DNA of 64,000 bases, taken from Paracidovorax anthurii. Its GTDB lineage: Bacteria; Pseudomonadota; Gammaproteobacteria; Burkholderiales; Burkholderiaceae_C. Numbering within the stretch: the first letter of the stretch is position 1; each line of letters opens with the position of its first letter. The DNA lies in the NCBI RefSeq assembly GCF_003269065.1, contig NZ_QLTA01000017.1:1-64000 (forward strand), read 5' to 3'. Shown here piece after piece: positions 1 through 64,000 of the stretch. Position numbers and translations under genes: made by a program. The notes under the pieces are model-generated. The model did not search any database, was not told the origin of the DNA, and saw only the letters and a program-made list of their open reading frames with translations.

Positions 1-254
1 CGGAAGGCGGGCACGTCGTGCAATGCTTCTTCCATGGCCGGGTCGCTGAGCTTGAACCACTGTTGCATGAAGTGGATGCGCAGCAGCGTCTGCACCGCAA
101 AGGGCTGCTGGCCACGGCGGCCACTCTCGGGCGCGTGGGGCTCGATCAGCGAAACCAGCTCGCCCCAGGGAACCACCAGTTCCATCGCATCAAGGAACTC
201 GCGCTTGCGGGTCCGCTTGATGGTGTTGCCCAGGCCCAGGCTGCTTTGCTTCAT
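1..254 (-). CDS. IS5-family transposase, N-terminal part
   Basis: Reading from the ATG at 254 leftwards gives MKQSSLGLGNTIKRTRKREF, then an acidic-aromatic stretch ending LHDVPAF at the window edge. The N-terminal IS5-type transposase region (DUF772-like: PFAVQTLLRIHFMQQWFKLSD) is clear. The DDE catalytic residues lie beyond the edge, so activity cannot be judged. The frame is open throughout the visible 84 codons. Transposase identity is from recognition of this conserved N-terminus; the exact IS name is not called. Confidence 0.88.
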   Translation of the reverse strand, partial: MKQSSLGLGNTIKRTRKREFLDAMELVVPWGELVSLIEPHAPESGRRGQQPFAVQTLLRIHFMQQWFKLSDPAMEEALHDVPAF

Positions 255-318
255 GCGCGTATTGTCTCGGCTTCAGGATTGCGCACGCACATCCCGATGG
301 GATTCGTGCAGAGAATCC
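1..318 (-). mobile_element. IS5-family insertion sequence, one end only
   Basis: The window opens inside an insertion sequence; its transposase reads on the minus strand and its outer end lies just beyond the transposase start codon. The likely terminal repeat is the stretch ending GAGAATCCC near 318, followed by CTAA at 319-322, which fits the YTAR target preference of IS5-type elements. Base composition drops just after it and an open frame with protein-like content begins without its own start, so the element seems to have landed in a gene. The exact end is inferred, because the other terminus lies outside the window. Confidence 0.7.
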
Positions 319-563
319 CTAACGGTATTTATTTGGGCAACAGGGCATACGTGCAGTATTTACTGGGCAAGCCTCAGCAGGCCGAGGATGATTTCTGCGC
401 TGCGCTACAAATCCCCGAAGGAGGCGATCGAGATTTGTACGAGGCTACGCTCAAAGACCTGGATATACACCCTATTCCTGAAGACCAGGGCATGCGGAAA
501 CTGGTGGAGCGGGCATGGACGAATTACCAAGGCAAGCGCGTCAGTCCTCGCGGTGTGACGTGA
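319..563 (+). pseudogene. 3' remnant of an unidentified gene cut by the IS
   Basis: An open frame continues from the IS end into about 80 codons (NGIYLGNRAYVQYLLGKPQQ, then AEDDFCAALQIPEGGDRDLY and a helical tail) and stops at 561-563. The YLLGKPQQAEDDFCAAL segment looks like one TPR helix pair. It has no start codon of its own; the only upstream ATG (297) lies inside the IS end. GC content is visibly lower than in the neighbouring core genes, which suggests acquired DNA. I do not recognise the parent gene; its 5' part would lie beyond the insertion sequence, outside the window. Confidence 0.5.
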
Positions 564-691
564 TACTGCGGATTCCAGGCAGGTGCTCACTGTCAGCGCC
601 TCAGCATGAAAAATGAAAAGCTCGCCCGCCCGGCAAAAGCGCACACTGATTTGGATGGGTTTTCCACCGCCGTGAAACTGTTGCGCCATCC

Positions 692-719
692 GAGCCCGAA
701 CAGTTTCCTGTTCGGGCTC
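692..719 (+). terminator. Perfect 11-bp hairpin, likely terminator
   Basis: GAGCCCGAACA and its exact complement flank a 6-nt GTTTCC loop, followed on the plus strand by TCTTTC. The T-rich tail is on the plus strand, so it suits the interrupted upstream gene, but the hairpin also lies 25 bp past the lpdA stop and could serve both directions. Confidence 0.6.
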
Positions 720-743
720 TTTCATTGACAAAGCGCTGAATGC

Positions 744-2582
744 TTACTTCTTCTGCGGCGGCACATCCGTGCAGGAGCCGTGCGCGATCTCCGCCGCCAT
801 GCCGATGCTCTCGCCCAGCGTGGGATGGGGATGGATGGTCTTGCCGATATCCACCGCGTCCGCGCCCATCTCGATCGCCAGGGCGATCTCGCCGATCATG
901 TCGCCGGCATGGGTGCCCACGATGCCGCCGCCCAGGATCTTGCCGTGGCCATGGGCCTCGGGCGAATCGTCGAACAGCAGCTTGGTCACGCCCTCGTCGC
1001 GGCCGTTGGCGATGGCGCGGCCCGAGGCCGTCCAGGGGAACAGGCCCTTCTTGACCTTGATGCCCTGGGCCTTGGCCTGGTCTTCCGTCAGGCCCACCCA
1101 GGCCACCTCGGGGTCGGTGTAGGCGACGCTCGGGATCACGCGGGCATTGAAGGCGGCGGAGGCCAGTTCCTTGTTGCCCTGCAGTTCGCCCGCGATCACC
1201 TCGGCCGCCACGTGCGCCTCGTGCACCGCCTTGTGCGCCAGCATGGGCTGGCCCACGATGTCGCCGATGGCGAAGATGTGCGGCACGTTGGTGCGCATCT
1301 GGATGTCGACGTTGATGAAGCCCCGGTCCGTCACGGCCACGCCGGCCTTCTCGGCGGCGATCTTCCTGCCGTTGGGGGTACGGCCCACGGCCTGCAGCAC
1401 GAGGTCGTAGACCTGCGGCTCGGGGGCCGTGCCGCCCTCTTCCGCGGCGGCGAAGCTGACCTTGATGCCTTCCGGCGTGGCTTCGGCGCCCACGGTCTTG
1501 GTCTTCAACATGATGTTGTCGAAGCGCTTGGCGTTCATCTTCTGCCAGATCTTGACGAGGTCGCGATCGGCGCCCTGCATCAGGCCGTCCATCATCTCCA
1601 CCACATCGAGGCGCGCGCCCAGCGTGGAATAGACGGTGCCCATCTCCAGGCCGATGATGCCGCCGCCCAGGATCAGCATGCGCTTGGGGACCTCCTTCAG
1701 CGCCAGGGCACCGGTGGAATCGACCACGCGCGGATCGTCGGGCATGAACGGCAGGCGCACGGCCTGCGAGCCGGCGGCGATGATGGCGCGCTGGAAGGCC
1801 ACGACCTTCTTCGCGCCGGTCTTCTCCTGGCCGGTGGTGCCGGTGGTCTCCTCCACCTCCAGGTGGTGGGCACCGACGAACTGGCCGACACCGCGCACGG
1901 TGGTCACCTTGCGCATCTTGGCCATGGCGGCCAGGCCGCCGGTCAGCTTGGAGATGACCTTTTCCTTGTGGCCGCGCAGGGTATCGATGTTCACCTGCGG
2001 GGCACCGAAGTCGATGCCGGCCGCCTTCAGGTGGCTCACCTCGTCGATCACCGCCGCCACGTGCAGCAGCGCCTTGGACGGGATGCAGCCCACGTTCAGG
2101 CACACGCCGCCCAGGGTGGCGTAGCGCTCGACGATGACGACCTTCAGGCCCAGGTCGGCCGCGCGGAAGGCGGCCGAGTAGCCGCCGGGGCCGCCGCCCA
2201 GCACGAGCACGTCGCACTCCAGGTCGGCGTTGCCGCCGAAGCTCGCCGCCTCGATCCGGGGCGCCGCCTGCGCGGGCGCCGCAGGGGCGGGAGCCGCACC
2301 GGCCGCGGGTGCGGCAGGCGCAGGGGCCGGCGCGGCCGCCGCGCCGGAAGCCTCCAGCGTGAGCACCACCGAGCCTTCGGCCACCTTGTCGCCGATCTTC
2401 ACCTTCACCTCTTTGACCACGCCCGCGTGGCTCGACGGAATCTCCATCGATGCCTTGTCGGATTCGACGGTGATGAGGCTCTGCTCCACCTTCACGGTGT
2501 CGCCGGGCTTCACCAGCACTTCGATCACGCCCACTTCGGCGAAGTCGCCGATGTCGGGAACCTTGATGTCCATGATTGCCAT
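744..2582 (-). CDS. lpdA: Dihydrolipoyl dehydrogenase (E3) with N-terminal lipoyl domain
   Basis: E3 of the pyruvate dehydrogenase complex: reoxidises dihydrolipoyl groups with FAD and a redox disulfide, passing electrons to NAD+. At 612 residues it is longer than a plain E3 (about 470) because residues 1-78 form a lipoyl domain with the attachment lysine K43 in [11 protein letters not shown], followed by an Ala/Pro linker. FAD motif GGGPGG at 129-134, disulfide [13 protein letters not shown] (C161/C166), NAD-binding [11 protein letters not shown], and the C-terminal HPHPTLGES catalytic His region are all present. It is the last gene of aceE-aceF-lpdA, 16 bp after aceF, with an AAGGAA ribosome site before the ATG. 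A second in-frame ATG (2573) is possible. Confidence 0.97.
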
Positions 2583-2598
2583 GTTCCGGTTCCTTTGC

Positions 2599-4278
2599 TT
2601 ACAGCAGCACGCGGCGGAAGTCGCCCAGGATCTGGCCCAGGTACGCGTTGAAGCGCGCGGCGGCGGCCCCGTCGATGACGCGATGGTCCCAGGTCAGCGA
2701 CAGCGGCAGCATCAGGCGCGGCTGGAAGGCCTTGCCGTCCCACACGGGCTCCATCTGGCTCTTGCAGACGCCCAGGATGGCGACTTCCGGCGCGTTGATG
2801 ATGGGCGTGAAGTAGCGGCCACCGATGCCGCCCAGGCTGGAGATGGTGAACGTGGCGCCGCTCATGTCGGCCGGACCGAGCTTGCCGTCGCGGGCCTTCT
2901 TGGCGAGTTCGCCCATTTCCTGGCTGATCTGCAGCACGCCCTTCTTGTCGGCGTCCTTGATCACGGGCACCACCAGGCCGTTGGGCGTGTCGGCCGCGAA
3001 GCCGATGTGGTAGTACTGCTTATAGACCAGCGCATCGCCGTCGAGCGAGCTGTTGAACTCGGGGAACTTCTTGAGCGCGGCCACCGAGGCCTTGATCAGG
3101 AAGGCCAGCATGGTGACCTTGACGCCGCTCTTCTCGTTTTCCTTGTTGGTCGAGACGCGGAAGGCCTCCAGGTCGGTGATGTCGGCGTCGTCGTGGTTGG
3201 TGACGGCCGGGATCACGATGGCGTTGCGCGTCAGGTTGGCACCGCTGATCTTCTTGATGCGGCCCAGTTCCTTGCGCTCGATGGGGCCGAACTTGGCGAA
3301 GTCCACCTTCGGCCAGGGCAGCAGGTCCAGGCCCACGCCCGAGCCGCCACCACCGGCGGGCGCCTTGGCGGCCTGTGCCTGGGTCTGCACGGCACCGGCC
3401 ATCACCTGCCGGGTGAAGCCCTGCACGTCGTCCTGGGTGATGCGGCCCTTGGGGCCCGTGCCCTTGATCTCTTCGAGCGGCACGCCGAGTTCGCGGGCGA
3501 ACTTGCGCACGGAGGGGCTGGCATGCGGCAGGCCGGCGGTGGGCGTGCCGGGCTGGTGCGCAGGCATGGCGGCGGGGGCCGCCGCAGGGGCCGGTGCAGA
3601 AGCGGCAGCAGGCGCAGCCTGGGCGGCAGGGGCCGCGGCCTGTGTGGGGGCTGCCGCTGCGGGGGCCGGCGCGGAGGCGCCCGCGGCGCCCTCCAGCAGG
3701 GCCACGAGGTCGCCCACGTTGACCTTGTCGCCGATCTTCACCTTCAGCTCCTTCACCACGCCGGCGGCGGGCGACGGGATCTCCATCGAGGCTTTGTCGG
3801 ACTCGACGGTGAAGAGCGATTGCTCGACCTTCACCGTGTCGCCCGGCTTCACGAGCAACTCGATGACGGCCACGTCCTTGAAGTCGCCGATGTCGGGCAC
3901 GCGCACTTCGAGCGGGCCGGCGGGGGCGGCTGCCGGCGCCGGCGCCGGCGCAGCAGCTTCAGTTTTGATAGCAGAAGATGCAGGCGCGGCGGCGACCTGG
4001 GAGCCCTGGGGCTCGGACTTCTGCTCCGGGGCGACCTCGCCGGCCGTTTCCAGCACGACGATGGCGGAGCCCTCGCTCACCTTGTCGCCGATCTTGACCT
4101 TGATCTCCTTAACCACGCCAGCGTGGCTGGAGGGGATCTCCATGGAAGCCTTGTCGGATTCCACGGTGATGAGCGACTGCTCGGCCTTCACCGTGTCGCC
4201 CGGCTTCACGAGCAGCTCGATCACGCCGACGGTGTCGAAATCCCCGATGTCCGGGACCTTGATGTCTATCAGTGCCAT
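2599..4278 (-). CDS. aceF: Pyruvate dehydrogenase E2, dihydrolipoyl acetyltransferase
   Basis: Core of the pyruvate dehydrogenase complex; transfers acetyl from lipoyl to CoA. Two lipoyl domains (about 1-78 and 122-196; lysines K43 and K162 in DKASMEIPS), Ala/Pro-rich linkers, a peripheral-subunit binding domain (about 251-288, [23 protein letters not shown]) and a catalytic domain to residue 559 with the HRVIDG active-site motif (H532, D536). GGAGA precedes the ATG and the gene starts 18 bp after aceE. The first linker contains a less GC-rich patch ([10 protein letters not shown]) that resembles part of the dispersed repeat described in the findings. Confidence 0.97.
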
Positions 4279-4297
4279 GTTGTTGTCTCCGGTGGGG

Positions 4298-7021
4298 TCA
4301 GGCGTGCAGCGGGTTCACCTTGTCGGCCTGGATGCCGTACTTCTGGATGGCCTCGGCCACCGTCTTCGCGGGCAGCGTGCCGTCCTCGGCCAGGGCCTTG
4401 AGCGCGGCCACCACGATGTAGTGGCGGTCCACCTCGAAGTGCTCGCGCAGCTTGCGGCGGAAATCGCTGCGGCCGAAGCCGTCGGTGCCCAGCACCTTGT
4501 AGGTGCGGCCCTTGGGGATGTAGGGGCGGATCTGCTCGGTGTAGGCCTTCATGTAGTCGGTGGATGCCACCACGGGGCCCTCGGTCTTGGCGAGCTGCTG
4601 TTCCACGAAGGACACGCGCGGCGTCTCCGTGGGGTGCAGCAGGTTCCAGCGGTCGGCCTCCTGGCCGTCGCGGGTCAGCTCGTTGAAGCTCGGGCAGCTC
4701 CACACGGAGGCGGCCACGCCCCAGTCCTTCTCCAGCAGCTCCTGGGCGAAGAACGATTCGCGCAGGATGGTGCCGCTGCCCAGCAGCTGCACCGCCGGGG
4801 CGCCCTTCTTGAGCGCCGGGGCTTGCTTGCAGAGGTACATGCCCTTGAGGATCTGCTCCTCGGTGCCGGGCTGCAGGCCGGGCATGGCGTAGTTCTCGTT
4901 GAGCAGGGTGAGGTAGTAGAAGACGTTCTCCTGGCGCTCGACCATGCGCTTCAGGCCCTCGTGCATGATCACCGCCACTTCGTGCGCGAAGGTGGGGTCG
5001 TAGCTCACGCAGTTGGGGATGGTGTTGGCCAGGATGTGGCTGTGGCCGTCCTCGTGCTGCAGGCCCTCGCCGTTGAGCGTGGTGCGGCCCGAGGTGCCGC
5101 CCAGCAGGAAGCCGCGCGCCTGCATGTCGCCGGCCGCCCAGGCCAGGTCGCCGATGCGCTGGAAGCCGAACATCGAGTAGTACACGTAGAACGGCACCAT
5201 GATGCGGTTGTTCGTGCTGTACGACGTGGCGGCCGCGATCCAGCTCGACATGCCGCCGGCCTCGTTGATGCCTTCCTGCAGGATCTGGCCGGCCTTGTCT
5301 TCCTTGTAGTACATGACCTGGTCTTTATCGACCGGGGTGTACTGCTGGCCATGCGGGTTGTAGATGCCGACCTGGCGGAACAGGCCTTCCATGCCGAAGG
5401 TGCGTGCCTCGTCCACCAGGATGGGCACCACGCGCGGCCCCAGGGCCTGGTCGCGCAGCAGCTGCGTGAGGAAGCGCACATAGGCCTGCGTGGTGGAGAT
5501 CTCGCGGCCCTCGGGCGTGGGCTCCAGGATGGCCTTGAAGGTGTCCAGCGTGGGCACGGTGAAGCTCTCGTCGGCCTTGGTGCGGCGGTGCGGCAGGTAG
5601 CCGCCCAGGGCCTTGCGGCGCTCGTGCAGGTACTTCATCTCCGGGGTGTCGTCGGCCGGCTTGTAGAACGGCAGGTCGGCGATCTGGCTGTCGGGGATCG
5701 GGATGTTGAAGCGGTCGCGGAAGGCCTTGATGTCCTCGTCGCCGAGCTTTTTGGTCTGGTGGACGGTGTTCTTGCCCTCGCCGATCTTGCCCATGCCGAA
5801 GCCCTTGACGGTCTTGACGAGCAGCACCGTGGGCTGGCCCTTGTGGGTGTTGGCGGCGGCGAAGGCGGCATACACCTTCTGCGAGTCGTGGCCGCCGCGG
5901 CGCAGGTTCCAGATCTCGTCGTCGCTCATGTGCTCGACCATCTTGAGCGTGCGCGGGTCGCGGCCGAAGAAGTGCTTGCGCACGTAGGCGCCGTCATTGG
6001 CCTTGAACGACTGGTAGTCGCCGTCGTTGCACTCCATCATGATCTTGCGCAGCGCGCCGTCCTTGTCGCGCGCGAGCAGGCCGTCCCAGCCCTTGCCCCA
6101 CAGCAGCTTGATGACGTTCCAGCCGGAGCCGCGGAACTCGCCCTCCAGCTCCTGAATGATCTTGCCGTTGCCGCGCACCGGGCCGTCCAGGCGCTGCAGG
6201 TTGCAGTTGATGACGAAGACCAGGTTGTCGAGGTTCTCGCGCGCGGCCAGGCCGATGGCGCCCAGCGACTCCACCTCGTCCATCTCGCCGTCGCCGCAGA
6301 ACACCCAGACCTTGCGATTCTCGGTGTTGGCGATGCCGCGGGCGTGCAGGTACTTGAGGAAGCGCGCCTGGTAGATCGCCATCAGCGGCCCCAGGCCCAT
6401 CGACACCGTGGGGAACTGCCAGAACTCGGGCATCAGCTTGGGGTGGGGATAGCTGGAGAGGCCCTTGCCGTCCACTTCCTGGCGGAAATTGAGCAGCTGC
6501 TCTTCGGTCAGGCGGCCTTCGAGGTAGGCGCGGGCGTAGATGCCCGGGGAGACGTGGCCCTGCACGTAGATCAGGTCGCCGCCGTGGTTCTCGCTCTCGG
6601 CGTGCCAGAAGTGGTTGAAGCCGGCGCCGAACATGTTGGCCAGCGATGCGAAGGAGCCGATGTGGCCGCCCAGGTCGCCGCCCTCGGGCGGATGGTGGCG
6701 GTTGGCCTTGACCACCATCGCCATGGCGTTCCAGCGCATGTAGGCGCGCAGGCGGCCTTCGATTTCGAGGTTGCCGGGGCAGCGCGCCTCCTGGCTGGTC
6801 TCGATGGTGTTCACGTAGCCGGTGTTGGCCGAGAACGGCATGTCGATGCTGCTCTGGCGGGCATGCTCCAGCAACTGCTCCAGCAGGAAGTGGGCCCGTT
6901 CAGCGCCCTCGCGGTCGATCACGGCCGACAGCGCATCCATCCACTCGCGGGTTTCCTGCTGGTCGGTGTCGGGGGTGGGCGAAGCGGTTTTTCCGGCCTG
7001 AGGGTCGGTCTGAGCGGTCAT
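4298..7021 (-). CDS. aceE: Pyruvate dehydrogenase E1, homodimeric type
   Basis: Thiamine diphosphate-dependent decarboxylation of pyruvate and reductive acetylation of E2 lipoyl groups. 907 residues, close to other homodimeric E1 proteins. Thiamine-binding GDGEMDE at 243-249 with INCN at 271-274; conserved [20 protein letters not shown] precedes it, and the C-terminal transketolase-like region ([28 protein letters not shown]) is intact. The start at 7021 is chosen because AAGGAGACAGGC lies directly before this ATG; the open frame runs a further 50 codons upstream without a better site. First gene of aceE-aceF-lpdA and divergent from the sensor kinase at 7197. Confidence 0.97.
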
Positions 7022-7196
7022 GCCTGTCTCCTTTTTGAGTCGCTGGCGTTGGGGATAAATCCAGTCGAGTTTCGCACACTTTTTCGGCATTTCAAATGGC
7101 GCCCAACAACACCACAATATGAAAAAATGCTGCAACCGCACATAGGCCCGGCAAAGGGCTAACGAGGCCACCAGGGCCCTCCCCTACACTCGCGGC
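7022..7196. promoter_or_regulatory. Divergent intergenic region, aceE / sensor kinase
   Basis: 175 bp between two outward-reading genes, with an AT-richer patch around 7085-7135 (ACACCACAATATGAAAAAAT). It must hold at least the aceE-side promoter. No clear operator or textbook -35/-10 pair stood out. Confidence 0.4.
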
Positions 7197-9770
7197 ATGG
7201 ACCACCCCTCCCCCGCGCCCGCCGTTGCCGCGGAGCCTTCCGTGGTGATCGCGCCCGCCCGCTGGTGGCGCACCTGGTGGCGCAGCCTCTCGCCCACCCG
7301 GCAGGACCGCTTCGCGGCCCTGGCCCCGCTCGCCGCCGTGCTGATGTTCCTCGCCGCCATCATGGCGGCGTTCTGGTACCTGCGCGCCGAGGAGGCCGAG
7401 CGCGAACAGGAGGCCCTGCGGCGCGACGTGGAGTACGCCCAGCAGCGGGTGCGCCTGCGCCTGCTGGAGCGGCAGGAGCAGATCATGCGTGTCGCACGCG
7501 ATCTCTCGAACCAGGACCTGGAGCGCACCGACTTCGTCTCCCGCGCGGAAGGGCTCATCAGCCAGTACCCCGAGCTGCAGGCCATCACCTGGATCGACGA
7601 TCGCCGCCGCATCCGCGCCAGCCACGCGGCGCCCACCGTGCCCAGCGGCCAGTTGCGCGTGGCCGGCGAGGTGCTCAAGAGCGGCGACACGGCCGACACC
7701 TTCGGCATCGCGCGCGACCTGCAGCAGCCCGTCTATGCGCAGCCGCTCGCCAGCCCGGGCGACGGCGAGGCCACGCCGCTGCTGCAATTGCAGGTGCCGC
7801 TGGTGGCGCAGGGCCGCTTCACGGGCGTGGTGCTGGCCGAATACTCGGTGGACAGCCTGCTGCGCTACGGCACGCCCACCGAGGTGCTGGCGCGCTACGC
7901 GGTCACCATGCTGGACGGCAAGGAGCAACTGCTGGCCGGCACGCCGCTCGCCCCCCGGGGCCGGACCTCCGACCTGCTGCCCTGGGCCGCGCGCCCGAAC
8001 CAGTACGAGGTGTTCGTCTCGCCCGTGGGCAACGGCCTCGTGCTGCGCGCGCAGGCCTATCGCACCTCGCTCGGCGTGGTGGGCAGCGGCCTGTTCTGGC
8101 TGGTGGGCACCCTCAGCGCCATGACGGCCTGGATGCTCATCGCCAACTGGCGCCACACGCGGCGGCGCCTGCGCACCCAGGAAGCGCTCGTGGCCGAGAC
8201 CAACTTCCGCCGCGCGATGGAGAACTCCATGGTCACCGGCATGCGCGCGCTCGACATGAACGGCCGCATGACGTACGTGAACGCGGCCTTCTGCCAGATG
8301 ACCGGCTGGAGCGCCGAGGAGCTGATCGGCCAGTCGCCGCCCTACACCTACTGGCCCGAGAACGAGCACGAGGCCCTGCACGCCAAGCTGCGCGACGAGC
8401 TGAGCGGCAAGCAGACCGTGGGCGGCTTCCAGGTGCGGGTCCGGCGCAGGAACGGCTCCCTGTTCGACGCGCGCCTCTATGTCTCGCCCCTCATCGACGC
8501 CCACGGCCAGCAGACCGGCTGGATGACCTCGATGACCGACATCACCGAGCCCAACCGCGTGCGCGAGCAGCTCACCGCCTCGCACGAGCGCTTCACCATC
8601 GTGCTGGAATCGCTCGATGCCTCGGTCTCGGTGGCGCCGCTGGGCAGCGAGGAGCTGCTCTTCGCCAACAAGCTCTACCGCCAGTGGTTCGGCTCGCAGA
8701 CCGGCGGCCACCTGCAGCTCGTCGCCCAGGCCGGCGTGCTGCCCGCCAGCCCCCCCAGCTCGGGCAGCATGGACGACGAGGACGCGCTCATGGGCCTGCC
8801 CACCGACTCCCTCACCGACGCGCGCTCCGAGAACGCCGAGATCTACCTGCCCGACCTCGGCAAGTGGCTGGAGGTGCGCTCGCGCTACCTCAACTGGGTG
8901 GACGGGCGCCTCGCGCAGATGGTGATCGCCACCGACATCACCCCGCGCCGCCAGGCCGAGGAACAGGCCGCCCGGCAGGCCGAGCGCGCGCAGTCGGTGA
9001 GCCGCCTCATCACCATGGGCGAGATGGCCTCCAGCGTGGCGCACGAGCTCAACCAGCCGCTCACCGCCATCAGCAACTACTGCAGCGGCATGGTCTCGCG
9101 CATCAAGAGCCAGCAGATCACCGAGGAGGCGCTGCTCTCCGCGCTGGAGAAGACGGCCCACCAGGCCCAGCGCGCCGGCCAGATCATCCAGCGCATCCGC
9201 GCCTTCGTGAAAAAGAGCGAGCCCAACCGCACCCTGGCCGACGTGCAGAGCATGGTGAGCGAGGCGGTGGAACTGGCCGACATCGAACTGCGCCGCAACA
9301 ACGTGCGCCTGACCCACTACGTGGCCGCGCGCCTGCCGCCCGTGATGGCCGACACCATCCTCATCGAGCAGGTGCTCATCAACCTGATGAAGAACGGCGC
9401 CGAATCGATCCAGAACGCCGCCCGCCCGCCCGCCCGCCGCAGCGTGGAGCTGCGCGTCGTGCCCCGCCAGCTCGAAGGGCGGGACGGCATCGAGTTCGCC
9501 GTGCAGGACACCGGCCGGGGGCTGGCGCCCGAGGTGCTGGAACACCTCTTCGAGGCCTTCTTCTCCACCAAGCAGGAGGGCATGGGCATCGGCCTCAACC
9601 TGTGCCGCAGCATCGTGGAGTCGCACCAGGGCCGGATGCAGGCGGAGAACCTCTACAATGGTCCGGAGGTCACCGGATGCCGCTTCTCCTTCTGGCTTCC
9701 GCTTGCCCAGCCTACGGATGACACTACCAATTCTGTAGCAAAAGCATCTATCCCAAGGACTCCCGCATGA
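7197..9770 (+). CDS. Membrane PAS sensor histidine kinase, FixL/DctB-like
   Basis: 857-residue sensor kinase. A transmembrane segment at about 41-62, an extracytoplasmic sensor region, a second membrane segment near 295-320 (GSGLFWLVGTLSAMTAWMLI), two PAS-type domains (about 335-455 and 460-590), a HisKA domain with phospho-acceptor H616 in SSVAHELNQPLTAISNY, and an HATPase domain (NLMKNGAES, DTGRGLAPEVLEHLFEAFFS, GMGIGLNLCRSI). The four-helix HELNQPL type is typical of kinases paired with FixJ/LuxR regulators. Its stop overlaps the next start (ATGA), so the two are translationally coupled. The signal is unknown; position opposite aceE hints at carbon or redox status, which is inference only. 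Confidence 0.9.
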   Translation: MDHPSPAPAVAAEPSVVIAPARWWRTWWRSLSPTRQDRFAALAPLAAVLMFLAAIMAAFWYLRAEEAEREQEALRRDVEYAQQRVRLRLLERQEQIMRVARDLSNQDLERTDFVSRAEGLISQYPELQAITWIDDRRRIRASHAAPTVPSGQLRVAGEVLKSGDTADTFGIARDLQQPVYAQPLASPGDGEATPLLQLQVPLVAQGRFTGVVLAEYSVDSLLRYGTPTEVLARYAVTMLDGKEQLLAGTPLAPRGRTSDLLPWAARPNQYEVFVSPVGNGLVLRAQAYRTSLGVVGSGLFWLVGTLSAMTAWMLIANWRHTRRRLRTQEALVAETNFRRAMENSMVTGMRALDMNGRMTYVNAAFCQMTGWSAEELIGQSPPYTYWPENEHEALHAKLRDELSGKQTVGGFQVRVRRRNGSLFDARLYVSPLIDAHGQQTGWMTSMTDITEPNRVREQLTASHERFTIVLESLDASVSVAPLGSEELLFANKLYRQWFGSQTGGHLQLVAQAGVLPASPPSSGSMDDEDALMGLPTDSLTDARSENAEIYLPDLGKWLEVRSRYLNWVDGRLAQMVIATDITPRRQAEEQAARQAERAQSVSRLITMGEMASSVAHELNQPLTAISNYCSGMVSRIKSQQITEEALLSALEKTAHQAQRAGQIIQRIRAFVKKSEPNRTLADVQSMVSEAVELADIELRRNNVRLTHYVAARLPPVMADTILIEQVLINLMKNGAESIQNAARPPARRSVELRVVPRQLEGRDGIEFAVQDTGRGLAPEVLEHLFEAFFSTKQEGMGIGLNLCRSIVESHQGRMQAENLYNGPEVTGCRFSFWLPLAQPTDDTTNSVAKASIPRTPA

Positions 9771-10393
9771 GCTTGATCCCCAAAAAAGGCACCGTCTATG
9801 TCGTGGATGACGACGAGGCGGTCCGAGATTCGCTGCAATGGCTTCTGGAGGGCAAGGATTACCGCGTCCGCTGCTTCGATTCCGCCGAGTCCTTCCTCTC
9901 GCGCTACGACCCGCGCGAGGTGGCCTGCCTGATCGTGGACATCCGCATGGGCGGCATGTCGGGGCTGGAGCTGCAGGACCGGCTCCTGGAGCGCAAGTCC
10001 CCCCTGCCCGTGGTCTTCATCACGGGCCACGGCGACGTGCCGATGGCCGTGAACACCATGAAGAAGGGCGCGCTCGACTTCATCCAGAAGCCCTTCAACG
10101 AGGAAGAACTCGTCAGCCTCGTAGACCGCATGCTCGACCGCGCCCGCGAATCCTTCGCCGGCCACCAGCAGGCCGCCAGCCGCGACGCCCTGCTCTCCAA
10201 GCTCACCGGGCGCGAGGCCCAGGTGCTCGAGCGCATCGTCGCCGGCCGCCTCAACAAGCAGATCGCCGACGACCTGGGCATCAGCATCAAGACCGTGGAG
10301 GCGCACCGCGCCAACATCATGGAAAAGCTCAACGCCAACACCGTGGCCGACCTGCTCAAGATCGCCCTGGGCCAGAACGCCCCGAAAGCCTGA
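9767..10393 (+). CDS. FixJ-family response regulator
   Basis: 208 residues: receiver domain with acidic pocket DDDE (14-17), phospho-acceptor D58 in [12 protein letters not shown], switch T86 in FITGHGD and K108 in IQKPF; then a GerE/LuxR helix-turn-helix (about 143-200, [27 protein letters not shown]). It overlaps the kinase by 4 bp. Expected to bind DNA as a phosphorylated dimer; no target operators could be identified in the window. Confidence 0.94.
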
Positions 10394-10394
10394 T

Positions 10395-10452
10395 CGCTAT
10401 CATTTCAGTAGCTGCCAACCCAGGCGATACGCCGACATGGCGGCTGTTTCAT
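10395..10452 (+). repeat. Dispersed two-box repeat, copy 1 (before folD)
   Basis: Box A CGCTATCATTTCAGTAGC at 10395 and box B GCCGACATGGCGGCTGTTTC at 10431 lie between the response regulator stop and the folD start. Related copies are at 30955, 59009 and 59457, all in plus orientation and all intergenic. Box B can fold as a short GCCG/CGGC hairpin. The family was found by eye; no function is established. Confidence 0.6.
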
Positions 10453-10487
10453 TCACAAACCCTTCTCACGCAGCCTTTTTCCGCCCC

Positions 10488-11339
10488 ATGACCGCCCAAC
10501 TGATCGACGGCAACGCCCTCTCCCGCCAACTCCGCGCCGACGTCTCGCGCCGCGCCGCCCTCCTGCGGGAACGCGGCACCACGCCGGGGCTGGCCGTGGT
10601 GCTCGTGGGCGACAACCCGGCGAGCCAGGTGTACGTGCGCAACAAGGTCAAGGCCTGCGAGGAAAGCGGCCTGCACTCGGTGCTGGAGAAATACGACGCC
10701 GCGATGACCGAGGCCGAGCTGCTCGCCCGCGTGGAAGCCCTCAACCAGGACCCGGCCATCCACGGCATCCTGGTGCAGCTGCCCCTGCCCGCGCACATCG
10801 ACGCCACGCGCGTGATCGAGGCCATCTCGCCCGCCAAGGACGTGGACGGCTTCCACATCGCCAGCGCCGGCGCGCTCATGACCGGCACCGCGGGCTTCTG
10901 GCCCTGCACGCCCTACGGCTGCATGAAGATGCTCGAATCCATCGGCTACGACCTCAAGGGCAAGCACGCCGTGGTCATCGGCCGCAGCAACATCGTGGGC
11001 AAGCCCATGGCGCTGATGCTGCTGCAGAAGAACGCCACCGTCACGATCTGCCACAGCGCCACGCAGGACCTCAAGGCCCAGACGCTGCAGGCCGACGTGA
11101 TCGTCGCCGCCGTGGGCAAGCGCAACGTGCTCACGGCCGACATGGTCAAGCCCGGCGCGGTCGTCATCGACGTGGGCATGAACCGCAACGACGAGGGCAA
11201 GCTCTGCGGCGACGTCGATTTCGACGGCGTGCGGCAGGTCGCCGGCCACATCACGCCCGTGCCCGGCGGCGTGGGCCCGATGACCATCACCATGCTGCTC
11301 GTCAACACCCTCGAAGCGGCCGAGCGCGCCACGGGCTGA
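10488..11339 (+). CDS. folD: Bifunctional methylene-THF dehydrogenase / methenyl-THF cyclohydrolase
   Basis: Interconverts 5,10-methylene-, methenyl- and 10-formyl-tetrahydrofolate in cytosolic one-carbon metabolism. 283 residues, close to the usual 288. Conserved [13 protein letters not shown] (Y49, catalytic K53), the substrate-site AKDVDGFH, the Rossmann signature [17 protein letters not shown] and C-terminal [13 protein letters not shown] are present. The ATG at 10488 (MTAQLIDG) is chosen over an in-frame ATG at 10437, because the extra 17 residues would be translated through the dispersed repeat and are not like FolD. Confidence 0.96.
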
Positions 11340-11419
11340 TCGATATCGATACAGTCGGGCTATCGAAGAGATTGCGCACGCCGCTTGAACCCTATCATTC
11401 CGCCGCCATCTGAACGCGC

Positions 11420-13462
11420 ATGAGCAATCCCCTCCTCGACTTCCAAGACCTCCCCCTGTTCGACCGCATCGCGCCCGCCCACGTGGCGCCAGCGGTGGAC
11501 ACCCTGTTGGAACGCGCGAACGCCGCGCTGGAGACCGTCACCGCGCCCGGATTCCCCGCGCGCTGGGATGCCATCGCCAAGGTGCTGGACGTCGCCACCG
11601 AGGAGCTGGGCCGTGCCTGGGGCGCCGTGAGCCACCTCAACAGCGTGGCCGACACGCCCGAGCTGCGCGCCGCCTACAACGAGGCCCTGCCCCGCGTGAC
11701 CGAGTTCTGGACGCGCCTGGGCGCCGACGAGCGGCTCTACGCCAAGTACAAGGCCATCGATCCGGCCACGCTCAATGCCGAGCAGCTCCAGGCCTGGAAG
11801 AACGCCGTGCGCAATTTCGTGCTCTCCGGCGCGGAGTTGCAGGGCGCGGCCCGGGAGCGCTTCGCCCAGATCCAGGAGCGCCAGGCCGAGCTGTCGCAGA
11901 AGTTCAGCGAGAACGCGCTGGATGCGACGGACGCCTTCGCCTACTACGCCCGCGAGGACGAACTCGACGGCCTGCCGGGCGACGTGAAGCAGGCCGCGCG
12001 CTCCGCCGCCCAGGCCGAGGGCCGGGAAGGCTTCAAGCTCACGCTCAAGATGCCGTGCTACCTGCCGGTGATGCAGTTCGCGAGCAGTTCCGCCCTGCGC
12101 GAGATGCTCTACCGCGCCTACGTCACCCGCGCCTCCGACCAAGCCGAAGGCGACGCCCGCCGCTTCGACAACACGCAACTCGTCCGCGAGATCCTCGCGC
12201 TGCGCCAGGAAGAGGCCCGGCTGCTGGGCTATTCCAGCTTCGGTGAGGTCTCCGTGGTGGCCAAGATGGCCGAGTCGCCCCGGGAGGTCATCGACTTCCT
12301 GCGCGACCTCGCCCGCCGCGCCCGGCCCTACGCCGAAAAGGACGTGGCCGATCTGCGCGCCTTCGCGGCCGAGCACCTGGGCCTGTCCGACCCGCAGTCC
12401 TGGGACTGGCCCTACATCTCCGAAAAGCTCAAGGAAGCGCGCTACGCCTTCAGCGAGCAGGAGGTCAAGCAGTACTTCACGGCGCCCAAGGTGCTGGCCG
12501 GGCTCTTCAAGATCGTCGAGACGCTGTTCGACGTCGCCATCCGCCGCGACGCGGCTCCGGCCTGGAATCCCGCCGTGGAGTTCTACCGCATCGAGCGCGG
12601 CACCGAGCTCGTCGGCCAGTTCTACCTGGACCAGCCCGCGCGCACCGGCAAGCGCGGCGGGGCCTGGATGGACGACGTGCGCACGCGCTGGCTGCGCCCC
12701 GACACCGGCCGCCTGCAGACGCCCGTGGCCCACCTCGTGTGCAACTTCGCCGATGGCGTCGATGGCAAGCCACCGCTGCTCACGCACGACGACGTGATCA
12801 CCCTCTTCCACGAATTCGGCCATGGCCTGCACCACATGCTCACGCAGGTCAACGAGCGCGACGTCTCGGGCATCAGCGGCGTCGAATGGGACGCCGTGGA
12901 GCTGCCCAGCCAGTTCATGGAGAACTTCTGCTGGGAATGGGACGTGCTGCGGCACATGACGGCGCACGTGGACACCGGCGCCCCCCTGCCCCGCGAGCTG
13001 TTCGACAAGATGATCGCCGCCAAGAACTTCCAGAGCGGCATGGGCACGCTGCGGCAGATCGAGTTCGCGCTCTTCGACATGCTGCTGCACACCGAACATG
13101 ACCCCGCGCGGGACTTCATGCCCCTGCTCGACCAGGTCCGCCAGGAAGTCGCCGTGCTGCAGCCGCCGGCCTTCAGCCGCAGCGCGCACACCTTCAGCCA
13201 CATCTTCGCGGGGGGATACGCCGCCGGCTACTACAGCTACAAGTGGGCCGAAGTGCTCAGCGCCGATGCCTACGCCGCCTTCGAGGAAACCGCCGGCGCC
13301 GACGGCCAGCCCAGTGCCGAAACCGGGCGGCGCTACCGCCAGGCCATCCTGGAAGCCGGCGGCAGCCGGCCGGCCATGGAATCGTTCAAGGCCTTCCGCG
13401 GACGGGCGCCGACCCTCGACGCCCTGCTGCGCCACCAGGGCATGTCCCAGCCTACCGCCTGA
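11420..13462 (+). CDS. prlC: M3-family oligopeptidase A
   Basis: Cytosolic zinc metallopeptidase that degrades short peptides, including cleaved signal peptides in the E. coli homologue. 680 residues, the normal length. The gluzincin motif HEFGH is at 464-468, preceded by LLTHDDVITLF, with the downstream glutamate region GISGVEWDAVELPSQFMENF and the C-terminal substrate-loop HTFSHIFAGGYAAGYYSYKWA typical of the family. Stands alone, 80 bp after folD. Confidence 0.95.
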   Translation: MSNPLLDFQDLPLFDRIAPAHVAPAVDTLLERANAALETVTAPGFPARWDAIAKVLDVATEELGRAWGAVSHLNSVADTPELRAAYNEALPRVTEFWTRLGADERLYAKYKAIDPATLNAEQLQAWKNAVRNFVLSGAELQGAARERFAQIQERQAELSQKFSENALDATDAFAYYAREDELDGLPGDVKQAARSAAQAEGREGFKLTLKMPCYLPVMQFASSSALREMLYRAYVTRASDQAEGDARRFDNTQLVREILALRQEEARLLGYSSFGEVSVVAKMAESPREVIDFLRDLARRARPYAEKDVADLRAFAAEHLGLSDPQSWDWPYISEKLKEARYAFSEQEVKQYFTAPKVLAGLFKIVETLFDVAIRRDAAPAWNPAVEFYRIERGTELVGQFYLDQPARTGKRGGAWMDDVRTRWLRPDTGRLQTPVAHLVCNFADGVDGKPPLLTHDDVITLFHEFGHGLHHMLTQVNERDVSGISGVEWDAVELPSQFMENFCWEWDVLRHMTAHVDTGAPLPRELFDKMIAAKNFQSGMGTLRQIEFALFDMLLHTEHDPARDFMPLLDQVRQEVAVLQPPAFSRSAHTFSHIFAGGYAAGYYSYKWAEVLSADAYAAFEETAGADGQPSAETGRRYRQAILEAGGSRPAMESFKAFRGRAPTLDALLRHQGMSQPTA

Positions 13463-13518
13463 GCCGGTACAGGGCGGCCGCCATCCCCACTCCGTCATCC
13501 ATGCCAGGAGACCATCGC

Positions 13519-14157
13519 ATGAAGCCCACCCCCATCGCCGCCGCCCACCTCGCCGCGGCGCTGTGCCTGGCCGGGGCCGCGGCCCTGCCGGCCGGTGCCC
13601 AGACCGTCTATCGCATTGTCGGCCCTGACGGCAAGGTCACGTTCTCCGACCGCGCGCCCGACACCAAGACGGCCCCCGCGCAGGTCGGCGGCACCCAGGG
13701 CTCCAGCGGCCCGGCCCTGCCCTATGAACTGCAGCAGATCGTGAACCGCTTTCCCGTCACGCTCTACACCAGCAACGACTGCGCGCCGTGCACCAGCGCC
13801 CGCAACCTGCTGACGGGCCGCGGCGTTCCCTTCACCGAGCGCACCGTCAGCACCAATGAGGACATCGAGGCGCTGCAGCGGCTGAACGGCTCCGCCAGCC
13901 TGCCGTTCGGCACCATCGGCTCGCAGCAGCTCAGCGGATTCTCCGACGCCGAGTGGACGCAGTACCTGGATGCCGCCGGCTACCCCAAGCAGTCGCAATT
14001 GCCGCCCGGATACCGCCGGCCGGCGGCCGCGCCCCTGGTGGCCGCCAAGCCCGTGGCACCGGCTCCCGCGCCATCCGCCGCGCCGCGGGCCGCGCCCGCA
14101 AGACCCGCGCCGGCTCCCGCTCCATCGCCCAGCAATCCGGCCGGTATCCAGTTCTGA
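13519..14157 (+). CDS. Exported DUF4124 protein with glutaredoxin-like domain
   Basis: 212 residues: signal peptide (about 1-27, ending ALPAGAQ), a short DUF4124-type segment (VYRIVGPDGKVTFSDRAP), a glutaredoxin-like fold (about 78-160) with CAPC redox motif at C88/C91 and the cis-Pro region SLPFGTIG, and a low-complexity Ala/Pro tail. Probably a periplasmic or membrane-anchored thiol-disulfide protein; substrate unknown. The start at 13519 is supported by AGGAG eight bases upstream and by the signal peptide; an in-frame ATG at 13501 is less good. Confidence 0.8.
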   Translation: MKPTPIAAAHLAAALCLAGAAALPAGAQTVYRIVGPDGKVTFSDRAPDTKTAPAQVGGTQGSSGPALPYELQQIVNRFPVTLYTSNDCAPCTSARNLLTGRGVPFTERTVSTNEDIEALQRLNGSASLPFGTIGSQQLSGFSDAEWTQYLDAAGYPKQSQLPPGYRRPAAAPLVAAKPVAPAPAPSAAPRAAPARPAPAPAPSPSNPAGIQF

Positions 14158-14165
14158 TACAGCGC

Positions 14166-14187
14166 GGCGCCCTCCACCGGGGGCGCC
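14166..14187. terminator. GC hairpin between convergent genes
   Basis: GGCGCCC and GGGCGCC flank an 8-nt loop between the ends of the glutaredoxin-like gene (plus) and rpiA (minus). No U-run follows on either strand, so it would be a weak or factor-assisted terminator. Confidence 0.3.
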
Positions 14188-14200
14188 ATGGAATGCGGGC

Positions 14201-14893
14201 TCAATAGCGGAGGGTGCGCACACCCTCCGGCGCCCCGATCAGGGCCACGTGGGCCTTCTGGTGCGCGAAGACGCCCACCGTCACCACGCCCGGCCACTGG
14301 TTCACCTCCGATTCGAATGCCAGGGGATCGGTGATCGAGAGCCCGCGCACGTCGAGGATGTGCTGCTGGTTGTCGGTGACCAGCGGATGGCCCTGGGCAT
14401 CGCGGCGCAGCGTGGCTTCGCCCCCCTGGGCCGCGAAACGGCGTGCGATCTGCTGCGCCGCCATCGGGATCACCTCCACGGGCAGCGGAAAGCGGCCCAG
14501 CGCCTCCACGAGCTTGGATGCATCGGCGATGCAGACGAACTGCCGCGCCAGCGCCGCCACGATCTTCTCGCGCGTGAGGGCCGCACCGCCGCCCTTGACC
14601 ATGTGGCCGCGCCCGTCGATCTCATCCGCCCCGTCGATGTACACCGACAGCGACTCGACCTCGTTCGCATCGAACACCTTGATGCCCAGTGCCTGCAGGC
14701 GCTGCGTGCTGGCCTCCGAGCTGGAGACCGCGCCGCGGATCTTGTCCTTCATCCCGCCCAGCGCCTGGATGAACTGGTTGACCGTGGAGCCCGTGCCCAC
14801 CCCCACGATGTCGCCCGGCACCACGTATTGCAGCGCGGCCCGGCCGACCAGGGCCTTGAGTTCGTCTTGGGAGAGGAGGGAAGAAGTGGTCAT
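14201..14893 (-). CDS. rpiA: Ribose-5-phosphate isomerase A
   Basis: Interconverts ribose 5-phosphate and ribulose 5-phosphate in the pentose phosphate pathway. 230 residues; E. coli RpiA is 219. Phosphate-binding [12 protein letters not shown] near 40-50, catalytic DGADEID and [12 protein letters not shown] are all intact. Start at 14893 ([13 protein letters not shown]) is preferred; an ATG at 14929 would add 12 residues and overlap the pyrD start codon on the other strand. Divergent from pyrD with 34 bp between starts, so the promoters must be very compact or overlap the coding ends. Confidence 0.95.
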
Positions 14894-14927
14894 GGGAGAG
14901 AATCGGAGTGAATCCCGAATTATCCCC

Positions 14928-15980
14928 ATGTCCCTGATTCCCTACGCCCTCACCCGCCCGTTTCTCTTCGGCATGGACGCCGAAGCCGCCCACGAATTCA
15001 CCATGGACATGCTGGCGCGCGGCCAGCGCACGCCACTGCAGTGGGCCTGGTGCAGCGAAACCGTGTCCGACCCGATCGAACTGGCCGGGCTCGCGTTCCC
15101 CAACCGCGTCGGCCTGGCCGCCGGGCTCGACAAGAACGCCCGCTGCATCGATGCGCTGGGCGCGATGGGCTTCGGCTTCGTCGAAGTCGGCACGGTGACG
15201 CCCAAGGCCCAGCCCGGGAACCCCAAGCCGCGCATGTTCCGGCTGCCCGAGGCGCGCGCCCTCATCAACCGGCTGGGCTTCAACAATGAAGGCCTGGACG
15301 CCTTCCTGCACAACGTGCAGCAGTCGCGCCTGCGGGGCCAACCCCGCGAGCAGCGGATGCTGCTGGGCCTGAACATCGGCAAGAACGCCGCCACGCCCAT
15401 CGAGAACGCAACCAGCGACTACCTCCTGTGCCTGGACGGCGTGTACCCGCATGCCGACTACGTCACGGTGAACATCAGCTCTCCGAACACGCAGAACCTG
15501 CGGGCCCTGCAAAGCGACGCGGCCCTGGATGGCCTGCTGGGCGCCATCGCCGAGCGGCGCGAGGCCCTGGCGGACCGGCAGGGCCGCCGCGTGCCGGTCT
15601 TCGTGAAGATCGCCCCCGACCTGGACGAGGAACAGGTTTCCGTGATTGCCGCGACCCTCCAGCGCCACGGCATGGACGGCGTCATCGCCACCAATACGAC
15701 CATCTCGCGCGATGCCGTCCAAGGCCTGCGCCACGCGCAAGAAACCGGGGGCCTCAGCGGTGCGCCGGTGCTGGAAGCCAGCAACCGGGTGATCCGCCAA
15801 CTGCGGCAGGCCCTGGGCACGGGCTTTCCCATCATCGGCGTGGGTGGCATCCTCAGCGCCCAGGACGCGGTCAGCAAGATCCAGGCGGGCGCGGATGTGG
15901 TCCAGATCTATACGGGGCTGATCTACCAGGGGCCGGCCCTGGTCAGCCAGGCCGCGCGGGTGATCCGCGCCCTGCGCTGA
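14928..15980 (+). CDS. pyrD: Dihydroorotate dehydrogenase, quinone-dependent (class 2)
   Basis: Oxidises dihydroorotate to orotate using FMN and the quinone pool at the inner membrane, in pyrimidine synthesis. 350 residues with the class 2 N-terminal helices ([19 protein letters not shown]), FMN-site [13 protein letters not shown] and [20 protein letters not shown], catalytic-loop [12 protein letters not shown] and C-terminal [20 protein letters not shown]. The ATG at 14928 gives the expected N-terminus; the frame is open far upstream but non-homologous. Confidence 0.96.
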
Positions 15981-16006
15981 CCCCAGCCTTCCAAGCCCCT
16001 GCGAAA

Positions 16007-16026
16007 AAGGCTCCCGAAGGAGCCTT
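16007..16026 (-). terminator. Rho-independent terminator of the yqjD-E-K cluster
   Basis: AAGGCTCC-CGAA-GGAGCCTT is a perfect 8-bp stem with a tetraloop. On the minus strand it is followed by TTTTT (16004-16008), so it ends the leftward cluster; it also sits 26 bp past the pyrD stop and may act in both directions. Confidence 0.8.
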
Positions 16027-16050
16027 ATCCGATGCCGAACGCGCAGTCCG

Positions 16051-16404
16051 TCAGCGCCTCATCTTCATCACAAGCGGCATCAGCATGCCCACCCACCGGA
16101 TGATGCGCGAAGGCCCCGCCGCCACGGCCACCCCGGCCGCCACCACCACCGCGATCGGATGCTGGCGCGCAAACCACAGGAGGCGCGCCGACCACGGAGC
16201 ATCCGGATCGCCCGGTGCGGAGCCGTCTTCGCGGGCCTGCGCCCGAAGTTGCGCCGCCTGCGCGTGCGCGGCCCGGCGGCTTCGCACCCGCTCGCGCTGC
16301 ACGGCGATGCGGTCCAGGATTCTCTGCTGCTCAAGTGTCGGGACGATATGCGGCCCAGTGGCCGGAAGGCCGGGCTTGCGAGGAGACGTTGGAGGGTGGG
16401 CCAT
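16051..16404 (-). CDS. YqjK-like small membrane-associated protein
   Basis: 117 residues starting MAHPPTSPRKPG. A charged, probably helical middle (LEQQRILDRIAVQRERVRSR) precedes one hydrophobic segment (PIAVVVAAGVAVAAGPSRII) and a basic tail. Weak similarity in layout to YqjK, and its position behind yqjD- and yqjE-like genes supports that reading. It starts 7 bp after the yqjE stop. Function unknown. Confidence 0.6.
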   Translation of the reverse strand: MAHPPTSPRKPGLPATGPHIVPTLEQQRILDRIAVQRERVRSRRAAHAQAAQLRAQAREDGSAPGDPDAPWSARLLWFARQHPIAVVVAAGVAVAAGPSRIIRWVGMLMPLVMKMRR

Positions 16405-16411
16405 GGTGGGC

Positions 16412-16807
16412 TCAAAGCCTTTCCTTGATCTGGCGCCAGTCCTCGCCCAACTCGCGGCGGGTGAGAACGAACGCATTGCCGGCCTGGCGAGCCGTGGTGA
16501 TGAGGCTCATCAGGGCGACTGCCCAGAGGGCCAGCCATGCCCCCGCCACGATCCAGGCCACCATCGCGCGATGGGGGGAATCCCAGAAATGCACCAGCAC
16601 GGCCATGGACAGCAGCACCAGGGCCACGACGGTCAACCCCCCCACCGCCACGACCAGCACGACGATGCGCGCCAGCCTGCGTTTCTCTTCGGCCCATTCG
16701 AGGCGCGCAAGATCCCATCGGTCTTCGGCGGCGATGGCACTTTCGATGGCGGCCGCGCGCATGCGCGCGAACCAGCCCTCCAATCCCAGCAGCGCCAACC
16801 AATTCAT
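16412..16807 (-). CDS. yqjE: YqjE/phage-holin-superfamily membrane protein
   Basis: 131 residues with an amphipathic N-terminus (LARLEWAEEKRRLARI) and two membrane segments (about 47-70 and 82-105) separated by HFWDSPHR, the layout of the YqjE family (holin superfamily III). Commonly found beside DUF883 proteins and linked to envelope or stationary-phase physiology; the name holin is historical and does not imply lysis. AAAGG lies seven bases before the ATG. Confidence 0.78.
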   Translation of the reverse strand: MNWLALLGLEGWFARMRAAAIESAIAAEDRWDLARLEWAEEKRRLARIVVLVVAVGGLTVVALVLLSMAVLVHFWDSPHRAMVAWIVAGAWLALWAVALMSLITTARQAGNAFVLTRRELGEDWRQIKERL

Positions 16808-16837
16808 GCGAGCCTTTCGTGTCGTTGTAGTGTGCTT

Positions 16838-16880
16838 CAGCCTCCCCTCCCTATCTTGCGGATGCCGCAGAGGGAGGCTG
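16838..16880 (-). promoter_or_regulatory. Two-part hairpin between yqjD and yqjE
   Basis: CAGCCTCCC (16838-16846) pairs with GGGAGGCTG (16872-16880), enclosing a second stem TGCGG/CCGCA with an ATG loop. No U-run, so it looks like an mRNA processing or stability element rather than a terminator. Confidence 0.45.
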
Positions 16881-16891
16881 AATGGGCCGGC

Positions 16892-17200
16892 TCAGCGGCG
16901 GGCCAGCAGGAAGCCCACGAGCGCGCCGGCGGCCAGCGCGGCCGTGGCCACACGCCAGGGCTCATCGTGGGCATAGCGGTCTGCGGCGCGCGCAGCTTCC
17001 TTGGCTTGATAGGCGGCCTCCTGGGCCGCACGAACCGCGGAATCTCTCACCGTGTGGATGCCTTCGTCCAGGCGTTTGCGCAGCTGGCGGATTTCAGGAA
17101 CGCTGTCCAGATCCTTGCTGGCGAGCAGTCCGCGCAGATCGGTGACCAGCTTTTCGAGTTCTTGTTGCGCGTTGGAGAGAGGTTCGGATGCAGAGGTCAT
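16892..17200 (-). CDS. yqjD: DUF883 / YqjD-ElaB family protein
   Basis: 102 residues: a long charged helix (EKLVTDLRGLLASKDLDSVPE to AAYQAKEAARAADRYAHDEP) and a single C-terminal hydrophobic anchor (WRVATAALAAGALVGFLLARR) with the conserved DEPWR motif. YqjD in E. coli is an inner-membrane, ribosome-associated stationary-phase protein; the same role here is inferred from the family. First gene of the yqjD-yqjE-yqjK-like cluster. Confidence 0.85.
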   Translation of the reverse strand: MTSASEPLSNAQQELEKLVTDLRGLLASKDLDSVPEIRQLRKRLDEGIHTVRDSAVRAAQEAAYQAKEAARAADRYAHDEPWRVATAALAAGALVGFLLARR

Positions 17201-17212
17201 AAAACAAGCCTT

Positions 17213-17344
17213 TCATAGCAAGGAACAAAGGTAATCTGCCGCCTGCGCACCCACTGTAGGCGGATGTCCCATATTACCGGCATGGGCTTCGGCATGGCGG
17301 ATGACCATGCAAACGGCCAGTGCAAGCACCTGCGCCACGGTCAC
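17213..17344 (-). CDS. Possible 43-residue protein overlapping the oxidoreductase stop
   Basis: A GTG at 17344 overlaps the TGA of the FAD oxidoreductase by 4 bp (GTGA) and opens a 43-codon frame: hydrophobic start [17 protein letters not shown], then [20 protein letters not shown] and CSLL. The preceding two genes of this operon are joined by the same kind of overlap, which is the main argument that it is translated. I do not recognise it, and the codon use is less biased than in its neighbours. Confidence 0.4.
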
Positions 17345-18444
17345 GTTTTCAATGCGTCCTTGACGCTTTCGGCGATGGCCAGCGCGCTCGTGAGCCCTGG
17401 CGACTCGATGCCGAACAGATGCACCAGGCCGGCGATACCGTGCACGGCCGGCCCATGGATGGCGAAGTCGGCCGCGGGCTCCTGGGGGCCATGGATCTTC
17501 GGGCGGATGCCCGCATAAGCCGGCTGCAATGCACCATCGCGCAGCGCGGGCCAATACTTGCGCACTTCCGCATAGAACGCGGCGCCCCGCGCTTCGTCCA
17601 CGGCGAGATCGGACGGATCGTCCACCCATTGCACATCGGGGCCGAATTTGGCCTGCCCGCCCAGGTCCAGGGTCAGATGGACCCCCAGCCCTGCCGCTTC
17701 CGGCACGGGGTACACCAGCCGGGAAAATGGCGCCTTGCCCGACAGCGAGAAGTACTGGCCCTTGGCGAACCAGGCCCTCGGGAGCGCCGCGTATTCCGCA
17801 CCCCTGAACCGGCGCGCCAGGTCCAGCGCCTCCAGCCCCGCCGCATTGACGACGCAGCGCGCCTGCAGCCGCGTGCCGTCCATTGCTTCCAAAAAGATAG
17901 CGCCCTGCGTATATTCCGCGGCGACAAGGGAGGTATTGAGCGCCACGATGCCGCCCGCATGCTCCAGATCGCCCTGCAGCGCCAGCATCAGCGCATGGCT
18001 GTCGACGATGCCCGTGCCAGGAGAGAGCAACGCGGCCACGCACTCCAGCGCGGGCTCCAGGCCAAGGGCCTCCGCGCGCGACAGGCGCTGCAGGTCGTGC
18101 ACGCCATTGGCGCGCGCCCGTGCCTCGATGCCCTCCAGTGCCCCGACCTGCCCCGCAGACGTCGCCACGATGAGCTTGCCGCAGCGGCGATGCGGCACGC
18201 CACGGGCCTCGCAGTACGCATACAGCATCTCCTTGCCCTGGACACACAGCCGGGCCTTCAGCGAACCCTCGGGGTAGTAGATGCCCGCATGGATCACTTC
18301 GCTGTTGCGGGAGCTGGTGCCGGTGCCGATGGCAGACGCGGACTCCACCACCAGAACCTCGCGCCCCTCCAGCGCCAGCGCGCGCGCCACCGCCAGCCCC
18401 ACCACGCCCGCGCCGATGACGACGCACTCCACGGAATCGCTCAT
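17341..18444 (-). CDS. FAD-dependent oxidoreductase, L-2-hydroxyglutarate oxidase-like
   Basis: 367 residues of the DAO/glycerol-3-phosphate dehydrogenase fold: FAD-binding [13 protein letters not shown] at 11-23, the [16 protein letters not shown] segment seen in LhgO-type oxidases, KGQYFSL, and a C-terminal [18 protein letters not shown] that closes the FAD site. Likely oxidises a 2-hydroxy acid, donating electrons to quinone or oxygen; L-2-hydroxyglutarate is the best guess from the family. Its ATG overlaps the stop of the upstream hydrolase gene (18441-18444). One region (about 17885-17915) contains a GATAGCG patch like the dispersed repeat. Confidence 0.75.
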
Positions 18445-19514
18445 GCCGGAACGCCTCCTGCGCTTGCCTCTGTAGCGCCCTGCTCGAAGCCTTCGAGCAC
18501 GTTGACGGCATTCACGCCGAGTTCCGCGGCAGCGTATCCCCCCTCCAGCACGAACACCGTCGGCAGGCCGAGGCGGGACAGGCGCGCACCCATCCGGAGG
18601 AAATCGGCCGATGCCAGCGTGAAGCGGGAGATGGGATCACCCTCGAACGTGTCGAGCCCGAGGGACACCACCAGCGCCTGCGCGCCACACGCCCCGATCC
18701 GCGCGCAGGCGGCATCGAGCGCAGCGCCCCACGCCGGAAAATCCGTTCCGGCGGGCAGCGGCAGATTGAGGTTGAAGCCCACTCCCTCGCCTTTGCCGGT
18801 CTCGTCGGCATGCCCCAGGTAGAACGGGTATTCGGTGCGCGGATCGCCATGGATGCTGATGAACATCACGTCCGAGCGCTCGTAGAAGATGCTCTGCGTG
18901 CCATTGCCATGGTGGTAGTCCACGTCCAGCACCGCCACGCGCGTGGCTGTGCCGCGGTCCAGCAGCAGTTGCGCCGCCACCGCCGCGTTGTTGAGAAAGC
19001 AATAGCCGCCCATGAAATCCGGGCCGGCATGGTGGCCCGGGGGACGGGTGCTGCAGAACGCGGCCCTTGCGCCCGCAGCCACCGCGGCAGCAGCGCTTGC
19101 GGCCGCATCCGCACCGGCCTTCACGGCTGCCCAGGTGCCTTCCGCCATGGGCGTTCCGTTGTCCATGGAATAGAGCCCCAGGCGTGCGGTGAAATTGTCA
19201 GGCTCCACATCGTCGCGCAGCGTGCGGACCGGCCAGACCGAGGGAAAAGGCTGCAGATGCGCATTGGCATGGTCCAGGGCCACCCACTGCTGCCAGGCAC
19301 TTTGCAGGAACGACAGGTAGCGTGGCGCGTGGACACGGGCGAGCAACGGAGCGCTGTCGACATCCGGATCGCGCAGATCATGGCCCTGCTGCTTCAACCG
19401 CGCTTCGACGTAGTCGGCGCGGTCAGGCTTCTCGAAGCACGGCACGCGCTCCCCCCGGAAGAATTCATGCGCGGGGGCGTGCGAGCGATGCAGGGGGTTG
19501 TGGAAGACGATCAT
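18441..19514 (-). CDS. Histone-deacetylase-family amidohydrolase
   Basis: 357 residues, zinc-dependent deacetylase fold (HDAC / acetylpolyamine amidohydrolase / acetoin-utilisation family). Landmarks: [20 protein letters not shown] with the catalytic His pair, zinc-site [14 protein letters not shown], second zinc-site GLDTFEGDP and C-terminal LEGGYA. Natural substrate is not deducible; acetylated polyamines are common for this class in bacteria. The start at 19514 ([14 protein letters not shown]) matches the family; the frame runs on upstream into the tRNA terminator. First gene of a small operon with the FAD oxidoreductase. Confidence 0.85.
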
Positions 19515-19618
19515 GGGGCCGGCAGATGGACAAGGGAAAAGCCGATTGTGGCCGAGCCCCATGCCCGGAAGCGGGCCCATTTCCACGGCCCAACCGAAAA
19601 GCCGATACCAAAGACAAA

Positions 19619-19647
19619 AGCCCTTGCAGGCAGAACCTGCAAGGGCT
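19619..19647 (-). terminator. Strong terminator after the tRNA-Val genes
   Basis: AGCCCTTGCAGG and its exact complement form a 12-bp stem with a 5-nt loop, followed on the minus strand by TTTTGTCTTT. Four bases separate it from the 3' end of the second tRNA in transcription order. Confidence 0.85.
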
Positions 19648-19651
19648 GTGT

Positions 19652-19726
19652 TGGTGGGTGATACATGGATCGAACATGTGACCCCTGCCGTGTGAAGGCA
19701 GTGCTCTACCGCTGAGCTAATCACCC
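19652..19726 (-). tRNA. tRNA-Val(CAC), copy 2 in transcription order
   Basis: 75 nt including an encoded CCA. Acceptor GGGTGAT/ATCACCC, D-arm GCTCAGCGGTAGAGC, anticodon stem CTGCC/GGCAG with loop TTCACAC giving anticodon CAC, and T-loop GTTCGATCC are all intact. Identical to the copy at 19766-19840. Confidence 0.95.
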
Positions 19727-19765
19727 TCAAGAAATGCTTTTATCGGAAAGCATCTCTCAAGAACA

Positions 19766-19840
19766 TGGTGGGTGATACATGGATCGAACATGTGACCCCT
19801 GCCGTGTGAAGGCAGTGCTCTACCGCTGAGCTAATCACCC
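19766..19840 (-). tRNA. tRNA-Val(CAC), copy 1 in transcription order
   Basis: 75 nt with encoded CCA, identical in sequence to the downstream copy, 39 bp away. It lies 40 bp after the dnaQ stop on the same strand, so it is probably co-transcribed with dnaQ or has a promoter within the dnaQ end. Confidence 0.95.
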
Positions 19841-19880
19841 ATGTCGTTGTTGCGACAGCCTATGATTATGGCACAGCTTT

Positions 19881-20597
19881 TCAGCCGGCCAGAGAGTTTT
19901 TCCAAATAGTTTTCCCGCCGCTGGCCTTGTCGATCTGGGCCAGGACATCCTCGTGGGCCGCCAGCTCCTGTTCGCTGGGCACAAGCACGGGCAGCGTGAA
20001 CGCGGACAAATCCACGGACGCCATCCGCGCTGTGCCGCCCTCTCCCTCCTGCGCGTCGTCGGAGATGAGCAGCGCATCCTGGCCACGGGTGAGGTTGATG
20101 TACACATCGGCCAGCAGTTCGGCATCGAGCAACGCGCCGTGCAGCGTGCGGCCCGAGTTGTCCACCTCCAGCCGGTCGCACAGCGCATCGAGCGAATTGC
20201 GCTTGCCGGGGTACATCTCCTTGGCCATCGCCAGGGTGTCGGTCACGCTGGCAACCCAGGTCTTGAACGGCGCCCGGCCGGTCAGCTCCAGTTCCTTGTT
20301 CAGGAAGCCCACGTCGAACGCGGCGTTGTGGATGATGATCTCGGCGCCCTGCAGGTACTGCAGGATGTCTTCCACCACTTCCGCGAACTTGGGTTTGTCC
20401 TTCAGGAACTCGTTGCTGATGCCGTGCACCTTGAGGGCATCCTCATGGCTGTCGCGCTCAGGATTGAAGTAGAGGTGCAGGTTGTTGCCGGTCAGCTTGC
20501 GGTTCAGCAGCTCGACGCAGCCGAGTTCGATGATGCGGTCCCCGCCTTCGGCCGACAGGCCGGTGGTTTCGGTATCGAGAACGATCTGGCGCGTCAT
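19881..20597 (-). CDS. dnaQ: DNA polymerase III epsilon subunit, proofreading exonuclease
   Basis: 238 residues. DEDDh exonuclease motifs: DTETTGLSAEGGDRIIELG (Exo I), HNAAFDVGFLNKEL (Exo II) and HGALLDAELLADVY (Exo III with the catalytic His). A C-terminal extension after about 180 matches the part that binds the polymerase alpha subunit. The ATG at 20597 (MTRQIVLDTE) is chosen; the open frame extends nine codons further without support. It follows fdx on the same strand and precedes the tRNA-Val pair. Confidence 0.95.
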   Translation of the reverse strand: MTRQIVLDTETTGLSAEGGDRIIELGCVELLNRKLTGNNLHLYFNPERDSHEDALKVHGISNEFLKDKPKFAEVVEDILQYLQGAEIIIHNAAFDVGFLNKELELTGRAPFKTWVASVTDTLAMAKEMYPGKRNSLDALCDRLEVDNSGRTLHGALLDAELLADVYINLTRGQDALLISDDAQEGEGGTARMASVDLSAFTLPVLVPSEQELAAHEDVLAQIDKASGGKTIWKNSLAG

Positions 20598-20685
20598 GCC
20601 CCGCTCCAACGGTGCGATCCACACACGCGCTCAGCGCCGCCGGCGAGGGCATTGCGGCACCCTCGGCTTTTCATGTCCTGGCGCA

Positions 20686-21024
20686 TCAGTGGTTCTCCTT
20701 GGCGTGGTTGATCGTGTACTTGGGGATCTCGACGGTCACATCGCTCTGCGCGAGGATCGCCTGGCACGACAGTCGCGACTGGGGCTCCAGCCCCCACGCG
20801 CGGTCGAGGAGATCCTCTTCCTCTTCCTCCGCCTCGTTGAGCGACTCGTAGCCCTTCCGCACGATCACATGGCAGGTGGTGCATGCGCAGCTCATGTCGC
20901 ACGCATGTTCGATCTTGATGCCGTTGTCCAGCAAGGCCTCGCAGATCGAAGTACCCACAGGCACCGTGACCTCGGTGCCGGCTGGACAGTATTCGGGATG
21001 GGGCAGGATCTTGATGACTGGCAT
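20686..21024 (-). CDS. fdx: ISC-type [2Fe-2S] ferredoxin
   Basis: 112 residues, electron donor for Fe-S cluster assembly. Cluster ligands C42, C48, C51 and C87 in HACDMSCACTTCHV and RLSCQAI, the ISC pattern, with an acidic patch NEAEEEEEDLLDRAWGLE that fits docking to IscS/IscU. The start at 21024 (MPVIKILPHPEYCPAG) matches the family. Last ISC gene, 32 bp after hscA; no iscX gene follows. Confidence 0.96.
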   Translation of the reverse strand: MPVIKILPHPEYCPAGTEVTVPVGTSICEALLDNGIKIEHACDMSCACTTCHVIVRKGYESLNEAEEEEEDLLDRAWGLEPQSRLSCQAILAQSDVTVEIPKYTINHAKENH

Positions 21025-21056
21025 GGGGTCGGCTTGCTTCAAAAGGGATGTCGGGA

Positions 21057-22919
21057 TCAAAGGCTCTGCACGTTCTTGCCGGCCAGGGCCTGCTGGATAC
21101 CGCGGTTCATGCGCCGGGCCGCGAAGGCTTCCGTCCCCTTGGCAAGGGCGTCGGTGGCGGCCTCGATGGTCGCGGCCTCTTCCTGTTCCCGCGCACCGCG
21201 CAGGGCCCGCATCAGCGCATCGATGGCGGCCCGTTCCTCGGGCTCCAACACGTCTGCGTCCGCCTCCAGCGCAGTCTGGGTCGCCATGAGCATGCGGTCG
21301 GCATCGACACGCGCCTCCACCACGGCACGGGCACGCATGTCCTCGGCCGCAGTGGCAAAGCCTTCCTGGAGCATGCGGGTGATCTGCTCGTCGGACAGAC
21401 CGTAGGAGGGTTTCACATCGATGCGCGCCTCAACGCCCGTGCTCTGCTCGCGGGCACCGACACTGAGCAATCCATCCGCGTCCACCGTGAACGTCACCCG
21501 GATGCGCGCGGCACCGGCCGCCATGGGTGGGATGCCGCGCAACTCGAACCGGGCCAGGCTGCGGCAGTCGGCGACCAGGTCGCGCTCGCCCTGGACCACG
21601 TGGATGGCAAGAGCGGTCTGTCCGTCCTTGTAGGTGGTGAAATCCTGCGCCTTGGCGGAAGGAATGGTCTCGTTGCGCGAGATGATGCGCTCCACGAGCC
21701 CTCCCATGGTCTCGATCCCCAGGGAAAGCGGAATCACGTCCAGCAGCAGCATGTCCCCTTCCGGGTCGTTTCCGGCGAGCTGATTGGCCTGGATGGCGGC
21801 ACCCAGCGCCACCACCTCGTCCGGGTTCAGGTTGTTCAAGGGGGAAGTGCCGAAGAACTCGGCCACGGCGCGCTGGATTTGCGGCATGCGGGTCGAGCCC
21901 CCCACCATCACCACCCCCTTCACATCGTCACGCGACAAACGGGCATCGCGCAGGGCGCGCTTGACCGCCGCCATGGACCGGGCCGTCAGCGCCGCGGTTT
22001 CCGACTCGAACGCTTCCCGCGCCACGTCCAGGCGCACATCGGCGCCCGCGATAGGGGCCGCAAACACCGCCTGCTCCGCTCCGGTCAGCGCCTCTTTGCA
22101 GGCACGCGCCGCCATGCGCGCCGCGGCCTTGTCCTGCGCGGAATGGGCCACCACGCCCAGGCGCTGCAGCGCCCATTCGGCCAGGGCCGCATCGTAGTCG
22201 TCGCCACCCAGCGCCGAATCTCCGCCTGTTGCGATGACTTCGAAAACCCCCCGGGTCAGGCGCAGAATCGAAATGTCGAACGTGCCTCCCCCCAGGTCGT
22301 ACACCGCGTAGACGCCCTCGCTCGCGTTGTCGAGGCCGTAGGCGATGGCTGCCGCCGTCGGCTCGTTGATGAGCCGCAGCAGATTCAACCCCGCCAGGCG
22401 CGCGGCATCTTTGGTGGCCTGCCGCTGCGCGTCATCGAAGTAAGCGGGAACGGTGATCACTACGCCGTAGAGGTCGTCATTGAAGGTGTCTTCGGCCCGG
22501 TAACGCAGCGTCGCCAGGATCTCCGCGCTCACCTCGACCGGGGACTTCGCTCCGTCCACGGTCTGCAACGCCACCATGCCTTCCCCTTCGGCGGGCAGGA
22601 ATGCATAGGGGAGCCGCTCGGGATGGTCGATATCCTTCAGGCCACGCCCCATGAACCGCTTGACGGAGGCCAGGGTGTTCGCCGCGTCCTGCGCCTGCGA
22701 TGCCAGCGCCTCATGGCCGATCTGCCGGCGGCCCTGCGGCAGGTAGCGCACCACGGAGGGCAACAGAATCCGCCCAGCGTCGTCGGGCAGGCATTCCGGC
22801 ATGCCATTGCGCACCGCGGCGACCAGCGAGTGCGTGGTGCCCAGGTCGATCCCGACGGCGATCCGCCGCTGGTGGGGATCGGGAGACTGGCCGGGTTCGG
22901 AAATCTGCAAAAGCGCCAT
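21057..22919 (-). CDS. hscA: Fe-S cluster assembly chaperone HscA (Hsp70)
   Basis: 620 residues, the usual length. ATPase domain with [17 protein letters not shown] (N-terminal phosphate loop), [16 protein letters not shown] and [17 protein letters not shown]; substrate-binding domain with [17 protein letters not shown]. Works with HscB to release the cluster from IscU. The ATG at 22919 ([12 protein letters not shown]) matches other HscA proteins; upstream in-frame starts would add unlike residues. Confidence 0.97.
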
Positions 22920-23033
22920 GATCGTCGTCGTGGATGGAAACGGAACGCCATCGGCCCACAGGGAGCCCATGGCTCTCGTTCCCTCACAGGAAAAAAGAAT
23001 CAGAAAGAAAGCGGAACAGCCGCGCGGAACCCG

Positions 23034-23552
23034 CTATTGTCCCAGCAGCTCGCGACGGCGCTCTATGTCCATGACAAAGCGCTCAATGAACATGAGGCTT
23101 CTGACCACGCCAACCGCCGCCACGGGGTCTTGCCGCACATCGAGCAAATCGCCGCAGCCCTCCAGCATCTCCCTGCGGGTGGCTTGGACCTCTTGATCCA
23201 GGCGATCGATCGCGCCTTCACCATCCGCATCGTCAAGCGCCTCGCGCCATTCCATCTGCTGCATCAGGAACGCTGCCGGCATGGCTGTGTTGTCTTCCGC
23301 CTGAATGGGAACGCCCTGCAGTTCGCAGAGATAGGCAGCCCGGCGGAGTGGGTCCTTGAGGCGCTGATAGGCTTCATTGATGCGCACAGACCATTGCATG
23401 GCCGTGCGCTGGGCGGCAGGCCCTTGCGCCGCGAAGCGATCGGGATGGGCCTCGCGCTGCAGGGCCTTCCATCGGGCATCGATCGCGGCCCGGTCCTGGG
23501 CAAAGCGGCGCGGCAGGTCAAAGAGTTCGAAGTCGTCGGATTGCAGATTCAT
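23034..23552 (-). CDS. hscB: Co-chaperone HscB (J-domain)
   Basis: 172 residues: N-terminal J-domain with HPD at 36-38 (LQREAHPDRFAAQ), and a C-terminal helical domain for IscU binding. Stimulates HscA ATPase. The start at 23552 (MNLQSDDFELFDLP) is the family N-terminus, but there is no Shine-Dalgarno in front of it: the bases before the ATG are a U-rich tract of a terminator-like hairpin. An ATG at 23576 would place the start inside that hairpin. Confidence 0.94.
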   Translation of the reverse strand: MNLQSDDFELFDLPRRFAQDRAAIDARWKALQREAHPDRFAAQGPAAQRTAMQWSVRINEAYQRLKDPLRRAAYLCELQGVPIQAEDNTAMPAAFLMQQMEWREALDDADGEGAIDRLDQEVQATRREMLEGCGDLLDVRQDPVAAVGVVRSLMFIERFVMDIERRRELLGQ

Positions 23553-23562
23553 GTCAAGAAAA

Positions 23563-23590
23563 AACCGCCAGCACACATGCGATGGCGGTT
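23563..23590 (-). terminator. Terminator-like hairpin directly before hscB
   Basis: AACCGCCA (23563-23570) pairs with TGGCGGTT (23583-23590) around a 12-nt loop. On the minus strand the stem is followed by TTTTTTCTT and then the hscB ATG ten bases past the stem. It has every mark of an intrinsic terminator yet sits inside the ISC operon, so it may lower hscBA-fdx expression relative to iscRSUA. Confidence 0.7.
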
Positions 23591-23642
23591 CCTCGTTGGC
23601 AACCGGAGGAGTCCGGTCGGATGGCCAGCAACGGCATGGGCA

Positions 23643-23966
23643 TCAGACGCGGAAGCTCTCTCCACAGCCGCAGCGGTCACGCTCATTGGGGTTGTTGAAA
23701 CGGAAGCCCTCGTTCAGGCCTTCGCGCACGAAATCCAACTGCGTACCATCGATGTAGGCCAGGCTCTTGGGATCGATGAGCACCTTCACGCCGTGGTCCT
23801 CGAAAATCACATCCTCGGGCTCCGGCGCGTCCACGTACTCGAGCTTGTAGGCCAGGCCGGAGCAGCCCGTGGTCTTCACCCCCAGGCGCACCCCCAGGCC
23901 CTTGCCCCTGCGGGTAAGGTATCGACTGACGTGCCGCGCGGCGGCTTCCGTGAGCGTGATCGCCAT
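23643..23966 (-). CDS. iscA: A-type Fe-S carrier IscA
   Basis: 107 residues. The three conserved cysteines are present: [10 protein letters not shown] and the C-terminal RCGCGESF pair. Accepts and delivers Fe-S clusters or iron during assembly. Twelve base pairs after iscU and ahead of the terminator-like hairpin. Confidence 0.96.
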
Positions 23967-23977
23967 GTATGTCTATC

Positions 23978-24376
23978 TCAGACGCTCGCGAGCGCAGCGT
24001 GCTTGGCCTTGTAATCCTGTACGGCGGCCTTGATCGCATCCTCCGCGAGGATCGAGCAATGGATCTTGACCGGGGGCAGAGCCAGCTCCTGCGCGATGTC
24101 CGCGTTCTTGAGCGAGGCGGCTTCATCAAGCGTCTTGCCCTTGACCCATTCCGTCACCAGGGACGACGAGGCAATGGCCGAGCCACACCCGTAGGTCTTG
24201 AAGCGTGCGTCCTCGATCACACCCGTCTCCGGATTCACCTTGATCTGCAGCTTCATCACATCGCCGCATGCCGGGGCGCCCACCATGCCGGTGCCGACGG
24301 AATCGTCACCCTTGTCGAAAGAGCCCACATTGCGCGGATTCTCGTAATGGTCGATGACCTTGTCCGAATAAGCCAT
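23978..24376 (-). CDS. iscU: Fe-S scaffold protein IscU
   Basis: 132 residues. Cluster ligands C37, C64 and C107 with D39 nearby (GAPACGDVMKL, KTYGCGSAIAS, KIHCSILAED) and the chaperone-recognition LPPVK at 100-104. Scaffold for [2Fe-2S] assembly from IscS sulfur. Follows iscS with 47 bp between. Confidence 0.97.
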   Translation of the reverse strand: MAYSDKVIDHYENPRNVGSFDKGDDSVGTGMVGAPACGDVMKLQIKVNPETGVIEDARFKTYGCGSAIASSSLVTEWVKGKTLDEAASLKNADIAQELALPPVKIHCSILAEDAIKAAVQDYKAKHAALASV

Positions 24377-24423
24377 GATTTCCTACCTGCCTTTCGCTTC
24401 TTCTCGCGGCCTGCACTGCGTGG

Positions 24424-25644
24424 TCAGTGAGCCGCCCACTGGATGGTGCTGATGTCCACGCCATCCTTGTACATTTCCCACAACGGGCTCAATTCGCGCA
24501 GCTTGGCCACGTTGTGGCGGATCGAAGTGATCGCGTAGTCGATCTCTTCTTCGGTCGTGAAACGGCCGATCGTCATGCGCAGGCTGCTGTGCGCCAACTC
24601 GTCGCTGCGGCCCAGCGCCCGCAGCACGTAGCTGGGCTCCAGGCTGGCCGAGGTACAGGCCGAGCCCGAAGACACCGCCAGCCCCTTGATGCCCATGATG
24701 AGCGACTCGCCCTCGACATAGTTGAAGCTGATGTTGAGGTTGTGGGGCACGCGGCGCTCCAGGTCGCCATTGACGAACACCTGTTCGACATCTGCCAGAC
24801 CGTCGAGCAGGCGCTTCTGCAGGACACGCGCCTTGGCCAGATCCTGTGCCATTTCTTCCCGCGCGATGCGGAAAGCCTCGCCCATGCCCACGATCTGGTG
24901 CGTGGGCAGCGTACCCGAACGCATGCCGCGCTCATGCCCGCCGCCATGCATCTGGGCCTCCAGGCGCACGCGGGGCTTGCGCCGCACGTAAAGCGCGCCG
25001 ATGCCCTTGGGACCATACGTCTTGTGGGACGCCAGGCTCATCAGGTCGACCGGCAGGGTCTGCAGATCGATGTCCAGCTTGCCGGTGGCCTGCGCCGCAT
25101 CGACGTGGAAGATCACGCCCTTCTCGCGGCACAACGCGCCAATCGCGGGAATGTCCTGGATGACGCCGATCTCGTTGTTCACGAACATGACGCTCAGGAG
25201 AATGGTGTCCGGACGGATCGCCGCCTTCAACACTTCGAAATCCAGCAGCCCGTCGTCCTGCACATCCAGGTACGTCACCTCGAAACCCTGGCGCTCCATT
25301 TCGCGCATGGTGTCGAGCACGGCCTTGTGCTCCGTCTTCACCGTGATGAGGTGCTTGCCCTTGCCCTTGTAGAACTGGCCCGCTCCCTTGATGGCGAGGT
25401 TGTTGGACTCAGTCGCGCCGCTGGTCCAGACGATTTCGCGCGGATCCGCGTTGATCAGGCGCGCCACTTCGCCGCGCGCTTTCTCGACGGCTTCCTCAGC
25501 CTCCCAGCCCCAGGCGTGGCTGCGCGACGCCGGGTTGCCGAAATGTTCGCGCAACCAGGGAATCATGGCATCCACGACGCGCGGATCCACCGGCGTCGTG
25601 GCACCGTAGTCCAGGTAAATAGGGAAATGGGGTGTCATGTCCAT
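24424..25644 (-). CDS. iscS: Cysteine desulfurase IscS
   Basis: 406 residues. Pyridoxal-phosphate lysine K208 in [12 protein letters not shown], catalytic cysteine C330 in [10 protein letters not shown] on the mobile loop, and N-terminal [14 protein letters not shown]. Supplies sulfur for IscU, and usually for tRNA thiolation as well. Two possible ATGs (25644 and 25638) differ by two codons; neither has a strong ribosome site. Confidence 0.97.
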
Positions 25645-25691
25645 GGCTGGCTCAGTAGATATCTGGCTGGCGATTCATCCGGTCGACGGGA

Positions 25692-25733
25692 TCGCCCGCA
25701 GGAAGCGGGCGACCGTGCCCCGGCGTCGCCGGG
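25692..25733 (-). promoter_or_regulatory. Two adjacent GC hairpins between iscR and iscS
   Basis: TCGCCCGC-AGGAA-GCGGGCGA (25692-25712) is a perfect 8-bp stem; a second stem CCCGGC/GCCGGG lies at 25719-25733. They lie in the 97-bp gap after the iscR stop. No U-run, so they are more likely an mRNA stability or processing element than a terminator. Confidence 0.55.
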
Positions 25734-25741
25734 CCCGGGAT

Positions 25742-26278
25742 TCAGGATTTGGCGAAGGCGTTACCGAGCGCGAAGACGGAGTTCGGCGCATTCACGCGGA
25801 TCGGCTTGACCACCGGCGTGGTGGAGATGGCGCGGCGCACCACGGGCTTGTCTTCGATCTGCACGCCCTTGGCGATCTGGTCATCGACCAGCTTCTGCAG
25901 CGTGACGGAGTCCAGGAACTCCACCATGCGCTGGTTCAGCGAAGCCCAGAGTTCGTGCGTCATGCAGCGCCCGGCTTCACCCAGGCAGTTTTCCTTGCCG
26001 CCGCACTGGGTGGCGTCGATGGGCTCATCCACCGACACGATGATGTCGGCCACCGTGATGTCCGCCGCCTTGCGCGCCAGCGTATAGCCGCCGCCCGGAC
26101 CGCGGGTGGACTCGACCAGTTCGTGGCGGCGCAGCTTGCCGAACAGCTGCTCCAGATAAGAGAGCGAAATCTGCTGGCGCTGGCTGATGGCCGCCAGCGT
26201 AACGGGACCGTTGTTCTGGCGCAGGGCCAGATCGATCATGGCGGTGACCGCAAAACGGCCTTTGGTAGTGAGACGCAT
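25742..26278 (-). CDS. iscR: Rrf2-family Fe-S regulator IscR
   Basis: 178 residues. N-terminal winged helix (MRLTTKGRFAVTAMIDLALR, SYLEQLFGKLR, STRGPGGGY) and cluster-binding cysteines C92, C98 and C105 (QCGGKENCLGEAGRCMTH). Represses the isc operon when holding [2Fe-2S]. The start at 26278 is supported by AAAGGAG six to seven bases upstream; the long upstream frame is the leader. Confidence 0.95.
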   Translation of the reverse strand: MRLTTKGRFAVTAMIDLALRQNNGPVTLAAISQRQQISLSYLEQLFGKLRRHELVESTRGPGGGYTLARKAADITVADIIVSVDEPIDATQCGGKENCLGEAGRCMTHELWASLNQRMVEFLDSVTLQKLVDDQIAKGVQIEDKPVVRRAISTTPVVKPIRVNAPNSVFALGNAFAKS

Positions 26279-26449
26279 CGCAAGCTCCTTTGCTAGCTTG
26301 TTCGTTATGGAAATGCCCGAACCGACCTGCCGATGAAGCATCCGCATGGTTCGCGGCCCGTCTCCGCCCTTCACCCCCACTGGCCGATCCGCCTGGGCGG
26401 ATGTGTGGGAGCCCTTCTTCGTGGGCTGTTTTGTTGAGTATTTCGCCCG

Positions 26450-26485
26450 AGTATAGCACAAATCCCTATTGTTTTTGTCGGGTAA
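26450..26485 (-). promoter_or_regulatory. iscR promoter with candidate IscR site
   Basis: On the minus strand TGCTATACT (26450-26458) is an extended -10 (TATACT at 26450-26455). Just upstream, ACCCGACAAAAACAATAGGG (about 26464-26483) carries the ACCCGAC half of a type 1 IscR site with a weaker second half, placed over the -35 region as expected for autorepression. The resulting leader would be about 165 nt. Assigned by eye. Confidence 0.5.
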
Positions 26486-26532
26486 CATAACTCGACAGTC
26501 GCGGTTTCTCCGTAACCGTCGCGCCCTGGAAG

Positions 26533-28626
26533 TCACGCAGCGGCACTGTCTCCGCCGCCTGCCGCGCCGAAAGCCTGGGCCTTGAGCCGATTCAACTGGT
26601 CGCGCACCCGCGCCGCCTGCTCGAACTCCAGATTGCGCGCGTGTTCCAGCATCTGCTTTTCCAGCCGCTTGATCTCGCGCGCGATGTCTTTCTCCGACAT
26701 GTCCTCGACCTGCGCTCGGCGCATGGCGTCCTGTTCGAGCCGCTCGGCTTCCCTGCCCGTCTTCTCGCTGTAGACGCCATCGATGAGATCGCGCACCTGT
26801 TTGACGATGCTGCGCGGCGTGATGCCCATGGCTTCGTTGTGTGCGATCTGTTTGGCGCGGCGGCGTTCCGTTTCGCCGATGGCTTTTTTCATCGATTCGG
26901 TGATCCGGTCCGCATACAGGATCGCCCGACCGTTCAGGTTGCGCGCGGCCCGGCCGATGGTCTGGATCAGGCTGCGCTCGGCCCGCAGGAAGCCTTCCTT
27001 GTCGGCGTCGAGGATCGCGACCAGCGACACCTCGGGAATGTCCAGCCCCTCGCGCAGCAGGTTGATGCCCACGAGCACGTCGAAGGCCCCCAGCCGCAGG
27101 TCGCGGATGATCTCCACTCGCTCCACGGTGTCGATGTCGGAGTGCAGGTAACGAACCTTCACCCCGTTGTCGGTGAGGTAGTCGGTCAGCTGCTCGGCCA
27201 TGCGCTTGGTGAGGGTGGTGATCAGCACCCTCTCCTGGCCCTCGACCCGCACGCGGATCTCCTGCAGCACGTCGTCCACCTGGTGGGTGGCGGGCCGCAC
27301 TTCGACGACCGGGTCCACGAGGCCCGTGGGCCGCACCACCTGGTCCACGATCTGGCCGGAGTGGGTTTTCTCGTAGTCGGCCGGGGTGGCCGAGACGAAG
27401 ACCACCTGCCGCATGCGGCGCTCGAACTCCTCGAACTTCAGGGGCCGGTTGTCCAGGGCCGAGGGCAGCCGGAAGCCGTATTCCACCAGCGTGGTCTTGC
27501 GGGCACGGTCGCCGTTGTACATGGCGGAGAGCTGGCCGATCATCTGGTGGCTCTCGTCGAGGAACATCAGCGCGTCGGGCGGCAGGTAGTCGGTGAGCGT
27601 CGGGGGCGGGTCCCCGGGCGCCGCGCCGGAGAGATGGCGCGTGTAGTTCTCGATGCCCTTGCAGTGGCCGACCTCGCTGAGCATCTCGAGATCGAAGCGC
27701 GTGCGCTGCTCCAGGCGCTGGGCCTCCACCAGCTTGCCCTCGGCCACGAACTGGCCGAGGCGCTCGTTCAACTCCTGCTTGATGGTCTCGACCGCGGCCA
27801 GCACCTTGTCGCGCGGCGTCACGTAGTGGCTGCTCGGGTAGATGGTGAAGCGCGGGATCTTCTGCCGCACGCGGCCCGTGAGCGGATCGAAGAGCGAGAG
27901 GGTCTCGATCTCGTCGTCGAACAGGTCGATGCGGATGGCCAGTTCGCTGTGCTCCGAGGGGAACACGTCGATGGTGTCGCCGCGCACCCGGAAGGTGCCG
28001 CGCGAGAAATCCTGCTCGTTGCGCGTGTATTGCATGCGGATGAGCCGCGCGATCACGTCGCGCTGGCTGATCTCGTCGCCCACGCGCATGATGAAGCGCA
28101 TCTGGGTGTAGTCCTCGGGCGCGCCGATGCCGTAGATGGCGCTCACCGTGGCCACGATCACCACGTCGCGCCGCTCCAGCACGCTCTTGGTGGCCGAGAG
28201 GCGCATCTGCTCGATGTGCTCGTTGATGGCCGAGTCCTTTTCGATGAACAGGTCGCGCTGGGGGACGTAGGCCTCGGGCTGGTAGTAGTCGTAGTAGCTC
28301 ACGAAGTACTCGACCGCGTTGTTCGGGAAGAACTCGCGGAACTCGCTGTAGAGCTGCGCGGCCAGGGTCTTGTTGGGCGCGAAGACGATGGCCGGTCGCC
28401 CCATGCGCGCGATGACGTTGGCCATGGTGAAGGTCTTGCCCGAGCCGGTCACGCCCAGCAGGGTCTGGAACACCTCGCCGTCGCGCACGCCCTCGACCAG
28501 TTGCTCGATGGCCGCCGGCTGGTCGCCCGCGGGCGGATACGGCTGGAAGAGTTCGAAGGGCGAATCGGCGAAGCGAACGAAGGAGCCCTCTTGCACCGCC
28601 GGCATGGGTTCGATGGGTTTTGGCAT
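26533..28626 (-). CDS. uvrB: Excinuclease ABC subunit B
   Basis: 697 residues. Walker [14 protein letters not shown], Walker B-like [14 protein letters not shown], the beta-hairpin region [21 protein letters not shown], helicase motif [19 protein letters not shown], and a C-terminal UVR coiled-coil ([20 protein letters not shown]). Damage verification in nucleotide excision repair. ATG at 28626 ([14 protein letters not shown]) is used; an ATG at 28605 is equally possible. Divergent from the aminotransferase at 28734. Confidence 0.96.
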
Positions 28627-28733
28627 GGGTTCGCGAAAAATGGTGCCCTTAAAATCAGGGCGGCCCGGCAGAGTACAACAGGCCCGGTCCCCTGCTCCGA
28701 CATCCATCGTCGATATCCCCCCAAGGAAACTTC

Positions 28734-29930
28734 ATGTCTCTCTTCACCGCCGTCGAAATGGCACCGCGCGACCCGATCCTGGGTCTGAACGAGCAGTACG
28801 CTGCCGACACCAATCCCAGCAAGGTCAACCTGGGCGTGGGCGTGTATTTCGACGACAACGGCAAGCTGCCCCTGCTGCAGTGCGTGCAGGCCGCCGAAAA
28901 GGCCATGATGGAGAAGCCCTCGGCACGCGGCTACCTGCCCATCGACGGCATCGTCGCCTACGACAATGCCGTGAAGGGCCTGGTCTTCGGCGTGGACAGC
29001 GAGCCCGTCACCTCCGGCCGCGTGGCCACAGTGCAGGCCATCGGCGGCACCGGCGGCCTGAAGATCGGCGCCGACTTCCTCAAGAAGGTGAGCCCCGACG
29101 CCAAGGTGCTGATCTCCGACCCGAGCTGGGAGAACCACCGCGCCCTGTTCACCAGCGCGGGCTTCGCGGTCGATACCTACGCCTATTACGACGCGGCCAA
29201 GCGCGGCGTGAACTTCGAAGGCATGCTCGCCAGCCTGAACGCCGCCGCGCCCGGCACCATCGTCGTGCTGCATGCCTGCTGCCACAACCCCACGGGCTAC
29301 GACATCACGCCCGCGCAGTGGGACCAGGTGGTGGCCGCCGTCAAGGCCAAGGGCCTGACGGCCTTCCTCGACATGGCCTACCAGGGCTTCGGCCACGGCA
29401 TCGCCGAGGACGGCGCGGTGATCGGCAAGTTCGTGGCCGCCGGCCTGAGCTTCTTCGTGTCCACCTCGTTCTCCAAGAGCTTCAGCCTGTATGGCGAGCG
29501 CGTGGGCGGGCTGTCGGTGCTGTGCGCCGACAAGGAAGAGGCCGGCCGCGTGCTGAGCCAGCTCAAGATCGTGATCCGCACCAACTATTCCAACCCGCCC
29601 ACGCACGGCGGCGCCGTGGTGGCGGCCGTGCTCGGCAACCCCGAGCTGCGCGCCCTGTGGGAGAAGGAGCTGGCCGAGATGCGCGTGCGCATCAAGGCCA
29701 TGCGCCAGAAGCTCGTCGATGGCCTCAAGGCCGCCGGCGTGAAGCAGGACATGGACTTCATCACGAGCCAGATCGGCATGTTCAGCTACTCCGGCCTCAC
29801 CAAGGACCAGATGGTTCGCCTGCGCTCCGAGTTCGGCGTGTACGGCACCGACACGGGCCGCATGTGCGTGGCCGCGCTCAACAGCAAGAACATCGACTAC
29901 GTGTGCCAGTCGATCGCCAAGGTGGTCTGA
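28734..29930 (+). CDS. Aspartate/aromatic aminotransferase (class I)
   Basis: 398 residues, AspC/TyrB type: N-terminal PILGLNEQYAADTNPSKVNLGVGVY, the stretch VVLHACCHNPTGYD, pyridoxal lysine in TSFSKSFSLYGERVGG, and the carboxylate-binding arginine near the C-terminus in GMFSYSGLTKDQMVRLRSEFGVY. Transfers amino groups between aspartate or aromatic amino acids and 2-oxoglutarate. Whether aspartate or tyrosine is preferred cannot be read from sequence, so no symbol is given. Confidence 0.92.
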   Translation: MSLFTAVEMAPRDPILGLNEQYAADTNPSKVNLGVGVYFDDNGKLPLLQCVQAAEKAMMEKPSARGYLPIDGIVAYDNAVKGLVFGVDSEPVTSGRVATVQAIGGTGGLKIGADFLKKVSPDAKVLISDPSWENHRALFTSAGFAVDTYAYYDAAKRGVNFEGMLASLNAAAPGTIVVLHACCHNPTGYDITPAQWDQVVAAVKAKGLTAFLDMAYQGFGHGIAEDGAVIGKFVAAGLSFFVSTSFSKSFSLYGERVGGLSVLCADKEEAGRVLSQLKIVIRTNYSNPPTHGGAVVAAVLGNPELRALWEKELAEMRVRIKAMRQKLVDGLKAAGVKQDMDFITSQIGMFSYSGLTKDQMVRLRSEFGVYGTDTGRMCVAALNSKNIDYVCQSIAKVV

Positions 29931-29964
29931 GTCCCGCCCGGCGCCTTGCGCGCAGGAAGTGAAG

Positions 29965-29984
29965 AAACCGCCTTCGGGCGGTTT
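29965..29984 (+). terminator. Rho-independent terminator of the aminotransferase gene
   Basis: AAACCGCC-TTCG-GGCGGTTT followed by a run of T to 29988: an 8-bp stem with a stable UUCG loop, 34 bp past the stop codon. Confidence 0.9.
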
Positions 29985-30028
29985 TTTTCATGCGCGGCCG
30001 CCGGCCCCGGCGGCGCCATACTGCACGC

Positions 30029-30913
30029 ATGTCCCCATCACCCGCCCCGGCACTGCCGCATGCCCGCATCCTCAGCGTCGCGCTGAATCTCCCGGGCCCC
30101 GCCGCGCTGGCCCGCTGCCGCGACTGGGGCGCCGCCTGCACGAAGCTGGAGCCCCCCGCGCCGCAAGGCATGGCCAGCGCCGATCCGATGGCGCGCTACT
30201 GCCCCCGCGCCTATGCCGAGCTGCACGAGGGCATCCGCGTGGTGCGCGCGGACCTCAAGAGCCCGGCGGGCCAGGCGCTGCTGCACGCCGAGCTGGCCGC
30301 CACGGACGTGCTCATCACGTCGTTCCGCCCCTCGGCGCTGCGCAAGCTCGGCCTGGAATGGAGCGCACTCCAGGCGCGCCATCCCGCGCTGTCGCTGGTG
30401 CGGATCGTCGGCGCGCCGGGCGCGGGGGCCGAGGAGCCCGGCCACGACCTCACCTACCAGGCAGCGGCGGGGCTGCTGCCGGCGGGCACCACCCTGCCCG
30501 CCACGCTGCATGCCGACATGGCCGGCGCGCTGCAGGCCAGCGAGGCGGTGCTGCGCGCCCTGCTGGCCCGGCAGGCGACGGGCGCGGGCAGCCTGCAGGA
30601 AGTGGCCCTGGCGGAAGCCGCGCACTGGCTCGCCCGGCCGCGTGCGTGGGGGCTGACGCAGCCCTCGGGCGACGTGGGGGGAGCGCATGCGGGCTACCGC
30701 GTCTATGCCTGCGCCGATGGCCGGGCGGCGGTGGCCGCCCTGGAGCCGTACTTCATGGCGCGGCTGTGCGCCGCCGCCGGATTGCCCGCCGACGCCGATC
30801 CCAGGGCCGCGCCCACGCATTCGGGCATCGCGGCCTTCTTCCAGCCGCGCCGCCGCGCGGACCTGGAGGCCTGGGCCCTGCGCGAGGACCTGCCGGTGCA
30901 CCTGCTCGACTGA
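30029..30913 (+). CDS. Short CaiB/BaiF (class III CoA-transferase-like) protein
   Basis: 294 residues; typical CaiB/BaiF enzymes are about 360-400. The first subdomain (SVALNLPGPAALARCRDWGA), VRADLKSPAGQALLHAELAATDV, and the racemase-like GHDLTYQAAAGLLPAG, whose Asp corresponds to the catalytic Asp of alpha-methylacyl-CoA racemase, are visible. The C-terminal part is short. It could be a small acyl-CoA racemase or transferase. The start at 30029 (MSPSPAPALP) is one of several; no clear ribosome site. Confidence 0.75.
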   Translation: MSPSPAPALPHARILSVALNLPGPAALARCRDWGAACTKLEPPAPQGMASADPMARYCPRAYAELHEGIRVVRADLKSPAGQALLHAELAATDVLITSFRPSALRKLGLEWSALQARHPALSLVRIVGAPGAGAEEPGHDLTYQAAAGLLPAGTTLPATLHADMAGALQASEAVLRALLARQATGAGSLQEVALAEAAHWLARPRAWGLTQPSGDVGGAHAGYRVYACADGRAAVAALEPYFMARLCAAAGLPADADPRAAPTHSGIAAFFQPRRRADLEAWALREDLPVHLLD

Positions 30914-30954
30914 GCGGATCGGCGCCCACGGGCCGATCCTCCGATTACTCCTTA

Positions 30955-31001
30955 TTTGATAGCAAACAATGTAGCAATATCGGCGACATGGAGGCTGTTT
31001 C
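30955..31001 (+). repeat. Dispersed two-box repeat, copy 2
   Basis: TTTGATAGCAAACAATGTAG (30956-) followed by GGCGACATGGAGGCTGTTTC (30982-31001). Copy 3 at 59009 has the same GATAGCAAAC start and CGACATGGA box. Lies between the CaiB-like gene and the GGDEF gene, in a 291-bp gap that otherwise shows nothing I can assign. Confidence 0.6.
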
Positions 31002-31204
31002 ACCGTAAATCCATGCCACGCCCCCACCCGAGGGCTCCAGGCCGCATCCGGCGGTCCGCACCGTCCCTGCCCTCTCACGGCCTGGCTCCGGTGCTGGACC
31101 GCCGTGCCCACCTCTTCCACAATAGGCCGCAGCACCCGCTACGTCCTGCGCATCGCCGGCGCCGGGCGGCGGGGACGCACTGTCACGCGACCTTCCGCCA
31201 ACGC

Positions 31205-32833
31205 ATGAAGTCCACCCCTCCGCCTCCCCCGCCCGGCCGGATCTGGCCCTTCGTGGCGATCGTGGTCCTGCAGGTCCTGCTGGCTTCGGGCAGCATCTAC
31301 CTGCTGTCCGCGGTGCGCGCCTTCGTGGCGGGCGAGAGCCAGTGGTCCAAGGCGCAGAAGGACGCGATCTGGCAACTCGACCGCTACATCGTCTCTGGCG
31401 ACCGCCACGGGTACGACCGCTTCAAGGAGGCGATGCAGACACCGCAGGCCGACGAGGAGGCCCGGGTGCTGCTGGAGAGCGCCGACCCCGACATGGACCG
31501 GGTCTTCAACGCCGTCGTGCGGGGCGGCAACCACCCTGCCGACGCGGGAGCGCTGATGTGGATATGGCGCACCTTCCAGCACCACGCCCTGCTGAGCGAG
31601 CCCCTGCGGCACTGGAAGATCGGCGACAGCTACCTGCGCCAGCTGTCGCAGCTGGCCGAGGAGGTGCGCGAGCGCCACGAGAGCGGCATCCCGCCGGACG
31701 CACCCACCGTGCTGCGCTGGCAGCGGGCCCTGCAGGACATCGATGCCGGGGCCAGCCCCGCGGCCTCGGATTTCAGCGAGGCCATGGGCGAGAGTTCCCG
31801 GCGCATCGTCGCCAGCCTTTTCTGGCTGAACGGGGTGGGCGCCATCCTGCTCATGGCCCTGGCCGTGCTGTACACCCGGCGCATGAACCTGCAGCGGCGC
31901 CATGCCGCCAGCACCCTGGCGCAGGAGCGAACCCAGGCCGAGGCCACGCTCGCGGCGATCGAGGAACCCATCCTGCAGGTCGATGCGCAGGGAAAGGTCG
32001 AGGCGGTGAACACGGCGGCCGAGCGGCTGCTCGGCCAGGACGGCGCGGCCCTGCGGGGCCGGGCGCTGTCGGACCTGCTGGTGTTCGAGGAGGCCAAGGA
32101 CGCGCCGCACGAACCCACCCGGATCGCGGACCAGTGGCTGGCGCGGGCGCTGCAGGGCGTTCCCTCGGTGGCGCTGGACCGCATCCACCCGCTGCGGCTG
32201 CCCGGCGGCCAGCGCCTGCCCGTGCGGTTGCGCGGCGGGCCGCTGATCCACGAGGGCGGGCCTGCCGGCGCGGTGCTGATGCTGCACGAGGCCGGCGGCG
32301 AACAGCGCTGCCACGAGCAGCTCGCCTGGCATTCCACCCACGACGGGCTCACGGGCCTCGCCGACCGGCAGACCTTCATCCGCCAGATCGCGGCCACGCT
32401 GGAGCAGCCCCGCTCCGCCGAGTCCGCCGGCGCGCTGCTGCAACTGCACCTGGATCTGCTGGGCGCCATCAACGATGCGCACGGCTACGCCGCGGGCGAC
32501 GCCCTGCTGCGCGCGATGGCACGGGGCCTGGAAGCCTGCCTGGGCGGGCAAGGCACGCTGGCCCGCCTGGGCGGCGCAACCTTCGGGGCGCTGATTCCGC
32601 ACTGCTCGCGGCAGGCCGCGCAGGATGCGGCCGAGCGCCTGCTGGGCCACGCGCGGGCGCTGGAACTGCCCTGGCCGCCGGGGCCGCTCGCCACCCCGCT
32701 CAGCATCGGCCTGGTGGCCCTCACCGCCGATCTGGCAACGCTGGAGGAAGCCCTGCGCGCCGCCCACCAGGCCTGCGGGGAAGCGCGCCAGCAGGGCGGC
32801 GACCGCCTTTGCGCCCACGCGCCGCCCGGGTAG
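31205..32833 (+). CDS. Membrane PAS-GGDEF protein with degenerate active site
   Basis: 542 residues. Transmembrane segment about 14-36, an extracytoplasmic domain of about 165 residues, a second membrane segment near 200-222 ([21 protein letters not shown]), a PAS domain (about 240-370, [20 protein letters not shown]), and a GGDEF-fold domain ([17 protein letters not shown]). The signature that should read GG(D/E)EF is GGATF near 455-459, so both catalytic acidic residues are missing. It probably does not make cyclic di-GMP and may act as a sensor or binding partner. The start at 31205 ([14 protein letters not shown]) gives the membrane segment directly after it. Confidence 0.85.
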
Positions 32834-32862
32834 CCGGCGCCACGGGCCAGGGCCGCGGAACG

Positions 32863-35304
<2,442 letters not shown>

Positions 35305-35404
35305 GGAATGCAGGCGTGGGGAGGGCCGCCGATTTTAGGCGGTCGGCCGTCGCCACCCTGCAGGCAGGGGCTCTCGGCGGCACGGGCTCCCCGGGGCGGA
35401 TGCC

Positions 35405-35635
35405 TGCACGGCGCCCCCCGGTGCGTGGTCGCGGCTCCCGGGAGGTGCTTTCATCCCAATAAAAAAGGGCCCCCACGCTCTCCCGCTTCGCGTGGTCGCT
35501 GCCCCCGAGGGGGTGTTTTTCATCCTGGGGCGGCCCGGCGATGAAAAAGGGCTCCACGCTCCCTCGCTGCGCGTGGTTGCTGCCTACCAAGGGGAGCTTT
35601 TCATCCTGAGGCGGCCCGGCGATGAAAAAGGGCCG
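35405..35635. repeat. Three tandem copies of an 81-bp intergenic repeat
   Basis: In the 385-bp gap between ygiQ and the small ORF at 35690. Copies begin near 35407 (degenerate), 35474 and 35555, spacing 81 bp for the last two. Each carries CACGCTC..GCGTGGT, a GCTGCC..GGGG arm, TTTTCATCCTG, GGCGGCCCGGCGATGAAAAA and GGGC. The TTTTCATC and GATGAAAA parts pair with each other, so each unit can fold. Confidence 0.8.
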
Positions 35636-35689
35636 CGACAGCGGCCCTTGCGGAAGACACGGCGCCCTGCGGCCCCCTGTCGCTGATGC

Positions 35690-35887
35690 CTACCACTCCC
35701 CGGAGGCGCGCACCCGCTGGTCCAGGTCGTGGGCGGGCGATTCGTAGGGCGAGTGCAGCTCCTCATGGGGCGCCGCACCGGCCGGAGCGCCCTGCGCATT
35801 CCGACACACCACGGCCCCCGCATCGGCGGGAAGCACCTGCGGCGCAAACAGGGCGCTGAACGTCTGGGTCAAGGCATTGGCGAACAT
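35690..35887 (-). CDS. Small protein of unknown function
   Basis: 65 residues starting MFANALTQTFSALFAPQVL and ending DLDQRVRASGEW. The ATG at 35887 has AGAGGAG at ideal spacing, which is the best sign that it is real. The N-terminal half is amphipathic, the C-terminal half hydrophilic with YESPAHDLDQRV. No signal peptide or known domain is recognised. Confidence 0.6.
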   Translation of the reverse strand: MFANALTQTFSALFAPQVLPADAGAVVCRNAQGAPAGAAPHEELHSPYESPAHDLDQRVRASGEW

Positions 35888-36003
35888 GGCGTCTCCTCTG
35901 GCAGTGGGTGCATGGCAGGAACCCGCCAAGCGTAGGGGCCGTTCATGACGCATCCGTGTAGGAGTTCGCCGTCTCGCACGACCGGCCTTCAGGCTGTGTG
36001 ATC

Positions 36004-36020
36004 GCCGCCACAGTGGCGGC
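36004..36020 (-). terminator. Short GC hairpin after the azurin gene
   Basis: GCCGCCA-CAG-TGGCGGC, 22 bp past the azurin stop on the minus strand. No U-run follows, so this is a weak call. Confidence 0.3.
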
Positions 36021-36041
36021 CACCTGCCGCCAGTGCCGCCC

Positions 36042-36497
36042 TCACTTCGCCAGTGCGAGCGTGCCTTTCATGAGGGCCGCATGGCCCGGGAAGGAGCAGA
36101 AATACGCGTAGGTCTCGCCGGCCTTGAGCGCGCTGGTCGCGAAGGTCACCGCATCGGCCTCGCCGCCGCCCACCACCTTGGTGTGGGCCAGCACGCGCTT
36201 GTCGCCCGCCGCGACGTATTCCTTGGCCGCGCCCGCGGCGATGCCGTCGGTCACCACGCCCTGCTGGTCGGCGGCCTTGGACAGCACCCAGTTGTGGCCC
36301 ATGGCGGCCTTGGGCAGCTTGCCCACATGCTTGAGCTTGACGGTGAACTGCTTGCAGCTCGCGGGCACGGCGATGGTGCTCTTGTTGAACTGCATCGCAT
36401 CGTTGCCCTCGATCTCGACCGCGCAATCGGCGGCCCAGACGGGGGCCATGCCAGCGCACAGGGCGATCATCGCCAGGGATTTCCAGATTCTTGCCAT
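36042..36497 (-). CDS. azu: Azurin, periplasmic type 1 copper protein
   Basis: 151 residues: signal peptide (about 1-23, ending PVWA), then the mature cupredoxin beginning [18 protein letters not shown]. Copper ligands are recognisable in GHNWVL (His) and [14 protein letters not shown] (Cys, His, Met). Small electron carrier for respiratory or denitrification enzymes. The ATG at 36497 has AAGGTG about seven bases upstream; a GTG at 36506 is less likely. Confidence 0.95.
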
Positions 36498-36522
36498 TGT
36501 TCTCACCTTTCAGAAAGAGGCG

Positions 36523-36551
36523 GAGCCCGCTGGCCTGGCCATGGCGGGCTC
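36523..36551 (-). terminator. Hairpin between the LysR-headed operon and azurin
   Basis: GAGCCCGC (36523-36530) pairs with GCGGGCTC (36544-36551) around a 13-nt loop; CCTCTTTC follows on the minus strand. It is about 95 bp past the last gene of the operon (36645) and directly before the azurin start region. Confidence 0.5.
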
Positions 36552-36644
36552 CATGGCTGCATTCTTCAAGAGGAACGGTTTTCGCCATTTGATGCTCATC
36601 AATTTGGCGGAAATCAAGGCCCGGGACGGGGCCGTGCCGGGACG

Positions 36645-37838
36645 TCAGGCGGGATGCACCGCCTCGCCCAGGTTGAGCATGAGCCGGTTGGCCCAGGCGA
36701 AGATGGCGATCGCGTGGACCAGGTCCAGCACTTCCAGGCGCGTCAAGCCTGCCGCCAGCACCGCCTGCAGCCGTGCGGCCCCGAAAGCGGCCGGCTCGCG
36801 CGTGAGGTCGATCGCCACCTGGACGATGGCCCGCTCGCGCGCGTTCGTCCCCGCGCCCCGTGGCTCGGTGAACACCTGGTGGATCACGTCGTTGCGCTTG
36901 GTCAACTGCTCGAAGCGCTGGGCATGCACCGAGGCGCAGTACACGCAGCCGTTGACGCGCGAGACCACGGCGCTGGCCAGTTCGCGCTCCGCCCGCGACA
37001 GCCCGCCCGGCGCATACATGATGGCGTTGAAGGCGACCGAGCGCTGCTGCAGGATGCGCGGTTGGTGGATCAGCGTCAGGTAGTAGTCCGAGGTCTTGGC
37101 CTTGGGATGGCTCTCCTCCAGCACGGCCAACTGCTCCGGCGTGGCCTGGCCCAGGTCGAGCACGGGCAGCCAGGCCTTCCATCCGAGCGTCTCGCTCGTG
37201 TAGCCGTTCACCCGCACGGGTTCGCCCGGCTGGGGCAGATGGGCGGGATGCACGAACGGTGCGCCCGCGGCTTCCACGGCTGCGGCGCTGGCCGCCGGCA
37301 CGGTGCCCTCGGGCGGCAGCGCCGCCAGCGCCCGCAGGCCCACCACCACCCGCACCTGGTAGGCGACGAAGGCGATCAACTGGGCCAGCGCCACCACCTC
37401 GGGCGTGGACAAACCCGCCCCCGGCAGCGTCAGCAACGCGGCCTTGTCCCCTTCGACGGGCCGGTCCGCCAGCGTGTCGGCGAACGCTAGGATGGCGCCG
37501 AGCCGGGCATCCGCCGCGGCGACATCGGCCCGGGGAGCCCCTTCCAGCGCCGCAGCCTGCGCGGCGGTGAGCACCGCCAGCGCCTGCAGCCGGCCACGGT
37601 AATGCGCCGCGAGGGCCTCGCTGCCCGCCTTGCGGGCGATATGCAAGGCGGCGAGCAGGCGCTCGGCCAGAGCCGGGCCCGCAAGCGCCGGGTCGAGCAA
37701 GCCGTCATGGCTGCCCTGCGTGGCCTGCACGACCTTGTCGCGCTGACGGCGCAGCGCGTGCAGCGCATCGCCGGGGGCCAGCGAGGCGGCTTGATCGACC
37801 ACGTCGGTGGTGGCGGTGGAAGGAAGGGATTGCGACAT
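36645..37838 (-). CDS. Two-domain AhpD-like (CMD) protein
   Basis: 397 residues built of two carboxymuconolactone-decarboxylase/AhpD-like halves. The C-terminal half has the redox/peroxidase motif NGCVYCASVHAQRF (C298, C301, H305); the N-terminal half lacks cysteines and looks structural. Similar CMD domain proteins are annotated as peroxidase-related and often sit beside peptide-type ABC importers. Last gene of the operon, after the BAAT-like hydrolase with a 36-bp gap. Likely detoxifies peroxide or hydroperoxide from the oxygenase step; that role is inference. Confidence 0.8.
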   Translation of the reverse strand: MSQSLPSTATTDVVDQAASLAPGDALHALRRQRDKVVQATQGSHDGLLDPALAGPALAERLLAALHIARKAGSEALAAHYRGRLQALAVLTAAQAAALEGAPRADVAAADARLGAILAFADTLADRPVEGDKAALLTLPGAGLSTPEVVALAQLIAFVAYQVRVVVGLRALAALPPEGTVPAASAAAVEAAGAPFVHPAHLPQPGEPVRVNGYTSETLGWKAWLPVLDLGQATPEQLAVLEESHPKAKTSDYYLTLIHQPRILQQRSVAFNAIMYAPGGLSRAERELASAVVSRVNGCVYCASVHAQRFEQLTKRNDVIHQVFTEPRGAGTNARERAIVQVAIDLTREPAAFGAARLQAVLAAGLTRLEVLDLVHAIAIFAWANRLMLNLGEAVHPA

Positions 37839-37874
37839 GGGAACAGGTCTCCAGCAAAAGGATGCGGCGGCGCG

Positions 37875-39209
37875 TCAGGCCGGCGGGTGGGGGGTGTCGT
37901 CGGTCTCTCTCGCACCTTGCGTGCGCACGGCACGCTCCAGGAACCGCAGCACGCCCGCCCAGGAGGCTTCATCGGCCTGCGCGTTGGGCAGGGCGGCGCC
38001 GCCGGTCGTGCTCTGCCGGCGCGACACCGGATGGGCATACACCAGCTGCGTGGTCGGCAGATAGGGAAACAGGATGGAATGCCCCGCCCCCTCGAAATCC
38101 AGATGCTCGACCGCGTGCGGATGCCGGTGGCGCGCGAGCCGGTCCGCCACCATGCGGCTGTACAGGCTCGACGGCCACGAACCGTCGTCCGTGGCGGACA
38201 GCAGCAGCACCGGCCCCCGGATGCGCTCCACGGCGATGGCCGCGCGCTCCACCGCCTCGGGGTCCTGCAGCGCCGTCAGTAGCGCGTGGGCATGGCGGCG
38301 CGGCTGCGGGCCGTCGTCCCAGGGCTTCCAGGTGGCCGTGCGGTTGTTCTCCCAGAGGTGCGGCAATGCCTGGCCACGGTAGAGCCACGCCGGGCCCTCG
38401 CGCCCCGTGGCCGGGTCGCAGGCGTTCTGCGCGCTGTGCACCACCGCCCCCGGCACATAGCCGATGACGGCGGACACGAGCGAGGGGAACATCGAACCGA
38501 GCAGCAGCACCAGTTCGCCGCCGCGCGACTGGCCGCTGAGTGCCACGAATCCACGGCGCGGGCGCAGCGTGCGGTGCACCCATTCCAGCGCCGTCTCGAA
38601 GTATTCGAGGGGGGTGTTGGAGATGTAGTCCGGGCGCCCCGGCGCCTTGAAGTAGCCCAGGGCCAACGCGGCGTAGCCGTGCGAGGCATACAGCGCCGCG
38701 CGCGGCTCGTTCATGCCGCCGCCCGAGCCATTGAGCACGACCACCACGGGATGGCCTTGCCCGTCCGCCCGCGCGGGCGGCGTGTAGAGCACGGCGGTCA
38801 GGCCGTCCTCGCGCACCTCCCGGCGCGCGACGCCTTCGGCGGCCAGCCGCTGCACCACGTCCGCTTCCCATGCCTGCGCCCCGCCCCGCCGCATCGTGAT
38901 GCGCGTGGTGAGCGCCGCCGCCGGCTCGGCGGAGAACAGCTCGCGCGCCGCCGCGCCCTCATCGGGCACCTGGGACCACCACAGTCCCATGGGCGAGATG
39001 CCGCCGTAGCTGCCCGCCACGGGGGCATCGCGCGCGAGGTCCACGCTGCCCCGCGCGTCGGCGGCGAAGGTGGCCGCCGCGCGCCATGCCACGCCGGGGC
39101 CCCGCACCGTGGCGCTGTGGAGGGTGACCTGTTCACCGGCCGCCAGCCCGGTGACACGCACGTGGCGGGGAACGTCGATCAGCGCATCGGCGGGCGTGAT
39201 GTGCAGCAT
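37875..39209 (-). CDS. Acyl-CoA thioesterase / BAAT-type alpha/beta hydrolase
   Basis: 444 residues: N-terminal beta-sandwich (PRHVRVTGLAAGEQVTLHSA) and a C-terminal alpha/beta hydrolase. The nucleophile elbow reads GQSRGG, so Ser rather than the Cys of mammalian amino acid N-acyltransferases; acid in SATDDGSWPSSLY and His in GAGHSILFPY. Likely hydrolyses an acyl ester, thioester or amide. The ATG at 39209 has GGAG seven bases upstream; a GTG at 39221 is less likely. It starts 18 bp after the solute-binding protein stop, within the LysR-headed operon. Confidence 0.82.
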   Translation of the reverse strand: MLHITPADALIDVPRHVRVTGLAAGEQVTLHSATVRGPGVAWRAAATFAADARGSVDLARDAPVAGSYGGISPMGLWWSQVPDEGAAARELFSAEPAAALTTRITMRRGGAQAWEADVVQRLAAEGVARREVREDGLTAVLYTPPARADGQGHPVVVVLNGSGGGMNEPRAALYASHGYAALALGYFKAPGRPDYISNTPLEYFETALEWVHRTLRPRRGFVALSGQSRGGELVLLLGSMFPSLVSAVIGYVPGAVVHSAQNACDPATGREGPAWLYRGQALPHLWENNRTATWKPWDDGPQPRRHAHALLTALQDPEAVERAAIAVERIRGPVLLLSATDDGSWPSSLYSRMVADRLARHRHPHAVEHLDFEGAGHSILFPYLPTTQLVYAHPVSRRQSTTGGAALPNAQADEASWAGVLRFLERAVRTQGARETDDTPHPPA

Positions 39210-39227
39210 GCCGGGCTCCACGCGGCC

Positions 39228-40802
39228 TTACTTCGCCACCCGGGTGACCTGCAGCGCCGTGGTGCGGTCGCTCAGCAGCGGCACGACCTTCAGGCCCTTC
39301 CTGGAGGCCCAGATGTTCTGGTAGTGGAAGAGCGGGATCTGGCCCACGTCGTCGGTCACCAGCTTGGCGGCATGGCGGAACACGGCCTCGCGGCGCTGGC
39401 TATTGAACTCCACCGTGGCGGCGTCCAGCGCCTTGTCCACGGCCTCGTTGCTGTAGCGCCCCCAGTTGTTGGAGCCCCGGCCGCGCTGGGCGTCGTTGGT
39501 GGCCAGTGTCTGCAGCAGGCCATAGCCGGCCTCGCCCGTGCCGTTGCCCCAGGCGATCACGCTCACCGCGAACTCGTTCTTGTTGGCGCGGCTCGAATAG
39601 ACGGCCCATGGCACGACCTCGACCTTGGTCTTCACGCCCACGCGGCTCCAGAACTGGGCCACGGCCTGCACGGTCTCGGGCGCCTGGGGGTAGCGGTCGC
39701 CCGGCACGTGGATGGTGAGCTGGAAGCCCTGCGGAAAGCCGGCCTCGGCCAGCAGCTTCCTGGCCTGGTCCGGGCTGTAGGCGATGTCCTTGACGTCGGG
39801 GTTGTAGCCGAAGCTGCCCTTGGGCATCCACTGGTTGGCTTCCGTCACGGTGCCCTGCAGCACGCGGTCGGTGATGGCCTTGCGGTGGATGGCCACCGAC
39901 AGCGCCTGCCGCACGCGCACGTCGCGCAGCGGGTTCTCCGCCAGCGGCTTGCCCGCGTTGTCGGTAATGAACTCGTTCTGGCCGGGCCGGAAGCTGGGCT
40001 GCAGCAGCAGCACGCGCAGGCCCGGATACGTGTACACGCTCACGCTGGGCGTCTTGCGCAGCTTCTCCACGTCGGTGACGGCCACCTTGTCGATCACGTC
40101 CACGTCGCCCGCCAGCAGCGCGGCCGTACGGGCGGCGCCGTTGTTGATGAAGCGGTAGTTGACCTTCTCCCACAGCGGCTTGTCACCGTAGTAGCTGCTG
40201 CTGCGCTCGAACACCGTGCGGTCGCCCGGCACGTACGAGACGAATTTGTAGGGGCCGGTGCCCACCACGGCGCGGCCGGCGTTGTAGTCCTCGGTCCTGG
40301 ATTTCTCGCCCACGTGCTTGCTCACGATGTAGATCGACGCGATCTCCAGCGGCAGCATGGGGTTGGGCGTATGGGTCTTGACGATCACCGTGTGCGGGCC
40401 CTTGGCGGTGGTGGATTCCACCGTGCGCAGCGCCCCGGAGTACGACGCCACGCTGCCCGGCACGCTGCGCGCGCGCTGGAACGAGTAGACGATGTCGTCG
40501 GCCGTGAAGGGCACGCCGTCCTGCCACTTCACGTCCGTGCGCAGCTTGAACTCCCAGGTCTTGTCGTCCAGCACCTTCCAGCTGGTGGCCAGGCCCGGCT
40601 CCAGCTTGCCGCCGTCGCGCGAGTTCACCAGCGAGTCCCAGAAATGCAGCGCCAGCGAACGGTCGCCCGCGTGGTTGTTGAGCTGCGGATCGACGGACGA
40701 GACCGGGTCGGCGAAGCCGATGGAGAGGGTCTGCGCGGAAACGCCGGCGGCGCCGGCCCACAGGGCGGCGGCCAGGACGGCGGCGGAAGGTCGGATCTGC
40801 AT
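39228..40802 (-). CDS. ABC importer solute-binding protein, family 5
   Basis: 524 residues with a signal peptide (about 1-24, ending AGVSAQ) and the family 5 fold for peptides, nickel or oligosaccharides: DPQLNNHAGDRSLALHFWDSL, KWQDGVPFTADDIVYSFQRA, GTGPYKFVSYVPGDR, VRQALSVAIHRKAITDRVLQG. Captures the substrate in the periplasm for the two permeases encoded upstream. Substrate not deducible; companions suggest a modified or acylated small molecule rather than a plain dipeptide. The ATG at 40802 is preceded by AAAGGAA. Confidence 0.92.
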   Translation of the reverse strand: MQIRPSAAVLAAALWAGAAGVSAQTLSIGFADPVSSVDPQLNNHAGDRSLALHFWDSLVNSRDGGKLEPGLATSWKVLDDKTWEFKLRTDVKWQDGVPFTADDIVYSFQRARSVPGSVASYSGALRTVESTTAKGPHTVIVKTHTPNPMLPLEIASIYIVSKHVGEKSRTEDYNAGRAVVGTGPYKFVSYVPGDRTVFERSSSYYGDKPLWEKVNYRFINNGAARTAALLAGDVDVIDKVAVTDVEKLRKTPSVSVYTYPGLRVLLLQPSFRPGQNEFITDNAGKPLAENPLRDVRVRQALSVAIHRKAITDRVLQGTVTEANQWMPKGSFGYNPDVKDIAYSPDQARKLLAEAGFPQGFQLTIHVPGDRYPQAPETVQAVAQFWSRVGVKTKVEVVPWAVYSSRANKNEFAVSVIAWGNGTGEAGYGLLQTLATNDAQRGRGSNNWGRYSNEAVDKALDAATVEFNSQRREAVFRHAAKLVTDDVGQIPLFHYQNIWASRKGLKVVPLLSDRTTALQVTRVAK

Positions 40803-40846
40803 GGAGGATTCCTTTGGAAAACAGGCGAACGAGAGGGAAACGGCCG

Positions 40847-41872
40847 TCAGGACATTTCGTTGAGATGGCAGGCGCTTTCGTGGCGCACGGCGATGCCGCG
40901 CAGCCGCGGCACCTCGGTGCTGCAGCGCGGCATCGCTTGCGGACACCGCGGGTGGAAGTGGCAGCCGGACGGCGGCGCGATCGGGCTCGGGATCTCGCCC
41001 CGGATGGCACCAAAGCGCGTGCCCCGCGCGCCGATGCGGGGAATCTCCGCCAGCAGCGCCTTCGTATAGGGGTGGCTGGGGCGCGCGAACAGCTCCTCGA
41101 CCGGCGCGCTCTCCACCACCCGGCCCAGGTACATCACGGCCACGCGGTCGCACAGGTGCTCGATCACGCCCAGGTCGTGGCTGATGAACAGATAGGCCAG
41201 GCCCAAATCGTCGCGCAGGTCCATGAACAGGTTCAGGATCTGCGCCTGGATCGACACGTCCAGCGCGGCCACCGCCTCGTCGCACACCAGCAGCGCGGGC
41301 TGCACGGCCAGCGCGCGGGTGATGCCGATGCGCTGGCGCTGGCCTCCGCTGAACTGGTGCGGGTAGCGGTGGCGCAGCGCCGGATCGAGTCCGGCGCGTT
41401 CGAGCTGGGCGCTCACGTAGTCGTCCTCGCCCGCGGCATCGGTGAGCCCGTGCAGGCGCGCCGCCTCGCCCACGATGCGCGAAACGCGCAGGCGCGGGTT
41501 CAGGCTGGCGAACGGGTCCTGGAACACCATCTGCGTGCGCAGCCGGGCGGCCAGGCGCTGCGGGCCTGCCAGGGACTGCAAGGGCCGGCCTTCGACCAGT
41601 ACCCGCCCCTGCGTCGGCTCCAGCAGCCCGGCCGCGATGCGGCCCAGGGTGGACTTGCCGCAGCCCGATTCGCCGACCAGGCCCACGACCTCGCCGGGGC
41701 GCACCTGCAGGTCCACGCCGTCCACCGCATGGGTCACGACCGGCGGCCTGGACACGCCCAGGCGCTGCAGCGCCCGCCCCAGCCGGCCCGGCGCGGGCCG
41801 GGCGCCGAAGCGCTTGGCCACGCCCTGCAGTTCCACCAGCGGGGCGGCTTGCCTGTCGGCCTGCGCGCTCAT
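40847..41872 (-). CDS. Peptide-type ABC importer ATPase (DppF-like)
   Basis: 341 residues: Walker A GESGCGKSTLG, Q-loop VFQDPFASLNPRL, signature FSGGQRQRI, Walker B LLVCDEAVAALDVSIQAQ, switch ISHDLGVIEHL, and the C-terminal oligopeptide-ABC extension with cysteines (FHPRCPQAMPRCST). It overlaps the preceding ATPase gene by 4 bp (ATGA). Confidence 0.94.
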   Translation of the reverse strand: MSAQADRQAAPLVELQGVAKRFGARPAPGRLGRALQRLGVSRPPVVTHAVDGVDLQVRPGEVVGLVGESGCGKSTLGRIAAGLLEPTQGRVLVEGRPLQSLAGPQRLAARLRTQMVFQDPFASLNPRLRVSRIVGEAARLHGLTDAAGEDDYVSAQLERAGLDPALRHRYPHQFSGGQRQRIGITRALAVQPALLVCDEAVAALDVSIQAQILNLFMDLRDDLGLAYLFISHDLGVIEHLCDRVAVMYLGRVVESAPVEELFARPSHPYTKALLAEIPRIGARGTRFGAIRGEIPSPIAPPSGCHFHPRCPQAMPRCSTEVPRLRGIAVRHESACHLNEMS

Positions 41873-42885
41873 GCCGCCACCTCCCGCGCCACCGCGGGGC
41901 CCGGCCCCGGATGGAAGCAGCGCACCTCATGCTGCGGCGCCTCGGGGCGCGGGCGGGTGATCTCCGGCCGCGCCGCGCAGGCGGCGCTGGCACGGTCGCA
42001 GCGCGCCGCAAAGGCACAGCCCTGCGGCATCTGCAGCAGGTTGGGCGCCATGCCGGGAATCTGCCGCAACCGCTCGCCGCGCCGGTTGGCGCTCGGCAGG
42101 CTGCCGATCAGCCCCTGGGTGTAGGGATGCTGCGGATGGTCGATCACCTCGTCCACCGTGCCGCGCTCGACGATGCGCCCGGCGTACATCACGGCGACCT
42201 GGTCGGCCAGTCCCGCCACCACCGACAGGTCGTGGCTGATCCAGATCAACGAGGTGCCGCGCTCGCGCACCAGCTTCTGCACCTCGGAGAGGATCTGCGC
42301 CTGGATGGTCACGTCCAGCGCCGTCGTGGGCTCGTCGGCAATGATGAGGTCCGGCCCGTGGAGCATGGCGATGGCGATGGCCACGCGCTGGCGCATGCCC
42401 CCCGACAGCTGGTGCGGATAGGCCTTGAGGCGTTCCCCGGGGGCGGGGATGCCCACCAGTGCCAGCGCGTCGGCCGCGCGCGTGCGCGCCTGGGTTGTTG
42501 AGACGCGGCTGTGCGCGCGCACCGCCTCGATCATCTGCGTGTCCACCCGCAGCACCGGGTTGAGCGTGGCCATGGGGTCCTGGAAGATCATCGCGATGCG
42601 GTTGCCCCGCAGCGCGCGGCGCGCGGCCGGCGGCAGCCGGGTGATGTCCCGGCCCTGGAACAGCACCTCGCCCTCCTCCACCCGCCCGGGCGGATCGACC
42701 AGACCCATGATGGAAAAGCCGGTGACCGACTTGCCCGAGCCGGACTCGCCCACCAGGCCCAGGACCTGGCCGCGCCCCAGCGCGAAGGAGACGCCATCGA
42801 CCACCGGCAGCACGCCCGCCCGCGTATGGAAGCGCGTGTGCAGGTTGCGCACCTCCAGGGTCGGAAGATCAGGAGCCTCGCTCAT
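41869..42885 (-). CDS. Peptide-type ABC importer ATPase (DppD-like)
   Basis: 338 residues: Walker [27 protein letters not shown], signature [15 protein letters not shown], Walker [33 protein letters not shown], and the Cys-rich C-terminus ([19 protein letters not shown]). Partner of the second ATPase. It overlaps the permease stop (42882-42885) and the next ATPase start by 4 bp each. Confidence 0.94.
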
Positions 42886-43781
42886 TTCTGCAGCCTCGGG
42901 TTGAGCACATCGCGCAGTTGGTCGCCCACGAGATTGATCGCGACGATGGTGGCCAGCAGCGCCAGGCCGGGAAAGAAGCTGATCCAGTACTCGTTGGACA
43001 GCAGGTACTGGTAGCCGTTGGAGATCAGCAGGCCCAGCGATGGCTCGGTGATCGGCACGCCCAGGCCCAGGAACGACAGCGTGGCCTCCAGCGTGATGGC
43101 GCGCGCCACCTGCAGCGCGCCGATCACGAGCAGCGGCGGCAGGCAGTTGGGCAGGATGTGGCCGGTGAGGATGCGCCAGGGCGGAATGCCCTGCCCGCGC
43201 GCCGCCTCCACGTACTCGCGCCGCGCCTCCACCAGCGCCTGGCCGCGCGCGGTGCGCGCGTAGTAGGCCCATTCGAGCAGCACCAGCGTAAGCACCACGT
43301 TGCCGATGCCCTTGCCCATGTACGCCAGGATCATGAGCGCCATGAGGATGGTGGGGAACGACAGCAACAGGTCCACCAGCCGCATCAGCAAGGCATCCAC
43401 CCGGCCGCCGGCATAGGCCGCCACGAGCCCGACGAGCGTGCCCAGCACGGCCGCGACCACGGCGGAGCCCACGCCCACCAGCAGGCTGATGCGCAGCCCG
43501 TAGAGGATGGCCGAGTACAGGTCGCGTCCCTGGCCGTCGGTGCCGAGCCAGTAGGTGTGCGTGCCCTCGCCGTTGAGCGATCCGGGCTTGAGGCGCGCAT
43601 CCAGCACGTCCAGTTGCGTCAGGTCATAGGGGTTCTGCGGCGTGATCCACGGCGCGCACAGGGCCGCCAGCGCGAGCAGCACGAGCACGGCCAGGCCGGC
43701 CAGCGCCACGCGCGACTGCAAAAAGTCTGCCCCCACGCGCCACCACAGCGAGCGCTCGTCGAAAGTGCGGGCCGCGCTCAT
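42882..43781 (-). CDS. Peptide-type ABC importer permease (DppC-like)
   Basis: 299 residues with the N-terminal OppC-type segment (WLGTDGQGRDLYSAILYGLR) and about six membrane helices; EAA-like coupling loop EYVEAARGQGIPPWRILTGHILPN. Its ATG overlaps the stop of the other permease by 4 bp. Confidence 0.94.
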   Translation of the reverse strand: MSAARTFDERSLWWRVGADFLQSRVALAGLAVLVLLALAALCAPWITPQNPYDLTQLDVLDARLKPGSLNGEGTHTYWLGTDGQGRDLYSAILYGLRISLLVGVGSAVVAAVLGTLVGLVAAYAGGRVDALLMRLVDLLLSFPTILMALMILAYMGKGIGNVVLTLVLLEWAYYARTARGQALVEARREYVEAARGQGIPPWRILTGHILPNCLPPLLVIGALQVARAITLEATLSFLGLGVPITEPSLGLLISNGYQYLLSNEYWISFFPGLALLATIVAINLVGDQLRDVLNPRLQK

Positions 43782-44752
43782 CGGGCGGCCTCCAGGCGCA
43801 CGCGCGGGTCGAGCAGCCGGTAGGCCAGGTCCACCAGCAGGTTCAACACCACGAAGATCAGCACCACCACCATCAGGTAGGCCACCACCACGGGGCGGTC
43901 CAGCGCGTTGATGCTGTCCAGGATCAGCTTGCCCGCACCCGGCCAGGCGAAGATCGACTCGGTCACCACGGCATAGGCGATGGTCGATCCCAGTTCCAGC
44001 CCCAGCACCGTGACCAGGGGAATCATGGTGTTGCGGAGCACGTGCATGAGCACCACGCGCAGCGGCGACAGGCCCTTGGCCCGAGCGAACTTCACGAAAT
44101 CCTGCGGCAGCACCTCGCGCACGCCGGCGCGGGTGAGGCGCAGCACCAGCGAAATCTTGAACAGCGCCAGATTGAACGCGGGCAGCAGCAGGTGGTGCCA
44201 GCCGTCCAGCGTGAGCCAGGACCATTGCACGCCCAGCCACTCGCGCGTGGCGCCGCGCCCGCTGGCCGGCATCCAGCCCAGCTGCACGCTGAACACCATG
44301 ATCAGCATGAGCGCGACCCAGAAGGCCGGCAGGGAAAAGCCCACGATGCTGACAGACATGAGCAGCTTCGAGGCGGGATGGTCCGGCTTCATCCCGGCGA
44401 ACAGGCCCAGCGGCACGCCCAGCAGCACGGCCATCAGCAAGGCGGCCACGGCCAGCTCCAGCGTGGCGGGCAGCCGGCCCAGAATCAGGCGCACCGCGTC
44501 TTCCTGGTAGACGAAGCTCTTGCCCAGATGCCCCTGCAGCGCGCCTTCCACGAAGGCGACGTACTGCTGCCACAGCGGCTTGTCGAGGCCCAGCCGGGCG
44601 ATCGCCGCGAGGCGCTCCTGCTGGTTCATGTCGTCGCCGATCAGGATGTCCACCGGGTTGCCGATGGAATGCAGGCCCACGAAGACGATCACCGTCATCG
44701 CGGCCACGACCAGCGCCGCCTGGGCCAGCCGGCGCAGCAGCCAACCCGTCAT
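43778..44752 (-). CDS. Peptide-type ABC importer permease (DppB-like)
   Basis: 324 residues: first helix LAQAALVVAAMTVIVFVGLH, large periplasmic loop, and the EAA loop DFVKFARAKGLSPLRVVLMHVLRN before the last helices. Its start overlaps the monooxygenase stop by 4 bp, so transport and oxidation genes are translated together. Confidence 0.94.
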   Translation of the reverse strand: MTGWLLRRLAQAALVVAAMTVIVFVGLHSIGNPVDILIGDDMNQQERLAAIARLGLDKPLWQQYVAFVEGALQGHLGKSFVYQEDAVRLILGRLPATLELAVAALLMAVLLGVPLGLFAGMKPDHPASKLLMSVSIVGFSLPAFWVALMLIMVFSVQLGWMPASGRGATREWLGVQWSWLTLDGWHHLLLPAFNLALFKISLVLRLTRAGVREVLPQDFVKFARAKGLSPLRVVLMHVLRNTMIPLVTVLGLELGSTIAYAVVTESIFAWPGAGKLILDSINALDRPVVVAYLMVVVLIFVVLNLLVDLAYRLLDPRVRLEAAR

Positions 44753-46275
44753 GAAGCCACCCGCTCGGCAGGCGGATCGGCGGCCGGGCTGGCGGCCACG
44801 TCCTCGTAGGCGGGGAACTCCGCGGCCACCCATTCGGTGCCGTCCAGCTCCGGCTCGCTGAAGCGGCCCATCGCCGCATAGTGGTGCCCGACGTCCTCGG
44901 CCAGCAGTTGAGCGGCCAGGCCGCGTGCCAGGCGCTGCGCGCCATCGGTGATCTGGGGAATGTCCCCCGCGCCGGCACCGTGCGACAGCGCGGCGGCATA
45001 GTTGAAGCAGTGCACGCGCTCCAGGCCGGGCAGCGCGCCCGGCACCTTCGGCTGGAACTCGAAGAGAGGGCCCAGATCGGGCGACTCGGCCAGCTCCAGG
45101 TCGTCCTCGCCCGGCACCGGCGCGAACCGATCCCGCCAGACGCGCACATGCGGCGCGAGGCGGGCGAATTCGGGGCGCTGCGCCCAGTCGGTGCGAAAGC
45201 CCGTGCAGAAAATCACGAAGTCGGCCGCAAGCGGCCCCTTGCCCGTCTCCAGGCGCAAAGCGCCATCGCTGCGCACGCTGGCCGAGGCCACCGGGGTCTG
45301 CAGGTGGAAATGCGCGTTGGCGTGGCGCGAGACGCGCAGCGTGCTGCCATGGGGCGGCGGCACCTGCTGCACGTTGATGTAGTGGCGAAAGCGCCATTTC
45401 CACTCGTCGGGCAAGGCATGGAAGCCCTGGGACATGCCGGGGTTGCCGGCGCCCTTGCCCTTGTTCACGCGCGGCAGGTCGCCGCGGCGGATCAGCAGAT
45501 CGGCCCGCGCCGCTCCCGCCTCCAGCGCCGTGGCTGCGGCATCCATGGCCGATGCGCCGCCGCCGATGACGGCCACGCGCAAGCCCCGCAGCGACTCGCC
45601 CGCCCATGCATGGGAGGAATGCGCCCAGCGGTCGCGGGGCAGTTGCGAGGCCCAGTCCGGCACCCAGGGGCCGCCCAGCCCGTCGCGCCCGGTGGCCAGC
45701 ACCACATGGCGGGCGAGCACCTCGTACGGAGCACCGCCGCCCGCCTCGTCCACGAGGCCCAGCTGCACCAGGCCGTCGGCCCGCGGCAGCACGTCGCGCA
45801 CGTGCTGCCGGTTGCGCACGTCCAGGCCCAGCACCTGCCGGTACCAGCGCAGATAGTCCATCCACTGCAGGCGCGGAATCTTGTCCAGCGCCTCCCAGGC
45901 CGCCCCGCCGAACTGCGCCTCGAACCAGGCGCGGAAGGTGAGCGCCGGCAGGCCCAGCGCCGGCCCCGTCAGCTCCTTGGGCGAGCGCAGGGTCTCCATG
46001 CGCGCCGTGGTCGCCCATGGCCCTTCGAAGCCCGCCGGAGAACGGTCGAAGATCCGCACCTGCACGCCCAGGTGCGTGAGCGACGCGGCCAGCGTGAGCC
46101 CGGCCATGCCACCGCCCACGATGGCGACGTCCAGCACGGCCGCGCCGTCCTGGGTGCGCTCGGGCACCCAGCGCCTCGCCGGCTGGCACAGCCACTGCAG
46201 GTCCTGCCGCAGCCGGGCTTCCAGGGCCGGCAGGCCGGCTCCGGGGATCAGCGGGGAAACGGGAGTGGGATTCAT
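44749..46275 (-). CDS. Flavin-dependent monooxygenase (FMO/lysine-hydroxylase-like)
   Basis: 508 residues of the NAD(P)H/FAD two-dinucleotide-binding fold: FAD motif VGGGMAGLTLAASL near 54-67, second Rossmann motif VIGGGASAMDAAATALE, and FCTGFRTDWAQRPEF. Related to class B monooxygenases that hydroxylate amines or insert oxygen beside carbonyls. A 48-residue N-terminal extension precedes the FAD domain. Second gene of the operon, overlapping the LysR stop by 4 bp. Substrate presumably comes in through the ABC system. Confidence 0.82.
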   Translation of the reverse strand: MNPTPVSPLIPGAGLPALEARLRQDLQWLCQPARRWVPERTQDGAAVLDVAIVGGGMAGLTLAASLTHLGVQVRIFDRSPAGFEGPWATTARMETLRSPKELTGPALGLPALTFRAWFEAQFGGAAWEALDKIPRLQWMDYLRWYRQVLGLDVRNRQHVRDVLPRADGLVQLGLVDEAGGGAPYEVLARHVVLATGRDGLGGPWVPDWASQLPRDRWAHSSHAWAGESLRGLRVAVIGGGASAMDAAATALEAGAARADLLIRRGDLPRVNKGKGAGNPGMSQGFHALPDEWKWRFRHYINVQQVPPPHGSTLRVSRHANAHFHLQTPVASASVRSDGALRLETGKGPLAADFVIFCTGFRTDWAQRPEFARLAPHVRVWRDRFAPVPGEDDLELAESPDLGPLFEFQPKVPGALPGLERVHCFNYAAALSHGAGAGDIPQITDGAQRLARGLAAQLLAEDVGHHYAAMGRFSEPELDGTEWVAAEFPAYEDVAASPAADPPAERVAS

Positions 46276-47282
46276 CGGGAGACCTTTCGAGCGGCCCTGG
46301 CGGGCTGCTCCTCATGGGGGGTGCGGGCTTGCAGCAGCTGCGCGTGCGCGCCCACGTCGTGTTGCACGAAACCGGGCACGGCGCGCGCGGCCTCCAGCAG
46401 CGCATCGGCCACGGCGGTCACGTGCGCCGTCGGCGGGCGCGCCTGCGGCACCACCACGCCGAAGAAAAAAGGGATGTGCACGTCCAGCGGCCGCACCGCC
46501 AGGCCATCGTCCGGCGCGGCCCGCGCCGTCAACGGCTCCAGCACGGCCACGCCCAGGCCGGCACGCACCAGGGCCTGGGCATTGATGGAGGCATTGGTTT
46601 CGATCAGCGCCTCGCGGGCGCCGCCCTCGCCCGCAGCACCCGCAGGCAGGCCCGCATCGAGGCGCTGGCGCAGCCGGTACGGGTTGCTCATCGTGATCAG
46701 CCGGCGCTCGGCCAGTGCGGCCATGGGCACCACGGCATGCCGCGCCAATGGGTCTCCGGCCGGCAACACCGCCACGCACGGCACCTCGCCGATCCAGAGC
46801 ACCTGCAGGCCCCGGTGTTCCAGCGGCAGGCTGCTGGCGCCGAGCTGCACGGTGCCGGACACCACGGCATGCACCACCTGCTCGGGCGATGCCGATCGCA
46901 GCCGCAGCGCGCCCGCGCCGAACCGGGCCTCGACCCCGCCCAGCGCCTGTGGCAGCAGGCCGACGGCCAGCGCCGAGGTGGCGGCCAGCACCAGCGGCGC
47001 GACGCCCCCGCCCCGGGCGATTTCCGCCGCGCGCTCATGGATGTGGCGCAGCCCGCCCAGGGCCCGCTCCACGTCGTCGTAGAGAAGAAAGCCCTGCTCC
47101 GTCGGGGTGACGCGCGGGCCGTTGCGCTCGAACAGGGCATAGCCGATCTCGGCCTCCAGCTCCTGCACCAGGCGCGTGATGGCAGGCTGCGAGCGCGACA
47201 GAAGGCGCGCCGCCGCCGTCACGCTGCCCGCCGACATGACGGCGGCAAACGCTTCAAGCTGCCGTATTTCCATGGAATTCAT
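46272..47282 (-). CDS. LysR-type regulator, first gene of its own operon
   Basis: 336 residues. N-terminal winged helix (MEIRQLEAFAAVMSAGSVTAAARLLSRS) and a LysR effector domain. Unusually, it is not divergent from its likely targets: its stop overlaps the monooxygenase start (ATGA at 46272-46275), so it is co-transcribed with them. ATG at 47282 is used; the ATG at 47273 (MEIRQLEAF) is equally good. Confidence 0.92.
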   Translation of the reverse strand: MNSMEIRQLEAFAAVMSAGSVTAAARLLSRSQPAITRLVQELEAEIGYALFERNGPRVTPTEQGFLLYDDVERALGGLRHIHERAAEIARGGGVAPLVLAATSALAVGLLPQALGGVEARFGAGALRLRSASPEQVVHAVVSGTVQLGASSLPLEHRGLQVLWIGEVPCVAVLPAGDPLARHAVVPMAALAERRLITMSNPYRLRQRLDAGLPAGAAGEGGAREALIETNASINAQALVRAGLGVAVLEPLTARAAPDDGLAVRPLDVHIPFFFGVVVPQARPPTAHVTAVADALLEAARAVPGFVQHDVGAHAQLLQARTPHEEQPARAARKVSR

Positions 47283-47323
47283 TCATTCGCATAACGCATC
47301 ATGCAACCGTAAGAATCCATTTC

Positions 47324-47346
47324 ACAAATAATAAAACCGCATTTGT
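47324..47346. promoter_or_regulatory. LysR-type T-N11-A inverted repeat
   Basis: ACAAAT-N11-ATTTGT is a perfect 6-bp inverted repeat with the T-N11-A spacing of LysR recognition sites, 42 bp upstream of the LysR start, in an AT-rich patch between that gene and yigZ. Confidence 0.65.
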
Positions 47347-47441
47347 ACATACCCCTCCGGGCAGCCCTGCTTTGACCTCGCACAGGAAAGAGCGGCATGG
47401 CAGGCGTGGGCGCCACCCCGCCGTCCTACACTCGGCGACCC

Positions 47442-48032
47442 ATGCCACACACCCTTGCCGCGCCTGCGCACAGCGAACTCGTCATCAAGAAAAGCCGCTT
47501 CATCGGCTGCGTGCAGCCGATGTCCGACCGGGCATCCGCCCAGGCCGTGGTGGATGCCCTGTGGAAGCAGCACCCTGGCGCGGCCCACGTCTGCTGGGCG
47601 CTGCTGGCGGGCGGCCAGTCGGCGGCCGTGGATGACGGCGAGCCCGGCGGCACGGCCGGGCGCCCGATGCTCGACGTGCTGCGCCACCAGGACCTGGAGG
47701 GCGTGCTGGCCACGGTCGTGCGCTATTTCGGCGGTGTCAAGCTGGGCGCGGGCGGGCTGGTGCGCGCCTACACGGACACCATCGCCCAGGCGCTCCTGAA
47801 GGCCGACAAGGTGACCCTGCAGCGCATGGCCACGCTGCAGTGCGAGGTGCCGTATGCCCTGGAGGGCCTGCTGCGCCGCCACATCGAAGCCGCGGGCGCG
47901 GAGCTGCTGCAGGTGCGGCACGGCTCGCAGGTCCACCTGCAGATGCGCCTGCCGCAGGCGCAGGCCGAGGCGTTCAGGGAGCAGGTCAGCGAGGCGGGCC
48001 AGGGGCGCATCGGGTGGTCGGCCGCCGCCTGA
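47442..48032 (+). CDS. yigZ: YigZ/IMPACT-family protein
   Basis: 196 residues. The conserved IMPACT domain is clear: KKSRFIGCVQPMSD, DDGEPGGTAGRPML and VVRYFGGVKLGAGGLVRAY, followed by a ferredoxin-like C-terminal domain. Family role in bacteria unknown; the eukaryotic IMPACT protein modulates translation-stress signalling. Start at 47442 (MPHTLAAPAHSELVIKKS). Divergent from the LysR-headed operon. Confidence 0.93.
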   Translation: MPHTLAAPAHSELVIKKSRFIGCVQPMSDRASAQAVVDALWKQHPGAAHVCWALLAGGQSAAVDDGEPGGTAGRPMLDVLRHQDLEGVLATVVRYFGGVKLGAGGLVRAYTDTIAQALLKADKVTLQRMATLQCEVPYALEGLLRRHIEAAGAELLQVRHGSQVHLQMRLPQAQAEAFREQVSEAGQGRIGWSAAA

Positions 48033-48150
48033 GAACGCGTTCACGATCCAAGCACGATCCTTTTCGCGCAGGCACAAGGCCTGCGCACCTACACGCGCCG
48101 CCCGCACCGCCCACGACACTCGGGGCTTTCATGCAACGAAGGGAGGTGCC

Positions 48151-49563
48151 ATGGGCGAATCGCTCGATGTCGTCATCATCGGGGGCGGGTCCGCGGGCCT
48201 GGCGGCGCTGCGCGAAGTGCGCAAGCGCACCGACCGCTACCTGCTCGTCAACGACGGCCCCTGGGGCACCACCTGCGCCCGCGTGGGCTGCATGCCCTCC
48301 AAGATGCTCATCGAGGCGGCCAACGCCTTCCATGCCCGGCACAAGCTCCAGGCCTTCGGCATCCACGGTGGCGACCAGCTCACCGCCGAGCTTCCCGCCG
48401 TGCTGGCGCGCGTGCGGAAGCTGCGCGACGAATTCGTGGCCGGCACGCTGAAATCGACCGACGGGGATGCGCGCGCCATCTCGGGCCGCGGGCGCCTGCT
48501 GGACGCGCACCGTGTGGACGTGGGCGGAAAGGTGCACCGCGCGCGCAGCATCATCATCGCCACGGGCTCCCGCCCCCGGGTCCCGGAGCCCTGGCTGGCC
48601 TTCGACGACCGCATCCTCACCACCGACACGCTGTTCGAGCAGCCCACGCTCGGCCCCCGCATGGCCGTGGTCGGCCTGGGGCCGCTGGGCGTGGAGATGG
48701 CCCAGGCGCTCTCGCGGCTCGGGATTGAGGTCACGGCATTCGGCACGCGGGAGACCGTTGCCGGCCTGACCGATCCGGAGGTCAACGCCGCCTTGCGGGA
48801 ACGGCTCGAAGGCGAATTCACGGTCCACGTCGGCGGCGACGTCGAACTGCGCGAAGTGGCCGGTGGCATCGAGGTCGACAACGGCACCGCCACCGTCGTG
48901 GTGGACCAGGTGCTGGCCGCCATGGGCCGCCAGCCGAACATGGAGCATCTGGGGCTCGACACCCTGGGCGTGGATCTGGACGACACAGGCCTGCCGCCGA
49001 TCGACCCGCGCTCGCTGCAGGTGGGCGACCTGCCTGTCTTCGTGGCGGGTGATGCCGATGGCGACCGCCCGTTGCTGCACGAGGCCGCGGACGAAGGCCA
49101 CATCGCCGGACTGAACGCGCTGGCGCGCAAGCCGCGCGGGTTCCAGAGGCGCACGCGCCTCTCCATCGTCTTCAGCCAGCCGAATGCCGCCGTGATCGGC
49201 CACCGCCATGCGGCGCTGAAAGACCAGGAGGTGGTGACCGGCCACGTGGACTTCGCACGCCAGGGCCGCGCCCGCGTGGCGCAGTGCGACCACGGGCGGC
49301 TGCACGTATATGCCGGGCGCGACACCGGCCGGCTGCTGGGCGCCGAGCTGTGCGCGCCCTCGGGCGAGCACATGGCCCACCTGCTGGCCCTGGCCGTCGA
49401 TCGCGAACTGACCGTGCAGGACCTGCTGCGCATGCCCTTCTACCACCCGGTGCTGGAGGAAGGCCTGCGGACCGCGCTGCGGGACGCCGCCGCGCAGCTG
49501 CCGCGCACCAGCGACTCCGACCTTTCCGCATGCAGCGCCTACGGGGCGAGCGCCCTGGACTGA
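48151..49563 (+). CDS. Dihydrolipoyl dehydrogenase-like flavoprotein, no lipoyl domain
   Basis: 470 residues. FAD motif IIGGGSAGLAALREV at 9-23, redox pair GTTCARVGCMPSKM, NAD motif VVGLGPLGVEMAQAL, and C-terminal MPFYHPVLEEGLRTAL with a conserved His-Glu region in place of the standard HPTLSE. A class I disulfide oxidoreductase: possibly a soluble E3 or a mycothione/quinone-type reductase. Not linked to any E1/E2 gene here, and the window already has the complex-specific lpdA. GGGAGG lies before the ATG. Confidence 0.85.
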   Translation: MGESLDVVIIGGGSAGLAALREVRKRTDRYLLVNDGPWGTTCARVGCMPSKMLIEAANAFHARHKLQAFGIHGGDQLTAELPAVLARVRKLRDEFVAGTLKSTDGDARAISGRGRLLDAHRVDVGGKVHRARSIIIATGSRPRVPEPWLAFDDRILTTDTLFEQPTLGPRMAVVGLGPLGVEMAQALSRLGIEVTAFGTRETVAGLTDPEVNAALRERLEGEFTVHVGGDVELREVAGGIEVDNGTATVVVDQVLAAMGRQPNMEHLGLDTLGVDLDDTGLPPIDPRSLQVGDLPVFVAGDADGDRPLLHEAADEGHIAGLNALARKPRGFQRRTRLSIVFSQPNAAVIGHRHAALKDQEVVTGHVDFARQGRARVAQCDHGRLHVYAGRDTGRLLGAELCAPSGEHMAHLLALAVDRELTVQDLLRMPFYHPVLEEGLRTALRDAAAQLPRTSDSDLSACSAYGASALD

Positions 49564-49652
49564 AATAGTCCTCAAGCTCTCCGCCGGCGTGCCGATAGAG
49601 CAGGTACTTTTGCCATCGGCCTGCCGCGCGGAGGCCACACCAGGAGCCCCCC

Positions 49653-49856
49653 ATGGATGTCAGCCTCTCCCAGTCCGTCGTCAACACCGCAACGGCCCTG
49701 GCCAGCCAGAAGACCTCGGACGCCGTGAACATCACCGTGCTCAAGAAGGCGATCGACATCCAGAAAACATCGGCCGCCCAACTGCTGGAGGCGCTGCCCC
49801 AGCCCCAGCTCGCCACCTCGGGCAGCCTGGGCACCCAGGTCAATACCTTCGCCTGA
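49653..49856 (+). CDS. YjfB-like putative motility protein
   Basis: 67 residues: MDVSLSQSVVNTATALASQ, KTSDAVNITVLKKAIDIQKT and a hydrophobic AAQLLEALPQP tail, the layout of the small YjfB family found near flagellar or motility genes. AGGAGCC precedes the ATG. No motility genes are adjacent. Confidence 0.75.
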   Translation: MDVSLSQSVVNTATALASQKTSDAVNITVLKKAIDIQKTSAAQLLEALPQPQLATSGSLGTQVNTFA

Positions 49857-49904
49857 CCGCCTGACCGGCGGCGGGCCCTCCCGCCGCCCCCCGTCCTGCG
49901 CCGC

Positions 49905-51047
49905 CTAGCGGATGCGCGCCGGCGACAGCCCCGCCACGTCCACGCCCTGCCGCTCCAGGGCAGCATCGGGCGGCTCGCGCAGCAGCAGCCCCCGCGCCAG
50001 CAGCGAGGCGCCGGCGGCGCTCTGGATGCCATAGCCGCCCTGTCCCGCGAGCCAGAAAAAGCCCTCGACGTGGTTGTCCCAGCCGATGACCATGTCGCCA
50101 TCCGCCACGAAGGACCGCAGCCCCGCCCAGGTGTGCGAGGGCCGCCGGATCTGGAAGGTGGTCATCTGCTCGATGTTCCAGATGCCCGTGGCCACGTCCA
50201 GCTCCTCCGGCACCACGTCGTGCGGATGCGTGGGGTCGGCGTTGGCCGGCGAGCCCAGCAGTTGCCCGGCATCGGGCTTGAAGTAGAAGCTTTCATCGAT
50301 CCCCACCACCGCCGGCCAGCGCGCCGCATCCATGCCGGGCGGCACGGGGAAGGTGAAGGCGGTGCGCCGCCGGGGCTCCAGGCCGATGGCGGGCACGCCG
50401 GCCATGGCGGCCACCGCATCGGCCCAGGCGCCCGCGGCATTGACGATGGCGCCGGCGTGCAGCACCTCGCCCGAGGCGAGGCCGACGCGCCAGCCCCCCG
50501 CCTCCCGTGCGATGGAGCTCACCCCGGCCTCCGTGCGCAGCTGGCCGCCGCGCTGGCGCATGCCCCGCAGGTAGCCCTGGTGGAGCGCATGGACGTCGAT
50601 GTCGGCGGCCCCCGGCTCGCTCATGCCGCAGGCCACGGCCTCGGGGCGCAGGCAGGGCAGCCACTCCAGCAGCCGTTCGCGGGACACCTTCTCCACGTTC
50701 GGAGAGTGCGCCAGGGCCTGCGCGTAGGCCTCCTCCAGCAGATCCAGCTGGTCGGGCCCGGCCACGTACACCACGCCGCGCGGCGAGAGCAGCGGCTCGT
50801 CGCCGCAGAAGCCGGCGGGCGGCTGCTCGTAGAACGCCCGGCTGGCGCGCGTCAGCGCCTGGATGTTGGGCGTGCCGTAGGTCTCCATGTAGAGCGCGGC
50901 GGAGCGGCCGGTGGTGTGGTAGCCCGGCTGCGACTCGCGCTCCAGCACCAGCACGCCCGGGCCGGACGCCGCATGCGCGAGCTGCCAGCCGATGGAGGCG
51001 CCCGCGATGCCGGCGCCGATGACGAGAAAGTCCACGGAATCGCCCAT
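49905..51047 (-). CDS. D-amino acid oxidase/dehydrogenase-like FAD protein
   Basis: 380 residues, DAO fold: FAD-binding VIGAGIAGASIGWQLAH at about 9-25, ERESQPGYHTTGRSAALYMETYG, and the C-terminal GQGGYGIQSAAGASLLARGL. Deaminates a D-amino acid or glycine-like substrate, passing electrons to oxygen or the respiratory chain. Last gene of the cluster led by dsdA, 20 bp after the amidase. Substrate is not certain; its neighbours favour D-amino acids. Confidence 0.83.
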   Translation of the reverse strand: MGDSVDFLVIGAGIAGASIGWQLAHAASGPGVLVLERESQPGYHTTGRSAALYMETYGTPNIQALTRASRAFYEQPPAGFCGDEPLLSPRGVVYVAGPDQLDLLEEAYAQALAHSPNVEKVSRERLLEWLPCLRPEAVACGMSEPGAADIDVHALHQGYLRGMRQRGGQLRTEAGVSSIAREAGGWRVGLASGEVLHAGAIVNAAGAWADAVAAMAGVPAIGLEPRRRTAFTFPVPPGMDAARWPAVVGIDESFYFKPDAGQLLGSPANADPTHPHDVVPEELDVATGIWNIEQMTTFQIRRPSHTWAGLRSFVADGDMVIGWDNHVEGFFWLAGQGGYGIQSAAGASLLARGLLLREPPDAALERQGVDVAGLSPARIR

Positions 51048-51067
51048 GCCCTGTGCCCTTTCTTCCG

Positions 51068-52630
51068 TCAGACGGCCGATGCCTGGGCCGAGCCGTGGCG
51101 GGCGGAGCCGTCGGCACGCGGCAGGCCCTTCGCGTCGCACGGGTCGGGCGCCGTGGTGACGATGGAGTCCAGCGCCGGCTCCACGGGGGCGAGCCGGTCC
51201 AGCGCGGGACGCGGCCGCCGCAGCCCGTCGATGCCCGCGAAGGCCTGCTCCATGGCGCGGCCGACGGCCAGGGTGCCGAGGTCGTCCCGGAAGCGCCCCA
51301 CCACCTGCAGGCCGAAGGGCATGCCGCAGCCGTCGCGGCCGCAGGGCAGGCTGAGCGCGGGGTGCGTGGTGAGCGTGGTCACGTAGGTCAGCGCCAGCCA
51401 GCGGTAGTAGTTGGCCTGGGGCTCGCCGTTGATGTGGCTGGCGTACAGATCGGTCCAGGGGAACGGCGATACCGGCGTGGTCGGCGCGAGGATCACGTCG
51501 AACTCTTCGAAGGCCCGCTGGAAGCGCGCGAGGATGCGCGTCTGCTCGGCCTGCGCCCAGGCGCTGTCGAGCAGCGTCATGGTCGCGCCCATCTCGTAGT
51601 TGGCGCGGGTGTTGGGCCCCAGGCTGGCGGGGTCGCGCTCGTAGGCCTCGCGGGTGCCGGCCACGAAGGCCTCGGCGCGCAGCACGTCGAAGCAGCGGTG
51701 CACGTCGCCCAGGTCCAGCGAAAGGGCATCGCAGCTCTGGAACAGGTGGCGCATGGCGGCGATCTTCTGGCGGAAGACGGCACGGATGCCCTCGTCCACG
51801 GCGCAGGCGCCGAAGTCCTCGGTGTAGCCCACGCGCAGCCGGGACAGGTCCACCTCGGGCAGCGCCAGGAAGGCGCCGGGGTCCAGCGGGTAGCTGAGAG
51901 GGTCGCCGGCCGACATGCCCGCCGTGGCCGCGAGCTGCAGGCAGGCCTCTTCCACGGTGCGCCCCATGGGGCCCACGACGGAGATGGGCGTCCAGCCCAG
52001 CAGCTTGCGCGAGCTGGGCACCACGCCCGGCGAGGGCCGGAAGCCCACCACGCCGCACTTGGCGGCGGGAATGCGCAGCGAGCCGCCCGTGTCGGAGCCG
52101 GTGCACACGGGCAGCATGTCGCAGGCCAGCGCCGCCGCCGATCCGCCCGAGGAGCCGCCCGCGTTCAGGCGCGGATCGAAAGGGTTGCCGGTGGCACCCC
52201 AGACGGTATTGCGCGAATTGGCCCCCGCGCCCATCTCGGGGATGTTGGTCTTGCCCGTGACGATGGCGCCGGCCCGGCGCAGGCGCGCCACGAGCACGTT
52301 GTCCTCGGCGGGGATGTGCTCGCGGTAGATCTGCGAGCCGTAGGTGGTGAGCAGGCCCGCCGTGGCCTCCAGGTCCTTCACGCCCAGCGGCAGGCCGTGC
52401 AGCAGGCCCAGGGCGTCGCCACGCAGCACGGCCTGCTCGGCCGTGCGCGCCTCGGCGCGCGCGCGGTCGTAGCAGGTGGCGGTGATGGCGTTCACGTACG
52501 GGTTCACCGCCTCGATGCGGGCGATGCATGCCTCCAGCAGTTCGACGGGCGATATCTGGCGGGCGCCGATGCGGCGGCGCAGTTCGGGGGCGGTCAACTC
52601 GACCAGCGAGGAGGTGGCGGCAGAGGTCAT
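51068..52630 (-). CDS. Amidase-signature hydrolase
   Basis: 520 residues. The Ser-cisSer-Lys triad is intact: K85 in GVKDLEAT, S160 in LNAGGSSGGSAA and S184 in TGSDTGGSLRIPA. Hydrolyses a carboxamide or N-acyl bond in the cytosol. In this cluster it could release a D-amino acid from an amide or N-acyl form before oxidation or deamination; that is inference from context. Confidence 0.9.
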   Translation of the reverse strand: MTSAATSSLVELTAPELRRRIGARQISPVELLEACIARIEAVNPYVNAITATCYDRARAEARTAEQAVLRGDALGLLHGLPLGVKDLEATAGLLTTYGSQIYREHIPAEDNVLVARLRRAGAIVTGKTNIPEMGAGANSRNTVWGATGNPFDPRLNAGGSSGGSAAALACDMLPVCTGSDTGGSLRIPAAKCGVVGFRPSPGVVPSSRKLLGWTPISVVGPMGRTVEEACLQLAATAGMSAGDPLSYPLDPGAFLALPEVDLSRLRVGYTEDFGACAVDEGIRAVFRQKIAAMRHLFQSCDALSLDLGDVHRCFDVLRAEAFVAGTREAYERDPASLGPNTRANYEMGATMTLLDSAWAQAEQTRILARFQRAFEEFDVILAPTTPVSPFPWTDLYASHINGEPQANYYRWLALTYVTTLTTHPALSLPCGRDGCGMPFGLQVVGRFRDDLGTLAVGRAMEQAFAGIDGLRRPRPALDRLAPVEPALDSIVTTAPDPCDAKGLPRADGSARHGSAQASAV

Positions 52631-52709
52631 GGCGGGCGCCGTGCGGGGCGGCGTTGTCTCGGAATGGGAAGGCAGGAGGCCGGGCGCGCACGGCGCCCGG
52701 CCACGGCGG

Positions 52710-53693
52710 TCAGTCCGCCGTGATGGAGGCGCGCTGGGCCACGGCGCGCATGAGCGGCAATTCCTTGTCGATCAGCGCGGCCAGGGCCTTGGAGGAACCA
52801 TACGCGGGCTCGAAGCCGTTGGCCAGCAGCTTGTCGCGGGTTTCCGGGTCGGCCACCACCTGGGCCAGGGTGAGCTCCAGCCGCGACTTCACGCCCGGCG
52901 GCAGGCCGGCGGGGGCGACCACCGCGAGCCAGGTGTCCATGTCCATGCCGGGATAGCCGCTCTCGGCCAGCGTGGGCACGTTGGGCAGCAGGGCCGAGCG
53001 CTTGGCCGTGGTGACGGCGATGGCCTTGATCTTTCCGTCGCGCAGCTGCGGCAGCGCGGCCGACACGGTATCGACCGTGAACGGGATCTGCCCGCCCATC
53101 AGGTCCACCATGGCTGGCGCGCTGCCCTTGTAGGGCACGTGCTGGATCTTCAGGCCCGCCGCATTGAAGAACGCCTCGCCGGCGAACTGCGACGTGGTGC
53201 CGGCGCCGAAGGAGCCGTAGGAGTACTTGTTCGGCTCCGCCTTCACGAGCGAGACGAACTGCTTCACGTCCTTGGCCGGCGCGTCCTTGTTGGCCAGCAG
53301 GATCAGCCCCGTGCGGCCGGTGATGCCGATGGGCTCGAAGCTCTTGACCGGGTCGTAGGGCAGCTTGGGGCGCACGGCCGGGTTGACGGTGAAGGTCGTG
53401 CCCGAGCTCATGAGCAGCGTGTAGCCGTCCGGCGGGGCCTTGGCGACGTAGGTGGCGCCGATCACGGTGCCCGCGCCGGCGCGGTTGTCGATGACCACGC
53501 TCTGGCCGAGCTTGTCGCCCAGCTTCTTGCCGATGAGACGGCCCAGCACGTCGGTGGCGCCACCCGGAGGGAACGGGATCACCAGCGTGATGGGTTTGCT
53601 GGGGTAGACATCCTCCGCGAACGCCGGGGCGAGCGCGGCGGCTCCCAGGCTGCAGGCAATGGCGGACAACATCATCCTCTTGGCGCGGTTCAT
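52710..53693 (-). CDS. Bug/TctC-family periplasmic solute receptor
   Basis: 327 residues: signal peptide (about 1-26, ALAPAFAEDV), then the Bug fold with PSKPITLVIPFPPGGATDVLGR, GPKSF-like DPVKSFEPIGITG, SYGSFGAGTTSQFAGEAF and GMDMDTWLAVVAPAGLP. These receptors usually serve TctAB permeases or act as orphan sensors; no tctA or tctB gene lies nearby. Encoded between the D-serine ammonia-lyase and the amidase. Confidence 0.93.
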   Translation of the reverse strand: MNRAKRMMLSAIACSLGAAALAPAFAEDVYPSKPITLVIPFPPGGATDVLGRLIGKKLGDKLGQSVVIDNRAGAGTVIGATYVAKAPPDGYTLLMSSGTTFTVNPAVRPKLPYDPVKSFEPIGITGRTGLILLANKDAPAKDVKQFVSLVKAEPNKYSYGSFGAGTTSQFAGEAFFNAAGLKIQHVPYKGSAPAMVDLMGGQIPFTVDTVSAALPQLRDGKIKAIAVTTAKRSALLPNVPTLAESGYPGMDMDTWLAVVAPAGLPPGVKSRLELTLAQVVADPETRDKLLANGFEPAYGSSKALAALIDKELPLMRAVAQRASITAD

Positions 53694-53750
53694 GGCGATC
53701 TCTCCGGGAGTGGCGAAAGGGTCAAAGGGTCGGTGGTGGAAAACGCGCGG

Positions 53751-55121
53751 TCACCCGCTGGCGAGCATCGTACGGCCACGCTGCTCGAAACGGGCATGCT
53801 CGGCATCGGGCACGAACAGCCCGCCGGTGGTCCACACCAGATGGGTGGACCGGGCCAGATGGCGCTCCAGCCCGTGGGCGCGCAGCCAGGCGCGGCCCGC
53901 GTCCGTGCCGGTGAGCAGGGCCGGGCCGCCGAAGCCCGCCGCGGCCGAGGGCTCGATGCGCTCGCCCGTGGCATCGAGCATGCGCACGAGGTGCTCGAAG
54001 AGCGTGTCGTCGTGCACGGTGAACACCCCCGACAGCAGCGGCTTCATGAGCCGCGCGGCCAGCAGCGAGGCGCGCGGCACGGCCAGCCCGTCCGCCTCGG
54101 TGCGGTTGGTGAGGCCATGCTCATAGACGGAGGGGTGCGTGCCCTCGGGGGCCCGCATCTGCACCAGGAAGCACGGCGACTGCACGGGCTCCGCGAAGAA
54201 ACAATGCACGTGCGGCCCCAGCAACTGCCGCAGGCCGAAGGCAATGCCCGCCGGCGCGCCGCCCACGCCGCAGGGCAGGTACACGAAGAGCGGGTGCTCC
54301 GCGTCCACGGCGATGCGCTGCTGCGCGAACTGCTCCTGCAGGCGCAGCGCCGCGGCGCTGTAGCCCAGCAGCAGCGAGAGGGAGCGCTCGTCGTCCACGA
54401 AATGGCAGAACGGGTCCGCCGCCGCCTGCTGCCGGCCGGCCGCCACGGCACGCTCGTAGTCGCCCGCGTGCTCGACCACCTCCACGCCCCGGCGGCGCAG
54501 GCGCTCTTTTTTCCATCCCTTGGCGTCGGCGGACATGTGCACGACCGCCCGGAAGCCCAGGGCCGACGCCGCCACGCCGATGCTCAGGCCCAGGTTGCCC
54601 GTGGAGCCCACGGCCACCTGGTAGCGGCCGAACACCGCGCGGGCCGCGGGCTTGGCCAGCACGCGGTAATCGCCCCCGGGGACCACCAGCCCCTCGCGCA
54701 GGGCCAGCGCCTCGGCGAACTCCAGCACCTCGTGGATGCCGCCCCGCGCCTTGATGGAACCCGCCACCGGCAGGCCGTGGTCCGCCTTGATCCAGAGCCG
54801 GCCCCGCCCCGGCGGCAACCCCAGCGCCCCCGCCATGGCCTCGCCCGTCAGGATGGGTGACTCGATGGTGCCGCCCGTGCCCCGCAGTTCCGGAAACAGG
54901 TGGGCCAGCAGCCCCGCGAAGCGGCTGAAACGCGCCGCGGCCCCGTGCGTATCATCCAGACTAATGGTAATGGTGCGGCCCTCCGCCTCCATCGCCGGCG
55001 GCACCTCGGCCCGGCGCTGCGGGTTGAACCACAGGCAGGGCTCGGCCCGGCGCAGGGCGGTGTCCAGCGGAGATTCCTCGCGGGGCAGATCGATGAGAGG
55101 GAGCTGCAGGGTGTCTGACAT
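53751..55121 (-). CDS. dsdA: D-serine ammonia-lyase
   Basis: 456 residues (E. coli DsdA is about 442). Pyridoxal lysine K124 in [20 protein letters not shown], phosphate-binding [14 protein letters not shown], and the DsdA-type [21 protein letters not shown] and [16 protein letters not shown]. Converts D-serine to pyruvate and ammonia. First gene of the leftward cluster; its start is 91 bp from the divergent LysR gene, which is the arrangement of dsdA with its activator. ATG at 55121 ([15 protein letters not shown]). Confidence 0.93.
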
Positions 55122-55198
55122 AGCGTGGGGTGCAGGGTCTTTGGCTGCATTCTTGCCGCGCCCCCGTCCACCGCACAACGCATTTATATTGACGCCAG

Positions 55199-55215
55199 CA
55201 TTAGTTTCAATAATG
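55199..55215. promoter_or_regulatory. LysR-type operator overlapping the LysR start codon
   Basis: CATTAGTTTCAATAATG is a near-perfect palindrome (CATTA-N7-TAATG) with T-N11-A spacing. Its right arm contains the ATG of the LysR gene at 55213. Suited both to autorepression and to activation of dsdA on the other strand. Confidence 0.65.
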
Positions 55216-56175
55216 GATTCACGACTCTCCAATTCCGTGCTGGCCTGGCTGCGCTGTTTTGATGCGGCGGCCCGCCAGGGCAGCTTCACGCGGGCGGCGG
55301 CCGAGCTGTGCATCACCCAGGGCGCGGTGAGCCAGCAGGTCAAGCAGCTCGAACAATGGCTCGGCCGCCCGCTCTTTCTGCGCACGCCCCGCACCCTGGT
55401 GCCCACGCCCGAGGGCAAATGGCTCTCGGTGGTGCTGCGCGAGAGCTTCGATGCCATCGAGAGCACGTTGGCGCAGATGCGCCTGTCGGCCGATGCCCGG
55501 TCCGCGGCGACGCTGAGCTGCTCGCCCTCGTTCGCCATGCAGTGGCTCACGCCCCGGCTGGGGGGCTTCTTCCGCCAGCACCCCGACATCGGCCTGCGGG
55601 TGTTCGGCGAATTCCACCGCCTGGACCGCACCCGCATGGTGCGCGACGGCATCGAGGCCGCCGTGCGCTTCGACCCCGGCGGCTACACCGACCTGGACGC
55701 CACCCCCTTCCTCGACGAGTGGCTGATCCCCGTGGCCAGCCCCGGCTTCCTCGCGGCCCATCCGGACCTGCGGGAGCCCGCCGGGCTGCGGGCCGAATGG
55801 CTGCTGCACGACGGCAGCGCCTGGGAAGGCGCCGACACCTTCGAGGAATGGCAGCACTGGTTCGGCGCACTGCGGGTTCCGCCGCCGGCCTGGAGCGCGG
55901 GCCAGCAGTTCAACCTCTCTCAGTTGGCGGTCAGCGCCGCCGCCGCCGGCCAGGGCATCGCCATGGGCCGCGCGGCGCTGGTGCTGGAGGACGTGGCCGC
56001 CGGCCGGCTCGTGCCGCTCTTCGACCACAGCGTGCTCTCCCGCGCTGCGTACTCGTTCGTCACCGCCCCCCGGCCGGGCCCGGCCATGCAGCAGGTGCGC
56101 GACTGGCTGCTGGAGGAAGGCCGGCGTTTCCGGGAGCAGCGCAATGCCGTGCTGCCCGCGCCACTGCCTGCATAA
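55213..56175 (+). CDS. LysR-type regulator of the dsdA cluster (DsdC/GcvA-like)
   Basis: 320 residues: winged helix [42 protein letters not shown], and an effector domain of GcvA/DsdC type ([20 protein letters not shown]). Divergent from dsdA with 91 bp between starts. Probably activates the cluster in response to a D-amino acid. Confidence 0.92.
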
Positions 56176-56205
56176 TCCAGCCCGCAGGACAAAAAGCATC
56201 AATCA

Positions 56206-56231
56206 ATACTCTTTTTTAAGAAGAAGAGTAT
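56206..56231. promoter_or_regulatory. hipBA operator-like inverted repeat
   Basis: ATACTCTT (56206-56213) and AAGAGTAT (56224-56231) form an inverted repeat with a 10-nt spacer in a strikingly AT-rich patch, ending 11 bp before the antitoxin start. TATAAA at 56229 could be the -10. Suited to HipB/HipA autoregulation. Confidence 0.7.
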
Positions 56232-56241
56232 AAATATCATC

Positions 56242-56553
56242 ATGACCACGCCCTTGATCCACACCCTGGCTACCGCGCGCAAGGCCCGGGGCATGACCCA
56301 GGCCGAGCTGGCCGAGCGCGCCGGCCTCTCCCGCATGACCGTGCAGCGCACCGAGGGCGGCGACCTCGACCCGCGCTTTTCCACCCTGGCGGAAATGGCC
56401 CGCGTGCTGGGGCTGGAGGTGATCGCCGTCCCGGCCGCCCTGCGCGCCGAACTCGACGCCTTCGTCCAGTCCGGCGGCCGGTTCCTGGCGCAGCCCGCCG
56501 GCGCGGACGCCCCGCCCTCCATCGTGGACGGGCTGGGCCGCGACCCCGCCTGA
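56242..56553 (+). CDS. hipB: HipB-type antitoxin, XRE family
   Basis: 103 residues: helix-turn-helix KARGMTQAELAERAGLSRMTVQRTEGGDLDP at about 14-44, then a hydrophobic dimer region and a flexible tail ending DGLGRDPA. It lies 31 bp before hipA on the same strand, with an inverted repeat directly upstream. Neutralises HipA and represses the operon, by family. Confidence 0.85.
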   Translation: MTTPLIHTLATARKARGMTQAELAERAGLSRMTVQRTEGGDLDPRFSTLAEMARVLGLEVIAVPAALRAELDAFVQSGGRFLAQPAGADAPPSIVDGLGRDPA

Positions 56554-56584
56554 GCGGCCGCCACCGGACGCGACGGAGCCCGCG

Positions 56585-57922
56585 ATGCCCACCCCCGCCT
56601 CCACCGCCATCCGCTACCTGCGGCTCTACATGCACCTGCCCGCGCAGCCCGGCGGCGCGCCGGGGCCGCGCCGGGGCATCGGCTACCTGTCGCAGTACGG
56701 GGACATCCTGCGCATGTCGTTCGATGCCGACTACATCGCCGATCCGCAGCGGCCCCTGCTGTCGCTGAGCTACCAGGGCGAGAGCGAGGCGGCCACGCGC
56801 CAGATCCTGCAGTCGGCGCGCGATGCACGCCTCGTGCGCACCGATGGCCGCTGGCCGGCGTATTTCCAGAACCTGCTGCCCGAAGGCCACAACCGCGAGC
56901 GCCTGGCCCGCGAGCGCGGCTGCGGCCCCGACGACGAGTTCGAGCTGCTGGCCGCCGCCGGCCACGACCTCATGGGCGCACTGGAGGTCGAGCCCATGCC
57001 GCCACACGAGGGCGTGCCCGACGTGGTGCGCCACTGGCACACCACCCAGGGCCTGGACGTGCTGGAGCCCGGCTTCGTCGAATACCCCGTGGAGGACGCC
57101 GCCTCCCTGCCCGGCGTGGTGACCAAGTTCAGCGCGGTGCAGGACGGCCGGCGCTACACGGTGCACCGCAAGGGCCGCGCCGGCAGCGTGATCCTGAAGC
57201 TGCCCACCAGCACGCACCCCGATCTCGTCGCCAACGAGGCCACGGGCTACCGCCTGTGCGCCGCCCTCGGGCTGCACTGCGCCGAGGCCCGCGTGATCAC
57301 CCGCGCCGAGGCCGACCTGCCCGGGCACGTGCCTTTCGACGAGATCCTGGCCGTGCAGCGCTTCGACCACCTGCCCGGCGGCGGGCGCATCCACATGGAG
57401 GAGTTCAACCAGGCGCTCGGCTACGCGCCGCGCCAGAAGTACGGCCGCGGCATCGCACACGACTGGGCCACCATGCTGCGCGTGCTCGACCGCCTGAGCG
57501 CCGATCCCGTGCGAGACACGCGCGAGTTCCTGGCCCGCATGGTGGCCTTCATCCTCATGGGCAACACCGACGCCCACCTCAAGAACTGGGCCCTGCTCTA
57601 CCCCGACGGCCGCACGCCCCGGCTCGCGCCGCTCTACGACCCGGTGTGCGTAGCGGCCTTCTTCGACGGCCTGCCCGAGCACCAGTACGCGGTGAACCGC
57701 GCCATCGACCGCACCCAGAGGGCCTTCACCTGGGACGACCTGCGCGCGCTGCTGGCCTCGGCCGGCCTGCTGCGCGTGCCGCGGCACGTGGCGCTGCTCA
57801 AGGAACGGGTGGCCGAGGCGCAGGCCGGGTGGCCGGCGCTCCTGGAGGCCGCGCCGGCCCCGGTGCGCACGAGCGTGCTGGAACGCCTGCGGGGCGGCGT
57901 GGCACTGGCCGCCGGGCATTGA
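56585..57922 (+). CDS. hipA: HipA-family serine/threonine kinase toxin
   Basis: 445 residues. Catalytic loop FILMGNTDAHLKNWALLY with D329, metal-binding D352 in PLYDPVC (spacing 23, as in E. coli HipA), and a phosphate-loop-like KFSAVQDGRRYTVH. N-terminal HipA domain about 20-115. E. coli HipA phosphorylates glutamyl-tRNA synthetase; the target here may differ. All catalytic residues are present, so the toxin looks active. Confidence 0.9.
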   Translation: MPTPASTAIRYLRLYMHLPAQPGGAPGPRRGIGYLSQYGDILRMSFDADYIADPQRPLLSLSYQGESEAATRQILQSARDARLVRTDGRWPAYFQNLLPEGHNRERLARERGCGPDDEFELLAAAGHDLMGALEVEPMPPHEGVPDVVRHWHTTQGLDVLEPGFVEYPVEDAASLPGVVTKFSAVQDGRRYTVHRKGRAGSVILKLPTSTHPDLVANEATGYRLCAALGLHCAEARVITRAEADLPGHVPFDEILAVQRFDHLPGGGRIHMEEFNQALGYAPRQKYGRGIAHDWATMLRVLDRLSADPVRDTREFLARMVAFILMGNTDAHLKNWALLYPDGRTPRLAPLYDPVCVAAFFDGLPEHQYAVNRAIDRTQRAFTWDDLRALLASAGLLRVPRHVALLKERVAEAQAGWPALLEAAPAPVRTSVLERLRGGVALAAGH

Positions 57923-57930
57923 GGCGCCCG

Positions 57931-57954
57931 GCCGGCCCTCTCGCGAAGGCCGGC
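57931..57954 (+). terminator. GC hairpin after hipA
   Basis: GCCGGCC (57931-57937) pairs with GGCCGGC (57948-57954). No U-run. A weak candidate, placed 9 bp after the hipA stop. Confidence 0.35.
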
Positions 57955-58081
57955 ACAGAAAGATACAACTGCGCTCCGGCGCCCTTCCTAGAATCGCGAC
58001 CGCCCCGATTCCGGGCCAGCCCATGCACCCGGTGCCACTCGGCACCGCCCCTCTCTCCCCTCTCCCCCCGTCTCCCCGCCC

Positions 58082-58462
58082 ATGCCCTACGTCTACGACA
58101 AGCCCAAGACCCTGGAAGACCTGCCCACGGTAGGCAACAAGCAATGCGTTGCCCTCGTCAAGATGTATGCCAAGGCCCCACCCTCGTCGCTCTGGAAGGA
58201 AGGCGCCGCCGTCAAGGGCAACACGCTGCTGCGCGAGGGAACCGCCATCGCCACCTTCGTCAATGGCCGCTATCCCAACCAGGCCTCCGGCAACCACGCG
58301 GCGCTGTACGTGGGGCAGGACGCCAGCGGCATCTTCGTGATCGACCAGTGGTCCAAGAGCGGCAAGATCCAGTCGCGCAAGCTGCCGTTCCTCGGCAAGG
58401 GCAAGAACGGGAACTGGGTCGATCCCAGCAACAACGGCGACGCCTTTTCCGTCGTGGAGTGA
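58082..58462 (+). CDS. BPSL0067-type amidase, candidate Tae2-like effector
   Basis: 126 residues. A NlpC/P60-like papain fold is suggested by QCVALVKMYA (C22) and the His strand GNHAALYVGQ (H72), followed by FVIDQWSKSG. This is the BPSL0067 family, which I associate with type VI amidase effectors that cleave peptidoglycan peptides. No signal peptide. Two bases separate it from the next gene, an exported protein. No Shine-Dalgarno is visible: the leader is a pyrimidine tract (about 58047-58081), and TAGAAT at 57989 is a possible -10. No type VI genes are in the window. Confidence 0.75.
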   Translation: MPYVYDKPKTLEDLPTVGNKQCVALVKMYAKAPPSSLWKEGAAVKGNTLLREGTAIATFVNGRYPNQASGNHAALYVGQDASGIFVIDQWSKSGKIQSRKLPFLGKGKNGNWVDPSNNGDAFSVVE

Positions 58463-58464
58463 CC

Positions 58465-58950
58465 ATGCCCCTGCCCCTCCTTCCCCCCCGTGCGCGCTCC
58501 CTCCATCGGCCAGGCGTGCTCGCCGCAGCCGCCCTGGGCATGGCACTGTCCGCCCAGGCCTCCCTGGCTTCAGTGGGGGCCGGGCCCGCCCTGGAATGCC
58601 CCGCGCAACTGCAAGTGCAGCAGATCGCGGAGCCGGCCACCGATGGCTGGCAGTCGAGCGGGAGCCGGAAAGCCCATCCCCTGGTGGGCCTGGCCTTCTT
58701 CGCGGGGCCGCCCGAGCAGAAGGCGCAACTCGCCCCCACCCGGGAGCGGGCCAAAGGCAAGACCCCCAGCGCCACCTGGGTGCTCGAACGCCGGGACGAG
58801 CCCTACTGGGTGGCCTGCGAATACGGCGGCACGACGGCCATCGCCGCGCGCGCGCTCGCTCAGAACGTCACCGCCTGCACCGTGGAATACGACCCCCGTT
58901 TCTCGACCCCCGTGCTGAAACGGTGGAGCTGCCAGTACGGCACCCCGTGA
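58465..58950 (+). CDS. Exported STY0301-like protein, candidate immunity factor
   Basis: 161 residues: signal peptide about 1-34 (GVLAAAALGMALSAQASLA), then a small domain with four cysteines (ECPAQ, VACEYG, TACTVEY, SCQYG), probably two disulfides in the periplasm. It resembles the STY0301 family. Directly coupled to the amidase gene, which is the usual arrangement of a periplasm-acting effector and its periplasmic immunity protein. Confidence 0.7.
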   Translation: MPLPLLPPRARSLHRPGVLAAAALGMALSAQASLASVGAGPALECPAQLQVQQIAEPATDGWQSSGSRKAHPLVGLAFFAGPPEQKAQLAPTRERAKGKTPSATWVLERRDEPYWVACEYGGTTAIAARALAQNVTACTVEYDPRFSTPVLKRWSCQYGTP

Positions 58951-59008
58951 GCCGCGGAGGACGGCGCGAAATCCGACCAGGATGGTTCGCCGCTCGATTG
59001 CTTCGAAA

Positions 59009-59056
59009 AAGATAGCAAACTCTCCAGAAAATACAGCGACATGGATCGGCTTTCAT
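59009..59056 (+). repeat. Dispersed two-box repeat, copy 3
   Basis: AAGATAGCAAAC at 59009 and AGCGACATGGATCGGCTTTC at 59035, matching copy 2 at 30955 in order and spacing. It lies in the 591-bp gap 58951-59541, which holds this copy, a FAH-hydrolase remnant, a hairpin repeat and copy 4, and no intact gene. Confidence 0.55.
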
Positions 59057-59262
59057 CCTGAAAACCGATCCGGTGGCGAAACCAGCGCCTGCCCAGGCCC
59101 TCCAGGCCTGCCTGCGGCCGCGCGGGCGGCGCTCGGGGCAGGGATCAGCCCTTGCACGCACTCCAGCCGCGGCGCGCCCAGACCCGTGGCGCCCAGCCGC
59201 ACCACGTCGCCCGCCCGCAGGAAGCGCGGCCCGGCCTTGCGGCCCAGGCCCACGCCGATCGG
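59053..59262 (-). pseudogene. C-terminal remnant of a fumarylacetoacetate-hydrolase-family gene
   Basis: Reading leftwards from about 59262: IGVGLGRKAGPRFLRAGDVV, then RLGATGLGAPRLECVQG. This matches the conserved C-terminus of FAH-family enzymes (gGVGmgrkPprfLkpGDvVrlgieGLG). The rest of the gene is absent: the match ends exactly where the hairpin repeat at 59259-59358 begins, so an insertion or deletion at the repeat removed it. The frame then runs into an unrelated tail before a stop at 59053. Confidence 0.6.
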
Positions 59263-59358
59263 GATGAAGGGATGCCGCGGATGCGCCGCATGGGCTGGTG
59301 CCCATGGCGACCGCCGGGGCGTCCCATCGCCCGATTCCACGCCACCCTGGAGGGCAAG
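59259..59358. repeat. Hairpin repeat, second copy of the MITE core
   Basis: About 97 bp alignable with 61956-62054 inside the MITE-like element (about three quarters identical by eye). Shared landmarks are GGATGCGCCGCATGGGCT, TGCCCATG, GGCGTCC and ATCGCCCGATT. It folds around CATGGGC/GCCCATG. The terminal inverted repeats of the other copy are not seen here. Confidence 0.65.
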
Positions 59359-59456
59359 GGCCTTTTCGCCAAGGGCCGCGCAGGAACGTCCCCGGGAGCG
59401 TTGCCGACCGGTACGATGCGCGGCAGCCCCATGCCCGGCCCTGGCCTGGCCCATGC

Positions 59457-59517
59457 CGCTATGTTTTCAGGAGCAATGTATGCAGCATTTGCGACGACAT
59501 GCGGCGGTTTTTCTTTC
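59457..59517 (+). repeat. Dispersed two-box repeat, copy 4 (before chrA)
   Basis: CGCTATGTTTTCAGGAGCAA at 59457 and GCGACGACATGCGGCGGTTT at 59491; box A closely matches copy 1 before folD. It ends about 25 bp before the chromate transporter start, so it probably lies in that gene's leader. Confidence 0.6.
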
Positions 59518-59541
59518 CATTGCGCTCTCCACACCGTTTCC

Positions 59542-60120
59542 ATGCCTGCCACACCGCCCTCCGCCCCGCGCCCCCGCCCCCGGGACTGCGCCGACCTGTT
59601 CTGGTCCTTCACCTGGCTGGCCCTGCAGGGCTTCGGGGGCGTGCTGGCCGTGGTGCAGCGCGAGATGGTGGACCGGAAGGGCTGGCTCACCAACGAGGAG
59701 TTCATCGAGGACTGGGCCGTCGCGCAGATCCTGCCCGGGCCGAACGTGGTGAACCTCGCGGTGATGATCGGCGACCGCCATTTCGGCTGGCGTGGCGCAC
59801 TCTCGGCCCTGGCCGGCATGCTGCTGTTGCCGCTGCTGCTGGTGCTGGGGCTGGCGCTGGTGTATGCCCGCTTCTCGGTGCACCCGGCCGTGGCCGGCGC
59901 GCTGCGCGGCATGGGCGCGGTGGCCGCCGGGCTGGTGGCCGGCGTGGCGCTGCGCATGGCGGTGGCGCTGCGCGCGCACCCGCTGGGATTCTGGGGCAGC
60001 GCGCTGCTGGCGGGCCTCACCTTCGGGGCCATGGCGCTGCTGCGCTGGCCGCTCGCGGCGGTGCTGCTGGTGGTGGGCGGCGCGGCCTGCGCGCTCACGT
60101 GGCGGAAGCTGCCGGCATGA
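59542..60120 (+). CDS. chrA: Chromate transporter, first half-size subunit
   Basis: 192 residues, one CHR domain: FWSFTWLALQGFGGVLAVVQREMVDRKGWL, then AQILPGPNVVNLAVMIG, with about five or six membrane segments. Short-chain CHR proteins work as pairs of opposite topology, which fits the second gene overlapping this stop by 4 bp. Exports chromate or a related anion. The start at 59542 (MPATPPSAPRPRPRD) is chosen; upstream in-frame ATGs lie within the repeat. Confidence 0.88.
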   Translation: MPATPPSAPRPRPRDCADLFWSFTWLALQGFGGVLAVVQREMVDRKGWLTNEEFIEDWAVAQILPGPNVVNLAVMIGDRHFGWRGALSALAGMLLLPLLLVLGLALVYARFSVHPAVAGALRGMGAVAAGLVAGVALRMAVALRAHPLGFWGSALLAGLTFGAMALLRWPLAAVLLVVGGAACALTWRKLPA

Positions 60121-60701
60121 CGGCGGCGCTCGACATCGCGCTGCAGCCCGCCGACTGGCTGCACCTGTTCGCGTACTACCTGTCGATCTCGCTGCTGTCG
60201 GTGGGCGGCGCCATCGCCACCGCGCCGGACATGCACCGCTTCCTCGTGGGCCGCCAGGGCTGGCTCACCGATCCGCAGTTCAACGCCTCCATCGCCATCG
60301 CCCAGGCCGCGCCCGGGCCCAACGTGCTCTTCATCGGCCTGCTGGGCTGGAACGTGGGCATGAACGCCGGCGGCTGGGCCACCGGCCTGCTGGGCATGGC
60401 GCTGACCCTCGTGGCCGCGATGCTGCCCAGCAGCCTGCTCACCTGGCTGGCCACCCGCTGGGGCCACCGCAACCGGCACCGCCGGGGCGTGCGCGCCTTC
60501 AAGCAGGGCATGGCGCCGGTGGTGGTCGGGCTGCTGCTGGCCACGGCCTTCGTGCTGGGCAGCGCGCATGGCGGCTTTGCGCAGAGCTGGCGGCTATGGG
60601 CCGTCTCGGCCGTCTGCATGCTCGTCGTCTGGCGCACGCGCATCCACCTGCTGTGGCTGCTGGGCGCGGGCGCGCTGCTGGGCGCGCTCGGCTGGGTTTG
60701 A
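60117..60701 (+). CDS. chrA: Chromate transporter, second half-size subunit
   Basis: 194 residues, one CHR domain: LLSVGGAIATAPDMHRFLVGRQGWL, AIAQAAPGPNVLFIGLLGWN and about six membrane segments. Its ATG overlaps the stop of the first subunit (ATGA), giving a coupled heterodimeric transporter. Confidence 0.88.
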   Translation: MTAALDIALQPADWLHLFAYYLSISLLSVGGAIATAPDMHRFLVGRQGWLTDPQFNASIAIAQAAPGPNVLFIGLLGWNVGMNAGGWATGLLGMALTLVAAMLPSSLLTWLATRWGHRNRHRRGVRAFKQGMAPVVVGLLLATAFVLGSAHGGFAQSWRLWAVSAVCMLVVWRTRIHLLWLLGAGALLGALGWV

Positions 60702-60748
60702 ACGGGCACGCGGCCACTGCGTTCGCGCAGCCGCCGGCGTGGCGGGGT

Positions 60749-61765
60749 TCAAAGCTCGGTATGGTGCGGGGCCTTGCCGGCGCCACCTGCCGTGGCGGCA
60801 CCGGCGGCCTCCAAGCGCCGTTCCGCCTGGATGCTCTTGACCACATCGAACAGCTCATGGGCCGTGATGCCGTCCAGGCGGCTCGCGTATTCCTGCTTTT
60901 GTTCGGCCGTCAATCCTCGCGGCGGGAGGACGTACGTGGGGAATCCGGCTTCGCTGTCCTCGGGTGCATAAACCCACTGTTTCCCATCGCCATGGAGCGC
61001 CGCCAGTTCGGCGACGTTGTCTTCGAAGGTCGGGTGCACCATGAGCACGATCCATCCATCGGGGTCCGTGATGCGGTGCATTTCCGCCACGCTGTGGTCG
61101 TACAGGGGAGACCCCTCCATCAGGGTGAGGTTCGAGAACCCGTCGGCGAAGGGAAAGGTGATCGGTGGATCGGCGCGCGAGGGCCAGTCTTGCGCGGGCC
61201 TGATCAGGTTCGGTATGTGGCCGGAGAGGATGGGGATGGCGGGTTCGCCGGGCGCGAGCGTGATGTCCAGCGGAACCGAGGAAATTTCGGTCTGGGCATT
61301 CAGGTTGATCGCATGGGCGTTGCCCGTCTTCAACGTGCCGGAGAACCCGGTGCCGGTTTTCTGCCCTTCGCCGCCGATGTCGATCATGGCGATGTCCTCG
61401 GGCCCGAATCCCAATTGTTCGCGGGTGGCCAATACGCTGCCCGGCGATGCGAGCACTTTCGCCTGCCATTGCTGCTGAAACCGGCTCGCGGCCGTCCCTG
61501 CCTTGGTGGGGCTGTTCTGTGCCGGCAGCCACTCCTGCAGCACGGGTTGCCTGCGGTTTTTCGATGGGGGCAGCACGCCCAGCTTGCGAAGCCGTACACC
61601 GTGAGCCGCCATCTCGTGCTGGCTCAATTTCGGCGGCCGGCCCAGCAAGGCGGCCTGGGAAGCATCGTCCTGGAACACCTGGGCCGAAGACGAATTGCCG
61701 ACGGCATGGGTCACCGGCGTCGTGTGGTTGAATGCTGCGGGCGCGATTCGGGCAATGAACGTCAT
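60749..61765 (-). CDS. Unrecognised protein, possible methyltransferase fold
   Basis: 338 residues. Residues 1-90 are Ser/Thr/Ala/Gln-rich and probably disordered (MTFIARIAPAAFNHTTPVTH). The rest has a class I methyltransferase-like order: AMIDIGGEGQKTG (glycine loop), AINLNAQTEISS, FADGFSNLTLMEGSPLYDHS, then HRITDPDGWIVLMVHPTFED. GC content is lower than in its neighbours. It lies alone between chrA and a MITE-like element. ATG at 61765 has GGAAG upstream; an ATG at 61816 would add 17 residues. No function is assigned. Confidence 0.65.
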   Translation of the reverse strand: MTFIARIAPAAFNHTTPVTHAVGNSSSAQVFQDDASQAALLGRPPKLSQHEMAAHGVRLRKLGVLPPSKNRRQPVLQEWLPAQNSPTKAGTAASRFQQQWQAKVLASPGSVLATREQLGFGPEDIAMIDIGGEGQKTGTGFSGTLKTGNAHAINLNAQTEISSVPLDITLAPGEPAIPILSGHIPNLIRPAQDWPSRADPPITFPFADGFSNLTLMEGSPLYDHSVAEMHRITDPDGWIVLMVHPTFEDNVAELAALHGDGKQWVYAPEDSEAGFPTYVLPPRGLTAEQKQEYASRLDGITAHELFDVVKSIQAERRLEAAGAATAGGAGKAPHHTEL

Positions 61766-61912
61766 GGTGCTTCCGGAAGCTGTCGGAGGCGGCAGGAGGC
61801 CTCTGGCGAATTCCATCCCATCCGCGCCCCGCGGCACCCGCCCGATGCGAAGCGATCGGTGCGCATCCGCAGGCACTGCGCGGGCGGTGGCGGAAAGACA
61901 TTGAACCGGCTC

Positions 61913-62184
61913 TTAGAACGTGTTCACGATCTCGCAGGGGTCGCGTTGGAGCGCAATCGGGATGAGTGGACGCCTCGGATGCGCCGCATGGGCTCATGCC
62001 CATGCAAGCATCGGAGGCGTCCAATCGCCCGATTTCGCTCCAACCCGAAGGGCAGTGGCGTGTGCGGGCGGTCTGCGGCGTTGCGGCGCTGGCCCATAGC
62101 CGGGCTATGGGCGGCGCACCGCGCCTTGCATCCCGCCCGCACACGCCACTGCGCGACCCCTGGGAGATCGTGAACACGTTCTAA
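61913..62184. mobile_element. 272-bp MITE-like element with 33-bp terminal inverted repeats
   Basis: The ends TTAGAACGTGTTCACGATCT (61913 inwards) and their complement (62184 inwards) match over 33 bp with one mismatch. TA lies on both sides of the GAACGTGTTC ends, suggesting TA target duplication as for IS630/Tc1-type elements. The interior has no gene but a long hairpin: GGACGCCTCGGATGC.. pairs with ..GCATCGGAGGCGTCC around CATGGGCTCATGCCCATG (about 61968-62025). A second shorter copy of the core is at 59259. Confidence 0.8.
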
Positions 62185-62319
62185 CAACTGTGTCGGCGGG
62201 AAAGCCCCGGAGCGCCGCAACAATCGGTCATGGGCCGCCGCGCCCATGCTCCGCTTCGCGCACGCCCCCTGCCCTGGCCCGGCTGCCCTTTGCCCCGCGT
62301 CCATTCAAGGAGACTTTCC

Positions 62320-63285
62320 ATGCAATCGCGCCCCCTCGGCCGCTCGGGCCTGCTGGTGTCGCCGCTGTGCTTCGGTGGCAACGTGTTCGGCTGGACGGTG
62401 GATGAGCCCACCGCGTTCTCCCTGCTCGATGCCTGGGTGGACGCGGGCTTCAACTTCATCGACACGGCGGACGTCTATTCGCGCTGGGTGCCCGGGCACG
62501 CCGGCGGCGAATCCGAGACCCTGATCGGCCGGTGGCTGCAGCGCAGCGGCCGGCGCGACCGCATCGTGCTGGCCACCAAGGTGGGCAAGGACATGGGCGA
62601 TGGCAAGGCGGGCCTGAAGCCCGCCTACCTCCGCCGCGCGGTCGAGGATTCGCTGCGCCGCCTGCGCACCGACGTGATCGACCTCTACCAGTCGCACGAC
62701 GACGAAGCCACCACCCCGCTGGAGGACACGCTGGGCGCCTACGCCGACCTGATCCGCGAGGGCAAGGTGCGGGCCATCGGCGCCTCCAACAACACGGCGG
62801 CGCGCCTGGCCGAGGCACTCGCGGTGAGCGCGCGCCTGGGCCTGCCGCGCTACGAATCGCTGCAGCCGCTCTACAACCTCTGCGACCGCGCCGTGTTCGA
62901 GGCCGAGCTGCAGCCGCTGTGCCTGGAGCACGGCGTGGGCGTCATCAACTTCTACGCGCTGGCGGCGGGCTTCCTCACGGGCAAGTACCGCAGCGAAGCC
63001 GACGCGTCCAAGAGCCCGCGCGGCGCCAGGACCGTACAGACCTACCTCCACCCGCGCGGGCTGCGCATCCTGGCCGAACTCGACACGGTGGCCGAGCGCT
63101 ACGAGGCCACGCCCGCCCAGGTGGCGATCGCGTGGCAGATGGCGCAGCCCGGCATCACCGCGCCCATCGCCAGCGCCACCTCGCTGGAGCAACTGCGCGA
63201 GCTGACCGGTGCCGCGCACCTGCAGCTGGATGCCGATGCGCTGGAGACGCTGAGCCAGGCGAGCGAGGAGACACCGGCGACCTGA
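62320..63285 (+). CDS. Aldo/keto reductase
   Basis: 321 residues. NAD(P)H-dependent reductase barrel with the tetrad recognisable as FIDTADVYSRW (Asp, Tyr), LATKVG (Lys) and YQSHDDE (His). The N-terminus MQSRPLGRSGLLVSPLCFGG is typical. CAAGGAG precedes the ATG at 62320. Substrate unknown; resembles YajO/general stress AKRs. The 115 bp after it hold nothing I can assign. Confidence 0.92.
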   Translation: MQSRPLGRSGLLVSPLCFGGNVFGWTVDEPTAFSLLDAWVDAGFNFIDTADVYSRWVPGHAGGESETLIGRWLQRSGRRDRIVLATKVGKDMGDGKAGLKPAYLRRAVEDSLRRLRTDVIDLYQSHDDEATTPLEDTLGAYADLIREGKVRAIGASNNTAARLAEALAVSARLGLPRYESLQPLYNLCDRAVFEAELQPLCLEHGVGVINFYALAAGFLTGKYRSEADASKSPRGARTVQTYLHPRGLRILAELDTVAERYEATPAQVAIAWQMAQPGITAPIASATSLEQLRELTGAAHLQLDADALETLSQASEETPAT

Positions 63286-63400
63286 TGGCCTCAGCCCAGC
63301 ACAAGAGGGAGCGCCCGCGCCGCCGTCCCGGCCGGCACCAGGATGCGCGGCGCCCCGGCCACCCACGCGCGCACGGTGGCCAACGCCGCGCCGTCCAGGC

Positions 63401-64000
63401 TCAGCCCCCGCGCTGGCGCAGGGCTTCGTAGAGGCACACGCCGCTGGCCACCGACACGTTCAGGCTCTCGACCGCGCCCCTCATGGGGATGGAGACCAGC
63501 TCGTCGCAGGTCTTGCGCGTGAGCTGGCGCATGCCCGCGCCCTCGGCGCCCAGCACCAGCGCCACGGGCCCCTTCAGGTCCACCTCGTAGAGCGTGCGCG
63601 GCGCGTCGTCGCTGGTGCCGATGCACCAGATGTTGCGCTCCTTGAGCTCGCCCAGCGTGCGCGCGAGGTTGGTCACCATGAAGTACGGCATGGTCTCGGC
63701 CGCGCCGCTCGCCACCTTGGCCACGGTGGCGTTGATGCCCACGGCGTGGTCCTTGGGCGCGATCACCGCGTGCGCGCCCGCGCCGTCGGCCACGCGCAGG
63801 CAGGCGCCGAGGTTGTGCGGATCGGTCACGCCGTCGAGCACCAGCAGCAGCGGCTTCTCGACCCCGTCGGCCTCAAGCTGTTCGAGCAATTCGTCGAGCG
63901 AATGGATCTGGGCCACGGCCTCCACGCGCGCGGCCACGCCCTGGTGGCCGTGGCTGCCCGCGAGCTTGGCGATGCGCGGCGCATCGGCCTCGATGAGGCG
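63401..64000 (-). CDS. rlmB: 23S rRNA 2'-O-ribose methyltransferase RlmB, 3' part
   Basis: 200 residues visible, open at the window edge; the missing N-terminus would hold the substrate-binding domain start. SpoU/TrmH knotted methyltransferase motifs: [20 protein letters not shown] (motif 1), [20 protein letters not shown] (motif 2) and [20 protein letters not shown] (motif 3). Methylates G2251 of 23S rRNA in E. coli. Confidence 0.95.

Follow-up and report, generated by a model that had tools for sequence, protein, structure and literature searches.

Nine genes, each with an open reading frame, occupy positions 36645-47282 on the minus strand of the window (the whole 64-kb stretch of DNA that was analysed). 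The first-pass annotation had listed a regulator, a flavin monooxygenase, two permeases, two ATPases, a solute receptor, a BAAT-type hydrolase and a double AhpD-like protein, all on one strand, and the Pfam and NCBIfam domains of the nine products bear this list out. The 4-bp overlaps described as joining the first six genes were also found, with gaps of -4 bp at 5/5 junctions in the window; after the sixth gene the gaps are +44, +6 and +36 bp, and an azurin gene follows at +138 bp. Starting from the regulator, the genes are as follows.

46272..47282, minus strand: LysR-family regulator, first gene, 336 aa; HTH_1 and LysR_substrate domains (Pfam)
44749..46275, minus strand: FAD/NAD(P)H class B-type flavin monooxygenase (FMO), 508 aa; from Pfam, motifs, AlphaFold model and tree
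43778..44752, minus strand: ABC permease of the Opp/Dpp/NikB type, 324 aa; BPD_transp_1, with Opp2B at 258 bits, under the cut-off of 350
42882..43781, minus strand: ABC permease of the Opp/Dpp/NikC type, 299 aa; BPD_transp_1 and OppC_N
41869..42885, minus strand: ABC ATPase of the OppD type, 338 aa; ABC_tran and oligo_HPY
40847..41872, minus strand: ABC ATPase of the OppF type, 341 aa; ABC_tran and oligo_HPY
39228..40802, minus strand: periplasmic solute receptor of SBP family 5, 524 aa; SBP_bac_5 at 304.5 bits
37875..39221, minus strand: BAAT/acyl-CoA thioesterase-type hydrolase, 448 aa, GTG start; Bile_Hydr_Trans and BAAT_C
36645..37838, minus strand: fused CMD/AhpD protein, 397 aa; TIGR04029-type N-domain and AhpD-type C-domain

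A SBP_bac_5 receptor, two BPD_transp_1 permeases and two oligo_HPY ATPases in one cluster (Pfam) make up the set of an Opp/Dpp-type importer, with peptide transport as a predicted function. Neither the FMO nor the receptor nor the BAAT protein reached a curated NCBIfam model that carries a substrate, and the assignment of a substrate through family models was dropped on that account.

Catalytic motifs and regulatory sequences

The FMO shows two dinucleotide-binding motifs in one chain, a EGPWATTARMETLRSPK block and the class B fold. Its linker region, around which the FMO/BVMO identifying motif sits, holds an invariant H219 in WAHSS and lacks the full motif. In a fold comparison that covered the families on the VIA list, the AlphaFold model lay near SMFMO and the ornithine N-hydroxylases; SMFMO and the ornithine/lysine N-hydroxylases PvdA and SidA have the fold and the layout of two dinucleotide domains in common with the FMO, at ~14-22% identity. 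As SMFMO and the N-hydroxylases share this fold with thioredoxin reductases and YpdA, the fold alone leaves the reaction of the FMO unfixed.

In the hydrolase, Bile_Hydr_Trans and BAAT_C domains are accompanied by a Ser rather than a Cys nucleophile, with Asp and His, as in BAAT/ACOT enzymes. The nucleophile motif GQSRGGE is present in 54/54 loci whose match extends over 380 columns, DD-x2-W in 53/54 and the string GAGH in just 13/54 (motifs were counted per locus, the window and some near-duplicate loci included); the His of the window protein aligns with human ACOT4 (3k2i).

The CMD fusion exceeds the cut-off of TIGR01926 (221.7 against 81.8 bits) and matches TIGR04030 (182 bits, cut-off 233.15) and TIGR04029 (98.2 bits, cut-off 100.75) over nearly the full length of these models, at scores below their cut-offs. 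The relay E-x11-C-x2-C-x3-H, the signature of AhpD, is complete in its C-domain (residues 286-305) and occurs in 120/120 C-domains when the best one per locus is taken, whereas the N-terminal TIGR04029-type domain contains no cysteine. The "double AhpD-like" protein is thus indeed a two-domain CMD/AhpD fusion, but with the full AhpD motif in one half only, and the peroxide protection ascribed to it is a guess.

Two further features flank the genes.

47325..47345, no strand assigned: CAAAT-N11-ATTTG inverted repeat, a LysR-type T-N11-A box, ~50 bp upstream of ATG 47273
36618..36633, minus strand: weak candidate hairpin of the terminator type, past the last gene (terminator scan; not significant)

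The regulator may start at ATG 47282 or at ATG 47273, the codon used by most aligned relatives, and its best NCBIfam match (NF008239) scores 164.5 bits, below the cut-off of 288. The sequence upstream of lysR is conserved in the alignment of relatives. The strict CAAAT-N11-ATTTG form has a single match in the window, and a looser form, defined post hoc from the alignment of close loci, was found upstream of lysR in 10 of the 19 close regions and in 25 of the 46 others (65 regions in all, the window's included; mononucleotide shuffles were run for the 19 close regions only). The box, as a sequence feature, supports autoregulation of lysR. Placing the regulator first had been taken to make the operon self-amplifying; the autoregulation that the box supports could be of either sign. 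The three terminator-like sites found do not differ significantly from the 3.2 expected from shuffles, and the promoter scan found no sigma-70-like site, so these scans add nothing.

Conservation of the operon and the FMO-CMD pair

The exact order and strand of the nine genes is kept in 46 of 80 named relatives, the best-scoring of at least 566 found by FMO motifs typical of the window's clade, and the same order minus the BAAT gene in 18 more of the 80; because of this retention, the arrangement is not due to chance. The scattering of genes among relatives that the first-pass annotation had named as evidence against an operon was therefore not observed for the nine-gene form. The 4-bp overlap between lysR and the FMO gene is kept in just 18/75 junctions, with gene starts in relatives taken from a codon-usage-based gene caller, a point against the reading proposed below.

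Elsewhere, the importer beside the FMO-CMD pair varies (Opp, polar amino acid, Pot, Liv and TctC types), and the BAAT gene is missing from the Pseudomonas form. An import and oxygenation unit headed by its own LysR, as first described, is conserved; however, as other lineages can do without the BAAT gene and without the entire Opp importer, the core consists of the monooxygenase and the CMD/AhpD protein only. Among 80 FMO-family proteins placed in a tree, a CMD partner lies within 8 kb in 45/50 members of the window's clade (three of these 45 rows, L184, L185 and L188, having been recruited via TIGR04030 and not via the FMO) vs 0/30 outside it. The FMO belongs, accordingly, to an unnamed subfamily that is almost always paired with CMD/AhpD while importer genes are exchanged.

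Outside this clade, FMO relatives lie within 8 kb of uraD and/or uraH homologues in Priestia (L203, 38% identical to the FMO of R. etli) and in L216, L218-L221 and L226, loci that the A1 profile retrieved. These matches place HpyO-type FAD urate hydroxylases in the same wider family, the linked relatives, which are the sequences compared, being equated with HpyO from their gene context; since they sit with uraH/uraD, hydroxylation of ring carbon is probably also among the activities of the wider family. The FMO of the window might then act like HpyO on a purine- or hydantoin-like ring, the product being opened or decarboxylated by CMD instead of UraH/UraD. The CMD family does include true decarboxylases, and hydantoinase/oxoprolinase genes adjoin the CMD pair in Ketogulonicigenium (L199). 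On the other hand, the uraH/uraD-linked proteins form separate branches without a CMD partner (6/6 dereplicated rows outside the CMD clade), the surroundings of the window form yielded no recognisable purine gene, uraH and uraD are absent both from the nine genes and from the flanks that were scanned, and the universal AhpD thiol motif of the C-terminal domains also speaks against such a role, which we regard as highly improbable.

Related systems and possible function

NCBIfam families TIGR04027-TIGR04030 (the KPN_01854/KPN_01858 and Avi_7169/Avi_7170 families) likewise combine a peptide-type ABC importer, a flavin monooxygenase and TIGR04029/TIGR04030 CMD proteins, but their monooxygenase is luciferase-like (FMN), whereas that of the window is a class B FAD enzyme. 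Liv-type ABC genes are found with both forms (L041 vs L175-L177), and locus L035 is a hybrid in which a window-type FMO adjoins TIGR04028, TIGR04029 and TIGR04030 genes above cut-off; the window receptor scores 91.1 bits with TIGR04028, below the cut-off of 468.5. Judged by gene content and model scores, this group is the sister system of the window operon. The earlier statement that no named pathway has this composition holds insofar as we found no paper in open PMC text that names the operon or assigns it a substrate (one possible relative is listed in PMC5315480), but not with respect to NCBIfam, which covers the sister group. A TIGR04027 member in the same genome was considered and rejected, as there were only weak luciferase-family matches, none over the cut-off of 412.9 and the best (45.2 bits) on another contig.

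We propose, with about an even chance of being right, that the nine genes would form one transcription unit for the uptake and oxidative breakdown of a small compound derived from an amino acid, most likely in conjugated form (acylated, esterified or peptide-like). The SBP5 receptor and the Opp-type importer would take up the conjugate, the BAAT-type hydrolase would strip an acyl or ester group through its Ser nucleophile, and the NADPH/FAD monooxygenase would then oxygenate a nucleophilic N or S atom. The Cys-x2-Cys relay of the CMD/AhpD protein would reduce or otherwise process the oxidised product, or the peroxide leaked by the flavoenzyme, and LysR would bind the T-N11-A box ahead of lysR and respond to the imported compound. 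As the importer is so variable, TctC and Liv types included, substrates may differ between forms, and the lack of BAAT in the Pseudomonas form implies that hydrolysis is not essential to the pathway.

More tentatively, and with somewhat less than even confidence, the FMO with its near-obligate CMD/AhpD partner may be a portable oxygenation module, plugged into at least five unrelated importer types and with a luciferase-like enzyme able to replace the flavoprotein; it could be a general way of oxidatively opening amino-acid conjugates, in which AhpD-type thiol chemistry is catalytic rather than a mere peroxide defence. The pairing makes the sharp and testable prediction that this flavin monooxygenase depends on an AhpD-like partner, and it joins three little-annotated groups, the TIGR04029/TIGR04030 proteins, this FMO branch and YciW, into one question. 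The range of compounds that soil- and plant-associated Burkholderiales, Pseudomonas, rhizobia and Pantoea can eat or neutralise is defined by operons of this kind.

The logic of importer plus flavin monooxygenase is shared with the Cmo and Yxe systems of B. subtilis, which differ in having an N-acetyltransferase and a deacetylase, and for which the available excerpts mention no CMD/AhpD pair. CmoO and CmoJ are luciferase-family enzymes, and no luciferase-family oxygenase, N-acetyltransferase or deacetylase was found among the nine genes (NCBIfam, Pfam). By analogy, the importer might take up a cysteine derivative substituted at S (a thioether, or its N-acyl or peptide form), with the FMO oxygenating S and breaking the C-S bond, the AhpD domain reducing the sulfenic acid and the hydrolase removing the N-acyl or peptide part. 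We consider this unlikely, with the missing N-acetyltransferase among the points against it. The Cmo route requires sulfenate reduction (PMC10863075), and the luciferase-type sister system of Pantoea has an M20 amidohydrolase, the Yxe analog being the deacetylase YxeP (PMC9706529). E. coli YciW, a two-domain CMD protein whose gene lies directly between fabI and rnb, shows homology to the CMD fusion along most of its length (23% over 344 aa, E 2e-18), and a CysB-binding motif upstream of yciW is reported in a review (PMC10821248), but YciW lacks the CxxC motif. R. etli (L191) and R. tumorigenes (L195) carry the pair next to genes for TauE, an MBL protein and a SufS-like desulfurase, arranged in two ways; L184 likewise has SufS/Lrp homologues, and TauE is encoded in S. 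meliloti (L198). The R. etli MBL protein scores 534.7 bits with the Blh sulfur dioxygenase model, whose cut-off is 625, and among the recurrent neighbours of the 80 named loci, a minority of whose clusters were identified, no sulfur gene was recognised. As the SufS-like gene is distant from the listed FMO place in several other plasmids (Ensifer adhaerens CP098808, ~360 kb; Aminobacter MSH1, 44 kb; N. galegae CP090096, 180 kb, a record with a second, unlisted FMO place), the sulfur link of the R. etli and R. tumorigenes clusters, strong at first sight, is kept as an alternative only.

The same rhizobial clusters bear on a metal-linked role, in which the module would import and dismantle an opine-type or other metal-binding amino-acid compound, or protect against it, under metal stress or limitation. 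A CDF transporter and a metal-sensing repressor are encoded in R. etli L191 and a heavy-metal ATPase in L195, and an ArsR/SmtB-family regulator gene adjoins the CMD pair in L194. In an association study of Mesorhizobium (PMC5315480), the candidates for growth on nickel include polar amino acid ABC genes together with an opine dehydrogenase, a peroxidase-related enzyme and a "flavoprotein involved in K+ transport", with frequencies of 0.86-1.00 among serpentine strains against 0.00 among the rest; this set equals the composition of L195, but was matched to it by annotation only, and it lies within an 86-kb accessory cluster alongside metal efflux genes, which makes hitchhiking likely. KPN_01858, the namesake of TIGR04027, is higher in Klebsiella under iron limitation (PMC7194016). 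On the other hand, the tables of L192, L197, L198, L200 and L201 contain no annotated metal transport or resistance gene, and a role in metal handling appears quite unlikely to us.

The operon might also serve detoxification rather than nutrition, a toxic plant or microbial compound, imported or entering anyway, being disarmed by oxygenation and AhpD chemistry. Several carriers belong, by their species names, to plant-associated genera, many plasmid records give plants as their source, and a MATE efflux gene directly follows the CMD pair in A. fabrum. A high-affinity importer ahead of a detoxification enzyme would be costly, however, and forms with the receptor within the unit argue for nutrient uptake; we hold detoxification to be very unlikely.

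The other genes of the 80 named loci belong mostly to lineage-specific families (clustering; among the 30 largest clusters). An N-acetyltransferase gene was sought downstream of the Pseudomonas form and was not found among the six genes scanned, which include chalcone isomerase-like, DUF3833 and, in L093, T6SS VipA genes. A 125-aa gene is present in nine named loci and starts within 33 bp of the CMD end in the six listed, all Herbaspirillum.

Layout, conservation and regulation of the operon

Nine open genes, all on the minus strand, span positions 36645-47282 of the window:

46272-47282, minus strand: LysR-type regulator
44749-46275, minus strand: FAD/NAD(P)H oxidoreductase (FMO)
43778-44752, minus strand: permease
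42882-43781, minus strand: permease
41869-42885, minus strand: ATPase
40847-41872, minus strand: ATPase
39228-40802, minus strand: family-5 solute receptor
37875-39221, minus strand: BAAT-type hydrolase
36645-37838, minus strand: CMD protein

The first six genes overlap by 4 bp at all five junctions, followed by gaps of 44, 6 and 36 bp and then by 138 bp between the CMD gene and an azurin gene lying directly 3' on the same strand (36042-36506). The measured positions and junctions therefore bear out the first-pass annotation, which had placed a LysR-headed uptake-and-oxidation operon with 4-bp overlaps at these coordinates.

An alignment of 15 FMOs was used to scan named genomes; relatives numbered at least 566, and the 80 best were kept. 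Within these 80, the complete nine genes were found in identical order and strand in 46, and one more (L064) keeps the order with some genes fragmented. A form without the BAAT gene accounts for 18, all titled Pseudomonas, two of which (L082 and L083) lack the LysR call as well. LysR, FMO and CMD only were present in nine (eight Cupriavidus and one Paraburkholderia), FMO and CMD in two (L127, L140), and a short contig or the FMO alone in four (L063, L074, L075, L125). With gene starts taken from a codon-usage caller written for this analysis, 4-bp overlaps in the relatives were counted at 57/64 FMO-permease, 48/64 permease-permease, 48/63 permease-ATPase and 28/60 ATPase-ATPase junctions, and at just 18/75 LysR-FMO junctions.

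Upstream of lysR, the pairwise identity of 19 aligned regions, the window's included, is 0.33-0.35 in columns -160 to -80 and 0.48-0.63 from -80 to the start. The box CAAAT-N11-ATTTG occurs at 47325-47345, its single strict match in the 64 kb. A looser form of this pattern, which was defined post hoc after inspection of the close set, was found in 10 of the 19 close regions, against a mean of 0.185 and a maximum of 2 in 200 shuffles, and in 25 of another 46, Achromobacter and the short Cupriavidus form among them; it is missing from the other nine close and 21 further loci. The strict box is missing from 22 of the 24 loci of TctC or other non-Opp type that were checked. An operator thus probably lies before lysR, a position that would fit a single unit under autoregulation.

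The FMO-CMD core and its exchangeable importers

The core of the system is the FMO together with the CMD protein. An IQ-TREE phylogeny was built from 149 FMO-family proteins, reduced to 80 by dereplication at 80% identity. One branch (100/93) holds 50 rows, 45 of them with CMD encoded within 8 kb; no such gene accompanies any of the remaining 30 rows. Of the five branch members that break the pattern, L204 and L196 lack CMD, L125 and L048 are of TctC type, and the fifth is L074; the L048 sequence stops at the FMO, and L074 is an 8-kb contig. Placement of the long-branch rows L059 and L205 is unsure. Six rows, all outside the branch, have uraH/uraD within 8 kb and are presumably HpyO-type urate hydroxylases. 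Kinship with these enzymes could point to hydroxylation of a purine-like ring by the window FMO, but the tree speaks against this function, which we regard as highly improbable.

When 300 genomes of the order were searched with the FMO, 15 genomes beyond the window's own gave matches (57-74% identity, E 1e-180 or better). In the contexts of these and further loci, the FMO-CMD pair was seen with differing importers.

Importers accompanying the FMO-CMD pair
Opp: window type
TctC receptor: L042, L044-L046, L049
Liv-type ABC: L041, L202
Polar amino acid ABC: L187, L188, L192, L195, L191 (R. etli; CMD pair on the opposite strand)
Pot-type ABC: L197, L198, L200, L201
TIGR04028: L035

A profile search across 385 genomes of the class of genome G333 gave matches in 27. 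Regions were fetched for 20 of the 32 listed matches, and among these L210 was the sole carrier of the CMD pair and the sole member of the 50-row clade. Of the 17 genomes in the window's genus, 16 carry one FMO type each (E 1e-100). The Opp type occurs in five (the window's own, L238-L240 and the degraded remnant L241), and 11 have an FMO of about 60% identity, with TctC-FMO-CMD in all nine examined (all but G1018 and G1020). In L241 (G1025 contig 1) LysR and FMO are fragmented and most of the segment running from permease C through BAAT is gone. Separately, L055, L057 and L058 each hold a pair of divergent proteins of the wider FMO family near each other, adjoining in L055.

The NCBIfam group TIGR04027-04030 is a sister group of the window system. 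It combines the solute-binding protein TIGR04028, permeases, an ATPase, a luciferase-like monooxygenase and a CMD fusion, with an M20 amidohydrolase coming after them in Pantoea; of 398 genomes in the phylum, 14 score above the TIGR04030 cut-off. The window proteins fall below the cut-offs of the group, so the operon is not a member; it appears to work like the group with a different oxygenase. In the hybrid locus L035 (9326-17281), a window-type FMO (72% identity) adjoins an importer-CMD set on the opposite strand whose scores for TIGR04028 (859.9 bits), TIGR04029 (186.2) and TIGR04030 (285.8) are all above cut-off.

Candidate substrates and functions

No substrate name was found in family models or in the open PMC text searched. 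The reading we favour, to which we give an even chance, is that the importer would take up an amino-acid-derived conjugate, the FMO would oxygenate its N or S, BAAT would act as a deacylase, and the CMD/AhpD protein would handle the oxidised product. It is favoured because of the importer types, the class B fold and the presence of opine dehydrogenase-like genes at eight loci (L140, L184, L185, L195, L197, L198, L200, L201), that of S. meliloti being assigned by homology to the A. fabrum gene.

A function in sulfur metabolism is unlikely: the CMD protein is homologous to E. coli YciW, SufS/MBL/TauE genes are neighbours in two Rhizobium species, and there is a parallel with the Bacillus cysteine-salvage systems Cmo and Yxe, but SufS-like genes are distant from the FMO in other plasmids and no sulfur genes were recognised near the window form. 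On the Rhizobium plasmids (L191, L195), a SufS-like desulfurase, an MBL protein, a TauE exporter and an Lrp regulator form a cluster that looks like cysteine-sulfur oxidation and export; the R. etli MBL protein (L191) matched the model for Blh sulfur dioxygenase with a score under the cut-off.

We consider a metal-related role quite improbable. It would draw on two indirect clues: a nickel-associated Mesorhizobium cluster of equal annotated composition, accessory genes denovo003265-003273 in PMC5315480, which match the L195 cluster (FMO-CMD-polar amino acid ABC-opine dehydrogenase) by annotation, and KPN_01858, a namesake of the TIGR04027-04030 group, under iron limitation (PMC7194016). Detoxification is, in our estimate, very unlikely.

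Genes near the operon

Close to the operon, the plus strand encodes a dihydrolipoamide dehydrogenase-like disulfide oxidoreductase (48151-49563). AhpD can use dihydrolipoamide, which makes this gene noteworthy; in the genus relatives L238-L240, no counterpart was found within the 20-kb surroundings of the operon. Beside the operon, a second catabolic-looking cluster (49905-56175) encodes on the minus strand a DAO-type oxidoreductase, an amidase, a TctC receptor and a PALP enzyme, accompanied by a divergent LysR gene at 55237. At 56242-57922, an open frame of 103 aa immediately precedes a HipA-type kinase gene, and the two are possibly a HipBA pair; two tandem tRNA-Val (CAC) genes lie at 19652-19840.
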